DNA of 64,000 nt from Prorocentrum cordatum (taxonomy: Eukaryota > Sar > Dinophyceae > Prorocentrales > Prorocentraceae): assembly GCA_963575745.1 (NCBI GenBank), contig CAUYUJ010018327.1, positions 765,931 to 829,930 of the forward strand, given 5' to 3'. Shown piece by piece: positions 1 through 64,000 of the stretch; the first letter of the stretch is position 1; each line of letters begins with the position of its first letter. Both the position numbers and the translations under genes were made by a program. The notes beneath the pieces are model-generated. The model saw nothing but the letters and a program-made list of their open reading frames with translations, made no database searches and had not been told where the DNA came from.

Positions 1-1990
1 TGTCGGGAGACGCCCGCCCTTGAGCGCGCACCAGACGCGCCTTCGTACGGTGCGCTGCGCAACCTGCGGGTCTCGAAGCGGCACGTTCGGAAGGCGATCG
101 CCGCGACTGGAAGCAGCGCTCCTGGGCCGGATGGCATTCCATATCGCGCTTGGAAACAATGTGGGGAACTCGCCGTAGACGTTCTCCACGAGGCTCTCGT
201 CGAGTTGAGCGGCGAGGACGCGGAGGAGCTTCTCCAGCGCCACATGCCGAGTTTCAATGTGAGTCTTTTTTCCCAGGAAGGCGACTGGCATCACGGGTAA
301 CGGGAAGGAGTACTTTCTGTCCAGGGGCGTCCGTCCTCTCAACGTCACGAACACGCACAACAGGCTCCTGGCAAGCGCTGCGAATATTGCCTTGGAACCG
401 GCGTTGGCGCCGTTACTTCAGCAGGATCAGGAAGGGCTTCTTCGCGGGTCGTTCCATGGCCTCCAACCTGCTGGACACAGACGAGGCAATGATACTGGCA
501 GCTGCTGAGACGGAGGGGGACTACGCGAGTTTCTTTGATTTCGCTGTGACTTTCCCTTCGATTGGACACGAGTTCCCCCATTAGTTCTTATAGTGGATGG
601 CCCGCCTGGCTGCGCGGTTTTGATTCCTCAGCGTCGGAGGCGGCCGGCAGGAAGGCTTCGGCCACTCCCGGGGCCTCAGGCATGGCTGCCCGTTGTCACC
701 TCTGCTCTTCGCGGCGGCGGCGGATCTCTACGTCCGCAGGTTGAAGCGGAGTTTTCCTCGCGCCACGTTGCGAGCTTGGGCAGATGACCTAGCGATGGTG
801 CACCGGGGCGCCCATCACGTGGGAGATCTTTAGGCCTTCTTCGACCAGTTTGCTCGTGTCTCCGGCTTGGCCCTGAACGTGCCGAAGACGGCGCTGGCGC
901 CGTTGGACTCGAAGGATTTGGCATCGACGCGCTCCGACTTGACTCGCGCGGCCCCAGGCTGGGGCGGATTGGAGGTTGCTGCGAGGGCCAAATATTCGGG
1001 CGTCTACGCGGGGCCAGGACGGAGAGAGCTTTCTTGGAAGACACATGTGGACAAGCTCTTGGCACGCACTCAGTCATGGGGCTGGCTTGGCGCAGGGCTG
1101 CAGTTTTCGCTCCATGCTTACAGAGCACACGTAGCTTCGGCGTTGTTCTTCGCGAGGCAAGTCGAGGCCTTGCCAGAGGACTGGACAGACTGGGAGAAAC
1201 GGGCGTGTTCAGCGCTGATACTGGGCCCCTCCGACTGGATGAGCCCTGGTTGCTTGAAGGAGTCGACAACGTTACGTGTCTCCATCGCCTTGAAGGGCGT
1301 GGCGCGAACAGCCATCGCGGCAAAATTCCGGGTGGCCAAGTGGGGGGTTTCCGGCGAGCTCCGCGCCCGCGAGCGCGCCCGCGCACTGCAGGGCCTTCGC
1401 TGCCCCGTGGCCCACCTCCCTCGACAGAGCGGCTCGGTTGCGTGGCTGGCGCGACCGGGCGCCCCAGGTGCAAGTCGCCAAGGCAGACGACCGCGTGAGC
1501 GCTGCCAGGAGAGCGCTTGGCCCGCGGCCTGAATGGCGGGAGGAGCGCGCTCGCTGGCAGATCAGGGCCCCTCTTCTCATCGCGCCGGCACGCAGCGGGG
1601 AGGCGCTGCGACATTGGCGACGGAAGCTGGACAGATGGCCGCTGCAGCTGCTGCCGGGGCGGCGGCCGCGCAATGCCAGCCCCGCGCCCTGGCGGCGCGC
1701 GCCCGGCCGCGGCTGACTGGCTGGGGCGCCAGCCGGCGCTTCCACGGGGCGTTCTCTCTGCCGCCTCGGCTGCGAAGGGCGCCAGGGCATCGTCGAGCAC
1801 CTAGCCAGTTGCCCAGCCCAGCGGCCCCTGTTCGGCCGCGTCTTGTCGATCGAGCCGGCTCCGCGGGAGCGCGCACTGGGCCACTTCTTGCAGCTGGGGG
1901 GGGCGCCGCCTCCGCAGCGGGCCAGTCGGGAATCCGAGACCGGGCCATCGGTGTTTGCGCCTTCTACCGGCGCTACAACCACGGGCGCTG
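1..1990 (+). pseudogene. Decayed LINE (non-LTR) reverse transcriptase; 5' end lies outside the window
   Basis: Read in frame 1 to about 285 and then frame 3, the sequence carries ordered motifs of a non-LTR reverse transcriptase. The finger motif PGPDGIPYRAWK lies at 121-156, GFFAGRS near 435-456, FFDFAVTFPSI near 530-565 (normally an acidic FDF..AFPS block), GLRHGCPLSPLLF at 672-710, and the catalytic WADDL at 777-791, where the second D pair replaces the usual YADD. The thumb and downstream region stays open from 867 to 1532. At 1759-1815 a CRLGC...EHLASC segment forms the C-x3-C-x8-H-x4-C knuckle that ends many LINE ORF2 proteins. One frameshift near 285-300 and stops at about 585, 599, 656 and 831 break the frame, so the copy is dead. 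The endonuclease half lies outside the window. The family call is strong; the exact clade is not determined. Confidence 0.85.
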
Positions 1991-3399
1991 CGGCGATCTG
2001 CCGGCAGCGGACATCGAGGGGGCCCCCGCGGAGTACCTGCGGGAGGGCCGCCGGGGGCAAGGCGACTGCCAGGCTGACGGGGCGCGGCGATTGCTGCATT
2101 TGTCTCGCATTTCTGTGTCAAATTATTGGTCCTTGTTTGCCCGTGTTGCTTGGGCGGCGCGGATGGCCCGTGGGGCTGCTGCAACTTCTTGCAAGTTCGG
2201 CGCCCGTTCTGCTTCCTCTTCCCCATTCTCCCCCCCCTTGCCTCGCCCTCCCCCTCGGCCGCCGCGCCGCGTGGGAGGCGCAAGTCGCGGCAGATTTGAA
2301 GGGCGCAAAATTTGATTCTTCCGGCGCTCCTGCTGCGGCCCCGGGCTCGGGCAGGGGGGGCGGGCAATTCCTGCCCCCCCTCGAACGTCGCGGACTCGGC
2401 GCGCGCGCGATGCCCTCTTGGCGCTGTCCCCGCCGCGTGGCCGATAGCATAGAATCGCGCGCTGCGAGGCCCGCCAGAGTGCCTCGTCGACGGGGGCGGC
2501 CTTCTTCGAGGGAAGATGCGGCTGCCCCAGGCCCCAGTACCAGAGCGCCAGGCGGGCGCCCTGGACGCCGGGCATGCGCGAGCTCTAGCGCCTCATTTGG
2601 CAGACAGATCCCCCCCCCTCCCCCTGCGCCCCCCCCCCTCCCCTCTGCCCCCCCCCTCCGCGCGGAACGCGCGCGGGGCTGCGCGCCCTTTGCAGGAATA
2701 GGCGGTTGCGCCGTCTGCGCGCGGAGGTGGTGCAGGACTGGGCCGCCCGGGGTCGTCGGCCGCTTCCCGCGCTGGGAGTCGCCGCGAGGCCGTTCTGTCT
2801 TGGCAGGCTGGCCGCCTGCGGCATCGGCCATCATTCGCGGGCTGCCCGTTTGAGTCGCCAGTGGAGTGCAGCTTTCGGCTGTAGGAGCGTGGATCCTCGG
2901 CGTTGCGGGTTTGAGCCCCTCGCGATCGCCCCGTCCGCTGCCCCTTTCTTCTGTCGGCGAATGCGCGCAGCCAGCGTTGGCGAGGGCATGTGCCGAACGC
3001 TTCATTTTCCGTTGCACCCCCCCCCCCTTTCCTCTCCGCGGCCCCGCCGTCGACTTGACCGGGCCCCGGGTTTGTCGGCCCCGCTTGCGACCGGCAGGGA
3101 GTTGAGAGGATGTGCTATGCACAGTATATATTTGATTGTGTGCGCGTCGGGTCTTCTTCTGTCGTTTCGGCCGTGGGGGGCGCGCGCGCAACGCTCGCGC
3201 TCCTCTCCCCCCTGACCCTCGCCCCCCCCCCCCCCCCCTGATGGCGGCGGCGCTTGCCCGGCCAGCCACATCGGGGCATTGGATTCCCGCTTTCGGGCTT
3301 CAAAGTGGCGCGAGCCCGTGTCCTTGCTTTTCGGCGGGGCGATCGTAGCCCCCCGCGAGGCGAAGCGGACTCGGTGGCCCATCGAGCTCTAGCGGGTGG
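1991..3399. other. GC-rich non-coding stretch with poly-C runs
   Basis: No gene recognised. Long open frames exist on both strands, but their composition (A, R, P, G only) is what stop-poor GC-rich DNA gives by chance. C homopolymers occur near 2610-2660, 3016-3029 and 3223-3238. The first part may be the 3' region of the upstream LINE. Confidence 0.5.
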
Positions 3400-3640
3400 G
3401 ATATTAGCAGAGCATACCAGACAATATTCTACAGAACCGAGCCGTCAACAACACAGGACATCACATAACACACCAGATCATAATAGCACAGAACAGAAGA
3501 CGACATAACATAACATGACATACCATAACCGAGCATGACATAACACACGATGACACAACACATCGCATGACATCATGACAGCATCACAGAATGCATCAGA
3601 TCACGACAGCAATTCATGGCGAAACACACTAGCAACGCGC
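3400..3640. repeat. Degenerate CATAACATGACA-type AT-richer repeat
   Basis: Imperfect iterations of cataaca, catgaca and acacaga words fill this stretch. It is markedly A/C-rich compared with the GC-rich DNA on both sides. There is no coding potential. Confidence 0.6.
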
Positions 3641-3695
3641 ATACATATAACAGGGGGCTGGGGCCCGGGCCCCCGGGGCCGCTACTTCTACCACA

Positions 3696-3786
3696 AATGT
3701 TCGTGTGCGTGTCTGTGTGTGCGCGTGCGTGCGCGCGCGTTCGCGCGTGCGCGCGGGCGGGCGGGCGGGCGGGCGGGCGCGGGCAC
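3696..3786. repeat. GT/GC and GGGC microsatellite
   Basis: Alternating GTGTGC changes to GCGCGC and then to a (GGGC)n tract near 3755-3785. Long alternating purine-pyrimidine DNA such as this can adopt Z-form. Confidence 0.85.
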
Positions 3787-3789
3787 GGG

Positions 3790-4200
3790 CGCGCTTTCTC
3801 GCGGCCGCGAATGTCTCAAGTTTGCTCGAGCTGCGGGCGAACTACGAAGCTGTCAAGCACGCAATTCCATGGGAAGTGACCGTGCGCGTCTAGACGTGGC
3901 ACGAGATAGCTTCTTCCTGTCTACACTGATAGATAAAACTTCAAAGGCTGATCAACTTGAGCCGAATACTTTCTTGCGCGGGTCGCCGCGTGAACTTAAC
4001 TCGAGCTGTGGGCAAGCCGCGAAGCTGTCAAGCACACCGCTCGGTAGAACATGATCATGCGTATCTACACGTGGCGCGAGAGAGCTTATTCTCATGCTTG
4101 AAAGATCTTTTGTTGAACACCTGTTCAACTTGAGTAGTGTACTTTCTTGCGCGGGTGGTTGTCTCACCTCAGCTCAAGCTCTGGGCGAGCTGAGGGGCGC
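3790..4200. repeat. Degenerate tandem repeat, period about 174 bp, 2.3 copies
   Basis: The words ctgcgggcga (3831), ctgtgggcaa (4006) and ctctgggcga (4179) mark equivalent positions. The word actttcttgcgcgggt occurs at 3968 and 4141 with a weaker match near 3790. The phrase gaagctgtcaagcac follows the first two marks. The spacings of 173-175 bp show an old tandem duplication lying between two GT/GC microsatellites. Confidence 0.75.
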
Positions 4201-4639
4201 GGGCGCGCGCGCGTGCGCGCGCGTGCGTGTGCGCGTGCGCGTGCGCGTGCGCGCGTGCGCGCGTGCGCGCGCGCGCGTGCGCGCGTGTGCGCGTGTGTAC
4301 GCGCGTGTGTGCGTGCGAGCGTGTGTGCGTGTGTACGTGTGTGCGTGTGCGTGCGCAGCGTTTGCGCATGTGCGTCTGTGCGTGCGTGCGCGTGTGCGTG
4401 CGTGCGTGTGCGCGCGTTCGCGTGCGTGCGTGCGAGCGCGTGTGGGGGCGTGGGTGCGCGGGGGGTGTTTGGGCGCGGGGGCGCGGGGGCGTGGGGGCGC
4501 GGGCGCGGCCGTGGGCGCGGGCGCGGGCGTGGGATTGTGTGCGGGTGTGGGTGTGGGTGTGGGCGTGGGCGTGCGTGTGTGGCTGCGGGTGTGTGGCGTG
4601 GGTGTGGGTGCGGGCCTTGGCGTGAGTGTGAGTGTGGGC
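4196..4639. repeat. Long (GTGC)n / (GTGGGC)n microsatellite ending at the gap
   Basis: About 440 bp of GTGC, GCGC and GTGGGC iterations run into the assembly gap. All six frames are open across it, which only reflects the composition. The gap probably exists because this tract could not be assembled. Confidence 0.9.
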
Positions 4640-4739
4640 NNNNNNNNNNNNNNNNNNNNNNNNNNNNNNNNNNNNNNNNNNNNNNNNNNNNNNNNNNNNN
4701 NNNNNNNNNNNNNNNNNNNNNNNNNNNNNNNNNNNNNNN
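4640..4739. other. Assembly gap of 100 N
   Basis: Exactly 100 N, the conventional length for a gap of unknown size. Order and distance across it should not be trusted. Confidence 0.98.
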
Positions 4740-5562
4740 CGACACGGCGCGGGCACGCCTAACGCATGCCCTTGCTCAACTACCACGCCATACTGTTCAG
4801 GTACTACCTAGTGCGAACATAACGAACGCCGAAGATTGACCCACGGCTGAGCCAGAATATTGGGACAAAAGCGTCGGGCGAAAACCACCGAATGACGACT
4901 ATGTCGTCGGGGGCGCGTCCATGGTGAAGCCCATGGCGAGAGCGCCCCTGCTGTTCCGCGCTTGCAAGGGTCACCCTGTCCGGGTTGTGGACCCCGAACG
5001 CAGGTACATCAAGTGCGGCGCGGCAGCGAGGCACTCCCACCAGGCAGTCGTCACTCCAGTGGACGATGTCTCGGCGCGAAGGTCTACGACCGGGAGCGTT
5101 GTGGCACCGCAAAAGGGGCCTCCAGGGCGTGCGCCAGTACCTTTTCCTGACCTGCCTGCCGACTAAGCTTGGTCCGTACCCTACCCCTGAAGGTGTAATT
5201 ATCAGAGAACAAGAGCCAGGTTCGGGCGGTGCAGTCCAGCTGGCACAGAGAGCGCTGGATGGTCAATGCGGTGAAATGCACGGACGCTTGCTTACGTGGC
5301 TGAGAACTGGAGGTTGGGCGCGCGCAGTGGCCAGCCAAGCATGGGACGCAAGTGTTTTCAATCTGGAAGATCCATGCCCTCTCTCGCAGTCCCTCGCGCT
5401 CACCTTCGAGCCCCGCATCTTCGAGAATCAGGACGCCTGGATTCATCGCGACGGATCTTCGGCAACAAGTTCCGGCCTCAGTGGAGCGACTTTCATCAGA
5501 TCCTGCGTCTTACCGTATTTGGGACGAAGCGGATCCAGATGTCGTGAACTTTGGTATATGAC
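4740..5562. other. No recognisable gene
   Basis: Mixed-composition DNA with several overlapping frames of 80-290 codons. None shows a recognisable domain and they change frame often. It could be a decayed 5' part of the Cys-rich reading frame that follows. Confidence 0.4.
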
Positions 5563-5994
5563 TGATGGTGCGCAGCGCTCAGAGTCTTCCTTGATTTCGA
5601 CGCGGCATGTACAGATTGGATCAAGCAGAATCAGGTCATCTTTGGGGTACCTGGCGTTGGTGATGATGATGACGATGATGATGCGCTCGCTTCTATTGCG
5701 AAGAAGAACGCACTCTGCGCGCAGAAGTATTTGGATAATGGCTACTTCCTGCGCAGCAACGATTGCCGCAATCGGTTGGGTATGTTCAGCTGCCTCGCAT
5801 GCCGGGCGCCTGTCCATTACTGCGCCTTTGTCGCTGACCATGACATGATTTGCCCTAAGATCGCCCTCGAGTTATGGGCGTGGCCATGCGCGAGGGCCAC
5901 GGGGGCTACGCCCCCAGCCCTGCGGCGCAAAGTGCAGGGAGGAAATGGAAGGGCTAGGACACAGACCGGGCGCAGGCACGCGCACATAACTTAA
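5563..5994 (+). CDS. Possible exon of a Cys/His-rich protein (hypothetical)
   Basis: Frame 1 is open from the TGA at 5560 to the TAA at 5992-5994. The composition is unusually protein-like for this window: an FDAACTDWIK segment, a run of seven Asp coded by GAT/GAC near 5662-5682, then a Cys/His cluster (SNDC, FSCLAC, VHYC, ICPK) around residues 62-98. The spacing resembles a zinc-binding module, though no named family fits. The only ATG that could start it is at 5731, after the acidic run. The true product is therefore either a spliced exon entered from upstream or a fragment. I do not recognise the gene. Confidence 0.3.
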
Positions 5995-6039
5995 CAGAGG
6001 GAAAGACGCCAGCGAAGATGGCATCGGTCAAGACTCTCC

Positions 6040-7146
6040 TTGCCCGGCAACCAATGTTCCGAGATGACGAGCTGCCGGAGCAACAGAACCTGCATGCAGG
6101 AGAAGTCCAAGAAGCTGAGTCGCAGGTGCATCAAGTCTCAGAACGCAAATCTCAAGACGCCCGCTACTGGCAGTAACGCTGTTGTTCCTCCGTGGACGCG
6201 GTGGCCGCGCATCAGCAGGGGGATTCTGGAAGGGGGCGGCTATGCCATTATTGAAGCGTTCGATTGGGAATGCGATTCCCTGGGGGGCCGCCATCGCGAA
6301 GAACCCAGCATGGGTTGGCCCGCGTGGTGCCGAGAGTCCCCGCGGAGCGCTGAAGCCCAGCCGCTCAGTCAATTGAAAGCTGCTTTGGGGCGGGAAATAG
6401 AGGATTACTTGCCGCCCATTGAATTTCTGGGAGCTCCTCTGCGGCCGGCAGCGCGGGAAACAAGGGCTCCGGCACCGCCTGACTATGCCAGGGTGGGCGC
6501 CTCCCCTAGAGCGCAGTCTGCCAAAGGAGAAACGAGGCCTGGCTCTGTGAGACCCGAGGGCCGTCCTGCGGCAGCAAGAACATCGGGCGGCGCCCAGGGC
6601 CGGGGCAAGGAGGTGGAGGCCGAGAGCGACGGCCAGGGAGCTAGGAGGCGAAGCAGTCGCGCGCCAGATAATCCACAGCAGTCAAGACGTCGCCGAGCTG
6701 ACAGCCCGACCCAGCGGGGCTCGCACTCACGCTCGGGAGACGCCTCTTCGAGCTCCGCCAAGGCACCGGGGCCGCCGGCCGCGAGAGATTCCCGGCTGCG
6801 CGCGGGCGTCGCCCCGCCATGGCGCGCGCCGGCCGACGCGTCGCAGCGGCGCGTGGACCTTGCCCCGCCGCGGCGCGAGGACACGGATTCCATTCCCCCG
6901 TGGCGAGAGAGCGCCGACAATTGGTGGTCGTCTTGGAGCTGGAGCTCAGGCGACTGGCAGGGCTGCAGCAGCTGGAGCCGCGACAATCACAGTTGGGATC
7001 AAGGGGGAGAGAACAAGGGGCACTCGCAGCTATGCTGCGGGTGTCCCCTCGACGCAACCGCGCTATGCACTGGGCGTCTCAGAGCGCTGCGAGCCAGGCG
7101 GCGGGCGAGCTGCCTGCCGGGCGCGGCGCGACGGGCCGCTTTATGA
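6040..7146 (+). CDS. Hypothetical low-complexity protein, Arg/Ser/Pro-rich with a Trp/Ser-rich block
   Basis: A 368-codon frame. After a nondescript N-terminal third it becomes disordered, rich in R, S, P and A (residues about 150-290). It then has a Trp-rich block (PPWRESADNWWSSW followed by further WS repeats, near 6895-7010). Beyond about 7015 frame 2 looks more protein-like and ends at a stop near 7225, which suggests a single-base shift. Trp/Ser-rich disordered tails occur in dinoflagellate RNA-binding and gag-like proteins, but nothing here identifies a family. High GC makes long open frames cheap, so this may not be a gene. Confidence 0.3.
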   Translation: MPGNQCSEMTSCRSNRTCMQEKSKKLSRRCIKSQNANLKTPATGSNAVVPPWTRWPRISRGILEGGGYAIIEAFDWECDSLGGRHREEPSMGWPAWCRESPRSAEAQPLSQLKAALGREIEDYLPPIEFLGAPLRPAARETRAPAPPDYARVGASPRAQSAKGETRPGSVRPEGRPAAARTSGGAQGRGKEVEAESDGQGARRRSSRAPDNPQQSRRRRADSPTQRGSHSRSGDASSSSAKAPGPPAARDSRLRAGVAPPWRAPADASQRRVDLAPPRREDTDSIPPWRESADNWWSSWSWSSGDWQGCSSWSRDNHSWDQGGENKGHSQLCCGCPLDATALCTGRLRALRARRRASCLPGAARRAAL

Positions 7147-7214
7147 GCAAATTTGGGGCGTTGACAAATCGTCGACTTCCACCCGTGCGAGTGGAGCTCG
7201 CCAGGGAGGCCGCG

Positions 7215-7400
7215 GGGGGAGTTGATTTAGTCACACCCCTGCCTTGCCTCAGCATCATTTACTGCCAGTTACCGAAGCTGCGTTGACTTCGATCGCTGAC
7301 AAGTGGTCCGGCCTGCCCGCCGCGCGAGCCCGCCTGCCGGCCGGCCCTCCCTTCCCCTAGCAGCGCGTTCTTAACCATAGCTTACTAAACCATGGCCACG
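7215..7400 (+). repeat. Diverged repeat copy shared with 13005-13215
   Basis: Both copies begin with gttgatttagtca, have a GGCCGGCC-containing middle and end near ccatggccac, in the same order and orientation. Similarity is patchy between these blocks. In this copy it follows directly on the possible end of the preceding reading frame, so it may be a shared 3' untranslated or element end. Confidence 0.45.
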
Positions 7401-7684
7401 CGAATAACCTCTCCCATATATCGCTTGGACCTGAACATGAAACTGTTACAAGGAAAGGATCACCATGAAGAATAACTACACGCTTTGCCGTTCAATTGGG
7501 CTGCGGAAGCTCCCCTCCTGACGGATAATTGGTAAAACATTATTTCGCGCAGTAGCTTCTAGACTTCTTCTGGGGTCCTGCTGGGTTGAACCATTATGGT
7601 GACGTGTGGATGGGTCTTCGGGCCTGTTGGAGCCGTTTGGAGGTGGCCTTGGGTCGTTCTCGGGGATCTGGCTCGCTACTGTTT
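7401..7684. other. No recognisable gene
   Basis: Short unique-looking stretch between the repeat above and an AT microsatellite. No open frame of note. Confidence 0.4.
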
Positions 7685-7704
7685 CAATACACACACATAT
7701 ATAT

Positions 7705-7779
<75 letters not shown>

Positions 7780-7792
7780 CATACACACCTTA
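7685..7792. repeat. (TA)n / (ACATAT)n microsatellite
   Basis: ACACAC changes to (AT)n and then to (ACATAT)n. This is among the most AT-rich segments of the window. Confidence 0.95.
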
Positions 7793-7802
7793 TACAGGCG
7801 CG

Positions 7803-8600
7803 CCAGGCAGACCCGAGCCACCCCCAAGAAGGCCTCCAGGGAGTTCTGACGGTGCCACCGAGCTTCAGGCCGCTTCCTGCGACGCTGCTCTTTGCAGCCC
7901 GGGACAGTTCCAGTTGATTCTGCAGGGTGCCTCCGAGGAGGCCAAAACGTTCAAAATCCTTGTGGAAATAGATAATGCTCACCTTCTGGCCTTCTGGTCT
8001 CCGAGGGGCTGCCCATCGCCCCCACGAGGCCCACAGGAGGCCCCAAAACGCACCCGACAAACTCCCAATAGGCTCCCAACAACCCCCAATGAGCGGGCCC
8101 AGGGGCCCAGGGGCCGCGCCCCCGACCCCAAATGTGTGTCCCGGGGCCCAGGCGCGCCTTCGGGCCGCCTGAAATGGCGCGGGCACACAGCAGTCTGGGC
8201 GACTTGTGACAGACCCCAGCCACCCCCAAGACGGCCTCCAGGGGTTCCTGACGGTGCCACCGAGCTTCAGGACGCTTCCTGAGACGCTCACGACATCCCC
8301 AGAGAGCTCCAGGAAATTCTCCCAGATGCTTCCGAGAAGCCAGGAAGTTTCAAAACCACAATGGAATTCGATAGTTTTTGCCCTCTCGCCTTTTCGCCTC
8401 CGAAGGGGTGGCCAAAGAGGCCACATATACTCACAACAAACACCGAAAAGGTATCCCCGAGAAGCCCCCAGGAGGCCTCACAATCAAGGCCCCCCGGGAG
8501 TTCCGGAAACGAGCCCCAGGAGGTCCGAAAACGCCTCCACAAATGTCCCCAACGTTGCTCACGTGGCCTCCAAAGGGTCGCAAGACGGCCCTGGAGTGCG
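7803..8600. repeat. 402-bp tandem duplication of CTCTTGG-class repeat
   Basis: Block starting accc(c/g)agcca at 7811 is repeated at 8213. Both continue with cccccaaga(a/c)ggcctcc, a tgacggtgccaccgagcttc block, a caaaa block and a (c/t)tccgaaggggtggcc-like block in the same order. The second copy runs into the palindrome described next. The sequence belongs to the low-complexity CTCTTGGGGCC class read on the opposite strand. Confidence 0.75.
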
Positions 8601-8955
8601 GGTGACGGACGACTGACGCCAGCCGACGGTTCGCGGACGACGAACAAGTGCAGGCGCGTGCGTCGCGCACGGGCGCGCTCGCGGGCGCGCGCGCGTGGGC
8701 GCGTCGGCGTACTTCCTTCGTCGTGGGCCGTCGTCGTCGTCGTTGTCGTTGTCGTTGTTGTCGTCGTCGTCGTCGTCGTTGTCGTCATCCTCGTCCGTCG
8801 TCGGGCGTCCGTAAACCGTCGTCTGTCGTCCGTCGCCCGGATTCTAGGGCTGTCTTGAGACTCTCGTGGGGCCTCTTGGGCAGCTTTGGGCAGTGTTGAG
8901 GGGGCGTTTTCGGCGCTCTGGGGTCACGAGCGCGCTGACGGAGACTATTGGGGGC
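8505..8955. repeat. Large imperfect inverted repeat with a (TCG)n core
   Basis: The left arm (about 8513-8625) and the reverse complement of the right arm (about 8825-8940) align over more than 100 bp. They share ccgaaaacgcc, caagac(g/a)gccct and gcgacggacgac-like words in order. The centre holds a GC/GT-rich stretch and a (TCG)n tract at 8726-8790. The arms belong to the CTCTTGG repeat class, so the structure may be two facing copies of that repeat. Confidence 0.65.
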
Positions 8956-9580
8956 GCATTGGGGCCGTCCGACGGGGGTCTGTTTGGTTGTGAGGCTGGG
9001 CCGCCCGAGACGAACTTTACGCGCTCCAACAGCGGGCAAAGGCCCCCAGTAGCTTCCAAGAGGCCTTCAAGCGGCCCCGCAAGGATCAAGCACGCTCCAA
9101 CATGGGTTCGGAAAGCCTTCCGACGGCCCTCAAGCGGTTCAGGAGGAGTCAAGATAGCCTGCAGACTTGAGCTCTCCGAGACACCTCGAGAGGCTCTTAA
9201 GACTCTCAATAAGCTCCGCAAGTATGCATTGTCAACTTTCTCCGCCCAAAGACGGCCCAAGACGGCTCAAGAAATTTCCGAGATCGCCCAACGACGATGT
9301 TTTCAAGAGTTAGCGTATCCAGATGAGCTGCCTGGCTAGACCCTAAGCGAGCACGATGCGCGCTCGTGGTTCTATTCTGGATGTTTTTTTTGGAGCCCTT
9401 TTGGGTTGTGCCTGAGCCTTCTGAAGGTTTCCTGAACTCATCCTGGACCGAACAGTTTAACAAGGCACAAAATGTTTCAGACCTCGAGGCTGTTCAATGT
9501 TCTTGGTCTTCCATGGCCCTGCTGGAGAGTTCCTTGCGAGCCTCTTGGGGCTCGCGGTGTTGCTGGTGATGGCCTCAGCG
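8956..9580. repeat. Degenerate CTCTTGGGGCC-class repeat
   Basis: Irregular recurrences of (c/t)tcttgg, ggcctcttgg, ctccaagaggcc and their complements, with less regular DNA between. No gene. Confidence 0.5.
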
Positions 9581-10235
9581 CCCCGGTAAACATGTTGCCC
9601 GCATGTTGATCGTTGCCCGCGTTTTGATCAATCCCCCCTCATTCCATCTCTCTCTCTCTCTCTCCATCCCCTCTTCCCTGCCCTACGCATGTCTCCTTTG
9701 TCATGCCCTCAACTTACCTCATTCTCCAACTCGTGTTTCATGTGCGGTTTCATCCAATTGGTTTCAGTGTCGAAGCCCAGATGGACGCTTCTCTGTTACA
9801 GCACTGGAACTGTAGTCACACGGTTGACGCCGCGCTCTATAGCGGTTGTGATGTTTAGAGTGATGAGTAACGTGATAATGCGGTGGAGTTGCGTGGCACA
9901 ACGTAAGACCATTCTGCTGGAACAGTTGTAGAAAAGGGTCAGAAGAAAATTTAGGATGATTGTTGGTCGCGACCTGGCACTTCAGCCAATTCCATGCGTG
10001 CCGCACGTATCTAGCCCTTGCTGTACCTGGTGTTCTCTTGGCCCCCGTCCTTATCTTAATTCCCGTCGGCTCTTGCAAGCTGTGTTTGCCGCGCGCCCCG
10101 CGTCATGCCGCGTCATGCGCGATGTACCAGGACACCCGGTGTCCTTACTCCGCCGCCGATCTTCGCACTGATCAGCCATATCCTCACCGTCAGTTTTGGG
10201 AGAGGAGGGATGGGCGGGACGGGGTAAGAAGGTGA
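9581..10235. other. No recognisable gene; short (TC)n at 9646-9664
   Basis: Mixed-composition DNA without a convincing open frame. The only structured element is the short TC microsatellite. Confidence 0.4.
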
Positions 10236-10239
10236 GGAT

Positions 10240-10296
10240 CAGGAGGAGCAGGCGGAGGAGGAGGAGGAGGAGGAGGAGGAGGAGGGGGAGGAGAGG
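10240..10296. repeat. (GGA)n microsatellite
   Basis: Purine-only GGA triplets with a few interruptions. Read on the minus strand they give a poly-Leu or poly-Pro run, which explains the long minus-strand frame across this place. Confidence 0.9.
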
Positions 10297-10835
10297 ATGA
10301 GTGGTGTATGTAGACTGTGAGCCTCTTTGGAGCTCGTCCCCCGTGCGCCCTGGGCGCGAAGAGCAAAGTTTGGAGACCCAGGTGATCCTCATGCTTTTCC
10401 TTGGGCAGGAGCCTCGAAAGGACCCAGGACAAATACGCTTCGCTCCCTGAGCGAACGTCCTGAAATCAGCAGGCAGCTGTGCCTTGAAAGTGCGGCAGCT
10501 TCGCGCCGCGCTTACGCGGCGGCGACCCCAGCGCGGGCATTCAATGTGCAACGCTGCCAGTTGCTTTTGAATCGACTGGTCTCCAACGATTTGCGCTATC
10601 GGGCAGCCGAGGAACGTTCCCCGCTTGAACGATTCGACGTCATCGCGACGTGAACCTGCCGTAGCCGGCGTCTTTGCCACCAACATTGCCGTCGGTTGGT
10701 AAACAAAAGGCTCCCAGGACAGCCGAAAGTCCCTGGGTGCGCCATCTAGCCTGGCCACAGCGTCGGCGCGCGCCTCTCTGCTACGACCTGGGGGCCGCGT
10801 CGCTCAAGCACAACCTGCAGGATCGCGCTGCTGCC
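10297..10835. other. No recognisable gene
   Basis: Frames of about 100 codons are open on both strands, but none carries a recognisable motif. Confidence 0.35.
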
Positions 10836-11000
10836 AGAGGGGGAGGCGGGAGGTAGCAGGAACGAAGGCGGGAGGGAGGAGGAAGGGATGGGGGAGGGAA
10901 GGGAGAGGGGAGGGAGGAGGGCGAAGGGAGGAGGGAAGAAGGAATGGGAGGTAGCAGGGAGGAGGGAAAGGGAGGGAGGAGGGAGGAGGGGGGCAGGAGG
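10836..11000 (+). repeat. Polypurine GGGAGGA tract
   Basis: About 150 bp of almost pure G/A built from gggagga, ggaggaaggga and similar words. Such tracts can form triplex or G-quadruplex structures. Confidence 0.85.
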
Positions 11001-12305
11001 TTGGGTGGACGGGATGTGCGGATGATTCGCTATCCCGTGGATGGGTGGACGTTCTCGTCGGTGGCTCAGTCCGCGCGTTCAGCTTGAGGGAGGAGGCAGG
11101 AGACCACGACTCAAGATCTCATTTTCGTTGTGCTTGGCGACGACAGGGCCCGCGCATTCCAACGCTCCCGACCGCATGGCATCGGAGCCCGCGTCGATAC
11201 GCACGCCCCAACACTTGACTTGACCGTAGCGTGGAGCGCGCGTTGTTGCGCATAATTGGTGTCGCCATGCTGGAGCTAGGGGCATTGACGAATTACCCAA
11301 GTAGAGCGCAAGTAGCATTCCACATGAGTGTCGTGTGCTGCCCTCTGTTGGTGTGTCAAATGTTGCGGGCGCGCGTGCTCCATTCATTGTTGCTTGCTCA
11401 TGTTGAGGACACATTGTTGCCATTTCATGGCCTGGGGCGCCTAGATTGATGCGCTAGATCGAAATAGCCACGGAAGTTGAGTGAGGAACGGAATGTGTTT
11501 CCTTGCCGCGTTGACAGCCAAACGGCTTCACCTTCTTGGTGAGTGCGCGCAATTATGCAGACAGAGCAGGTTGACCTTTGGAGACGTCAAAGACGCGAGA
11601 AACGTGAAGCGAAGTATCCAGAGCATCTACGCAACCAGACAGGGAGAGAGTGAGTAAGGGAGCGAAGGAAGGCAACGCCAGCGAGAGAGGGAGAGAGAGA
11701 GAGAGAGAGTGACGCATGTACATAGTGGTCCTTGGACAATGACGTCTGCGGTCACTGGAGGTTTTCGCGCGCGACACTTGGGTTAGAGGAAAGGAGGCCT
11801 CAATTTGCTCCATGCTTCGCGCACTGCCCGCAGCTCTTGACCTCTCCGGTTTCGGACTGGAGTGGGTGTCTTACATCGGCAAGGCCCATCCGGATTTGTT
11901 TCATTGCCTCCGGTATGTCTGAACACGAGAACTTTACTACTTGTCCTCTCATGTGTCTTCGCTGGCGATTCGTGAACGATCGCCTTTCTGCGTCTTGCAG
12001 TTGCTTGATAGCGACGTTGCTTGAAGAGGCATGCTCGGCCGTTGAAATTGCGACCCTCCATCCAGAAGCGGGGATGGGCACCCGAACACAGGCAGAATCA
12101 ATGGGCAGATCTGCCGAAAGTGGCGGATGTTGAACGTCGGTAAGCAGGCAACAGGGCTAATTTGGATTTTTGTTGACGTGGCGTCCACCATTTCTCTGCG
12201 ACGAGCGGGTTAACGAAGGAGGACAAACATGCCATATGTGCAATATTCTTTCCCGAAAAAAAGCTGAGCCTCCAGCCTGAGTCGTCGGAAGCAGAGTGAA
12301 GCGGT
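11001..12305. other. No recognisable gene; (GA)n near 11685-11710
   Basis: Unique-looking DNA with only short frames (up to 133 codons) lacking recognisable motifs. A GA microsatellite follows a ggagagag-rich approach region. Confidence 0.4.
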
Positions 12306-12319
12306 GTCGAAGCAGAAGG

Positions 12320-12440
12320 CGTGTCGAGCAGGCAGCGGGAAGGAGGAAGGAGAGAGGATGCAGGAGGAAGATGGGAGAGGAGACGGGGAGGAGGGAAAGG
12401 TAAGGGGCGGAAGGGTAAGGAGGACGATGGTGAATGGAGG
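12320..12440 (+). repeat. Polypurine GGAGGAAGG tract
   Basis: Second G/A-rich block, less pure than the one at 10.9 kb. Confidence 0.7.
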
Positions 12441-12597
12441 GGATCAAGAGGATATCGGACCTTGGACCTTTCCGGCATTCTTGCTCATCAGAGTGAGGAG
12501 GCCCAGAGGTCGCACATTGTCCTTGGGTGTGTGGCTGAAGTAGGTCCTGTGGTGCGGATTCTTGTTATTCCCTCTTTCTTGTCGTCGCCGCCTCGAA

Positions 12598-12815
12598 TCC
12601 CACTGACGACCCGTCCGCGACCAGCTGACGACCCGCCCGCGGTCCGCGCCCGCCACGACCCGACCATTTGACGACCCGCGCCCGCGCAACCCGCCCGAGA
12701 CCCGCCTGCGACCCGCGCTGCGCCTCGCCCCACGACCCGCCGACGACCCGGCCGCGACCCGCCCGCCAGCGGGCCGCGCCCGCCGCGACCGCCGCGACCC
12801 ACGCCCGTCGCACCT
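12598..12815. repeat. GACCCGCCCGC minisatellite
   Basis: Irregular repeats of gacccgcccgc, cgacccgc and cgacgacccg fill the block. It is strongly C/G-skewed and open in several frames for compositional reasons. Confidence 0.8.
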
Positions 12816-13004
12816 TCGCCCCCCTGCTTTTGCCTGTCCCGCAATTGCGGGAGACCGCAGTGTCGGTTTAATCTATCATGCCAATGGTAGGCAAAGGCGT
12901 GGACAAGGCCAACCTTCGATGGTGGCTGCAGCTCCCAGGAGGTGCGTTTGTTCACCTCGCCTTTCTGCTCAATATGATTGAGCGCATTTTGCGATTGCCA
13001 ACTC

Positions 13005-13215
13005 AAGTTGATTTAGTCATCCCCCCGTGCCCACTTCTGACCCACAGTTTCGTCGCATTTGTTGTGGGTCGGCTCAAGAAAATGAGTGCGGCCCGCCCGT
13101 CCAGCGCGCGCTCCCTCCCGGGCGCCTTCTCCTGGCCGGCCGGCCCCCTTTCATATCCGTTGTTAGCCCAGCTTAACAGACACCATCATTTTAATTGAGC
13201 CATGGCCACATCCAT
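13005..13215 (+). repeat. Second diverged copy of the 7215-7400 repeat
   Basis: It shares gttgatttagtca, a GGCCGGCC-centred middle and ccatggccac with the earlier copy, in the same order and on the same strand. Confidence 0.45.
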
Positions 13216-13488
13216 GTAACCATGTAGATACACATCACCTACATCGAAGACAAATATGATCAAGATACTACTACAGGAAAGTGATGAAGGTGAACAATTA
13301 CGAAGCGATCATGATCACATTTTGCAGACCAGCACTGCCAAGAAAGAGCCCGCATCATCAATGAGCTGGCAACATGCTGGTTATCAGCCGAAAGTTCTGC
13401 CTTCAATAAAAATGGTTTTGCCCGATGAGGGAATTATGTTTCAACTATCCAAATTCATGTACAACCTAAGGAGGAACCACGCCACGGC
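13216..13488. other. No recognisable gene
   Basis: Comparatively A/T-rich DNA with one 79-codon frame (13256-13492, +) lacking motifs. Confidence 0.35.
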
Positions 13489-13905
13489 ATGAGTGTGGAT
13501 GTTCCTGAAACAAATCTTGCCGAGCATGTCCAGGAATCGAGCCGACGGAATCCCTCCAAGATCTGTTGGAACCTCTCATTCGATGGCGAGCCTCGTCCTG
13601 GTATTTCGAATATCAAGGGCACCACGCGACCCGACCGAGACGGATAATATGAAGAGGGCCCCATGCCACTTGATGACCAACCCGATGTCCCCATTCACCT
13701 CTCGGGCGGCGACCACCACGGGGAGTCGGTCTCGTCGGAGGAATTCTGTTGTTTCGCATGCCAACGCCCAAGCCCATCGGCTTGCACGGTGATCGTTGGC
13801 CACGTGACGGAGAAGGTGATGTCCATGACCGTGCGTCTCTTGTTCCATGTGGCGATTTTTAGCCCCTTGCGCAGGTGCCGCTCACATCTGGCGAGGATGC
13901 CGTGA
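13489..13905 (+). pseudogene. Unidentified coding fragment with one in-frame stop
   Basis: Frame 1 from an ATG near 13490 reads as an ordinary mixed-composition protein, including DVPETNLAEHVQ, PSKICWNLSFDG, PLDDQPDVPIHLSGG and EEFCCFACQR, until a TGA near 13905. A single TAA interrupts it near 13646. The balanced composition differs from the repeat-derived frames around it and suggests an eroded gene or element fragment. The opposite strand is also partly open. No family is recognised. Confidence 0.3.
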
Positions 13906-14511
13906 TTTCGTCGAATGATTGATTCGTTGGGACAGAATAAAGAGGATATCATCAGTGAAGGGTCTGTGGGCGGTCCCATGAGGACGACGAGCAAGCAGAA
14001 ACGTGAGCCTGTTAGTCGTTCAGCGACCTCGCCACTCGGGAAGCGAAGAAGATCTGGCGGCATCCCGGAGTACAACCCTGAGTTCGCTCTGGGGGAGCGC
14101 CCAGGAGCTGCGCTCCCAGGCCCCCGCCGCGCCTTCTTCGGACGAGTCAGAGGGCGCCGACTTCAACGTCTGGGACGCCTGACTCACGGACCCGCTCTCT
14201 CCGCGACAGGATCACCGAGAGGAGCGGACCCAGGGCCCCAAAACCGCGATCTGAGGTATCTGATCGGCCCAACTTGTCGGGCAGGTCGAGCGCCTTCAGC
14301 GCGCGCATCAACGCCGAGGGTGCCGACTGAGGGCCGACGTGCGCTGCTGTGCCAGAATCGCGGTGCCCCGGCTTATCGGGCCAGTGCAAGAAGCCTGTCT
14401 GTGTCGGGTGTTCCGACATGCGCGGCCTCTGTAACCTAAACTTCCTATGCTCGGCGTGCACTGCGCCTGGCTCGCATAATTGCTCTGGGTTGCGCGCGAG
14501 CGGGCGGCGCG
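13906..14511. other. Open but unidentified stretch
   Basis: A 174-codon + frame begins at 13915 and turns R/A/G/P-rich. It may be the 5' leader of the gag-like remnant that follows. No motif was seen. Confidence 0.3.
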
Positions 14512-16506
14512 ATGCTGGCCCGAAAAAAAGTGGGAGATTATGGAGATATGGGAACGAGACCTGGCGGAGATGCGCGAGCAGCTAGGCAGTCGGAGTTGCA
14601 GCAGCAAGCGACCGCCGCCCTTCAGTTGGAGCGAGACCGGGGGGCCACGGTGAACGCCGCGCGCTGCCAGGAGGAGCGCCAACAGGCGGCGGCGGCGGTT
14701 CAACGGGCCTCCGCGGCGACAGAGGAAATGAGAGAGGTCGTCAACAGGTCGGAGATTTCCGCTGCCTCCGGGCGCCAAGCACATCTCCAGGAGAAGCACC
14801 TCGCAGAGGAGGCGAAGTGCGCTGTCCAGGGGGCCGGCGAGGCTCAGCGAACGACTATGTTGCAGGCTGCCAAGGATTTGCCATCAGCAGGGAATCGGAT
14901 CGCGCGTTTAGCCGCGGAGGCTGCCGCTGTTTATGCAGGCCGAGACGAACCGAATCGCCGCGGATGAGGGCTACGCTCGTTCCGAGACCGAGACGTTGCG
15001 CGCCCGCGAGGAGATGCGACGAGTCGAGGTGGCCGCCGGGGAGAAGGTCGCAGCGAGTACTCTCGCAGCAGAACTGGAGGTCGCCCGAATGGCAAAGCAT
15101 CGGGAAGCCGAGCGGGGCAGTTCGCATCGCAAGCTTGATCAGCACCAGATACACTGGAACCCGATCGGGGCATCTTCGGCAACGTCTTCATGCACCAGGT
15201 CGGTGGCCCAAGCGAGTCCTTCGGCGGCGCTCGCCGCGCCGTCGCTGGCAACGACTGCGGCTAGGCGCCCGGCCGCGCGCGGGATCTCGGGCGGGCTCCC
15301 CGCGCGGGAGGTATGTGGCGTTATCTGCGTTCCAAAGTGGCTACTCGCGACTGCCTCTCGTGCAACAGAGGCGTTTGCGACGGGCGCTTTGCGCTGGTTG
15401 GCCAGACGCGCGCACGCTGCTACGGGAAGGATTCAGCAGTTGAAAAGAGCGAAGCTGAGGAAATATTTCAGGGGGAAGAAAGTGAGAAACGCCAGGCAAG
15501 AATAAACTTCAGGAACAGAGCGCCGCTGCGTCTATGCCGAGGGCGGTCGATCGATTGCTTCGGCCAGCGCGCGCCCAGGGCCATGCATCGGGCGGCGGCG
15601 ATCCCCCGGCCGAGAGCGCTGGATCGGAGAGGCCGCTTGAGTTCGAAGAAGCTGCGAGGGCCGAAGATGAGAAACACAAGGAAAAGCTCGGGCAGGCTAT
15701 GCCGCGGGAGGAGGAAAACGCCAGGATGCGCGCCGAGCGCAGGGTGGATGTCCAAGAGGCGCGCGAGAAAAGGACCGAAGCGGCTGCCGCCCCGGCGCAG
15801 CAGGCCCAGGGCAGGGGGCATGGGGTCGAGCACGGGGCCCCGGCCCCAGCACGCCAACTCGAGGGCAGCTCGCGCCAGCGTCGCGACCTCTTTCCCAGGG
15901 CGCGCGCCTCCAGCGCCGGGGAGCTCGCCGAGCATCATCAAACAGAAAGATCAGGAGAATGGGGCCACCCCCCCAAGGAAGGCGCCAGTTCCGAGACATC
16001 CAGGCCCAGGTCCTCCTGGTGATGACGGCGGAGATGATGGGGAAGATGGCGATGGCGAAAGCGATGGCGACTGATGCCTTGCAGACGATGGGCACCCAAC
16101 GTCCGACGGAGAAGAAGATGGGGGTCCAGATCGCCGGCGCCAGCGTGGCGGAGGGCCGCCTGGAGGCGATCCGCCGGGAGGCGGCGGCGGCGATGGCCCC
16201 CCATTCCCGTTGTTGGATCTTGCCCAGCCACTGCGCCATATTGGAGCGACGCAGGCAAGACGGAGAAGATAGTCTTGGAAGCGATCCCCGATGCTGCCAA
16301 CTACCAGCGGTGGCGTCGCAATGTTGTCAGGACGGCGGCGTCGGCTTCGCCGAGTTCTGGGGTGCTGCCATGGGGGTCGCGGGCGTTGTTTAGGGGGCCA
16401 CGCGCGAACCCTACCCCTGCCCCCAAGATGTCTGCAAGGAGGGTGGGGTTTCACTTCGCTCGGGAGCTCCCGAGCGAAGCGAACCCCGCCCTCCCCTTCA
16501 GAAATC

Positions 16507-16544
<38 letters not shown>

Positions 16545-17712
16545 GCGTGTGTGTGTGCGTGTGTGTGTGTGCGGGGGGGGGGGGGGGGGTAAGGGGTAGG
16601 GTTCGCGCGCGGCCCCTTATTTTTGATCGTAGATGTGTAGATGCGAAGGAGTAGAGGGATCCCGGCCATTTCGTCCAGCTCGACCTGCTGATCGCAGAGG
16701 AAAGGTCAACAAGATAGATGAAGGCTGGCAGTCGCCATCACAGATGCGCCAAATTGCGAGTGAGACCGAAAGATTGGACATCTCCTCGCAAACCGCCAGA
16801 AGCATGATGATAGGTCATGAAATGTTGCGCATCATTGCCGTGCGTGCGACCACCCGCAAAGATCATGGCCAGGTGTGTGCGTGCGCGGATCTCATGGAGA
16901 TGAAGATCCGTGGCGCGGGCACGGAGGCGGATGCCGACTCGCTCCATTTCCATGCTGAGCGGGCGAGAACGCTCAACGAGATGGTGGGATTGAATGACTC
17001 CTTCCGCACCGCGATGCAGGGGCATGTCCACCTAAACTTCCCTCTTATACTTTATGACCATTACAAGGGTGAGCGCGGCACTGGCAGCAAGACCTGCGGG
17101 CGGTCGCCATCGAGGGCCAGCGACTTCGCGCGCAGAGAAAAAGGACGGATCAATCGCGAAAAGCAGTGGAGAACGCTGATTCATGCGGTTTTCCCGCGGG
17201 AGGCGAGAAGGAGGAAGGATGGGAGGGGCGCCGGCAAGGGCGGGCAGAATCTGCGCATGAAAGACGGTCGCCTTAAGCAGTCGGTACCACGCAACAAGTT
17301 CCTTCAAGGCAAATGCCCACGCACTCGGGCACAGCGCCAGCGCCGGCGCCCGAAGGGAACCGGGGGCCCCGCCACTCCAGCACAGGCCGCGCCTGCCCAA
17401 TCGGGCAAGGACGGCGGCAAGGGCGGTGGAAAGAAGAACAAATATAAAGAGAAAGGCGGTGGAAAGGGCAAGGGCGGCGATCGCGGCAGGAGCCAGGAGC
17501 GCCCCTCCGATCGGTCCATAGGCGGCGGCAAGGGCGGCGATCGCTCCCAGAGCCGCGCCTTGAGCGTTAACTCCAAGAAGAATGGCCCATGCCATGTATT
17601 TGGCCGTGGAGCCCGCCCCTTGTCTTCAGAGAAATGCCCTGCGAGCGCAGACAAGCTGCGCGGGGGGAGAAGTTCTCTCGCGATAAGTGTGAGGCGCGCA
17701 TGGACAAGATAG
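14512..17712 (+). pseudogene. Decayed LTR-retroelement-type gag with coiled coil, core and basic tail
   Basis: Several overlapping frames chain into one eroded protein. Frame 1 (14512-14960) and frame 2 (to about 15130) give a long A/E/R/Q-rich coiled coil. Frame 3 (15534-16022) adds another charged helical stretch. Around 16255-16350 the segment KTEKIVLEAIP..YQRWRR resembles the start of the dinoflagellate retroelement gag core. After the MITE at 16393-16616 frame 1 resumes to 17712 with GHEMLRII, ADLMEMKIRG and a FHAERARTLNEM-like helix, then a K/G/R-rich tail with GGKGGG repeats. It ends in a damaged Cys finger (PCHVFGRG...SEKCP). Multiple frameshifts show it is dead. Gag identity is inferred from order and composition; no pol follows. 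Confidence 0.6.
16393..16616. mobile_element. Tourist/PIF-Harbinger-like MITE, 224 bp, TTA target duplication
   Basis: The left end reads GGGGGCCACGCGCGAACCC and the right end is its near-perfect complement (about 25 bp of terminal inverted repeat, differing by one G and one A/G). The trinucleotide TTA flanks both sides at 16390-16392 and 16617-16619. Inside are a 26-bp perfect palindrome (cttcgctcggg, agct, then its complement, near 16455-16480), a (GT)n tract and a G run. A 3-bp TTA duplication with G-rich inverted ends is the signature of PIF/Harbinger non-autonomous elements. There is no coding capacity. It interrupts the gag remnant. Confidence 0.75.
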
Positions 17713-17825
17713 ACGCGACGATTTTCTGAAGATGGGCGCGACGAAAGCGAGGTCTGCTACACGTAGAAACAGTTCAGACATCTTACGAGACAACAGACAT
17801 ATTCTAAACACGTCGCGTAACCCGA

Positions 17826-18560
17826 CTAGCCCATCCAGAAGCGATGCCCAGGCGAGTTACCTTGATCAGGGATGCGGAGGAGCATGCGGTGTAATACAGG
17901 GATGCTGTGCTGCTACTGGCGCTTGGCTCAAGCATTGTAACCGCCATCTGGCGGTGTGACACATATGTGTACTCTAGCGTTCGTCCGCTCACTGTAAACA
18001 GATTTCAATCAGCATTACCATTATTCTGTTTCACGCGCAGCAGAAAGGCCAGAGGCCTAGTGGGTGCCTCCTGGTTTCTCTTCCGATGTCTATTGATAGT
18101 TTTTGGGGGGCTTTTTGGTGCGTTTTGTGGGCCTGTTGGCGATCGCGCTTTTGGAGCGTCTTGGGTGCCTTGGGGAAGCCTTTTGGAGCCTCTTTGGGGT
18201 CTCTTGGGTGCATCTTGGGAACCTCTCGACGGCCTTTCGCGGCCTCCTGGGCGCCTCTTTGGACACTCTTGGGGCACTCCTGGGAGCCTCGAAGATCTTG
18301 GGGCCATGTTGTAGGCGCTCGATCAGAGAAGGGGACGTACTCAATTAGCCACCCCCCCAGGAGGCCAACATGTTACCAACATCTGAGTAAAATCCATCAT
18401 ATTGGCCTTCTCGCCGAGGCCGTCTTGGACGCTCCAACTACCCGCGAAACGCCCCGTCCAGGTCTGGGGGGAGAGGGAAAGGGGCAGGGGTAAGCCCTTC
18501 CCCGGAGGGAAAGACGGGGGGGGGAAGAGGAAACGCCCTAAACCACTCACGCCTTAAAGG
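17826..18560 (+). repeat. CTCTTGG-class repeat, copy with both conserved ends
   Basis: The left end (17826-17885: catccagaagcgatgcc, gcgagttaccttgatcaggg) matches copies at 19712 and 44870. The core (18060-18310) iterates cttttgg, gcctcttggg and gcgcctcttgg at irregular 9-18 bp spacing. The right end (18310-18560) closely matches 52190-52440: gatcgatca-like word, gaggccaaNatg, ctcgccgaggccgtcttgg, cccgtccaggtc, ttccccg and a-agggctggtg. Frames crossing the core encode LGASWG-like strings and are not genes. Confidence 0.7.
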
Positions 18561-18676
18561 GCTGGTGCGACTTACACACCTCAACGTGCCGCTGGCACGG
18601 TGGCGGATAAGCACTCTGACGAGAGATGCCCTCCGCTTGGTAGCTGACTTCTCGTCTTCTGTGCTCTGTCCTGCAG

Positions 18677-18821
18677 CGAGCACCGGCAGAGCACGCGCGT
18701 CACCCACCGACCAGGGGCATTATGCCACAGTCCAGCTGGTTCGCGAGGAGGACACGGGGCAGACCTTCGTGGCCAAGTGCGTCAGGAAGCTTGGGACTGA
18801 GCGACGGGGGACCAAATGCAG
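18677..18821 (+). CDS. Putative protein-kinase exon (glycine-loop and VAIK lysine region)
   Basis: Frame 1 gives GHYATVQLVREEDTGQTFVAK, which fits the start of a Ser/Thr kinase N-lobe: the end of the glycine-rich loop (G.YATV.LV), the beta-2/beta-3 turn with TGQ, and the ATP-anchoring lysine in FVAK. A pyrimidine-rich tract and CTGCAG stand directly before 18677, and AG|GTAACA stands at 18820-18825. Both agree with a spliced exon of 145 bp. Outside the splice marks the frame has no kinase-like sequence, and I could not find the next exon (C-helix, HRD, DFG) nearby. It could be an isolated or relic exon. The motif reading is reasonable but short. Confidence 0.45.
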
Positions 18822-19700
18822 GTAACAGTAGCGATCAAATGCACAGGTTGAGGAGCGAACACAGGGTGGCACGGACAGGTATCAATTGCGCTCCCCCCGT
18901 CCTTCTTCCTGTTGGCTGCTCCGCCTCCTCATCGCCCTCCTCTTTTCTTGGCTTCCCGCTATCACACGGTGCAGGCCCGTGCGCACTGGGGGACGGATCC
19001 CACTTCGCGAGTATGAGGCTGCAGTGCCAGGAGTCCACCTCTCCCCGTCCTCCCCTTCTGCTGTTCCCTTCGCCCTCCCCTCTGCCCACACGCCACTTTG
19101 TTGATCCTGGGCAATTTCTCCCAATATTCTGAGCACGGGCTTCACGTTGCTAGTGTCACGCATTCGGCTCCTCAGAGTCACTCGTTCACGACACTCAGAG
19201 TCAGATTCACTCGCACGCAGATTCACAAGTCAAACCCACTCAGATTCATGCATACCCCGTCGCTGGTAGCTACTTCTCGGACTTACGCGCGTCTCACCTC
19301 ACCGCGACGTTACAGGCATAGCACTCGGGCATGTCAAGGAGAAGTCAAGAACGGGAGATTCACGGGCCCGTCCGCCCCCAGGTCGGACCGCTTTCTAATG
19401 TAGAGTGCCCGCGTTGGCGGGGTAGACGAGCTCGTCTTCAGAGCCCAATGGCCACCGCGATTTAGCAGGCATCGCACCCGGGCCTCTCCCAAATGTGGTA
19501 TCGACAATGTTTTTCACGGGCCCATTCGAGCCCAGATGAATGGGCTCCCTTAGGTAAATGTTTTTCTTGGGTTAGGAGCGTCCATTCGGCGAGACGTCGG
19601 CGTCTTCGAAAAACAAAACCTAAATACCAACCTAAATGCCAACAGCACTATCAATTCATGTATACATTCCAACATCTGTTCCGAATCATTTGACTCTTCG
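18822..19700. other. No recognisable gene; possible intron of the kinase-like exon
   Basis: Pyrimidine-rich patches (18890-18960, 19040-19090) resemble introns. Short agattcactc and cagattca words recur near 19190-19250. No kinase subdomains were found. Confidence 0.35.
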
Positions 19701-19709
19701 CGCAACTTC

Positions 19710-19935
19710 ACCAGCCCATCCAGAAACGATGCCCCGAGGAGTTGCCTCGATCAGGGAAGTGGGCAGCACACAGAGGACGGGTCTCTCTTGGAGCGCTCTT
19801 GGGACACTCTTGGGCCTCTTGGCGGTGTCTTGGGAGCCTCTTGGAGGCCTCTTGGGCGCCTCTTGGGGCCTCCCGGGCGCCTCTTGGCGTCATCTTGGTG
19901 GAGATCGATCAATACATGGGCGCTCTAAGTGAGCG
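19710..19935 (+). repeat. CTCTTGG-class repeat, short copy with conserved left end
   Basis: The left end (catccagaaacgatgcc, cgatcagggaagtggg, cagcacacagagga) is shared with the copies at 17826 and 44870. The core (19780-19895) is a run of ctcttgg, gcctcttgg and gcgcctcttgg. It stops at gagatcgatcaataca, a word also found at the core end of the 52-kb copy. Confidence 0.7.
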
Positions 19936-20384
19936 TGTTTTCTCCTGCCCGGCGTAACGCTCGTTACCCGGGCCAAACCCCGCCCCACCCCAGGTAACGT
20001 TAACGATCGTGCTGGGGGGGGACCACACATCGATCGGGGTTAGCCGGTGTGGGATATGTAGTTGTGGACGAGGGACGGACAAAGGAAAACAGAGCCAGAC
20101 CATCATCGTCGTCGTCGTTGCCGTCATCGATGGCTCAGCCAACGCAGGCTGGTTCGACCACTCTGCCTTCTGGCCAGTGCCCGGTTGCAGTGCGATGCAG
20201 TCGACGCGCCTGATATGGACGCGCGCCTTCTCCAGGGTACCTTTGTCCATGCCTCTGCGGCCTGTCCTTTGCCGTCTTCATTGGGCAGTTTTTGCCAACA
20301 AATCCAAACTTCGGTTCCCGAGGACTTTGCGTCGTTACCACCTGTCCTTGCTGCATGTAGCGACTGTGGACCCAGCGCCATGGA

Positions 20385-20868
20385 GAAGATAGAGACTGGG
20401 CTGCCCCGCGCCTTCTCCCGCCTGGCAGGCGCTGTGGTGTGCGCGGGCGCTGTGATTCACGCAGGCAGCGTGGTGCACACTGGCGCTGTATTGCTGCCCC
20501 CCGGCGCCCGGGGCCTGGACCCTGAGTTTTTGGAGGTTCCTCGGGAGGGGCTCGCGCCCGAGCTTTGGAGCCCGACCTTGTGGGGTCCCTGGCGCTGGAA
20601 ACAAGGGATTGTGCACCTGGGGGCTCGTGCCTTAGTGATGAATCTGCGCAGATTGGCCCTCCTTACGTTCGGGCGCAATCTTCGTCAGTTATTGCTCGTG
20701 GATAACATGTCTGTGTGCCTCGCGTTCGATAGGTGTCGAGCCAGAGACTACCTCCTGCTGAATCAAGTACGTCGTTTCTGTAGTTACTGCCTCGCAAAGA
20801 ACATCAGTGCCGTAGTTCGGTGGATTCCCTTGGAATTTAACAGTGCCGATGGCCCTTTCACGAATTGA
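20385..20868 (+). pseudogene. RNase H domain of the DIRS-like element
   Basis: Frame 1 ends in LGARALVMNLRRLAL, LLLVDNMSVCLAFDR and IRWIPLEFNSADGPF-like strings. These match the DIRS RNase H pattern: an E/GARAL helix, a catalytic VDN aspartate, and a WIP.E.N.AD closing motif. Upstream it has LDPEFLEVPREGL and WGPWRWKQGIVHLG, which fit the segment that precedes that helix. The glutamate usually found in EARAL is replaced by G here. RNase H would remove RNA from the RNA:DNA hybrid in reverse transcription. The frame stops at 20868, and the recombinase follows in another frame about 600 bp later. Confidence 0.65.
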
Positions 20869-21158
20869 TGACCCTTCCAAGGGGGTAGATTGCAAACCAC
20901 GGGGGGGGGGGGGCGCTTTAAAGGTTGATGGAGCGCGGGTCCTCAGAGAGAGGTCCGCCTCAGAACAGGCTGTGGATTCCGCTTCTGTCTCGTTGCTGCC
21001 TGGTCGGCAGCCGACATCGGGCCGCGTAGCCGTTTTGGCTCCAACCAGCGGGGCCTCGGCTCCTTGTGGCTTCGACCGAGCCAGTCTTCTATCTTCGAAT
21101 CCTGCCAACGGTTCAGAGATCTCATGTCGTGGCGCCGCGCCGTCTGGCCTAAAGCCAG

Positions 21159-22511
21159 ATGAGGAGGCGGTCGCTGGCGCCCCCCGCTGGCCCGGATCGC
21201 GCCAAGACGGTGAGCGCGGGCGGGCGGAAGCGGGAGCTGGGCGCCCTACGGGAGGCCGTGGCCTTGCCGCAGGCAAGACGAGCCAGGCTGCTGCCGCCAG
21301 CGGGGCCACCCAGAGGCTGCGAGGCTCCGCGAGCCTCGCGCCCGCCCAGCCTGGAGGGGCTAACCCAGGAGGCGGAGGCTCCGTACGGCACCCGAGGCGC
21401 CGCAGCGTCGCGGCAGGACGGTGCTCAGCCGAGTGGCTCGAGCAGCACTGGGGCGACGTCCGAAGGCGGGGAGTCGCCAGGCGCAGGGCGAGAGCGGGTG
21501 CTTCGTCGGCGGCGCAAGCGGCGGGTGATGAACTACGTGGCAGAGGCCTGCGAGCTGCTGAACTCGGGCAGCAGTCTGCTCGAGCAGAAAGCTGTGCAGG
21601 AGCCGACCCGACGGCAGTATCAGGCCGAGCTGGAGCGCTGGAAAAGTCACTCTCGCATCGACGACGTGAAGAGGTTCAGCGACGAGGAGGTCGACGAGTC
21701 ACTGGTGCGTCTGTTCGAGAGTGACTTCTTCTTGGGCGAGCAGGCCCACCGAGGGGCCAAGCTGATGGCCGCCCTGATGCACGCGGAGCCGCGTTTCGGG
21801 CGGCTGGGCGACCGTCGAACCCCCAGGGCCTGGCGAGCGCTGAAGGGCTGGCGGCGGCTGGCGCCAGGGAGGTCAAGGCGCCCGGAGCCGCTCTGTCTGT
21901 GGGCGGGAATGGCCAACGAGATGATGAAGCGGGGAGAGGCAAAAATGGCGTTGTTTGTCTTGCTCTCAGTGAGTACCTACCTGAGGCCCAGCAGCATCCT
22001 CGCCTTGGGGCCGGAGAGCTTCCTGGCGCCCAAGTCCGTCCACGGACGCTGGAGCCTGCTGGTGCATCCGGCCGAGGGAGGAGTGCCAGACAAAGCCGGG
22101 GAGTACGATCACTCGATGATGCTCGACAGCCCGTGGCTCCAATTTATTGGTCCTCTCCTGCATATCTTGGCAAATCAGACCAGTCGAAAGGCGGACTGGG
22201 GGTTCGGATACTGGGAGTGACTGAAGATGTTCAATCAGTGTGCCAAGGCGTTGAACGCAACGGTGGCCCCGTACCAGACCAGGCATTCAGGTGCCTCGAT
22301 CGACAGAGAGAACAGATGGAGAAGCCTTGCGGAAGTAAAGCAACGGGGAGGATGGAAAGCCGACAGCAGCGTGATGAGGTACGAAAAACATGCCCGACTT
22401 CGACACAGCGAGCTGCGGTTCCCGTCAAACCTCTTGCAGCACTTTCGGGCATGCGAATCACAGCTCGAGGATGTTATCCTGCGGGGCAGGGTGGTAACGC
22501 GGTGCGATTAG
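21159..22511 (+). pseudogene. Tyrosine recombinase of the DIRS-like element, one nonsense codon
   Basis: Frame 3 runs from 21159 to a TGA at 22218-22220 and continues in the same frame to 22511. After a variable R/A/G-rich head, the core-binding domain begins near 21600 (EPTRRQYQAELERWKSH). The catalytic Arg lies in TYLRPSSIL (codon 21984-21986). The second box is YQTRHSG, with its Arg and His codons at 22281-22286. The box RGGW precedes RYEKHAR, where the Tyr codon at 22380-22382 would form the covalent link to DNA. All main catalytic positions are present, so the single TGA is the only obvious lesion in this domain. It would catalyse insertion of a circular DNA copy. Confidence 0.8.
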
Positions 22512-22525
22512 ACGTGAGTCGGGGT

Positions 22526-23228
22526 CAGTGGTTCATCGATGTATTCTCGGGAACTGGAGGCGCGGCTCGCGCCCTGAGAAGTAACGGCTTTGCTTGTAAT
22601 GAGTTGGAGTTGAAGAAAGGCTTTGACATTCTCGACCTCCTGTCCTTAGTTAAGCTTCTGTCCGACGTTAGAGCTGGAAAAATCGCAGGAGCCATGATAG
22701 CTTTACCATGCACCTCCTTCTCAATAGCCCAAGCAGGGCGACTTCGGTCAGATATCTTCCCAATGGGGCTTCCCAGCCTGGAGCCCCACTTGCAGGCCCG
22801 TGTGGACCACGGAAACGCTTTGCTGAAAGCAACTGTGCAGCGCGTGCGTGCCCCAGCAAGTGCCGTGGATCCTGGAGAATCCTGGTAGTTCGTACGCTTT
22901 CAAGGCTCCAGTCCTCCAAGAGTTTTTGCGACTAGGCTGGTGCCACGAGATAGTATGCGACCAGTGCCAGTATGGCATTCGATGGCGAAAACGAACAAAG
23001 TTCTTCGTCGGAAATAGTTATGTCGATGACTGTGGGCGCCTAGGCAAGCAGTGCAGGGCCCACAGAGGCCACTGTTCTAGAACAGGAAAAGCGCATTGGC
23101 ATCTCTCGGGTAAGTCTAATGAGGGCATTCACTGGACAGCACTTGCCGCCGAGTACCCACGCGCGCTGGCGCGGGGCCTTGCTTTCACCCTCTCAGCCCC
23201 CTGCAGGTCGAAGCTGCTGGGTTGTTGA
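22526..23228 (+). pseudogene. DNA methyltransferase-like domain of the DIRS-like element, one frameshift
   Basis: Frame 2 starts with FIDVFSGTGGAARAL, a Rossmann motif-I glycine loop that binds S-adenosylmethionine. It reaches IALPCTSFS, a catalytic-type Pro-Cys motif. Near 22880 the reading moves to frame 3, which continues with PWILENPGSSYAFK, DQCQYG, WRKRTKF and AAEYPRALA down to the stop at 23226-23228. The FSG, PC and EN boxes in this order suggest a cytosine-5-like fold, although DIRS methyltransferases are often listed as adenine type. Substrate specificity cannot be settled from motifs. A +1 shift separates the two halves. Confidence 0.7.
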
Positions 23229-23330
23229 GAGGGCCCTGGTCTTCTGCCCTTGACTCCCATTGGCGCCGTCTCTCGCTCGCTTTTAGGATCCCCTCTTGGG
23301 ATCTGTGAACATCTGGTTTGGGATGGTTCG

Positions 23331-23641
23331 GGGCGATAGGCGTCCGCTGCGCGAAGACGCTGCCAGTGAGACTCGAGACGCATTCTCCGCTGTGTGAGAG
23401 ACTAAACATGGGAGTGCGTGCGCAGAGATGTTTGTTGATCACGAGTTGTCGCTCTGTGGTCTATGCCTATAGCCTGTGGCTCCACAGATCAACCGGCCCT
23501 CCCCCCAAACCCCTTTTTCGATATTTCATTTTGTTCTGGGTATCGGTCACTCGCCCCACCTGGGGCGATAGGCGCCCGCTGCGCGAAGACGCTGCCAGTG
23601 AGACTCGAGACGCATTCTCCGCTGTGCGAGAGACTAAACAT
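23331..23641 (+). repeat. Pair of 80-bp direct repeats at the 3' end of the DIRS-like element
   Basis: The block gggcgatagg...actaaacat occurs at 23331-23410 and 23562-23641 with only a couple of differences, 231 bp apart. DIRS-group elements carry split direct or complementary terminal repeats at their 3' side, so this fits. The matching 5' partner was not found. Confidence 0.8.
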
Positions 23642-23975
23642 GAATAAAACGCGAGGAAGTCTCAGGCGGGAGCGGGGCTCCCGGCTAAAGTGTGAGGAAG
23701 ATTCAGGCGGGAACCGTTGTTGTTGTAACCCGGGGGCCAGGGGCGCAGTTTGAGTTTCAAGATTTTCCCTTATGAAAACAGGGTGCGAGCCCTGGGAAGG
23801 GCACTTCGATGGAAAAAGTACAATGTGCACCGGAGGGGGGATCAACCATGATTATTCTTTAGTCGGGACATTTCAACGACGACGACAACAACAACGACAA
23901 CATCAACACCAACATCAATTACAATATCAGCAGCTACATTTACAACTACGACTACAATAGTTTTAGCAACAACAG
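23642..23975 (+). repeat. Array unit 1: DB family, 5'-truncated
   Basis: Only the DB tail is present: a few gaggaagtctc(a)ggcgggagc units, gttgttgttgtaaccc, gggtgcgagccctggg, the gtgcaccgg word and the 3' box with a degenerate CAA/GAC tract. It directly abuts the direct repeat of the DIRS-like element. Confidence 0.7.
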
Positions 23976-25081
23976 CAACAATCATTTTACCCTCATGCGC
24001 GATGTTTCCACGCGAAGCATGCGACCATCATGATAACCATCCACGTACTGGGAGACTATTGTTCTATAGCGGGGCCCGTTATTCCCATTCCCAGATCTCC
24101 CGCCTAATGAGGTCTTGCAAACTCCTCCGAGGAATTTCAACATATCCCGCCTCGAAAACACATGCCCGCGCCTTGCTGCGCCGATGCGAGACCGCCAGTG
24201 GAACCCCAGCGAAGGGCAAATCACAAGGAAGTATCGAACGACAGGATTGCCTTAGTGGGGATGGGGGCCGTCGGCGGTGAGGCAAGAACCTGGCCCTGAA
24301 TAGAAAGGGGAGAGGTCTCGAGCAGGGCTGCTGTTGTTGTTGGGAGCGGCGCCAATGCTGACGAGAGTAGGGCGCTAGTCCAGCGTAATACAAAACGAAG
24401 TCTCGGGCCAGAGCGCTGGTTTTGTCGGGGCGGCGGTTTTCGGCGGCGAGGAGGAACGGAGGAGGCATGGAGCGGGAGTCGTGGTTTTGTCGGGACGGGG
24501 GTTGTCGGCGGCGAGGAACAGCACCGTCTCCAGGAACAAACGAGGAAGTCTCGAGCGGGAGTGTTGTTCTTGCTGGGAGTGGCGCCAATTCAAAAGAGAG
24601 CAGGGCGCCAGTGCAGCGTAAAACGGAAGTCTCGGGCGGGAGCGCTAGTTCTGTCGGGGTGGCAGTTTTCGGCGGCGAAGAGTAGCACCGCCCGGAGTAA
24701 AATAGAGGGGTTGAACCTCGAACTGGAGCGTTGTTTTTGCTGGGGGCGGCGCCGATTAGAGAAAGACTAGCGCGCCAGTCCAAGGTAAAACGGGAGGAAG
24801 TCTCGAGCGGGAACGCTGGTTGTGTTGGGACGGTGGCTTCCGGCGGCGAGCAAGAACACCGGCCCTGGGTAAAAAAGAAGAATCTCGAGGGGGAGTGTTG
24901 TTGTAGTCGGGGGGCCGGTTTCGGCGGCCCCCCAAACCGCTCGAGAGTGGGCCTCATTTTCAATGAAAATGTAGCCGGCGCCTCGGCGAGAGCGCCATAG
25001 CGCCTTTAAGGTGTCCAACAATAAGAACTGCTTAGTAATTAACATCCAACAACAACAGCAGCAACAACAACAATCATTTTA
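23976..25081 (+). repeat. Array unit 2: GH family
   Basis: The head (acctcatgcgc-like start, cccagatctcccgcc, ctccgaggaatttcaac) matches the head of unit 4. The body repeats a roughly 120-150 bp module with gtctcgggc(c/g)ggagcg, ttgtcggggcgg and ttttcggcggcgag. The tail (ggcggccccccaaaccgc, atgtagccggcgcctcggcgagagcgcc) matches 28640-28815. It ends with the 3' box and AAC/CAG tract. Confidence 0.7.
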
Positions 25082-25322
25082 AGACTGTTCGCCCTTATTT
25101 GCTCGAGTGTCCAATAACGCCTATTTCCCAAACCCTCGATGCCCGCCCTCTTCGCCTTCGATCGAACCCCTTTTGGGGGGTATATTTTTCTTCCCTGCAG
25201 GCCCGGCCCCGGCAAGCGGCGGGGCGGCCGCGTACCGTCGGCCTGGCCAGCGGCAGCGCTGATCGGCGGGGCGGCCGCGGACCGCCCACCCGACCCCAAG
25301 AGGGGCGGACAGGGGACCGACC

Positions 25323-25389
<67 letters not shown>

Positions 25390-25390
25390 A

Positions 25391-25422
<32 letters not shown>

Positions 25423-26476
25423 GCGCAAACGAGAGCGAAACAGAACGACAGCAGGGCCACAAGGACACGAAGTAGGCCACGACGGGCAACAGCGGGGACA
25501 CGAATGGAATGCGTATGGGGCCACGAAGAGCGCGAACGAGCGGGGGCCACGAAGGGCAGATAATGTGGGGCCACAGAAGGCAACGATGGGGCCATTCAGG
25601 ATAGCAACTGGGCCACGTACGACAGATGCACGTGGGGCCACCACGGGCGCGAACGAGCGGGGGCCGCGAAGGGCATGCATATGGGGCCACGAAGGGGAGC
25701 GAGGGGGCCACGAAGGGACGCAACGGGGCCGCGAAGGGCAGCGAGGGGGCCACGAAGGGCTGCAACGGGGTCACGAAGGATTGCGACGGGGCCACGAAGG
25801 GCAGCGAGGGGGCCACGAAGGGTTGCAACGAGGCCACGAAACAAAGCGAGGGGGCTACGAAGGATTGCAGCGGGGCCACGAAGGGCAGCGAGGAGGCCGC
25901 GAGGGGCTGCAACGGGGCCACGAAGAGCAGCGAGTGGGCCACGAAGGGTTGCAACGGGGCCACGAAACAAAACGAGGGGGCCACGAATGGCTGCAACGGG
26001 GCCGCGAAGGGCAGCGAGATTCCGATTCCTATGTAACTTGTGAGGGGGTCCTCAGCGTGAGCGCGACTCCTGGGTGTCGGGCCGTCGGGAGCGCGGCGCT
26101 CGAGTAAATTATATGAAATTGCACCTCAAGGGCGCTATTCTTCAGTAAATTGCAAGCAAGTCTCCAGCGAGAGCGCGACTCCACATCGCCGGGAAAATAC
26201 ACTCTGAGGATGTCCCAAGCGAGAGCGCGATTCCTGAATATAGCGCGAGGAGGTCTCAGGCGGGAGCGGGGGTCCTGGCTAAAATGTGAGGAAGTCTCAG
26301 GCGGGAGCCGCTGTTGTTGCAAACCGGGGGCCACCGACATTGTTTGACTTTCAAGATTTTCCCTGAATAGTAACAGGGTGCGAGCCCCGGGAAGGGCACT
26401 TCAATCGAAAAAACACAATGTGCACCAGACGGGGGGATTAACAATAATTATTCTTCAGGAATGAGAGTTCAACAAT

Positions 26477-26532
<56 letters not shown>

Positions 26533-26534
26533 CC
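25082..26534 (+). repeat. Array unit 3: DB family with (GAC)n and 21-bp minisatellite expansion
   Basis: The DB head (ctgttcgcccttatttgctc, cccgccctcttcg, gcggggcggccgcgtaccgt) is followed by a (GAC)n tract at about 25321-25425. A 21-bp minisatellite, ggggccacgaagggcagcga with variants, spans about 25690-26020 and codes ATKGSEG/ATKGCNG heptapeptides in one frame. Then come three DB 41-bp-type units, the tail and a long (AAC)n at 26473-26533. Open frames across it follow from the repeat periods being multiples of three. Confidence 0.75.
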
Positions 26535-28855
26535 ATGTTACCCTCATGCGCCATGCTTCCACATGACACATGCATCCATCTGGATAACACACCCCATCAT
26601 GGGGGATTTTTCTGGCATGCGGGATCCGATATTCCCTCACCCAGATATCCCGCCCAAGAAGGTTTGGCCACCACCTCTTCCGAGGAACTTCAACATCCAT
26701 AGCTCGGACGGCACATCGCCTTCGCAATCGCCTTGCGCATGCCCCGCATCTCAGAGGGAGAGGAAGAGGAAGAGGAGGGGGAGATGAGAGAGATAGGGAG
26801 GGGGAGGAGGAGAAGGGAGGGGGAGGAGGGGGAGGAAGGATGAGTAGTTGTAGTAGCAGCAGTTGATGATATTGTTGTTGCGGCTGTAGCACTAGTAGTA
26901 GTGGTAACGGTAGTAGTAGTCCAAGTAAGTAGAACTGGCCTGTGGCAGCCCAGCGTTCATAGCGACGTTGCTTTTTGATCCTCTTTTAATGTCTTCTCTC
27001 CCTATCCTTGAGACGCAGAAGTCTCAAAAAGTTGGATGGTTCAGCACATCCAGGAAACCTATCGCTGGACCGGCCCAGATATGGTCCCAGAGGCGGCTCG
27101 GGAAGCTGCGCAAGCGCCAGAAGCAGAGAAGCACCACGTACGGGCGCCGGCTCGGGCGTCCGGCCCAAAGCCGCTCCAGAATCGGCCCAGGACGGCTTCC
27201 CGGGCGCCGCAAGCAGAAATTCAGCATTTTCGAAAGAAAAATGTGTATTGGAATGGCCTCTTTTCGGCGCGATCGGAACTGCCCGGGCGTCCGGCCCGGG
27301 AGCCAGGCCGGGTGCTGGCCGGGCCGGGTGCCGGCCCGAGCTCCGGAATCGGCCCGGACGGCCTCCCGGGCGCCGGAAGCAGAAATTCAGCATTTTCGAA
27401 AGAAAAATGTGTATTGGAATGCTTTTTTCGGCGCCGCCTCGGAACTCGATTTTCCGGCGCCCGGGCGCCGGCTCGGGCGCCGACCCGGGCGTCCGGCCCG
27501 GGAGCCAGGCCGGGTGCTGGCCCGAGCTCCGGAATCGGCCCGGACGGCTTCCCGGGCGCCGGAAGCAGAAATTCAGCATTTTCGAAAGAAAAATGTGTAT
27601 TGGAATGGCCTTTTTTCGGCGCCGCCTCGGAACTCGATTTTCCGGCGCCCGGGCGCCGGCTCGGGCGCCGACCCGGGCGTCCGGCCCGGGAGCCGAGCCG
27701 GGTGCCGGCCCGAGCTCCAGAATCGGCACGGACGGCCTCTCGGGCGCCGGAAGCAGAAATTCAGCATTTTCGAAAGAAAAATGTGTATTGGAATGGCGTT
27801 TTTTCGGCGCCGCCTCGGAACTCGATTTTCCGGCGCCCGGGCGCCGGCTCGGGCGCCGACCCAGGCGTCCGGCCCGGGAGCCGGGCCGGGTGCCGGCCCG
27901 AGCTCCGGAATCGGCCCGGACGGCCTCCCGGGCGCCGGAAGCAGAAATTCAAAATTTTCCAGAGAAAAATGTGTATTGGAATAGCATTTTTTCGGCGCCG
28001 CCTCGGAACTCGATTTTCCGGCGCCCGGGCGCCGGCTCGGCTCGGGCGCCGACCCGGGCGTCCGGCCCGGGAGCCGAGCCGGGTCCGAGCTCCGGAATCG
28101 GCCCGGACGGCCTATCTCCCGGGCGCCGGAAGCAGAAATTCAGCATTTTCGAAAGAAAAATGTATATTGGAATGGCCTTTTTTCGGAGCCGCCTCGGAAC
28201 TCGATTTTCCGGCGCCCGGGCGCCGGCTCGGGCGCCGACCCGGGCGTCCGGCCCAGGAGCCGGGCCGGGTGCCGGCCCAGGCTCCGGAATCGGCCCGGAC
28301 GGCCTCCCGGGCGCCGGAAGCAGAAATTCAGCATTTTCGAAAGAAAAATGTGTATTGAAATGGCCTTTTTTCGGCGCCGCCTCGAAACTCGATTTTCTGG
28401 CGCCCGGGCGCCGGCTCGGGCGCCGACCCGGGCGTCCGGCCCGGGAGCCGGGCCGGGTGCCGGCCCGAGCTCCGGAATCGGCCCGGACGGCCTCCCTCCC
28501 GGGCGCCGGAAGCAGAAATTCAGCATTTTCGAAAGAAAAATGTATATTGGAATGGCCTTTTTTCGGCGCCGCCTCGGAACTCGATTTTCCGGCGCCCGGG
28601 CGCCGGCTCGGGCGCCGACCCGGGCGTCCGGCCCGGGAGCCGCTCTCGGCGGCGAGCAAGAGCACCGAACCCGAGTAAAAAAGGAGGAAGTCTCGAGCCG
28701 GAGCGTTGTTGTTGTTGGGGGGCCGGTTTTGGCGGAACCCCAAAACGCCTGAGCGTGAGCCTCAATTTCAGAGGAAATGCGGCCGGCGCCTCGGCGAGAG
28801 CGCCAGGGCGAATATAGGGGGTCCAACAATAATAATTGTTTAGTAATTAAGGTTC

Positions 28856-28909
<54 letters not shown>

Positions 28910-28911
28910 TA
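26535..28911 (+). repeat. Array unit 4: GH family containing the 188-bp satellite
   Basis: The GH head (26535-26745) is followed by GGAGGG and GTA-rich tracts, then a low-complexity lead-in to eight satellite repeats (see next entry). The GH tail (28640-28815) and the 3' box close it, with (AAC)n at about 28852-28910. Confidence 0.75.
27205..28640 (+). repeat. 188-bp satellite, eight tandem copies
   Basis: The word cagaaattcagcatttt (with one variant) starts at 27214, 27380, 27566, 27754, 27942, 28133, 28321 and 28513. The spacing is 166-192 bp, mostly 188. Each unit has an AT-rich half (aaagaaaaatgtgtattgg) and a very GC-rich half built on ggcgcccgggcgcc palindromes. All three forward frames are open for hundreds of codons (up to 556) because neither half contains stops in any frame. 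I regard these frames as compositional, not genes. Confidence 0.9.
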
Positions 28912-29682
28912 CTAGCACGTGGGGACACTCCGTTCTCACCAGTGCCAGGGTTTTCATAGGAGGCGGGCAATACCCCCACTTTGTGGGGGGGCCGGTTCAA
29001 GCTCTACCAAATTTCCAAACGACTCTTCGCCACCACCCACACCCAGCTTCCCGCCCTATGACGTTCGGACACTTCACTTCGTGGCATGCGGACGACCGTG
29101 GCTACTATTCAGGGCCCCGCGGCCGACGACGACGGCGTGCGCGCGCGAAGAAAAAACGAATGTGTCCCGCATGGTATTATTTGACAGGGATGATGGCCCT
29201 GGCAGGTGCGCAACCGTTGTCGCAGAAGTTCGAAAAAGTTGCTCGCAAAAGCCCGTTTGACAGAAATGTTTAAAAAGTGTTGGGTTTCCTACGAATCCGC
29301 AAGAGCGCGCGGGATGAGATTTTGACATTTTTTTGTTGAAAAACCATTGGTTTTTTGATGTTTTTATGTTAAAATCGCTCCGAACACTAAGCTTTTGGAA
29401 GGATTTCGTCTTGCGCGCGCGAATGTCCACTTTACCTTATTTTTTGCAAGGGATTCTTGAAATTTGATTATATTAGAACAAGAAATGTCATTTTATAGTG
29501 TTTTTTGCAAGGGAAAGCGGGGGGGAACAAAACAACCGGATCTTGATCACATCGAATTACCTGAGGCTTCCTCACGAAAATGATGAAAATGTAGCTGCGG
29601 CCTAGGCGGCGCAGGGGGGCCGTGCACCAGGGGGCCCAACAATAATTATTCTTTAGAATTAATAATGTTCAACAACAACAAT
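28912..29682 (+). repeat. Array unit 5: C family, complete
   Basis: About 770 bp. The head is ctagcacgtggggacactcc; the middle has ggaggcgggcaata, cgacgacgacggcgtgcg and gaatgtgtcccgcatgg; the AT-rich second half has ttttttgcaaggga repeats and gcggcctaggcg before the 3' box. A 113-codon frame (28919-29260) and an overlapping 96-codon frame are kept in all complete copies. That is expected from near-identity and does not itself show coding function. Confidence 0.8.
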
Positions 29683-30198
29683 CATTTAAGACTGGGGACA
29701 CTCCGTTCTCACCAGTGCCAGGGTTTTCATAGGAGGCGGGCAATACCCCCACTTTGTGGGGGGGCCGGTTCAAGCTCTACCAAATTTCCAAACGACTCTT
29801 CGCCACCACCCACACCCAGCTTCCCGCCCTATGACGTTCGGACACTTCACTTCGTGGCCTGCGGACGACCTTGGCTACTACACTGGCGCATGGGTACAGT
29901 GACTTGTTGTGGTAACATTTTGTGGAAGCTAGCTTAGTATACGACTTTTCCCCCTGTTCCAACACTGGACACCTGTACCGTTTTCCGACGTTTTTCCGTT
30001 TCTGTACCACACAAGCGAAGACACTTATTTTGAGTGGTACCACGTGCGTGGCGCCAGCATACCACAGGACTTGTTTCCGTTGTTGCGAGACGATACATGC
30101 TCATTCTTGTTCTGTGGTTGTCGTTCCGGCCTCAATGTGCAATACTGGCTCATTCGTCTACGAAATACACGTGACTAGCTCTCTCTGGTTGGAGGTCC

Positions 30199-30450
30199 TG
30201 ATGGTTGTGGTTGTCCCGATGGTTGTCGCGATGATTGTCCCGATGATTGTCCCGATTGTTGTTCCGATGGTTCTCCCGATGGTTGTCCCGATGGTTGTCC
30301 CGATCGTTGTCCCGATGGTTGTCCCGATGGTTGTCCCGATGGTTGTCCTGATGGTTGTGGTTGTCCCGATCGTTGTCCCGATGGTTGTCCCCATGGTTGT
30401 CCCGATGGTTGTTCCGATGGTGGTCCCGATGGTTGTCCCGATGGTTGTCA
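30199..30450 (+). repeat. 12-bp minisatellite GATGGTTGTCCC
   Basis: About twenty copies with variants (gatgattgtccc, gatggttgtggt). The period is a multiple of three, so one frame reads MVVP repeats and the opposite strand reads GTTI repeats. It is followed by (GGA)n at about 30479-30510. Confidence 0.9.
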
Positions 30451-30557
30451 GCGACGCCGGATCCTCACGCCCCCCGCCGGAGGAGGAGGAGGAGGAGGAG
30501 GAGGAGGAGCAGGACAAGGCGCGGCGGCTCTGGACACATACGTGCTCTGGAGACATA

Positions 30558-33500
30558 CTAAAGAGACGAGTCTTTGTGCTCATCATCTTCTGGCATACGC
30601 CTGTCTCTAATGGCACGCATCGGGCGCAATGCTGCAAGCTGCGCTCCTGGCAGCAATACATCAGGGGCCAAGTGTCCAAGCATTGTGCCGATACGCCTCC
30701 TCGCGGATACATCGCCCGTGCGTGCGTGGGGCGCCAATACCGCCAGGACGCCCTGGACATGCGCCGGCATACCCAGATCCACCTGGTAATCCATGACATT
30801 CCCATACTCGGACTGCCCGAAAGAACGCCATACTGGCATGTGCCACCAATGGTCCTGCTTCGGGAAATAGGTGATACCATCCTTGACGTCGTCGGAGGCA
30901 TTCCACAGAGCCATAGATGGCGGCTCCATACCCATGGATCCCGTGTGTGTTGCCACAAATACATCCAGGCTCGCCATGCGCCTGTATGACAGACCTGATA
31001 CCACCTCGGAATGCACGTGAATACGCAGGAGCTGCAACAGCCTGCGCAAGCCAGCATACACCCAGCCGCCGTGCCCGACGAAGACGTGCGATCTCCAGTT
31101 CGCTATACCGGCTTGGGTGCACAGCCGATGGAATACTTCCGAAAGTGTGCCCAGATACTTCGCGGCTGAATCTGCGAAACCAGAAAAGTTGCCGAATACC
31201 AAGCCAGGGTAGAAGTATACCGCGAACGCCATCCACTCTGGGGTCTGGATGCCTCCCATACGGCGCTGGTTCTCGACCATGCCGTTCTCCTTGGACTGGC
31301 GCGTACTCTCCGGCGTCGAGAGGCAGAGGCATACACCCGTGAGTCCCTGCCACATACACGGAAAGTACACAGCAGTCGCGAACCACGTGGTCTCGCGCAG
31401 CACCTTTCAGGAGAGACAAAAGTACCACTACCACCAGCTAGGGGGGTGGCCGCGCCTTCCCCTCGAGCTGGTGGCACCTCGTTCCGGGCACTCTCTGGAG
31501 GCATACCCGGAAGGAGGTGCCACCAGCTCGAAGATGGAGCGGCCACCCCCCTAGCTGGTGGTAGTGGTACTTTTGTCTCTCCTGAACCTTGAGCCAGTGG
31601 AATACCAACCCGCCCCCGCCGGGTGGCATAGCCCAGCGCCTCATACCCTCGGCCACCTCCTCGTTGGATGGGGTATACTCCCCAGTCTGTTCGTCCCACT
31701 GCCCTGCCATTGCCAACAATACGGACGCGCGTCGGAGATACACGCGTGCGCAGTCCTCGGCAGCACCTGGCCCAGGAAGGTCCTCTCGTAGGCCTCCACC
31801 ACAGGACCTGGCAGCGCATCCTTGTATACGAAGGCACCTGGATACTCGAGTGCCAACTTGGCATGCCGTTCGTGGTCACCAAAAAATACCGATAGATTCT
31901 GCAAAGGCGCCAACTCTTCCGCCACGCCCAAGCGCTGACATAAAGATGCACGCACAGCCTCCAAACCAGGTCTAGCCCGGGCGCGACAGCCATCCGCCCG
32001 GGCGTGGCCGAGCTTGCTATCCAGAGAAACCAAGGAATACAAGAACTCCCACTCCTGTTGCTCTAGGTGCTCGCTGGTCCAGCATTCGCCACGTGGCTCG
32101 CGATAGCGACGATGCGCTACGAGCCGCTGCGTGGCCCTGCAATCCACGAGATACTGCGCCAGTAACTGCTTTTTCACCTCCTCGGCCGAGACACCCTTCT
32201 GCAGCTGCTCCAGGACATACTCCCCGCATACGTGGCTGCGTATCTCCTCAGCATTCTCCAGCATTGCCAGCTGCTGGGAGGGCGCCTTCAGCCACTTCTC
32301 CAGGGACAACAAATTGGCAAATACCCCGGTCTCCGCGCGATACTTGTCCACCAGCGCTCGCCCCCTCAAGCCTTCTACGTGATACCAGTGCTGGAGGTCC
32401 CTGCGCGACAACGCGTAGACGGCGCAATTGCCATGTTTGGCACCGTCTCCGAGTCGATACTTGCCCAGCCACTCTCGCAAGGCATACTGACCCGCCTCAT
32501 ACCCCCAGGCCTTCAGACGCACCTGCATATTCTGGTAAGTGAGGCCAAGGCCCAAGTCGGAGACCTGCTCTCGATACCGCTTGCCGCATGCCGCCTCTAC
32601 AGCATCCCCCGTCAGCAGCTTTATACAAACCACATCTGTGGAGGAAGAAGAACCAGATCTGCTTCGATGCGGGCCCCTCCCAGTCGACCGCGGCAGGCCG
32701 TTTGCCCACGCGGACAGATCCGGTGGCGGCTGGCCGTTTCAATACCCCGCCTGCGACCTGTGCCGCCGGGCGCTTCAATACGCGCTTGGTGACGGCCTGG
32801 GCGGATGAAGCCGCCGCCTGCACTGAGGAGCTCACCGACGCATACACATCGCACCACTGTCTCAACACTCCTCGGGACACCAAGACAGCTTTCCGTCGCA
32901 TACGCAACGCGGCATGCAACGTGTGGCACTTCAGCCCTGGATACACCGCGCGCATGTGGTCACCAAGTGCCGCGTCGAGCTTTTCAGCCGTGTCATACTG
33001 CAAAGGTCCAGAGTCAGGGTGATACTTCACGTGCCATTGCCTCAAAACCATACCGCTGACAGCGACGGGAGGATCGCTCTCCGAGAGAAGCTGCGAGAGG
33101 ACCTCCGCGGCGGCCTCGTCGGCGAAGCTCTCCCGATACTGATTGAGTCGAAGACGCTGGCCTATACATTCCTCCACAGCTTGGGCAGTATTGAATGCTC
33201 CCTTGGCGCCCCACTCAGTGCTGAGCCACTTCTGGCATACCCTGGCGTCAGCAGATACAGATAAATGTCCCAGGAGCCACTGCTTCAAGACGGCCCCGTC
33301 AGTAGTCCCCTCGGGCATGTCTGTGCGAATACGTTCTCCATACCAGGTCTCCAAATGGCCAGCGCTCTGCATTATGACAAGCGTGTCTTTGGAAGAATAC
33401 TGCAGTAGCCACGCCGTTGCGACCGGATTTGACACATGCAGTGGTGGATCCAACCGTCGGAGCGCCCCACATAATTTGAAAGCTGTATTATACTCGATGC

Positions 33501-33815
33501 CCAGATGGCGGATGGCAGAGCCGTGCTGCTCCTCCAGCTCCTTGGCGCTAGAAATACTGACCTTGCCAGGCACAACCCGATACTTGACCCGCCGAACCTT
33601 GCACGCCTGGTGACTGACCTGGATGCCCTTTGCAACGAGCGCCTGATGCAAATAAAACGGGCTGCCGCAGTCGGCCAAGGGAGGCCGCGACAGCTCTGGG
33701 CCACACTGCTCGTCAAGGGCTTTCGCCGACAAAGCCATGACCCATCCAAGAACACAGGCGATACCTTGATCCGAGATGGCTACGGATGTGACAGTGGTCA
33801 GTGATTTTGTTCGAT
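30558..33815 (-). pseudogene. Large modular protein of unknown family, frameshifted and split by a MITE
   Basis: Reading on the minus strand from about 33815, the first part holds repeated modules of roughly 75-80 residues. Each contains a VS..VLRQW...Y-like box (KQWLLGHL, RQWHVKYH, RQWCDVYA) and an SA..LE..G helix. A KRPAA linker with three KRPAA words follows (near 32680-32790). After a one-base shift near 32640 the chain continues (YREQV, LREWLGKYRLGDG, VFFGDHERHAKLALEYP) to about 31760. There it shifts again to ARVYLRRASVLLAMAGQWD and FHWLKV. Past the foldback element at 31407-31585 it resumes with TTWFATAVYFPCMWQ, YFYPGLVFGNFSGFADS and WWHMPVWRSFGQSEYGN. I do not recognise the family. 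Repeated helical boxes before a conserved core would suit a DNA-binding transposase, but that is a guess. Confidence 0.55.
31407..31585. mobile_element. Foldback MITE, 179 bp, ACCTT target duplication
   Basis: The ends are perfect inverted repeats for about 45 bp, starting TCAGGAGAGACAAAAGTACC and reversing to end in CCTGA. The inner part is also largely palindromic (ctcgagctggtggcacctc against its complement), so almost the whole element folds on itself. ACCTT stands directly outside both ends, at 31402-31406 and 31586-31590. It lies inside the minus-strand gene and breaks its frame. There is no coding capacity. Confidence 0.85.
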
Positions 33816-34695
33816 GACGTGGTGACACACTGACTTGTTGTGGTACCATGCCGACAACGACGACGCGACGACGCGCGCATGTGTCCCGCATGATAATTTT
33901 TGCAAGGGATTGTGGCCCCTGGCAGGCGCGCGAACGCCGTTGAAAGAGCTTGCGAAAACAGCTCGCGCGAGCTCTATAACATAAATGTTGAAAAACCATT
34001 GGTTTTTAAGGATTCGGACAGCGCGCGCGGGTAGAAATTTTGAAAATTCGTACAGATGTTTTTCGAGAACCTACGGTGCGATTCGTATGATTTTATGTTG
34101 CGCGGTGCTAAAATTCCTAAGAAACCCAATGATTTTTGAAGATTTCGGCGTGCGCGCGCGAAGAAAAAACGAATGTGTCCCACATGGTATTATTTGACAG
34201 GGATGATGGCCCTGGCAGGCGCGCAACCTTTGTTGCAGAAGTTCGAAGCACGTAAAAAAGTTGCTCGCGAGAGCCCGTTTGACAGAAATGTTGAAACAGT
34301 ATTGGGTTTCCTAAGAAATCCGCAAGAGCGCGCGGGGTTAATTTTTTAAACCTTTTTTTTGAAAAACCATTGGGTTTTCATGTTTTTATGTGAAAATCGC
34401 TACGAAGACTAAGGTTTTGGAAGGATTTCGTCTTGCGCGCGCGAATGTGCACTTCGTGTCATTTTTTGCAAGGGATTCTTGAAGTTTGGTCATGTTAGAA
34501 CAAGAAATGTCCACTTTGCCTTATTTTTTGCAAGGGAAAACCGATCGTAACAACACAACCGGATCTGGTATACCCCGTTTTGCTTGAGACTTCCTCACGA
34601 AAATGATGAAAATGTGGCTGCGGCCTAGGCGCGGCGGGGGGGGCGCGCACCAGGGGCCCCAACAATAATTATTCTTTAGAATTAATAATGTTCAA

Positions 34696-35110
34696 TTGCT
34701 AGCACGTGGGGACACTCCGTTCTCACCAGTGCCACGGTTTTCATAGGAGGCGGGCAATGCCCCCACTTTGTGGGGGGGCCGGTTCAAGCTCTACCAAATT
34801 TCCAAACGACTCTTCGCCACCACCCACACCCAGCTTCCCGCCCTATGACGTTCGGACACTTCACTTCGTGGCATGCGGACGACCGTGGCTACTATTCAGG
34901 GCCCCGCGGCCGACGACGACGGCGTGCGCGCGCGAAGAAAAAACGAATGTGTCCCGCATGGTATTATTTGACAGGGATGATGGCCCTGGCAGGTGCGCAA
35001 CCGTTGTTGCAGAAGTTCGAAAAAGTTGCTCGCAAAAGCCCGTTTGACAGAAATGTTTAAAAAGTGTTGGGTTTCCTACGAATCCGCAAGAGCGCGCGGG
35101 ATGAAATTTT

Positions 35111-35146
<36 letters not shown>

Positions 35147-35486
35147 TATATATAAAAAAAAAAATATGTTTTAATGTTACAATCGCTACGAAAACTAAGG
35201 TTTTGGAAGGATTTCGTCTTGCGCGCGCGAGTGTCCAATTTTCCATATGTTTTGCAAGGGATTCTTGAAGTTTGGATATGTTAGAACAAGAAATGTCCAC
35301 TTTAGCTTATTTTTTTGCAAGGGAAAACCGATCGTAACAACACAACCGGATCCGGACCAACCCGTTTTGCCTGAGACTTCCTCACGAAAATGATGAAAAC
35401 GTGGCTGCGGCCTAGGCGCGGCGGGGGGGCCATGCACCAGGGGCCCCAACAATAATTATTCTTTAGAAGTAATAATGTTCAACAAC
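34696..35486 (+). repeat. Array unit 7: C family with a poly-T run
   Basis: A complete C unit. At 35109-35165 the usual tttttttgttgaaaaac stretch is replaced by a run of more than 30 T, then TATATA and an A run. It ends with the 3' box and a short AACAACAA. Confidence 0.8.
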
Positions 35487-36426
35487 AATCAGTTTAAGCC
35501 TGTTCGCCCTTATCTGCTCGAGTGTCCAATAACGCGTATTTCCCAAACCCTCGATACCCGCCCTCTTCGTCTTCGATCGAACCCTTTCTGGGGGGTATAC
35601 CTTTCTTCCCTGCAGGCCGGGCCCCGGCATGCGGCGGGGCGGCCGCGTACCGTCGGCCTGGCCAGCGGCAGCGCTGATCGGCGGGGCGACCGCGGACCCT
35701 CCACCCGACCCCAAGAGGGACGGACAGGGGAGCGACGACGACGACGTCGACGACGACGGCGACGACGAGCGAAAGCGAGAGCGAGAGAGAAAGACAGCAG
35801 GGCCACGAAGGACACGAAGTAGGCCACGAAGGGCGACAGCGGGGACACGAAGGGATTGCGCATGAGGCCACGAAGAGCGCGAACAAGCGGGGGCCACGAA
35901 GGGCACATAATGCGGGGCCACATAAGGCAACGATGGGGTCACTGAGGGTAGCAACTGGGCCACGTAGGACAGTGAGGGGGCCACAAACGGCGACAGCGGG
36001 GCCACGAAGGGCATGCGCATGGGGCCACAACGGGCGCGACTCCTGGGTGCCTGGGTGTCGGGACCGCGCCGCTTGAGCAAATTGCAAGAAATTCCAACGC
36101 AAGGGCGCTATTCTTCAGTAGCTTGCAAGCAAGTCTCCAGCAAGAGCGCGATTCCACAACGCCGGGAGAGCGATTCCTGAATTAATTGCAAGGAAGTCCC
36201 AAGCGAGAGCGCGATTCCGGAATAAAATGCGAGGAAGTCTCGGGCGGGAGCCGTTGTTGTTGCAACCCGGGGGCCAGGGGCCCAGTTTGAGCAGGAAGAC
36301 TTTCTTTGTCAAAAAACAAGGTGCGAGCGTCGAGGGGCACACTCTGATAGAGAAAAAACAGTATGCACCGGTGGGAGGGGATCAATGATAATTATTCTTC
36401 AGAAGTGAGAGCTCAACAACAACAAT
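35487..36426 (+). repeat. Array unit 8: DB family, short (GAC)n
   Basis: The DB head is nearly identical to those of units 3 and 9. (GACGAC)n is reduced to a few copies near 35734-35770, and the 21-bp ggggccacgaaggg minisatellite is short. Two or three 41-bp-type units, the DB tail and the 3' box follow. Confidence 0.8.
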
Positions 36427-36674
36427 AAGTTTAAGCTCGATTGCCCTTATATGCTCGAGTGTCCAATAACGCCTATTTCCCAAACCCTCGATGCCCGCCC
36501 TCTTCGTCTTCGATCGAACCCTTTCTGGGGGGTATACCTTTCTTCCCTGCAGGCCGGGCCCCGGCAAGCGGCGGGGCGGCCGCGTACCGTCGGCCTGGCC
36601 AGCGGCAGCGCTGATCGGCGGGGCGACCGCGGACCGTCGACCCGACCCCAAGAGGGACGGACAGGGGACCGACC

Positions 36675-36707
<33 letters not shown>

Positions 36708-37482
36708 TCGAAGACGACGGCGACGACGACGACGGCGACGACGAGCGAAAGCGAGAGCGAGAGAAAACGACAGCAGGGCCACGAAGGGCACGAAATAGGC
36801 CACGAAGGGCGACAGCGGGGACACGATGGGAATGCGTATGGGGCCACGAAGAGCGCGAACGAGCGGGGGCCACGCAGGGCAGATAATGCGGGGCCACATA
36901 AGGCAACGATGGGGCCACTGAGGGTAACAACTGGGCCACGTAGGACAGTGAGGGGGCCACAAACCACAAACGGCGACAGCGGGGCCACGAAGGGCATGCA
37001 CATGGGGCCACAACGGGCGCGACTCCTGGGTGCCTGGGTGTCGGGAGCGCGCCGCGTGAGCAAATTGCAAGAAATTCCAACGCAAGGGCGCTATTCTTCA
37101 GTAGCTTGGAAGCAAGTCTCCAGCAAGAGCGCGACTCCAGAACGCCGGGAGAGCGATTCCTGAATAAATTCGAGGAAGTCCCAAGCGAGAGCGCGATTCC
37201 GGAATAAAATGCGAGGAAGTCTCGGGCGGGAGCGGGGGTCCTGGCTAAATTGCAAGGAAGTCTCAGGCGGGAGCCGTTGTTGTTGCAACCCGGGGCCATG
37301 GGGCCAAGTTTGAGTAGAAAGATTTCCGTTGTCAAAAAACAGGGTGCGAGCGTCGAGGGCACACTTTGATTGAGAAAAACAATATGCACCGGTGGGAGGG
37401 GATCAAACATATTTTTTAGAAATGAGAATTCAACAACAACAACAACAACAACAGCAGCAGCAACAACAACAACAACCATTTT
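36427..37482 (+). repeat. Array unit 9: DB family
   Basis: Same organisation as unit 8 with a longer (GAC)n (36675-36750) and extra gaggaagtctc units before the tail. It ends in an AAC/CAG tract at about 37430-37478. Confidence 0.8.
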
Positions 37483-37829
37483 AAGGCTGTACGCTCTTAC
37501 TTGCCCGCGAGTCATTCAACACGTATGCCCTACACCCTCGAAGCCCGCCCTCTTCGTCTTCGATCGCACCCCTTTCGGGGGGATTATTTCTCTTTGCTGG
37601 GGCCGGCGGGCTTAGACGTACGGGCAAACCGGAACGGGCGGACAATTGTTCGGGGGCGTACATCTTTCTGCCCGCCATTGGAATTGGCGCGGGCCCTGCA
37701 AGAGGAGGAGGGGAAGAACGAGGGAGAGTGGGAGGAAGGGGAGGGGGAAGGACGAAGGAAGAGGGAATATACCACGTTGTGAAGGCGTCCTTGGCGCGTG
37801 CGTGGTTCCTGAGCGCCGAAACGCAATTC

Positions 37830-38290
37830 CATAATAATTTGTGAGGACGTCGCACGCGAGAGCGCAGTCCTGAGTACATTGTGAGGAAATCTCGGGCGGG
37901 AGCGGGGGCCCTGACGAAGTTGCGAGGAAGTCTCAAGCGGGAGCGCCGTTCCTGAGCAAATTGCACGGAAGTCTCAGGCGGGAACGGGGGTCCTCACTAA
38001 ATTGCGAGGAAGTCTCAGGCGGGAGCGCCGTTCCTGAGTCAATTGCGCGGAAATGTCAGGCAGGAGCGGGGGTCCTGAGTAAAATTCGAAGAAGTCTCAG
38101 GCGGGAGCGCCGTTCCCACGTAAATTGCACGGAAGTCTGAGGCGGGAGCGGGGGTCTTGATTACATTGCGAGGAAGTCATAGACGGGAGCGCCTTTCCTG
38201 AGTAAATCGCGCGGAAGTCTCAGGCGGGAGCGGGGGTCCTGAGTAAAAATCGAGGAAGTCTCAGGCGGGAGCCGTTGTTGTTGTAGCCCG
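37830..38290 (+). repeat. 41-bp minisatellite with alternating subtypes (dimeric higher-order repeat)
   Basis: About eleven copies of a g(a/c)ggaagtctcaggcgggagcg-type unit. Two subtypes alternate regularly: one continues ccgttcctgag, the other ggggtcctgag. The alternation holds for at least eight successive units, which implies growth by an 82-bp dimer. Confidence 0.85.
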
Positions 38291-38374
38291 GGGGGCAGGG
38301 GCACAGTTTGAGCAGGAAGACTTTCTTTGAGAAAAAACAAGGTGCGAGCCCCGGGGGTGGCACTTCAATCGAAA

Positions 38375-39426
38375 ATTATCCTAGCAAAGCAACCTAACAG
38401 CGATGTGTAGAAGCATATCTGAAAGCATTACCCTTAAGATTCAGATGAAAATCCAGTTGTAGAATTCTGCTGTTCTCGCAGTCGTAGTCGCATTCGCGAT
38501 GACAGTCGCAGCGGCAACGGCAGTCGCAGTCACAGCCTCAACCTCAGCCTGCCTCAGCCTCAGCCTCAGCCTGCCTCAGCCTCAGCCTGCCTCAGCCTCA
38601 GCCTCAGCCTGCTTCAGCCTCAGCCTCAGTCTGCCTTCAGCCTCGGCCTCAGCCTCAGCCTGCCTCAGCCTCAGCCTGCATCAGCCTCAGCCTCAGCCTC
38701 AGCCTGCCTCAGCATCAGCCTGCCTCAGCCTCAGCCTCAGCCTGCCTCAGCCTCAGCCTCAGTCTGCTTCAGCCTCAGCCTCAGTCTGCCTTCAGCCTCG
38801 GCCTCAGCCTCAGCCTGCCTCAGCCTCAGCCTGCCTCGGCCGCAGCATCAGCCTGCCTCAGCATTCAAAATGTGGCCCAGGAATGGAGTTCTGGGAACTA
38901 GAAGAACACGAAGTGGCCTACAGTTGGCTCCGGGCATTCAAAATCATGCCCAGGAATGGAGTTCTGGGAACTTGAAGAGCACGAAGTGGCCTACAGTTGG
39001 CTCCGGGCATCCAAAATGTGGCCCGGGAATGGAGTTCTGGGAATCGAAGAGCACGAAGTGGCCTACAGTTGGCTCCGGGCATCCAAAATGTGGCCCAGGA
39101 ATGGAGTTCTGGGAAATCGAAGAGCACGAAGTGGCCTACAGTTGGCTCCGGGCATTCAGAATGTGGCCCGGGAATGGAGTTCTGGGAGGTCGAAGAGCAC
39201 GAAGTGTGTGACTGTTTGCAAAAAGCGAGCCCGGCTCTGTTCCCGGTTCTCCACAATGTGTCCCGGGAGTGGAGTTCTGGGAGGTCGAAGAGCACGAAGT
39301 GTGTGACTGTTGGCGAAAAACGATTCCCGGTTCTCCTCCCCGGCACCCGCCCAGACCCCCCTGAGGAGTCATGATGTGTCTTTTGACCCTACTAGAAACC
39401 TATCAGCAAACGCTGTTAGGTAAAAA
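38375..39426 (+). mobile_element. CCTCAG element, copy 1, with 11-bp terminal inverted repeats
   Basis: ACCTAACAGCG at 38392-38402 is inverted as CGCTGTTAGGT at 39411-39421. The left arm (to about 38545) is almost the same as 48886-49050. Then come CCTCAG hexamers with CTGCCT and CATCAG variants (38545-38865), about six copies of a 60-70 bp unit with gaatggagttctggga and gcacgaagtg(g/t), and a right arm shared with 50640-50786. It interrupts a DB tail next to an A run. The frames over the hexamers read PQPASAS and LSLSL strings and are not genes. Confidence 0.75.
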
Positions 39427-39483
39427 TCAATGTGCACCGGTGGGGGGGGATCAACAATAATTATTCTTCAAGAATGAGAGTTC

Positions 39484-39528
<45 letters not shown>

Positions 39529-39535
39529 TACTAGC

Positions 39536-40302
39536 ACGTGGGGACACTCCGTTCTCAACAGTGCCAGGGTTTTCATAGGAGGCGGGCAATACCCCCACTT
39601 TGTGGGGGGGCCGGTTCAAGCTCTACCAAATTTCCAAACGACTCTTCGCCACCACCCACACCCAGCTTCCCGCCCTATGACGTTCGGACACTTCACTTCG
39701 TGGCATGCGGACGACCGTGGCTACTATTCAGGGCCCCGCGGCCGACGACGACGGCGTGCGCGCGCGAAGAAAAAACGAATGTGTCCCGCATGGTATTATT
39801 TGACAGGGATGATGGCCCTGGCAGGTGCGCAACCGTTGTCGCAGAAGTTCGAAAAAGTTGCTCGCAAAAGCCCGTTTGACAGAAATGTTTAAAAAGTGTT
39901 GGGTTTCCTACGAATCCGCAAGAGCGCGCGGGATGAGATTTTGACATTTTTTTGTTGAAAAACCATTGGTTTTTTGATGTTTTTATGTTAAAATCGCTGC
40001 GAACACTAAGGTTTTGGAAGGATTTCGTCTTGCGCGCGCGAATGTCCACTTTACCTTATTTTTTGCAAGGGATTCTTGAAATTTGATTATATTAGAACAA
40101 GAAATGTCATTTTCTATTGTTTTTTGCAAGGGAAAGCGGATTACAACAAAACAACCGGATCCTGTACACACCCTCTTTCTGAGGCTTCCTCACGAAAATG
40201 ATGAAAATGTAGCTGCGGCCTAGGCGGCGCAGGGGGGGCGCGCACCAGGGGGCCCAACAATAATTATTCTTTAGAATAAATAATGTTCAACAACAATTAC
40301 TA
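39536..40302 (+). repeat. Array unit 11: C family, complete
   Basis: Near-identical to unit 5 through the head and middle. It ends with the 3' box and a short AACAACAA. Confidence 0.8.
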
Positions 40303-41059
40303 GCACGTGGGGACACTCCGTTCTCACCAGTGCCAGGGTTTTCATAGGAGGCGGGCAATACCCCCACTTTGTGGGGGGGCCGGTTCAAGCTCTACCAAAT
40401 TTCCAAACGACTCTTCGCCACCACCCACACCCAGCTTCCCGCCCTATGACGTTCGGACACTTCACTTCGTGGCATGCGGACGACCGTGGCTACTATTCAG
40501 GGCCCCGCGGCCGACGACGACGGCGTGCGCGCGCGAAGAAAAAACGAATGTGTCCCGCATGGTATTATTTGACAGGGATGATGGCCCTGGCAGGTGCGCA
40601 ACCGTTGTTGCAGAAGTTCGAAAAAGTTGCTCGCAAAAGCACGTTTGACAGAAATGATTAAAAAGTGTTGGGTTTCCTAGGAATCCGCAAGAGCGCGCGG
40701 GATGAAATTTTGACATTTTTTCGAAAAAAAACCATTAGTTTTTGGATGTTTTTATGATAAATTCGCTACGAACACTAAGGTTTTGGAAGGATTTCGTCTT
40801 GCGCGCGCGAATGTCCACTTTACTTTATTTTTTGCAAGGGATTCTTGAAGTTTGGTTATGTTAGAACAAGAACTGTCCACTTTAGTTTATTTTTTGCAAG
40901 GGAAAACCGATCGTAACAACACAACCGGATCCGGGCCAACCCGTTTTGCCTGAGACTTCCTCGCGAAAATGATGAAAATGAGGCTGCGGCCTAGGCGCGG
41001 CGGGGGGGCCATGCACCAGGGGTCCCAACAATAATTATTCTTTAGAAGTAATAATGTTC

Positions 41060-41109
<50 letters not shown>

Positions 41110-41214
41110 GAGCAACAACAACAACAACAACACCACCAACAACAACAAGCATATTAAGACTGCAACAACAGCAACAACAGCAGCAGCAGCAACAACAACA
41201 ATAACAACATCATC
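40303..41214 (+). repeat. Array unit 12: C family, last of the array, long AAC/CAG tract
   Basis: A complete C unit whose 3' box is followed by about 60 bp of (AAC)n, then mixed AAC, ACC and CAG triplets up to 41214, where the CTCTTGG-class repeat begins. Confidence 0.8.
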
Positions 41215-42500
41215 GCTTCTCGGACCCCTGGAGGGCCCCAAGACTTCCCCAAGAAACCCCCAAGAGGCCCCAAGGGTCCCATGGGACCCCCAGGAGGTTT
41301 TGAGAGGTCCCCAAGAAACCCCAACAGACCTCAAGAGGCGCCCGAGAGGCCCCCGTCAGGCTCTAAGAATTCGCCCCCTCCTCCGCGTCCGCATCTCCAG
41401 GAGGTCCATCCCCCCCCCTCCTGCCCTCCCCCCCGCCGTCTTGGAGCCCCCCAAGAAAGCTCCAAGACGGCCCCGAGAGGTCTCTGGGTCATTCGGACAT
41501 GGTGTTGCAGCATCTCCGGGTGATGCGGAGACTTGCCGGGACCCTCTTGGAGTCTTCTCGGGGCCCTCTTGGGGCCTCTTGTAGCGCTCCCAAGCCGTCC
41601 TGGAGCCCCCCAAGAGAGCTCCAAGAGGGCCCCGAGCGGTCTAGGGGTCACCCGGAGATGGCCTTGCAGCATCTCTGGGTAACCCAGAAACTGTTCAGGA
41701 CCCTCTTGGAGTCTTCTCGGGGCCTTCTTGGGGGCCCAGCAGGCCCCCAAGAGGCCCCCAAATGGCTCCCCAAGACGCCCTAAGAAGCCCTCAAGAAGTC
41801 TCACCATACCTCAAGAGGCGCCCAAGAGGTCCCTCCCAAAGAAACCCCCAGCAGGCCCCCGGCCCCCAAAAGGGCTCCCAAGAGGCTCCGCGATCGTCTC
41901 AGATATGTACGAATTTGTACAGTTTTCGGATAAATGGGAGCCCTGACGCCGCGTCTACTTGCGAAGGCTCTCCGCATGCCCACACGGCGCTTCGCAAGAG
42001 GCGATCCTGATGGACAAGATCTCGCAACGTGAATTCCGCCAGTGGCCCCTGGGTCCCCTCTTGGGGCCGTCCTGGAGGCCTCTTGGGCCGCATTGTGGGC
42101 ACCATGGGTCGTCTTGGTGCCCTCGTGGGTCGGGTCGTCTTGGAGCCCTCTTCGGGGGCCTCTTGAGCCGCCTTGGGGAGATCCTGGCGGCCTCTTGGGC
42201 TGTGTTTGGAGCGTTGGAACCCCGAAACAGCGAGAACGTTCAAATCCTGCAAACCCCAGGGGGAAATTATGGTTTGGGCCTCCTTGGAGCCTCCGCGAGG
42301 GTCCTCTTGGCGCCCCCTGGGGCCGCCTGCAGGGTCTCTTTGGCCGTCGTGAAGCCATTGTGAGCGTCTTGGGGCGCTCTGGAGTCGTCTCGGAGCCCTC
42401 CGAAGTCTTTGGAAACCTCAGGTTGGAAGCCTCCTGAAGGCCCTCCGGGCCTCAAGCCGAGCCCTGCAAGAGGAAGAATTTGTACAAACAGCGGGTACAT
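41215..42500. repeat. CTCTTGG-class repeat block with 159-bp tandem duplication
   Basis: It starts on the complementary strand (ccaagaggcccc words) and changes to the forward sense after about 41500. A segment beginning gccgtc(t/c)tggagcccccca at 41435 is repeated at 41594. Short unique islands (41905-42030, 42220-42270) separate repeat-rich parts. No gene. Confidence 0.65.
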
Positions 42501-42529
42501 GATGCCCCTCCCGCGTGGAAGGTAAACAC

Positions 42530-42945
42530 GGCCCTCTCTTGGGGCCTTCTTGGATCTCTCTTGGGCATTACTGGGGCTTTCTGTGAGGGCCCGAAATATA
42601 GTACAAATTTAGCACACGACGCTCTCCAATAAGGAGGTGGTTTGTCTTGCGTTTGTGCTAGCCCTTTTGGAGCCCTCTTAGGGGCCTCAGAGGGTTCCCG
42701 CAGGTCCCCAAGAGGGCCCGGGAGGGCCCCAAGAGGGCCCCAAGATGGCTCCAAGAGGGCAAACACATGAACACGCATTTAACACCAGACGCGCTCCAAT
42801 AAGGAGTCGGTTTGTATTAAATTTGCGTTGAATTCTTAGCCCTCTCGGAGACCTCTCAAGGGCCCTCCGAGGGCTCCCGTTGAGCCCCAAGAGGCCCAGG
42901 TGGGCCCCAAGAGGGCCCCAGAATGGCTCCAAGAGGGCCCGAAAT
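42530..42945. repeat. CTCTTGG-class repeat, tandem pair of about 170 bp
   Basis: Block with acgctctccaataaggag at about 42620 recurs as gcgctccaataaggag near 42790. Both continue through agccct, gggcctc/gggccctc and gatggctccaagagggc. The similarity to 3' box-like AT islands within GC repeat is notable, but no function is seen. Confidence 0.65.
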
Positions 42946-43338
42946 TTACACAGCACCAGCACCAGCACCACGGGTAGCCCAGGCAGCACCAGCAGCATCA
43001 TCGCCAGCAGCATCAGCAACATCTAAAGCAACAGCAACGAGAGAGGCAGCAACAGAAAGACGATTCCAAGATTGACCCAAAAAGGTTTTGAAAGGATCGC
43101 AAGATTACCCCTGTCGCCCCAAGATGCCCCCCGCTTCTAAGCACTGGCCCCAATATGACCCCAGAGCGACCCTGTGGCCCCAAGAGAATACCGAGACGAA
43201 GTTCCAACTGAACTGAGGCTACCGCGTGACCCCGATTTTATTCCGAGATGGCCCCACGACGACCCCATGAGCCCGAGACGACTTCGAGATTGCCCCAGGA
43301 TGACCCCGTTTGAACCCTAGGTTGACCCCAAGAGTGTG
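42946..43338. repeat. CAGCAC/CAGCAT triplet tract, then degenerate GACCCCAAG repeats
   Basis: 42950-43045 is built on cagcacc, cagcat and cagcaa. The rest iterates gaccccaaga and gatggcccc words at irregular spacing. Confidence 0.6.
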
Positions 43339-43677
43339 TCAATATGGCTCCAATATGACTCCGATGCGTTTCTTCCGTCTGCCCTTGCTCTTGGCTTGGG
43401 CCGACACGACGGATGGGGGTGCTGGCCCTCCGCCCCCTCGTCGTCTTTTTCTTCCTCCTCCCCTCTCGTCCTCGGCGTCCTGGCTTCGTCGTCGCTGTCC
43501 GCATGGCCCCTTGTCCCCATACATAGCAGAAAACTGAAACCCGAACACAAACCGAATCCATCCGTTCTCTGATAGGAGTTTCACGGGCCGGTTCGCTCCT
43601 AGATTGGTGAGACTTCGAAGGTGCAACGCTAGCTTGTCGGGATGGCACACGTCGATCCCCAGAACGCATGATCGCAC
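43339..43677 (-). CDS. Hypothetical small basic protein
   Basis: A 112-codon frame on the minus strand. It has a balanced N-terminal half (IDVCHPDKLALHL, ENGWIRFVFGFQF) and a highly basic middle (QRRRSQDAEDERGGGRKRRR) that resembles a nuclear-localisation signal. The composition is more protein-like than neighbouring frames. No family is recognised and no splice context is clear, so it may be chance. Confidence 0.25.
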   Translation of the reverse strand: MRSCVLGIDVCHPDKLALHLRSLTNLGANRPVKLLSENGWIRFVFGFQFSAMYGDKGPCGQRRRSQDAEDERGGGRKRRRGGGGPAPPSVVSAQAKSKGRRKKRIGVILEPY

Positions 43678-44745
43678 CCACTCGTGTTCGGACTGGCTCC
43701 TACCCTTACCCTGTCAGGCACCCAGCCTCCCATATTCACATACCCAAATTCACTCACATCCAGACTCTCTCGTCCTCAGTCGTTGATGCTCAGCCTCGTT
43801 CGCACTCCATTCACACTCGGTCGTATATGAACACCTGCGAAGAGTCTCTGTGGAACATGAATCCACATGGGGATCTCCGTGCTGAAAAATAATTGGCGGC
43901 CCTGGGGAAAGTCAGACGGCCACCGACCTGCAGATATTGCAGGTGTGTTCGTCCACATTGCACGGTGTTCTGACGCTTGTGCTTCCAATTCGTGCAGGAA
44001 GGTACATGATTGAAGTCGGCGCTACGGAATGGGAAGAGGATAGCGCGATGAGGATGTTGCAGGTTGGCTTATGCCAGTTTTAGAATACACCGGCAGAGAG
44101 TCCATTTGCATTATGGGAAAGCGTATTGCGCAGCGCATCGCGCGAAAATCGCGGATGCAGGGGGGGGGTGCGGAGGGCGATTGGAGGAAGTAATAACGGA
44201 TTGTGTCACCGAAGCATATAGCACATGTTTGCACGAAGTGTTGGGACGTATCAAACTAGCACTGGTTTTCCAGCGATGCCGTCCACTCGGCAGACTAAGT
44301 TCAGGCGTTGCGTGTAGAGGTTACGGCTAAGCGGGCTTGCGACATAATGGGGTGCACACCACAGGCTCGGCCAGCTCAGCGAGAGGGACCAGCGACTTGC
44401 CAACCAGGAGGCCTGTGGCGAATGCTGCGTAGCTCGATGCTCCGCAGCCTTAGGACTATTTCCTTGGTTTTCTTTTGGGGGCGAGAGAGTCCACTGGCCG
44501 GTTCTTCCAGTTGGAGCATGAGAGAGAACCGTTATTTAATCGCTTCGCTCATTCCGCCGGCCCTTATTGTCGCACCTCTGTCGATTTGGGGGTGTATCTA
44601 TTCCTGAGGGGATCGCAGAGACTGTGGATTTGGTTTCGGGGGTTCTTCGCAGATTCTGGCGGGGTTGTCCTGGGGCAATCGTGGGTGATCACGGGCTTGG
44701 TCGGTGATTGATTTGCTTGTGTCGGTGAGGGGTTGATGATTCTGG
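43678..44745. other. No recognisable gene
   Basis: Unique-looking DNA with frames under 100 codons on both strands. A poly-G run occurs at about 44161-44168. Confidence 0.35.
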
Positions 44746-45260
44746 ATGGTCGCTGTGGGGCCATGTCGCAGATCGGAAGTATTCGTCGCAAGTTTGAGCC
44801 GTTCCGTTTTGGAGCGTGGCGGCTTGTGAATGCGACCGCAGGAAGAGGAGGAGGAGGAGGAGGAGGAGGAAGATCCAGAAACAATGCCGAGAGGAATTAC
44901 TTCGATCAGGGAAGTGGATAGCACACAGAGGAAGGGTCCCCCAGTGGAGGCCTCTTGGAGCGTCTTGGGGGCCTCTTGGCGGACGCCTCTTAGAGCGTCT
45001 TGGGTGCCGCGGAGAGCTTCTTGGGGCGTCTTGGGGGTCTCTTGGGAGCCTCTTGGAGGCCTCTTGGGCGCCTGTTGGGGCCTCCTGGGGCATCCTGGGC
45101 GCCTCTTGGGGCCCTCTTGAAGCGCTCTTGGGAGCCTTGAGAGCGTTATTTGGAGCCCTCTTGGGCCATCTTGGAGCCATCTTGAAGCTTCGGATGGCCA
45201 TCGGAAGCGAAAAGGCGAGAAAGCCAAACACATTGATTCTCCGAAGGTTTTGGAAGGATT
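44745..45260 (+). repeat. CTCTTGG-class repeat with conserved left end
   Basis: (GGA)n at 44838-44868 precedes the left end (gatccagaaacaatgcc, cttcgatcagggaagtgg, cagcacacagaggaaggg-like), shared with 17826 and 19712. The core runs from about 44945 to 45185 with cctcttggagcgtcttggg words. It is followed by a short non-repeat exit. Confidence 0.7.
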
Positions 45261-45597
45261 TGGCTTCTGCTTGCTCGCCGCACTGTGGCAGGGGACGGAG
45301 CAAGACACGGGTTTTCTTACGTCGAGGCCCAGGTGACCGTTCCAGCGTCTTGCAAAATATGCCTCGTGTGGTAGTGCCTCAGGAGCTGCAGGCTGGCCTG
45401 GCCAGGTCCGCGGCGACCCAGGGAAGGTCGCCAGGAACACTGGCCAGGCGCAGCCCCGTTGAGGCGAATTTTAAAAACTCCCGGTGAGGCGCCTCCACAG
45501 AGGCATTGGTGAAACGCGCGCCCGAGGATCGGCCGTGGCCGGTACCGCCACATCAGTGGAGATGGTCGACACGGCGTGCGACAGCTGACCGCACCGC
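45261..45597. other. 3' flank of the tyrosine-recombinase remnant; nothing recognised
   Basis: A 104-codon minus-strand frame (45317-45631) continues beyond the recombinase but has no motif. Confidence 0.35.
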
Positions 45598-46440
45598 TCA
45601 TTGTCTGAGAAGCGAGCGTAAAAAGGCGCAAATTGTCTCAGGGGCTGACCAGCCGCCGTGAGCCTGCACCAGCTCTTCCGGCAAACGGCACACTGTCTTG
45701 CACCAGTGGGCGCCGCCTTTCCGCAAGGAGTGCGTTCCGACAGCAGCAGTTTGGAACAATTGCGCGAAACTTCTGCGGAAGGAATCGCAACTCACGGCGC
45801 GAGGCTCGGTCAAGTGAGCTGCGCAGAACACGGGCGCATCAGGGTTCGATCCCCAGCGCGCGTCCCGCTGCACCAACCATTCTCGCAGGAGGTGGCATGG
45901 GCACAAAGCCGGGTGGCTCTCTATCCTTGGGATGTGGCACGCCATACCCTGGCCGAAAGGATCATCCTTCTGGCGGGCAACGAATACTATTGCACAACAT
46001 TGTCGTGGATATCGCTGCGATGGTGACGTCTCGGACAGCGGCAAGGCTGCCTACTTTGATGCGGGCGGTCTGGTAACAGCGCAACTCGTCCAGAAAGACT
46101 AGGCGTTTCGCGCGTGACCGCGGATTGTCGGCCCGCTTCTTTAAACCTCTCCAGAACTGCGTTGGCCGTTCGGTCCACGCACTATCGAACTGTGTTGTTA
46201 AATTTCGCCGTTGGTGCCAACAACGCACCGCCGCGCGCAAGTTGGTGACGGATGACCAGGACTGGCCGTCCATCTGAGCGAACAACATCATCAATTTCAT
46301 TTTGGAATCACACGGCAACAACTGTAAGCCAGCGTGGGACTCGAGTGCATTTACGAAGATGCGAAGAGAGCTGATATACCGCTTACCGCCTGGTAGCAAC
46401 AGTGGATTGCTTATATGGTCCTGCTGCGACGCGCCCCCTG
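45598..46440 (-). pseudogene. Tyrosine recombinase remnant of a DIRS-like element (minus strand)
   Basis: Reading leftward from about 46440: a core-binding domain (SSLRIFVNALESHAGLQLL, then a KMKLMMLFAQMDG helix, TNLRAAVRCWHQ), then RDVTIAAISTTMLC, where the catalytic Arg box is blurred. After a shift near 46000 come HPALCPCHLLREWL, the HxxR box THSLRKGGA (45711-45734) and LPEELVQAHGGW. The final Tyr is not obvious in CAFLRSL. The order and boxes match DIRS-type recombinases. The frameshift and weak catalytic ends show decay. It lies downstream, on the same strand, of an RNase H remnant at 51 kb. Confidence 0.6.
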
Positions 46441-47545
46441 TTCCGCAGTGGCGCTCTCGCAGACTATGGACAAGGGGTCGGGGCCCTCGCGCAGAAGCTG
46501 GCGCGCGCCTGGAGCGTCGACGCACGGGGTCAGTATTTACACGAGGGGCACAGCGGGGCCCGCAGCAGGTCTGAACGACGGGCTGGGCTCGCCCGGGCTC
46601 GGCGCACCCCGGGGCGCCGGAGATGACCGCGAGGGCGCCGCGCGGGGCCCCGGGAACTAGCCTCTCGGCGGGCGGCCCCCGGTGGACGAAATCATCGCGG
46701 CGCAGACAGGCGGGGCCGGGGCGCCAGCGACGCGCGGGCTCAGGTGACCCGGGGCCGCGCTTCATCTTGAGCTCTATAGTTAAGGTCGCACCGGCCCCTC
46801 CCCAACGACCGACAGACCGGGGGAATGCAACGGCGAGGGTGTTTTTCCCTTGGCCAGAGGAAGCATTTTTCCTTTGCATCGCACGTCATTAACGGCGTTT
46901 TCTTGGCCCCAGGCCGCAGGGCGCGGATTTTGGCCCCTGGTGTTGAAGCCTGGCAGTGGCGATTGCTTATGGCGCGCGCGCCCGGCCACCGTGCGTTCCC
47001 CCCTGCCAGTGGAGCCAAAAAATTGAAGCGTGCATGTCTTGCAAGGATTCAATCCCACGGGTGCCTAGGCCGCGCCTCGGCCCGCGGCGACGCTTGGCCC
47101 CGGGCATTCGCCGCTGCCTATGGCGCGCGCGCCTGGCCCGCGCAGCCCCCGCGCCCGCCGACGATCCGCGGGCGGGGGTCGCGGCGAGGCGGGGGGGCGG
47201 GGCGGGGGGGGGGGCGCGGAAACAGGCGGGGGGAGGAGGAAGCAGGACGAGGGGAAACACAGCCGTTGACGCGATGAATTGCATCCTTTTCTCAAGGAGC
47301 GCACGGGGCGCGGCCTCGGACGGCGCCGCGGCGACCGGCCCAGGGCGCGCGCCCGACGCAGGCGCGCGGCCGAAAAGTGAGCGCGAGCGTTGGGAGCGGC
47401 CGGGCGGCGTCTGCGCCGCAGGCCGTCGCGCGAACTAATTATCGCGCGCCCCGGGCACTGGCGTCAAAGAGTACGAAAAATGTAGTGAATGATCCGTTGC
47501 GCACCAAATAGAGACACCCAGTGACCCGGGGCGGGCGCAGACTCG
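46441..47545. other. Very GC-rich stretch, no gene recognised
   Basis: The minus strand continues the recombinase frame upstream as an R/A/P/G-rich variable region. A G-run-rich segment lies near 47175-47225. No other feature was seen. Confidence 0.4.
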
Positions 47546-47551
47546 CGCTGG

Positions 47552-48812
47552 TCATCGGTTGCGGGGGCAGCCCGCCGCCCGGTGCTCGACGTCCTCGGCC
47601 CAGCCTGCTCCTTTGCACTTCGGGCAGGTGAGCGCGCGAGGGTCGCCGAGGGAACGGCGCGTCGAGAACTTATGCTTCACCGCTCCACGGTTCGAGCGCA
47701 GGCAATGGCGGCGCACCTCGGACACGAGGGTCTCGACTGCTCCCGGGTAGGCCTTGCTTTTGTCCGCAAGCCAGGAATCGATCTTGGAGACGCTGGGATC
47801 ATCGATGGCAAAAACGCGCAGCTCGAAGGACAAGGCGTCGGCATCGTTCTTTTTGGCGGCTATCCTGGAGGTCACTGCAGCGGCCAGGGGCGGCGATCTC
47901 TCCCGCTTGACGGCGCCCGGGGCGCGGCCGGACCTCTCGCGCCCCTGGGCCTACGCCTGCGAGCGCCTGGGCACTTGTCCTGGGGGGCCAGCGCCAGCGC
48001 TGCCAGGGGATCCAGTCGCCGCTCTCTTCGCCGCGGCCACGGGCCCCGAATCAGATGGATTCCGAAATCACGGAGCATCAGCTCACTGTCGAGCGCGGCC
48101 GATGGCTTGGTGCATCGCCGCATGAAGCTCTTGATGCATGTGTAGACGTGGCGTTAAAGACAGCTCCTGGGCAGAGTGATTCCCCGGCGCCGTTTTCTTC
48201 TTGCTTGAGGGAGCCGCCGCGCGCTTCTCGATTTCTCGATCAAATGGTACAGCGCAAGAATGGCGCGGCTCAGGGCGCGAGCAGCTTGGTCGCCGCTCTC
48301 TGCGCGCTCGCCTAAGTACACTTGCAACCGGTCGGGCCTCCCGCCCGACTCCGGGTAGCGCATCTTCTTCCAAGTGGTTTTGGCTGCGTGGCGCACGGGC
48401 GCGCGGGTCGCAAGCGCGGACAGGTCCGAATTAGACGGATGGGCGGCGTGCAGAGCGTCGAGCGCGGCCATGGGAGCACATGCGTCAGCGAGGGAATCCG
48501 CGACTGAATCCTCGACCTGGTCCGCGCCAGCCATGATCGCGAACCGCGCCCTCCGGATCTGGTCGGGGCTGAGCTCACGCAACACCCTGCGGGGCGGGAA
48601 CTCCGAGTCTGCCTTGGCCTGGGAGTCTGGGATCTGGGCTGCCTTCGCGAGGCCGTTTCCGACCGCGAGCGGGGCCGCAAGGCTGATGGCCCCGTCGAAC
48701 CCGACCTCCTCGGCGATGCCGGCGAGCACAACTGTGTAGACGCACCTCGAGGGGCGCAGGCGGCCGCAATCGCCTCGTCGATGAGGGCCATGACGCGCTC
48801 CTCAGACGCCAT
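47552..48812 (-). pseudogene. Unidentified minus-strand coding region ending in a Cys/His knuckle
   Basis: The start is best placed at the ATG at 48812-48810 (MASEERVMALIDEAIAAACA). Readable segments then follow in changing frames: LAGIAEEVGFDGAISLAAPL and LSPDQIRRARFAIMAG (48729-48520), a helical stretch to LYHLIEKSRSA (48250), LHMHQELHAAMHQAIGR (48090), a basic R-rich part, and a last frame (47875-47552) with KIDSWLADKSKAYPGAVETL. The last frame ends CPKC...EHRAAGC, a C-x2-C-x10-H-x4-C knuckle. At least three shifts, or introns, are needed. It sits between RNase H and recombinase remnants on the same strand, so it may be an accessory ORF of that DIRS-like element. Confidence 0.4.
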
Positions 48813-48884
48813 GCCCCAGACAGGATAAGCGTTCGGTTGACGCGTCCGCTGATGGACCAACTGGACGGGGAAAAAACATATAAG

Positions 48885-50786
48885 ATTATCCTGGCAAAGC
48901 AACCTAACAGCGATGTGTAGGAGCGTATATGGAAGCATTCCCCTTAAGATTCAGATGAGAATCCAGTTGTAGAGTTCTGCTGTTCTCGCAGTCGTAGTCG
49001 CATTCGCGATGACAGTCGCAGTGTCAACGGCAGTCGCAGTCACAGCCTCAGCCTCAGCCTGCCTCAGCCTCAGCCTCAGCCTCAGCCTGCCTCGGCCTCA
49101 GCCTGCCTCAGCCTCAGCCTTAGCCTGCCTCAGCCTCAGCCTCAGTCTGCCTTGGGCCTCGGCCTCAGCCTCAGCCTGCCTCAGCCTCATCCTGGGACTC
49201 ATCCTGCATCAGCCTCAGCCTCAGCCTGCCTCAGCATCAGCCTGCCTCAGCCTCAGCCTCAGCCTCAGCCTGCCTCTGCCTCAGCCTCAGCCTGCTTCAG
49301 CCTCAGCCTCAGTCTGCCGTCGGCCTCGGCCTCAGCCTCAGCCTGTCTCAGCCTCAGCCTGCATCAGCCTCAGCCTCAGCCTCAGCCTGCCTCAGTCTCA
49401 GCTTCAGCGTGATTCAGCCTCAGCCTCAGTCTGCCTGCAGCCTCGGCCTCAGCCTCAGCCTGCCTCAGCCTCAGCCTCAGCCTCAGCCTCAGCCTCAGCC
49501 TCAGCCTCAGCCTCAGCCTCAGCCTCAGCCTCAGCCTCACTCAGCCTCAGCCTCAGCCTCAGCCTCAGCCTCAGCCTCACCTGCCTCAGCCTCAGCCTCA
49601 GCCTCTGCCTCAGCCTCAGCCTCAGCCAGCCTCAGCCTCAGCCTGCCTCAGCCTCAGCCTGCATCAGCCTCAGCCTCAGCCTCAGCCTGCCTCAGCATCA
49701 GCCTGCCTCAGCCTCAGCCTCAGCCTGCCTCAGCCTCAGCCTCAGCCTGCTTCAGCCTCAGCCTCAGTCTGCCTTCAGCCTCGGCCTCAGCCTCAGCCTG
49801 CCTCAGCTCAGCCTGCCTCAGCCTCAGCCTCAGCCTGCCTCAGCCTCAGCCTCAGGCCTTCAGCCTCCTCAGCCTCCTGCCTCAGCCTCAGCCTGCATCA
49901 GCCTCAGCCTCAGCCTCAGCCTGCCTCAGCATCAGCCTCAGCCTCAGCCTGCCTCAGCCTCAGCCTCAGCCTGCTTCAGCCTCAGCCTCAGTCTGCCTTC
50001 AGCCTCGGCCTCAGCCTCAGCCTGCCTCAGCCTCAGCCTGCATCAGCCTCAGCCTCAGCCTCAGCCTGCCTCAGCATCAGCCTCAGCCTCAGCCTCAGCC
50101 TCAGCCTCAGCCTCAGCCTCACAGCCTCAGCCTCAGCCTCAGCCTCAGCCTGCCTCAGCATCAGCCTGCCTCAGCCTCAGCCTCAGCCTGCCTCAGCCTC
50201 AGCCTCAGCCTGCTTCAGCCTCAGCCTCAGCCTGCATCAGCCTCAGCCTCAGCCTCAGCCTGCCTCAGCCTCAGCTTCAGCCTCAACATCAGCTTGCCTC
50301 AGCATTCAAAATGTGGCTCGGGAGTTGGGTTTGGGGAATTCGAAGAACACGAAGTGGCCGCCAGATGGCTCCGGGCATTCAAAATCATGCCCAGGAATGA
50401 AGTTCTGGGAACTCGAAGACCACGAAGTGGCCTTCAGTCGGTTCGGGGCATTCAAAATGTTGCTCGGGAATCGAGTTCTGGGAACTCGAAGACCACGAAG
50501 TGGCCTACAGTTGGCTCCGGGCATTCAAAATGTGGCCCGGGAATGGAGTTCTTGGGAACTCGAAGAGCACGACGTGGCCTACAGTTGGCTCCGGGCATTC
50601 AGAATGTGGCCCGGGAATGGAGTTCTGGGACCTCGAAGGCCACGAAGTGTGCAACTGTTTGCTTAAAACGACTTCCGCGGATTCTCCCCGGCACCCGTCC
50701 GGCATCTGCCCAGACCCCCTTGGGGAGTCAAGATGCTTTCTTTTGAGACCATTAGAAACCGATCAGTCTTCGCTGTTAGGTAAAAA
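48885..50786 (+). mobile_element. CCTCAG element, copy 2, with 11-bp terminal inverted repeats
   Basis: ACCTAACAGCG at 48902-48912 is inverted at 50771-50781. The left arm to about 49050 and the right arm from about 50640 match copy 1 closely. The CCTCAG hexamer domain is about four times longer here (49045-50300), with CTGCCTCAG and CATCAG interruptions. It is followed by five copies of the 60-70 bp unit with ggagttctggga and cacgaagtggcc. The word aaaaacat stands near both ends and may be the target duplication. Size differences between copies come from tandem expansion. Confidence 0.75.
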
Positions 50787-50967
50787 CATCGGGACGCTGG
50801 CTGTGGATGGACAGTCCGGCGGCAGGTAGGGGCACGAGGGAGGCGCGGTAATTAGAGGGGCCGGGGGCCCGGGAGAGGGAGGGGGGCGAGGAGAAGAGAG
50901 GAGCACGCCTCGTATAAGGAGTATTTGTTCTGTTTTGGGGAAGTGCGCGTGAACGCAGTCAGTTCCG

Positions 50968-51650
50968 TCAGCGCTTGCGCTTCCGGCGGTTCGGAAACCA
51001 ACTCTGTGGCGCGATGTATGGCAGATCGGACGCTGGGCCCTTCGATGGGCCCCGATCTGATGGCCACCAGAAAAGGTCGGACCCGGCAGGCCACAATCTG
51101 ATCCTGTGCCGCCTGGAGAGCACCGACGCGCGGAACCACGGGGCTCTTGGGTCGTCAGGGCACAGGATTACGACGCGCAGGGCTGCGTCATCAGCAACAG
51201 CGGAGTTTAAACATTGAAAAGTTTCTCTTAACAGTGCTCGAGGCGGGTGCGCCCACACTACGTGGCCGTGTAGCTTTAAGCAGAAAGCCATGGAAAACGC
51301 CACTCGGGGGCGAGTGCTGTGACGCCGAGCCGATCGGCGAACGCGTCCAGCGTGAACTGAACGCCGCATCTCGCTTCGATCTCATGGAACAAGGCCTTGC
51401 GAAGCGCGGCGTCCCTGCACCGATCCTCGCTCCAGGGGCGCGCGAAGTTCAGGGACCGAGAGTCCGCCCCTGCAATGGCGTTGCTCCTGCCAAGTATATG
51501 CAAAGCCAACGCCCAGAATTTCGCAGTCCGTTCGGCACTATCGAAACGATGTGCCAGAGATTCGAGGGAAGGTACCCGCCCATACTGTACATCGACGTAA
51601 TGTACGGCTGCCGAATTGTCGAGCAGCGCTTGGCCCCGACCCTTGGAACA
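50968..51650 (-). pseudogene. RNase H and adjoining domain of a DIRS-like element (minus strand)
   Basis: Leftward from about 51650 the frame reads LLDNSAAVHYVDVQYGR (catalytic Asp in LDN), WALALHILGRSNAIAGADSR (the GR.N..AD.SR closing box), then FHEIEARCGVQFTLDAFAD. After a shift near 51280 it continues with VWAHPPRALLRETF, LRVVILCPDD and PAGSDLF, the segment that follows RNase H in DIRS-type polyproteins. Stops and the shift show decay. On the same strand the recombinase remnant lies 5 kb further on, with a CCTCAG element between them. Confidence 0.6.
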
Positions 51651-51769
51651 GGGCGCCTGCGCGCGAGCCGAATCCAGCAAAAACGCGCGACGAGTGACCG
51701 AGCGAGACGAGCACAGCCCAGCGACCCCGCAGAAGCCCCTTTCCCGAATGTGCAGCCCCCTTGGAAAGG

Positions 51770-52445
51770 ATGCCCTCTTCGGAGCCTCATGGGGGAGCTC
51801 TTCGGCCACTTGGGGCCGTCTTGGAGCGGTCTCGGAGCCTCCTGGAGCATCGTGGGAGCCATCTTGAGGTATTTTGCGATATCTTGGCCCATTTGGGAGG
51901 TCATCTTGGGCTCTCCCAGGCGCTCCTGGAGTCATCTTAAGCAGTGCCGCCCCCCCCTGGAGGCCAACGTGTGGCCAACACTTTAGTAAACCCAATGGCT
52001 TTGGCATTCTCACCGAGGCCTCTTGGAGCGTCTTGGGTGCCTCTGGGGGACCTCTTGGGGCCTTTTGGGGGTCTCTTGTGAGCCTCTTGGGGGCATCCTG
52101 GGGGCCTCTTGGAGCCTCCTGGCCACCTCTTGGGGCCTTTTTGGGGGCACCCTTGGGGGCCTTGGGAACGCTCTTGGGGCCATCTCGGAGGAGATCGATC
52201 AATGAAGGCGGATCCCTCAATCAGCGCTGCCCCTCCAAGAGGCCAAAATGGGGCCAACACCCTTAGTGCAACCAATGATTTTGGCTTCCTCGCCGAGGCC
52301 GTCTTGGTCGCTCCGAGGCCCGCGACACGCCCCCTCCAGGTCCAGGGGAGGCGTCGGGGGAGGGGTACGCCATTCCCCGAAGGGGAAGAAGGGGGTGGAA
52401 GAGGAAGCACCCTGAACCACCTACGCCCTAAGGGCTGGTGGGATC
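51770..52445 (+). repeat. CTCTTGG-class repeat, compound copy with two right ends
   Basis: The first core (51770-51950) stops at a partial right end (51950-52015: ctggaggccaacgtgtgg, cttggcattctcaccgaggcc). A second core follows (52020-52190), and then the full right end (52195-52445), which matches 18310-18560 word for word in several places. This shows that whole copies insert into or recombine with each other. Confidence 0.7.
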
Positions 52446-52800
52446 CGTGTTCCTCCGATGGGGCTCCTCTTAGGGCTGTCTTGGGCTGTCCAGAGGGCCT
52501 CGTGGGCCGTCTTGAGGGCCTCTTGGGCCGTGTGGGGCCCATGTTGGGAGTGTGTTGGGCCGTCTTGGGGCGATCTTGCAGGTCTCGTGGGCAGTGTTGG
52601 ACGCGCTGGACTTCAAAACGTCGCTTATGCGCAAAATGTACGTTTCCTGGAAGGAATGGGACACTTTTTGCTTGTTGAGGCTTTCTAGGAGAGCCTCTTG
52701 AGGCTCTCTTGGGGCTTCTTGGCGGCGTCTTAGGCCGTCTGGCGGCGACCGAGGGCCCCTCGGACCGTCTGGAGCACGTCACGGGGCTCTCTTGGAGCGT
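52446..52800 (+). repeat. CTCTTGG-class repeat core
   Basis: Continues with ggctgtcttggg, gggcctcttgg and gccgtcttgggg words at irregular spacing, fading out after about 52795. Confidence 0.65.
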
Positions 52801-53270
52801 TCCTGGGGCGTTCGGGAAAGCGTGGAAGGCAGCGCCGAGGAGGAAAACCATCTCTGGGCCTCACCAGGCCAGGACCCGTCCGGGTACTTTTCGTTCGAGG
52901 GCCCCCAGGGGCCGCCCCACGCGGGCGAATTAGAAAAATGTAAACCAGTTGCCAGAGTTCTTAACGCGCCTCTGGCCCGTTGGGCCGGCGAATTAATGAT
53001 CAGGTCGGTGATGAACGCTATAGTGCTAGGATTTGTTTGTCGGGTCATGCAGTACATTCTGCTTTAATTGTTCATCGAAGTCGGCGTCGTGCTGATTCAG
53101 TTATCAGGCTTGCTATTATGACGCAGCTTGACATTGGCTGTGCGCACAATGGCGAGATCATTCGCGCATGTATCAGTTTTGCTAAGGCCTTACGGCCAGT
53201 GCCGCCGACCCTGGATACCTCGGCCCTCGAGGGTGACGGGATGCGTGATAAAACGTCGGCGGTAAGTGAA
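52801..53270. other. No recognisable gene
   Basis: A + frame from 52980 runs through the following GGA tract, but only its first 90 codons are non-repetitive and they show no motif. Confidence 0.35.
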
Positions 53271-53276
53271 GACGTG

Positions 53277-53440
53277 GCGGAGGAGGAGGAGGAGGAGGAG
53301 GAGGAGGAGGAAGAGGGGAGGAGGAGGGGGAGGGGGAGGGGGAGGAGGGGGAGGAGGGGAGGGGGAGAGGGGGGAGGAGGAGGAGGAGGGAGGAGGAGAG
53401 GAGGAGGAGGAGGGAGGAGAGGGGAGGGGGAGGGTCGCCC
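53277..53440 (+). repeat. (GGA)n / GGGGGA polypurine tract
   Basis: About 160 bp of almost pure purine, starting as perfect GGA triplets and degenerating into GGGGAGGA. Strong triplex or quadruplex potential. Confidence 0.9.
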
Positions 53441-54354
53441 AGTGGGATGCGTATCTGCCCCCCCCCCGGTGGGGAGGGGAGGGAGGGGCTTCGCCACGAC
53501 TACGATTTCCTTTTGTTTCGTGTTCGATTTCCTTGTATTTCGGGCGACGACGACGACGACGGTGATCCACGCAAGACGACGACAGCGGGAGGCGTCTTCC
53601 ACACGCCGACAGGGTCGGCGGATTTACGAGTGTGTACGATTTTCGGCCCATCCCGCCACCGTGAGTCAATCGTAGACCAGAGGCCTCGTGGAGCTCTTTC
53701 GGGTTCTTGTGGACATCATGTAAACACGAACGGTTTTGCAATCATGTTTGGCTTCTTGGGCCAGCCGCATGGCCCAAGGCGATTCCTTGGGGCCATATTT
53801 TGACAGTTGTGGGCTCCCAACCGTGTGTCCTGCCCCCCTGGATGAATCATGCGCGCGGGGAGCCCAGGGAGCTCCAGAGGGCTCCCAGAAATTCCTGGAA
53901 CTCGAGGGTCCGGTTCCCTCAAATTCTGTTCACAGTGTTCGGAGCATGGGGATCGAAGGGGACATTCCACTTCGTGCCTCGCGGCACGGTGGCCCATACA
54001 TCCAGCTGCCAACGTCAGTCCCCGTCGTGCCAGCGCATCAGCGCAGCAGAGACGAGAAGGAGTGTAAGACCCGATCCAGTTCAGGACCCCGTCTGAATTG
54101 GCGCGGGTCTCAAATATCATGTTCTTCCGGGTCGTTCTCATGATTATCCTTCTTTTCTTCCGTCAAGGTTCTGCAGGCAGGAGTACCATGGTGTGGTGGG
54201 CGCTCCTCAGGATCCCAAGATGCCCCATCAAGTGGGGCCGCGTAGGTGAGAGGGACATCGCGTCCTGTCATGACTTTCCCGTATACTCTTTCTCGCAGTC
54301 TTCTCTCTTCTTCATCCCCAATTTCTCCTCAATTGTCAACTTGGAGATTTGTTG
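53441..54354. other. No recognisable gene; short (GAC)n near 53546-53565
   Basis: Overlapping frames of 70-135 codons lack motifs. Fragments of the CTCTTGG class appear near 53740-53790 and 53855-53890. Confidence 0.35.
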
Positions 54355-54715
54355 AGGGTGTCTATGGGTGCTCTCGGAGAGCTCTTGGGTCATTTTTGGA
54401 GGCCTTCCAGGGAGTCTGTTGGAGGACTTTTGTTCGGTTTGCGGCCGTCTTGGAAGCGATTGTTGTACAGGTCTCTCCCGAAGCGGCGTGGCGGAGTCAT
54501 CCTGGGGCCGTTTGTTTCCTTCGGGGGCAGCTGAGCTGTCCTAAGCTGTTTATCGGATCGTCTTAGGTGCCTTGCCGAAAAGCTACGGACGCAAAATGCT
54601 AAATACGATATGTGTTTGGCTGTTTCATGGTGTTTCGCCTCTCAGGGCCTCGCTGGAGGCCTTTGTGGGCACCTTGCGGGGGGCCATGTTGGGGCCTCTT
54701 GGGGGTACCTGTGTG
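54355..54715 (+). repeat. CTCTTGG-class repeat, degenerate copy
   Basis: Gagctcttgggtc, ggaggccttc, gccgtcttggaa and gcctcttgggg words at wide spacing. Confidence 0.5.
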
Positions 54716-55965
54716 GTCGTTGGGCCTTTTTGATTTAGTATGTGGGCAGTGCGATCAGGTCCCGAGGCCGCCTTTGAGCTCTCTTGTGGTGGTCGTGGCC
54801 GTCGTAGAATGCGATGCTCAAAGGGCGATTGTGGCGGGGGGGGTTCATGCAAACCTGCTGAGACCCCGCCGAACAACGATCAGGCATTCCCGCATGCCCC
54901 AGCGTGCCGAAGAGGCAGATCTGTAAGCGAGGAGACATCCCAGAAGCATGCTGTGAAGTTGATACAGATCTTCTGCGCAATGCTTACGAACCAGATTCGC
55001 CAATGCCGCAGATTGCCAGAGACATTAGCATGAATACTCATCGATAGCATGTTTCCTGTTGCTAGACAGGTTTCCTCTTCAGTCGAGCGCAAGTGGGCTC
55101 AGCAGATGTCGGTCGCTGCGCCTGATTACCTCGCGTCGTTGTTACCCAAGTTGCAGCTGCGTTGACTTTGGTATTGTGTTGGAGGTGTTCTTGCTTGAGT
55201 CGCTGATCCACCCGCTGATTGTACATCCGCTCGCTTATGTTTGTGTATGCAGGAGGCGAATGCTGAGAAATAGAGAACGGCAGGACCCGCAGGGATGAAC
55301 AACTCTCACGTCAGGGCTTACACGTGTTTTGCGAAGGCCACTGGTTCTGTTGGACGAAGGGTTTTGCGCGTACGTGCGCTCGTATATGCGACACGTACAA
55401 GGCCGATAAGGTTGAGTTAAGCCAGGGGGTGGTTCGAGACTATATGTGTACAAGCTCGAAGTGGTCGCATGGCACGTGATAAGCGCAAGGGGCATTATCC
55501 GTATCCTCCCTCTTCTACCTCTTCTGCCGCACTTCCCAGATCCACAACGGCGTGATTTTCCACGACGTTGGCCTCCAGAGATCTGGACCCCGACCTGGGG
55601 ACTGGCTGTTCATCCCGATTCGCTTTTGGAATGTCCCAGGGGGGGGGCAGTAAGGGCCCCTCGAAGGCCGACATTTGCCGATTGCTTCCCGCTGGTATGT
55701 TCATTTCGCGGGGAGGGGCTTTGGGTACTCTTCTTTTCCCCCCTGCTCCTACGAGCCTCTCGTTACATGTTGTAAAGATGCTTAGAAGCCACCTTCCTTG
55801 ACCAGGCAAACGGCCGAAGCCCCAGGGGGAGTTCTTTCGGCGGCGGATCGAAGACGCCTACGGCGAATCACCGCCGCCCCCTGCCTTTTTGGAAGCGCCT
55901 ATGTGGCCGAACGTTGAGGCCAGACCTGCCAAGCTATCGAACCATGTGTTCCCCGAATCGGTTTG
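54716..55965. other. No recognisable gene
   Basis: Mixed-composition DNA with frames up to about 110 codons and no motif on either strand. A G run lies at about 54838-54844 and another at 55639-55646. Confidence 0.4.
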
Positions 55966-55969
55966 GAAA

Positions 55970-56440
55970 GCCTTCGGGGAACACGTGGGCATCTTGAAGG
56001 TCATCTTGGCCGTTTGGAGGCCATTTTGACCCTTTCGGGCCGTCTTGGAGGACGTCTTGGAGGGCTCTTGGGTCGTCTTGGAGGCCATCTTGAGCGTCTT
56101 GGAGACCTCTCGGGCAGTTTTGGGGGCCTCTGGGGGCAGTGTCTTGGGCCTCTTGGGCGATTTTTGGGGGCACCTGGGCCGTCTCGGGCAGTCGGAAGGC
56201 AGAGAAAAAACACATGCCACAATCCTTCAAACACCCATGGGAAATCAATGATTTTGGCATCTTCGGACCCTCCTGGAGGCCTTCTTGGAGGCCTCATGGG
56301 TCGTCTTGGGCCATCTTAGGGCCATGTTCGGCCGTCTTGGTGGGCTCCTGGTCCGTCTGACGCCGTCGGAAGCCGTTTGGGGGGCCTCTATGGGCCGACT
56401 TGGGGCCCTCTTGGTGCGAATCAAGCTCACTCCCCAGGAA
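55970..56440 (+). repeat. CTCTTGG-class repeat directly upstream of the copia element
   Basis: Recurring gccgtcttgg, gaggccatcttg and ggcctcttggg words. The middle (56200-56260) carries the ccatgggaaatcaatgattttggc word related to 52270. The + frame that later enters gag is already open here, but only because the repeat lacks stops. Confidence 0.65.
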
Positions 56441-56798
56441 TGTAAGAGGCCCGAGAGGGTTTCCCCCAGAAGCGTCGCGGGGCCTGTGGTTTCATTCCTT
56501 GCTCGCCGCTGCCATTTTTATTTCGAACTAGGGCCCTTGGCCTTAGAGCTACGCCCCTCGCCGCGCGAGTCAAAGATATCCAGCGATTATCTCCCATATC
56601 ACAGTGGTGGCTTGGAGCGAGGCTCGGTTACCCCAGCGCCGCCGCGCGCTGCCCATATTGCCCCACCGGCGCTGCGCGCCGAAGACTCTGCCAAGACGAC
56701 GCCGTCCAGGCAAGTGATCACGGAATCGAAGGCCAGCGCCTTCCTGCAGCTGCTGCTGCTCTTTGTGGGCGTCAGCGACGCCCAGTCCAACGCCCTGC

Positions 56799-57055
56799 GC
56801 TACTCCAACTTCTACAAGGCTGCCAGCGTCTGCGACGCCAGCTACTCCAACTTCTACAAGGCTGCCAGCGTCTGCGACGCCAGCTACTCCAACTTCTACA
56901 AGGCTGCCAGCGTCTGCGACGCCAGCTACTCCAACTTCGAGAAGGCTGCCAGCGTCTGCGACGCCAGCTACTCCAACTTCTACAAGGCCGCTAGCGTCTG
57001 CGACGCCAGCTACTACAAGCTCTACAAGGCCGCCAGCGTCAGCGACGCCAACTTC
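56799..57055 (+). repeat. 42-bp coding minisatellite upstream of gag
   Basis: Six copies of a 42-bp unit in frame with gag, coding YSNFYKAASVCDAS with slight variation (FEKAAS, YKLYKAASVSDA). A hydrophobic AFLQLLLLFVGVSDA segment stands just before it, near 56737-56781. No ATG lies between the repeat and the gag start at 57113, so it is translated only if initiation is further upstream. Confidence 0.85.
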
Positions 57056-57112
57056 AACTTAGAGGACGTCAGCGACGCCCCTTTCGACATCTACAGCTAC
57101 GCGGTGATCACG

Positions 57113-58010
57113 ATGGCTGACCACCACAACAACTTCGGCAGTATGAACCAGGTCATTCCGACCTGGAACGGCGACCCGGCTAAGTGGCGAGACTTCAAGC
57201 AGGAGGTGAAGCTCTGGAAGCTCAGCGAGAACCTGGAGGTTTCGCACTGCCTCGCGTCGAAGCTGGTGCTTCGCCTTTCTGGTACCGCCCGCTCGGCGGC
57301 GCTCAATATGCCAGAGGAGCAGCTCCACCCGATCCCCGACGACGATGTCGAGGACCCGACCGAGCGGAAGCGCGATCGCAACCTTCGAGGCATCAACAAT
57401 GTGCTCGACCACTTCGAGACGCACCTCGGCCAGCAGAAGCCAGTACAAAAGGGCGAGACGCTCGAGAAGTTTTTCGAGTCCACGCAGCATCACCGCAGGC
57501 GTGAAGAACGCATGACGGACTGGCTCGTACGCTTCGAGGCCGGCCTACAGCAGCTGCGCGAGAACGAGGTGGATCTCAACGCGCTCGACGACGCGGCGGG
57601 GTGGTTCCTGCTTCGCAAGGCCGGGCTGACGGCCGAGCGGCGTGAGCGCGTCGTGGGCAACCTACCCGACGAGCACTACTCCTACCAGCGCATCCGCGCC
57701 CTGCTAGTGCGCATGTTCCCGGACCTGCACGCGTCCGACAGGCACGCCAGCGTGCCCGCGCGTTCGTGGGCACCTTCATCTACGAGGTCCAGCCATAGCT
57801 GGCAGCGACCACCACCTGGACGGGCCCGATCCACCAACATCGTGGAGGAGCCCGAGGACGACGACGAGCAGGAGGGCGAAGATGACGACGAAAACACCGA
57901 GGCCGACGTCCAGGACATCGTCCGCCAGGGGCCCGAGGCATTCAGCGCCGAGCTGGAGTCGTCCAACGTGGAGATCTCCGAGCTGTTCGACGGCGACGAC
58001 TCCGCGAGGT
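57113..58010 (+). CDS. gag: Copia gag
   Basis: From the ATG at 57113 the frame reads MADHHNNFGSMNQVIPTWNG, then WRDFKQEVKLWKL, a helical capsid-like region with LRLSGTARSAALNM and NNVLDHFETHLGQQ, and LLVRMFPDLHASDRH. An acidic stretch (EPEDDDEQEG, DDENTEADVQD) and a SAELESSNVEISELFDGDDSA segment follow. The layout matches dinoflagellate copia gag proteins: a capsid-like domain that packages the RNA, then a flexible linker. The frame is open upstream into repeats, but this is the first ATG after the minisatellite. Near 58010 the reading passes to frame 1 for the nucleocapsid part. Confidence 0.75.
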
Positions 58011-60612
58011 GGAGGCCGCTGCGGCCGATCTGGCCGCCATCCCCCAAGCCATGGCCACCATCAGGTCGGCTCGGGGCGCCCTCAAGGGCCGCGGGAAGGC
58101 ATCGCGCCAGAGACGCCCGCCCGCCAAGAACCTGCAGAGCCGCGTCGACCAGCGCAAGAAGTCATCGCAGTGCTGGGATTGCGGCGAGAAGGGCCACTGG
58201 ACCGGCGATAAAGAGCGCCCTGCGCCGGGAGCCCGCAAGTTCGCGCCGTCCAAAGGCAAGCCCAAGGGTGGAGGACGTGGTGAACGCTCCCACCGCCAGG
58301 CGAACATCACCGAGCAGGTCGAGTTCGGAGACGAGGAGGTCGCCCTACACCCTGAAGGGCCAGTGACCCCACCGCCAGAGACCCTGGTCTCAGAGCGCGT
58401 CATCCCGGACCTGCCCACGGTTAACACTACCAATAACGGCACAAGACCCAACGACGACGGCATCGGCGTCATGGACGCCGCCTGCCTATTCTGCGTCGCA
58501 GGTCTCAAGTGGTACCAGCGCTACAAGGACAAGCTTATCAAAATCGGCCTTGGCGATCAGATCCTGGAGGAGCCAGAGGGCGAGGTCTACCGCTTCGGAA
58601 ATGGAGGCGCGCTGCCCAGCAAGCAGCGCGTCACAGCCCCACTCGTCCCCTGCGGTCGTGCTGGACGCATCGTGTTCAGCGTTGTGGACAGCCCCGCCCT
58701 CGGGCTGCTCATCGGCCGCGACTTCATCGAGCCCTCTAAGATCGACATCTCACTATGGAAGGGCCAGATCCGCATCGGCAACGCCTCGCAGAAGCTTGTC
58801 ACCAGCAGCGCGGGACATCCCGCCATTCAGCTCCAGCCCGAGGACTGGGGCGCCATGAGGGAATCCAGTGCGGACCTCACCCGCAAGGGTCAGTTGCCGA
58901 CCGTCAACAACACCACGAAGGACACCACGCTTCATGAACGCATCTCGATGCTGCTCCAGAAGAAGGAGATCGACGTACCTCGGCGTCTCCAGCCAAGGAG
59001 ATCTGAGGGGCCGCGGCTGATGGCCGCAGTGGCATCTGCACTGGCCTGCTGCTCTACGGCAGCCACTCCACCGACTACCTCGACTCCTATACGAACAACC
59101 TACAACACCGAGCCCACGAACGACTGCGTCGCCTGTGGGTCTACACCGTACGAGGACTGCCTACACCTGGGGTTTTGCCCGGAGTGCGTGTTCGGCTCGT
59201 CGGTTTCGCTCGGCATCGAGAGCGACACCAAGAAGGAGGTCAACATCGTGGAGGAGGAGCAGCTGAGGATCCGCACTCTCAAGAAGGGGACGAAGCCGCT
59301 GCTCACTGCAGGACGGCGCTCGGCCATCGTCACCGACCAGAGCGGCATCATCCCGAATCTGGTGAACCAGGCTCTCAAGACAGACCTAGCACAGTCTGCT
59401 ACGAGGACTAGTTCAGTTCCAAGTTCGACATCGGCGATTTTGTTCGAATGGTGCTGCACTCCCAGCAGGAAGCTCAGCAAGAAATGGACACCAACTGGAG
59501 GTGATGCAGTTCGCTGTGGATTACCCGAGCACGATCTTTCCCGACCAGCAGTTGTCAACAAGCTTGTGAAGCAGATCAGATCGAAGCTCATGCAGCATCA
59601 CAACGTACGAGTACATGCTGCATTTCCTTGCACACCATGGACATCTCTACAGAGGCTCATTGTCAAGATCGATCCCAAGAAAATCACACACCTCGAGGCG
59701 GATAGACGGAAGTCGACGAGAATGATTTCATTGTTCCTACGGTCCATGCGACGACTTCGCAAGGAGTTCGGCCCGTACCTCGCAGTCTCCTTCGAGTGGC
59801 CACGCTACTGCGACGGCTGGAACCCCGAGAAGAATCCAGTTGCCAACGAGCTACGACGCCAACTTCCTAGGGTGATCGATTTCGATGGATGCGCCTACAA
59901 CCTGAAGACCAAGAAGGGAGACCCGATCAAGAAGCCATGGAGGATCGTCACCGACCATTTTGGCATGGACAACTCGCTCAGGAAGTTCTGCGACAGGACC
60001 CACCGACATGTCGAAGCCCGGGGTCGACACGCAAAGAACAGCGAGAACTACACCTACGAGCTCGTCAGCTCCCTCGCCAAGCAGCTGCGCAAGCCGAACC
60101 AGCCGGCTCCACGGGAAGCGAACCCTACTCAGCCAGCGCAGCCAACGCGGAGGAGGGCAGCAAGACGCACCGCACCTGCCCCTGCCGCTACCGCCGAGCC
60201 ACCTCTGACGGCAGCGGAGGAGCGCACCCTGAAGTCCGCCATCATGCAGCTACACGTCAACACGGGTCACCCGTCCAACGAGTCGCTGGCACGGGCTATC
60301 CGCATCACTGGCGGATCCCAGCGTTCGGTCGAGATGGCTCTCAACCTACATTGTGAAGTCTGCGCCGCCCATCAGCGACCTTTACCGCATCTACCGGGAA
60401 GGATTCGATTATATAGAGATTTCAACGATTCAATTGGGGTGGATTTATTCACACTTGCCGATTACGCTGGAAACCAGTTGGTTTTCCTGAATATTGTTGA
60501 TCTCGCATCCGGTCTCACAATGTGCGGCGCGGTTCCGACACGACATCCGAGTACGGTATTTGCACGGCTCCTACAGGTCTGGGTACACCGTTTGGAGCCC
60601 CACAACGTGTAA
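58009..60612 (+). CDS. pol: Copia polyprotein part 1: zinc knuckle, protease, methyltransferase-like insert, integrase N-terminus
   Basis: Frame 1, 867 codons from the first ATG. The knuckle CWDCGEKGH (58171-58197) lacks the last Cys, replaced in GDKER. The protease box is GVMDAAC (Asp codon 58474-58476; usually D(T/S)AC), with LLIGRDFI as its flap-side partner near 58708. Residues about 530-690 hold AAFPCTPW (near 59620), a FEWPRYCDGW box and an IVTD...L..C.RTH segment, which look like a degenerate methyltransferase fold. The pre-integrase finger has LHVNTGHPSNE and CEVC (60250-60363). The integrase core starts with IGVDLF (Asp codon 60442-60444) and IVDLASGL. A TAA at 60610-60612 ends the frame just before the second catalytic Asp. 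Confidence 0.8.
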   Translation: MEAAAADLAAIPQAMATIRSARGALKGRGKASRQRRPPAKNLQSRVDQRKKSSQCWDCGEKGHWTGDKERPAPGARKFAPSKGKPKGGGRGERSHRQANITEQVEFGDEEVALHPEGPVTPPPETLVSERVIPDLPTVNTTNNGTRPNDDGIGVMDAACLFCVAGLKWYQRYKDKLIKIGLGDQILEEPEGEVYRFGNGGALPSKQRVTAPLVPCGRAGRIVFSVVDSPALGLLIGRDFIEPSKIDISLWKGQIRIGNASQKLVTSSAGHPAIQLQPEDWGAMRESSADLTRKGQLPTVNNTTKDTTLHERISMLLQKKEIDVPRRLQPRRSEGPRLMAAVASALACCSTAATPPTTSTPIRTTYNTEPTNDCVACGSTPYEDCLHLGFCPECVFGSSVSLGIESDTKKEVNIVEEEQLRIRTLKKGTKPLLTAGRRSAIVTDQSGIIPNLVNQALKTDLAQSATRTSSVPSSTSAILFEWCCTPSRKLSKKWTPTGGDAVRCGLPEHDLSRPAVVNKLVKQIRSKLMQHHNVRVHAAFPCTPWTSLQRLIVKIDPKKITHLEADRRKSTRMISLFLRSMRRLRKEFGPYLAVSFEWPRYCDGWNPEKNPVANELRRQLPRVIDFDGCAYNLKTKKGDPIKKPWRIVTDHFGMDNSLRKFCDRTHRHVEARGRHAKNSENYTYELVSSLAKQLRKPNQPAPREANPTQPAQPTRRRAARRTAPAPAATAEPPLTAAEERTLKSAIMQLHVNTGHPSNESLARAIRITGGSQRSVEMALNLHCEVCAAHQRPLPHLPGRIRLYRDFNDSIGVDLFTLADYAGNQLVFLNIVDLASGLTMCGAVPTRHPSTVFARLLQVWVHRLEPHNV

Positions 60613-62407
60613 TATTTGACGGAGGAGGAGAGTTCGAGAGAGAGTTTTCAAAGGAACTCGAAGACATGGGTTGCCAGCTTATGACAATATCGGCTGCGAC
60701 ACCGCAGCAACGCCACCGTAGAACGCCACGGTGGTCTCTGGAAGATCCACGCTCGCAAGCTGATCGACCAGTTTAGCATCAGGTTTGACCAGCCAGCCGA
60801 AGCGCACAAGATTCAATGGTTGCTCGCTGCAGTGTGCTGGGCCATGAACAGCTCCAACGCCAGCGGCTACTCACCTGCCCAATGGGTTCTTGGACGTGGA
60901 CTTCGGTTGCCATGCTGCCTATTGGACAATGCTGGCCGCCTATCGCTACATGAGCGCATCGTGTCCGACAAGCCTTTCTCCGAGAGGGTAGCCATCATGA
61001 AGGCCGCCCAGACCTCCATCCAGCACCTGCGCTTCAACCAGTCTCTATCGAGAGCGCTGTTAGCCCGGTCAAGGGCGGACGGCGCACAGCATGCGCAAGA
61101 CGTCTATCAGACTGGTGACCAGGTGTACTACTGGCGGGGGAACGGCAAGCCCAAGCGCGAATGGGCTCTCCAGTGGCACGGGCCAGGCGTCATCATCGGT
61201 TTCGAGGGCACATCCAACGTGTGGGTCAGCCACCGATCTACCACGGTGAAGGTCAACCGTGGACACCTACGACATGCCACAGCTTCCGAACTCGTCCCAT
61301 GGGGTCAAGTCCTAAATGCCATGAACGGCCAGCCACCTCCACCAGCTGGACACCCTCCAGGAGATGCTCCCGACGGGCGCCCCCCTCACGATCACGGAGG
61401 AGGTGGAGGAGGACCAGGAGGCGCACCGCCTCCACCGCCGCGCAAGCCAGCGGACGACTCCACCAACGAGGACGTGTTCATGGACCTCACCGGCCCCGCG
61501 CCCCAAAAGCAACCGCGTACAGATGCTGTGCCAGCGCCACCTGCCGCACCGACCTCCCCGCCAATTCCACCTATACCAGTTCCACCAAGTTTCGGCAACA
61601 TTGCAGATGCGCCAGCTAATCGACGCCAACATGCCTTTCTCGAATGGCTCAGTCGTAAACAAGGTGATGACGACTTTGTTCCTACTGGAGGAGCCAGTGG
61701 AAGCGGTTCGGCGCCAGGACCTTCGGGAGGAGACCATCTACTACCTGCTGCCGCTGCGGCCGCAGCTGCGCTCGACTCCGGCCCTGCCGACCAACCTGCC
61801 GACCAACCAGCGCCACATCCGCCGTCACCACCTCAACCCGAACAGCCCGAACATCCTGAACCAACTCCAGCAGCAGAAGACGACCGCGATCGACAGACTC
61901 AAGAACCACCAGAACCTCAACAAGAAGGGCCAGTTGATGAAGATGGAGAGTCAAGTCAAGGAGGAGGTCGAACTACGTCGCCCCCGACATCATGAAGACC
62001 AACGAGGAGCCAAGGCACAACGACGTGATCAACAAGAAGACGCCCCTCAGGCGCTTAGACGCGACCGACACGAACGTGATGATCCTCGAGTTCGAGCCGC
62101 CAAGAGAAAGGAGCTGCTGGACGACCTACCGAAGTGCTTCAAGAAGCCCCGCGACACCAACAAGACATATTACTACCTGGACAACTACTTCAAGGCCAAC
62201 GCAGACGAGATGCAGTTTGCGCCCTCATTACGCGAAGTCTTCCTTACTGGGAAGGCGGCCGCCAAGGAGCTGAAGTACGACAACTTGTCCACCAAGGAGA
62301 AGAAGCTCATGGATGAGGCAATGAAGGTCGAGTGGTCCAAGTGGACAGAGTTCGGGGCTTACAAGAAGCTGCCGCCGAAGGAGTTGAAGGAGCTCTTAGG
62401 CGAAATC
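60580..62407 (+). pseudogene. pol: Copia polyprotein part 2: rest of integrase and linker, several frameshifts
   Basis: Frame 3 supplies the second catalytic Asp in VIFDGGGEFE (codon 60618-60620). From about 60705 frame 1 supplies the Glu in TVERHGGLW (codon 60721-60723). Frame 1 continues with AAVCWAMNSSNASG, YSPAQWVLGRG, QVYYWRGNG, WHGPGVIIGFEG and VNRGHLRHA, the integrase C-terminal part that contacts DNA. A Pro-rich spacer follows. Between about 61.8 and 62.1 kb the frame changes again. Frame 2 then reads AKRKELLDDLPKCFKK, AAKELKYDNLSTKEKK and EWSKWTEFGAYKKL, the lead-in to reverse transcriptase. Another shift occurs near 62405. Confidence 0.75.
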
Positions 62408-64000
62408 CTGGCATTCGCCCGGTGGGCACGCGATGGGTGCTCACCAGCAAGGGGCTCAACCTCATGAAGGCCCGCCTCGTAGTTCAAGGGTGCCAGGAGG
62501 ACAAGTCACAGATCCGCACTGATGCACCTACAGGATCTCGAGACGCCCTTTACCTTGCGCTTGCCGCTGCTGCACAATCTGGGTGGGACCTCACCTCGTA
62601 TGATGCCATGACGGCCTACCTCCAGTCTGGCAACATCGAGAGGCTCTTACTGCTACGCATGCCTGCGAAGAACCCCCCACCGGGTACTTCGCCTGGTGAA
62701 ATCGTTATGGCGACCGGTGCTATCTATGGCACCCGTGACGCAGGACGGCAGTGGTATCTCTACGCCCAGAAGGTGTTCAAGGACCACGGTTTAATCGAGA
62801 GCAAGCTCGAGAAGGGTCTCTACTATTTCTACGACTCCAAGGGCCTGGCCGCCGTCGTACATTCCCATGTGGACGACTTCTTGATTGCTCAGCTCAAGGA
62901 CTCAACAGAGTGGAAGCGCATCATTGATAGCCTTGGGAGGAAGCTGCATCTCAAGAAGGTTGAAGGCATTATCAAATATTGCGGTCGCACGATCTCAAAG
63001 TCTGACGAAGAGTTTCGCGTCGCGCAGGCCACGGCTGCTAAGCACGTCGACCCCGTCGAGATTTCCACTGTGAAGGGCCGCGCCCCAGACGACAAGCTGT
63101 CGATGGAGGAGGTATCCAGCTATCGACACACCCTGGGTCAACTACTTTGGCTCGCTGTTCAGACGCGAGTCGACATCGCCTGCCCGGTCAGCATGGCTGC
63201 CAGGCGCACGAACGTCGCTACCGTTGCCGACGCCAAGACGCTCAACAGGACGGTCAACTACGTTTACGGCTCCCCCGACTTTGCTATCGTGCTGAAGCGC
63301 AATCTCATCAACCTGAACACCTGCACCACCGTTTGCTTCAGCGACGCCTCGTTCGCCAACATCGACGGTGTTAAGAGCCAGTGGGGCATGGCCATGGGCC
63401 TTACCCACCGACCTCGCGATGTAGTCGGAGGCCGATACGATCTATGCTTACCAGTTGCCTGGCATTCGGGTGCCGTCAAGAGGTCCGTGAAGTCCACGCT
63501 GGCCGCGGAGGGTTACGCCACCCTCGAGGGGACCGAAATCAACACATGGTTTCGCCAGCTGCTCACCGAAGCCTACAACCCCAAGACGCCGCTCAAGGAG
63601 ATCGACGATCTCAGCTTGAAGCGCCCTGGGGAGGTTTACAGCGACAGCAAGGGTCTCGCTACCCACATCCAGTCCGACGTGGGCCAGTCTTCCGACAAGC
63701 GTTTCCGCATCGTCGCCTCCATGATCAAGGAGTCCGTGCATCCCAACAGCGAGCTGTGCTTGACCTGGGTTCCTACCTGGAGCATGGTTGCCGACTCGCT
63801 CACCAAGGTAATGGAGACCAGCTTGCTGCTCTCCTTCTTCGGCGCCAAGAAGCACAACTTCGGCACCAGGCAGCCCAACGCCGCCATGATCGCCTCCGTG
63901 CTTGCCACGTGCATCGGCAAGGTCAAGGGTCAGCCGACGCCTTCGCCCCCACAGCCATTCGACATGAACTACTACTGGTACGCGTGCTACCTGACGTGCT
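62408..64000 (+). CDS. pol: Copia reverse transcriptase and RNase H, open to the window edge
   Basis: Frame 1 is open from about 62408 (TRWVLTSKG, then an ATG at 62464) to the end. Reverse transcriptase motifs: KARLVVQGCQE, DAPTGSRDALYLALAAAAQ (the usual R.S.R/(L) fingers), SYDAMTAYLQSG (first catalytic Asp), IYGTRDAGRQWY and HSHVDDFLIA, with the DD pair at 62872-62877. RNase H follows: TVCFSDASFAN (63342-63344 Asp), STLAAEGYATLEG (Glu), YSDSKGLATH (Asp) and a late LTWVPTWSMVADSLTK box. All catalytic residues seen are intact, so this half could encode an active enzyme if it were joined in frame. It copies element RNA into DNA. Confidence 0.9.

Follow-up and report, generated by a model that had tools for sequence, protein, structure and literature searches.

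The window, by which we mean the whole stretch of 64,000 nucleotides of Prorocentrum cordatum DNA that was analysed, contains at positions 23641-41214 an array of 12 box-bearing units on the + strand, which belong to the families C, GH and DB. The units close with a box of about 40 nt, which is usually followed by (AAC)n; the original prediction of about twelve units in the same orientation with a common 3' box and mostly an (AAC)n tail is thus confirmed. With up to two mismatches, AATAATTATTCTT has 10 + strand sites in the window, seven of them exact, and every one lies inside the array; in shuffled versions of the window (n = 100), the mean was 0.29 sites and the maximum 3, both strands counted. 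The remaining two boxes (~25025 and ~37404) are more diverged. Runs of at least three AAC number 14 in the 17.6-kb array, whereas the remaining 46.4 kb of the window have none.

The array begins with the 3' half of a C unit (U1, 23641..23982; box at 23847, degraded AAC tail) and the GH unit U2 (23982..25073; diverged box at ~25025, AAC tail). U3 (25074..26533) is a C unit, in which a head, a CGA run, and repeats of 21 bp and 41 bp precede the box at 26443 and (AAC)n. The GH unit U4 (26533..28908; box at 28828, (AAC)18) harbours a fragment of LSU rRNA (26938..27085, + strand; model positions 2833-2984) and 188-bp tandem repeats (27318..28642, + strand); it has many close relatives in the genome (40 candidates scored). 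The DB units U5 (28909..29681; box at 29641), U6 (29682..34692; box at 34664) and U7 (34696..35488; box at 35451) come next. U6, which starts with the leader TCATTTAAGACTG, is a long unit of 5 kb with antisense genes, and U7 is joined to it without AAC repeats. The C units U8 (35489..36425; box at 36387), U9 (36426..37476; diverged box at ~37404) and U10 (37477..39527; box at 39456) precede the DB units U11 (39528..40296; box at 40259) and U12 (40297..41058; box at 41030), after which follows a long impure AAC tract (41059..41214, + strand). U10 is split by another element (~38372..39425), which has an 11-bp inverted repeat near its ends and a second copy at 48882-50786.

The first gene of U6 (31644..33790, - strand) comprises two reading frames, in which KRPAA motifs were recognised by eye; its piece 31644-32738 has 11 relatives. 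Exon 2 of the second gene (30561..31406, - strand) has 28 relatives. An introner-like inverted repeat (31406..31586, - strand) interrupts the second gene and is absent from the copy at locus L015. Remnants of the gene region were found in DB units of the loci L011, L014, L015, L027 and L029, antisense as in the window, and the short DB units resemble a longer unit, with two antisense genes, that has lost internal sequence. For the products of these genes, Pfam searches at E-values up to 10 gave only matches below the cut-off, and the AlphaFold model of exon 2, which is of low confidence (mean pLDDT 61.5), had no match in PDB or BFVD at E-values up to 0.001. For the window copy versus L015, dN/dS was 0.072/0.110, from which selection is not claimed, since the differences are too few.

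The 3' segment of about 40 nt common to the families scored better than 300 of 300 shuffles for every family pair; upstream of it, the similarity was at chance level (one copy per family). That the heads are unrelated, as originally proposed, holds for C versus DB and C versus GH, which were at chance level, but not entirely for DB versus GH, which have one 38-column patch in common that none of 300 shuffles equalled (one copy per family in each case). A short 5' start after AAC, TCATTTTA or similar, is also common to the families, which the original prediction does not mention; directly after AACAA, units begin with TCATTTTA, TCACTTTA, TTACTAG and similar sequences. Most C and GH units start with TC after A, most DB units with TT. 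The 3' end consists of the box and then GTTC ahead of AAC. In none of seven units did terminal inverted repeats within the end 80 nt exceed shuffles, and a control element was detected by the same search. Two further candidates were rejected: a spliced-leader origin of the 5' start, as the dinoflagellate leader has no close match at the junctions, and a 3' hairpin in the box, which by eye on alignments was weak and differed between families.

Near-identical DB 3' ends (identity over aligned columns only) bear three different 5' leaders, which indicates that modules reassort. The idea that the U6 leader is a remnant of a C unit was rejected, given that DB units in L027, L043 and L045 carry the same one. 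Among DB units with the commonest leader, identical ones being dropped, the 5' halves are far more alike than the 3' halves, and the heads are nearly identical between contigs.

A genome-wide count of the box, one of the checks outlined in the original prediction, showed that the array has many counterparts: in exact form, the 22-nt box was found 12,187 times in the 4.13-Gb assembly, compared with 0 for the reversed control. With so many exact copies, it ranks as a major repeat of what is a very large genome. A search of viral and prokaryote contigs gave no box. Copies of the units are scattered across many contigs, some of them standing alone at AAC sites with other flanks, and AAC repeats flank nearly all copies read. 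At 79 of 82 distinct unit starts in the loci read, AACAA ends at most 7 nt upstream and in the same phase, and 74 of the 82 have at least three AAC within the last 24 nt; since the matching of heads began at their first bases, the 82 comprise no DB units with either of the other two leaders. The three misfits are L034 minus 148, the U6-U7 junction, where the phase agrees only with a distant AACAA, and L012 7306, whose alignment start is probably shifted. GH copies with heads more than 95% alike follow AAC in 18 of 18 cases, taken from 16 large loci that were our own choice among the listed places (40 candidates scored). Rows were dropped for L001-L008, which overlap with larger loci, for L055-L058 and for duplicates.

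The first 30 box places are in contig order, which is non-random and partly overlapping (L029/L030, L046/L047 and L049/L050 are each different boxes of one array). Of the 28 units that could be assessed there, 10 come after another unit's box and 1 after a diverged unit end; 3 are located within another unit, in its antisense GTT run, and no recognised unit precedes the other 14. A preference for the AAC tail of an existing copy, as had been proposed, is not supported by these numbers: 11 of the 28 follow a recognised unit end and 17 do not, so that any AAC tract serves as target and such tails are not the main one. In the loci read, four units sit at an antisense GTT run of a host unit and are oriented by its AAC: GH in C (L024), DB in C (L027) and DB in GH (L033, L048). 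By eye, GH (L015, L019), DB (L038, L041, L052) and C (L053) have all inserted into the AAC of one other family of repeats.

Another unit follows in 42 of 64 cases, and eight of the nine possible neighbour orders are present among these joins. With neighbours varying in this way, the array is not one duplicated block; a single recurring unit order, named beforehand as the sign against serial insertion, was not what we found. Growth by serial insertion, in contrast, is supported by dispersed copies in (AAC)n and by the free neighbour order. The units occur in dispersed form, are for the most part full-length, and run in one direction. Followed downstream, 74 of 95 heads lead to a box; for 15 the locus ends before any AAC run, and for 6 AAC appears with no recognised box, in several of these owing to a diverged box or a nested insert. 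Other DNA begins before any box in two GH units, those of L018 (with 2,500 N) and L021. No clear AAC-joined 5' truncation was found among 69 measurable units of 0.5 to 5 kb, 10 of the 79 box rows having no measurable start. In this survey the unit start was, by construction, the nearest upstream AAC, so that only length and start sequence are informative; 67 of the 69 starts are, by eye, known head starts, the exceptions being L022 1666 and L016 9271. A possible 5'-truncated GH lies in a DB tail at L011 9602-9708.

Taken as a whole, and with the enzyme excluded, the array very probably arose by stacking of modular mobile elements with (AAC)n as their integration site. An element with a fixed 5' start and a fixed 3' end, both presumably needed for integration, would enter an AAC tract, whose strand would set its orientation and register. 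As AAC would remain on both flanks after each insertion, the next element could enter alongside and arrays could grow in any order; insertion in one direction into AAC repeats would result in head-to-tail stacking. This model is drawn from the comparison of copies. Points against AAC-targeted stacking are the three misfit starts, the possible truncated GH in L011 and the lack of a fold match for the gene product of the long DB unit, on a model of low confidence; nor could a recombinase, transposase or reverse transcriptase be tied to the units. On the left of two C-internal insertions, 5 to 6 AAC were counted versus mostly 2 to 4 at uninterrupted sites, an excess that could be due to later slippage. 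The products of the two antisense genes may take part; should mobility depend on these genes of the long DB unit, they might represent a mobilising enzyme of a new kind. As to the route, we tentatively favour the joining of a DNA copy to an AAC target, a copy that may be circular and carry AAC at its joint; this seems somewhat likelier than target-primed reverse transcription, itself a possible route. The exchanged heads and 3' ends, together with the lack of clear truncated copies, offer a direct test of RNA-based versus DNA-based integration.

The original prediction proposed that the units are non-autonomous retroposons; its repeated insertion was supported, its LINE/SINE part was not. Here a LINE would recognise the box and prime on AAC, and with the AAC tail serving as target as well, arrays would result. 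This reading, which we regard as conceivable but not as the probable one, is consistent with the common 3' end and a tail identical to the target, with varying tail lengths, with the rRNA piece in GH, with the 25,237 RVT_1 candidates that the genome has at first look, of which 150 were scored, and with the three leaders on near-identical DB 3' ends, as expected from template switching. It agrees poorly with the lack of clear 5' truncation and with the antisense genes and introner-like insert of long DB units. Of four LINE 3' regions fetched from the 150 listed RVT_1 places, one was all N and the three readable ones lack the box. Nor was a Pol III-derived head (tRNA, 7SL, 5S) found: the window contains no tRNA, and Rfam scans of the window (gathering threshold) and of 28860-29720 and 23640-27340 detected no Pol III RNA family.

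A eukaryotic cassette system appears unlikely. Any DNA between the 5' start and the box would move by its two ends into AAC tracts, which would serve as generic attachment sites, with heads and 3' ends being exchanged; the cargo would include genes and the rRNA piece, and the machinery may be encoded by the antisense gene pair of the long DB unit. In the gene cassettes of bacterial integrons, which depend on attC and an integrase, unrelated cargo has one common 3' recombination site and one direction. By analogy, the units might be compared to them, with unrelated cargo, one common 3' end each and one direction.

Helitron-like rolling-circle elements, which have a 3' terminal structure, capture foreign sequence and have autonomous partners with a Rep/helicase gene, are an improbable explanation. 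Different bodies with a common 3' end, the captured rRNA piece, head-to-tail arrays and the TC start after A in most C and GH units would suit them, and a published Helitron-like family disrupts (GAAA)n microsatellites (cited in PMC4067079); however, the 3' end is GTTC and not CTRR, AAC and not T follows, and most DB units start with TT. Helentrons and DINE-1 insert at a T-rich target and have subterminal inverted repeats as well as a 3' palindrome; the units resemble them in internal repeats, microsatellites and non-autonomous forms (PMC4067079) and differ in having no inverted repeat in the end 80 nt. That local recombination alone produced the array, in the manner of a satellite, through unequal crossing over and duplication between AAC tracts is highly improbable: although the DB stretches 28864-29880 and 39483-40495 match to 97% across a unit boundary and DB 5' halves are much more alike than 3' halves, copies are dispersed over many contigs, some isolated at AAC sites with other flanks, DB heads are nearly identical from contig to contig, and neighbour order is free.

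The closest known kind are the plant SaTar, TAFTA and Micron elements (PMC5907723; TAFTA and rice Micron as cited there), which are likewise small and microsatellite-targeted. SaTars of guayule, rice, sorghum and citrus are described as unrelated families stacked in mixed arrays; they are MULEs with terminal inverted repeats, lie mostly in (TA)n, and none was seen interrupting another. A MULE transposase partner and, outside microsatellites, duplications of 8-11 bp also characterise them. For maize TAFTA, the paper cites TA targets of 6-8 bp that expand on each side after insertion. Mixed microsatellite-targeted arrays have hence been published, while the original prediction knew of no description. 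The units share microsatellite flanks and mixed stacked arrays with SaTars; in contrast, they have no inverted repeats (0 of 7), lie in AAC in the copies read, are directional, have a common 3' box and insert inside other units at a GTT run. Stacking in short repeats is thus already known from plants, and the units lack the hallmark ends of the plant elements, which suggests that microsatellites also guide the stacking of unrelated mobile elements other than plant MULEs.

According to PMC8226300, Zepp and Zepp-like LINEs of green algae also form tandem arrays by insertion into existing copies. Their 5' truncation is frequent, which is why Zepp arrays consist mostly of 3' ends of one LINE family, whereas the array described here is mixed, mostly full-length and dispersed. 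HeT-A, TART and TAHRE of Drosophila form mixed head-to-tail arrays, and SART and TRAS insert into short tandem repeats (PMC10088271); the units resemble the former or the latter in these respects, a difference being that all five are telomeric retrotransposons.

The original prediction of a head-to-tail array is borne out in the 64-kb window, where twelve units of the families C, GH and DB follow one another on one strand (approximately 23641-41214, + strand). The array holds 14 AAC runs, whereas the remaining 46 kb contain none. A comparison of one copy per family revealed a common 3' segment of about 40 nt, for which each family pair scored above all of 300 shuffles; upstream of this segment, these pairs gave no likeness above chance. 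The heads, i.e. the family-specific 5' parts, had been regarded as unrelated. At this sensitivity, this holds for C versus DB and GH; DB and GH heads, however, have one 38-column patch in common. Both C and GH units carry the motif CATTTTA at their 5' starts, and certain DB subfamilies have longer starts in common with C or with GH.

The exact 22-nt box of the 3' segment was searched in the whole assembly (4,128,499,153 bases, 21,875 contigs; the genome of Prorocentrum cordatum is reported as 4.15 Gb with 59.7% GC, PMC10666404). One strand has 6,283 copies of it and the other 5,904; the box sequence read backwards, which served as a control, does not occur. We read 16 loci of 9.9 kb, which lie around GH-like copies and were chosen among the search places, and 30 loci of 3 kb, which are the first 30 box places by contig order and not a random sample. 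These loci hold mixed arrays as well as isolated units. Another unit follows within 330 bp in 42 of the 64 units having enough sequence behind them. The unit order is not one fixed block: eight of nine neighbour orders were found among the 42 joins, GH-GH being the sole one missing.

Stacking of units targeted to AAC is well supported. Among 82 distinct unit starts, determined by matching heads from their first bases, 79 have an AACAA in the same phase ending at most 7 nt upstream, and in 74 the last 24 nt before the start hold three or more AAC. The three starts without an in-phase AACAA nearby are L012 7306, L034 minus 148 (both at loci elsewhere in the assembly) and U6-U7 of the window. DB units with two other leaders (5' starts), which lie outside this count, were read separately and are likewise preceded by AAC. 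Of the 30 box places read, 28 show a unit whose recognised head lies at AAC; the remaining two places have an unrecognised head (L025) or a head in a gap (L044). Of these 28 units, 10 have another box at most 300 bp upstream, one (L026) is preceded by a diverged GH-like end without box, three are nested in a unit of opposite orientation (C for L027, GH for L033 and L048), and 14 are preceded by no recognised unit, several of the latter tracts being plain or degraded microsatellites. Together with L024, a GH unit within an antisense C unit, L027, L033 and L048 make four units whose site is an internal GTT run of another unit; here, AAC sets the orientation. One other repeat family (L015, L019, L038, L041, L052, L053) has an AAC tract whose left flank is of GGGTGGGACGACGAC type and whose right flank is of CACTTCAGCC type (not every flank is visible in each of the six loci), and its AAC was, as judged by eye, entered by GH, DB and C at separate loci. 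The left AAC tract comprises 5 to 6 repeats in L024 and L027; uninterrupted sites with at least 2 repeats have 2 (13 sites), 3 (9), 4 (2) or 7 (1).

Among the 69 units that could be measured, there was no clear truncation joined to AAC; a fused piece in L011 is a possible one. A box is reached by 74 of 95 heads; for 15, the locus ends before any AAC run, and six are without a recognised box. Inverted repeats were not detected in the seven units tested, and the same test detected a control element. In the search for a LINE partner, a first look for RVT_1 gave 25,237 candidates in the assembly, 150 of which were scored; four LINE 3' regions were fetched, and the box is absent from the three readable ones, the fourth being all N. 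This sample thus contained no partner. We lean slightly towards two-ended DNA joining as the route of integration, because copies are full-length, have AAC on both sides and contain antisense genes. Plant SaTar elements are described as microsatellite-targeted and stacked in mixed arrays, and their movement was proposed to involve circles with microsatellite filler and then homologous recombination (PMC5907723). According to the respective accounts, Zepp arrays (PMC8226300), telomeric LINE arrays (PMC10088271) and Helentrons (PMC4067079) are like the AAC-stacked units in some respects. The open-licence literature searched contained no account of such stacking in dinoflagellates. On present evidence, the finding adds a variant to the known kind of microsatellite-targeted stacking and does not call for a category of its own.

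A comparison of 28 short DB copies that carry the commonest leader gave near-identity over roughly the first 300 bp, with pairwise identities averaging 0.987 to 1.000 per 60 columns, and six clusters over the last 330 columns. The 3' types that agree with U5 or U11, two DB units of the window, in at least 99% of aligned columns are each found behind three different 5' leaders. Modules are thus swapped between units, through template switching or through DNA recombination.

The long DB unit U6 holds two antisense genes. In public protein sets, the second has 28 relatives; for one piece of the first, 11 were found. Searches for the function of their products gave no assignment. An introner-like inverted repeat (31406-31586) interrupts the second gene; the copy in L015 is without it at that place, and exon 2 of this copy is open over 282 codons with 85% identity. 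By eye, the public relative P0021 seems to carry a comparable insert in this position. DB units of L011, L014, L015, L027 and L029 contain antisense remnants of the gene region, as would be expected if the short DB units were internal-deletion forms.

One GH unit contains a diverged LSU rRNA piece (26938-27085), which is present in all 18 GH copies read with closely similar heads, the search query having overlapped the piece; one stem looks kept through paired changes, as judged by eye. The DB unit U7 has a 31-T run and an AT-rich stretch (35114-35166) near a point at which its likeness changes from one DB type to another. An inverted-repeat element with CAGCCT and 73-bp repeats has two copies in the window (38372-39425 and 48882-50786) and a further one in L011. 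The region 57100-64000 appears by eye to be a degraded copia-like retroelement; none of its tested ORFs had a Pfam match. Scattered 11/21-bp GCCTCTTGG-type minisatellites lie at 18100-18570, 19700-19900, 44870-45140, 52015-52440 and 55990-56180.
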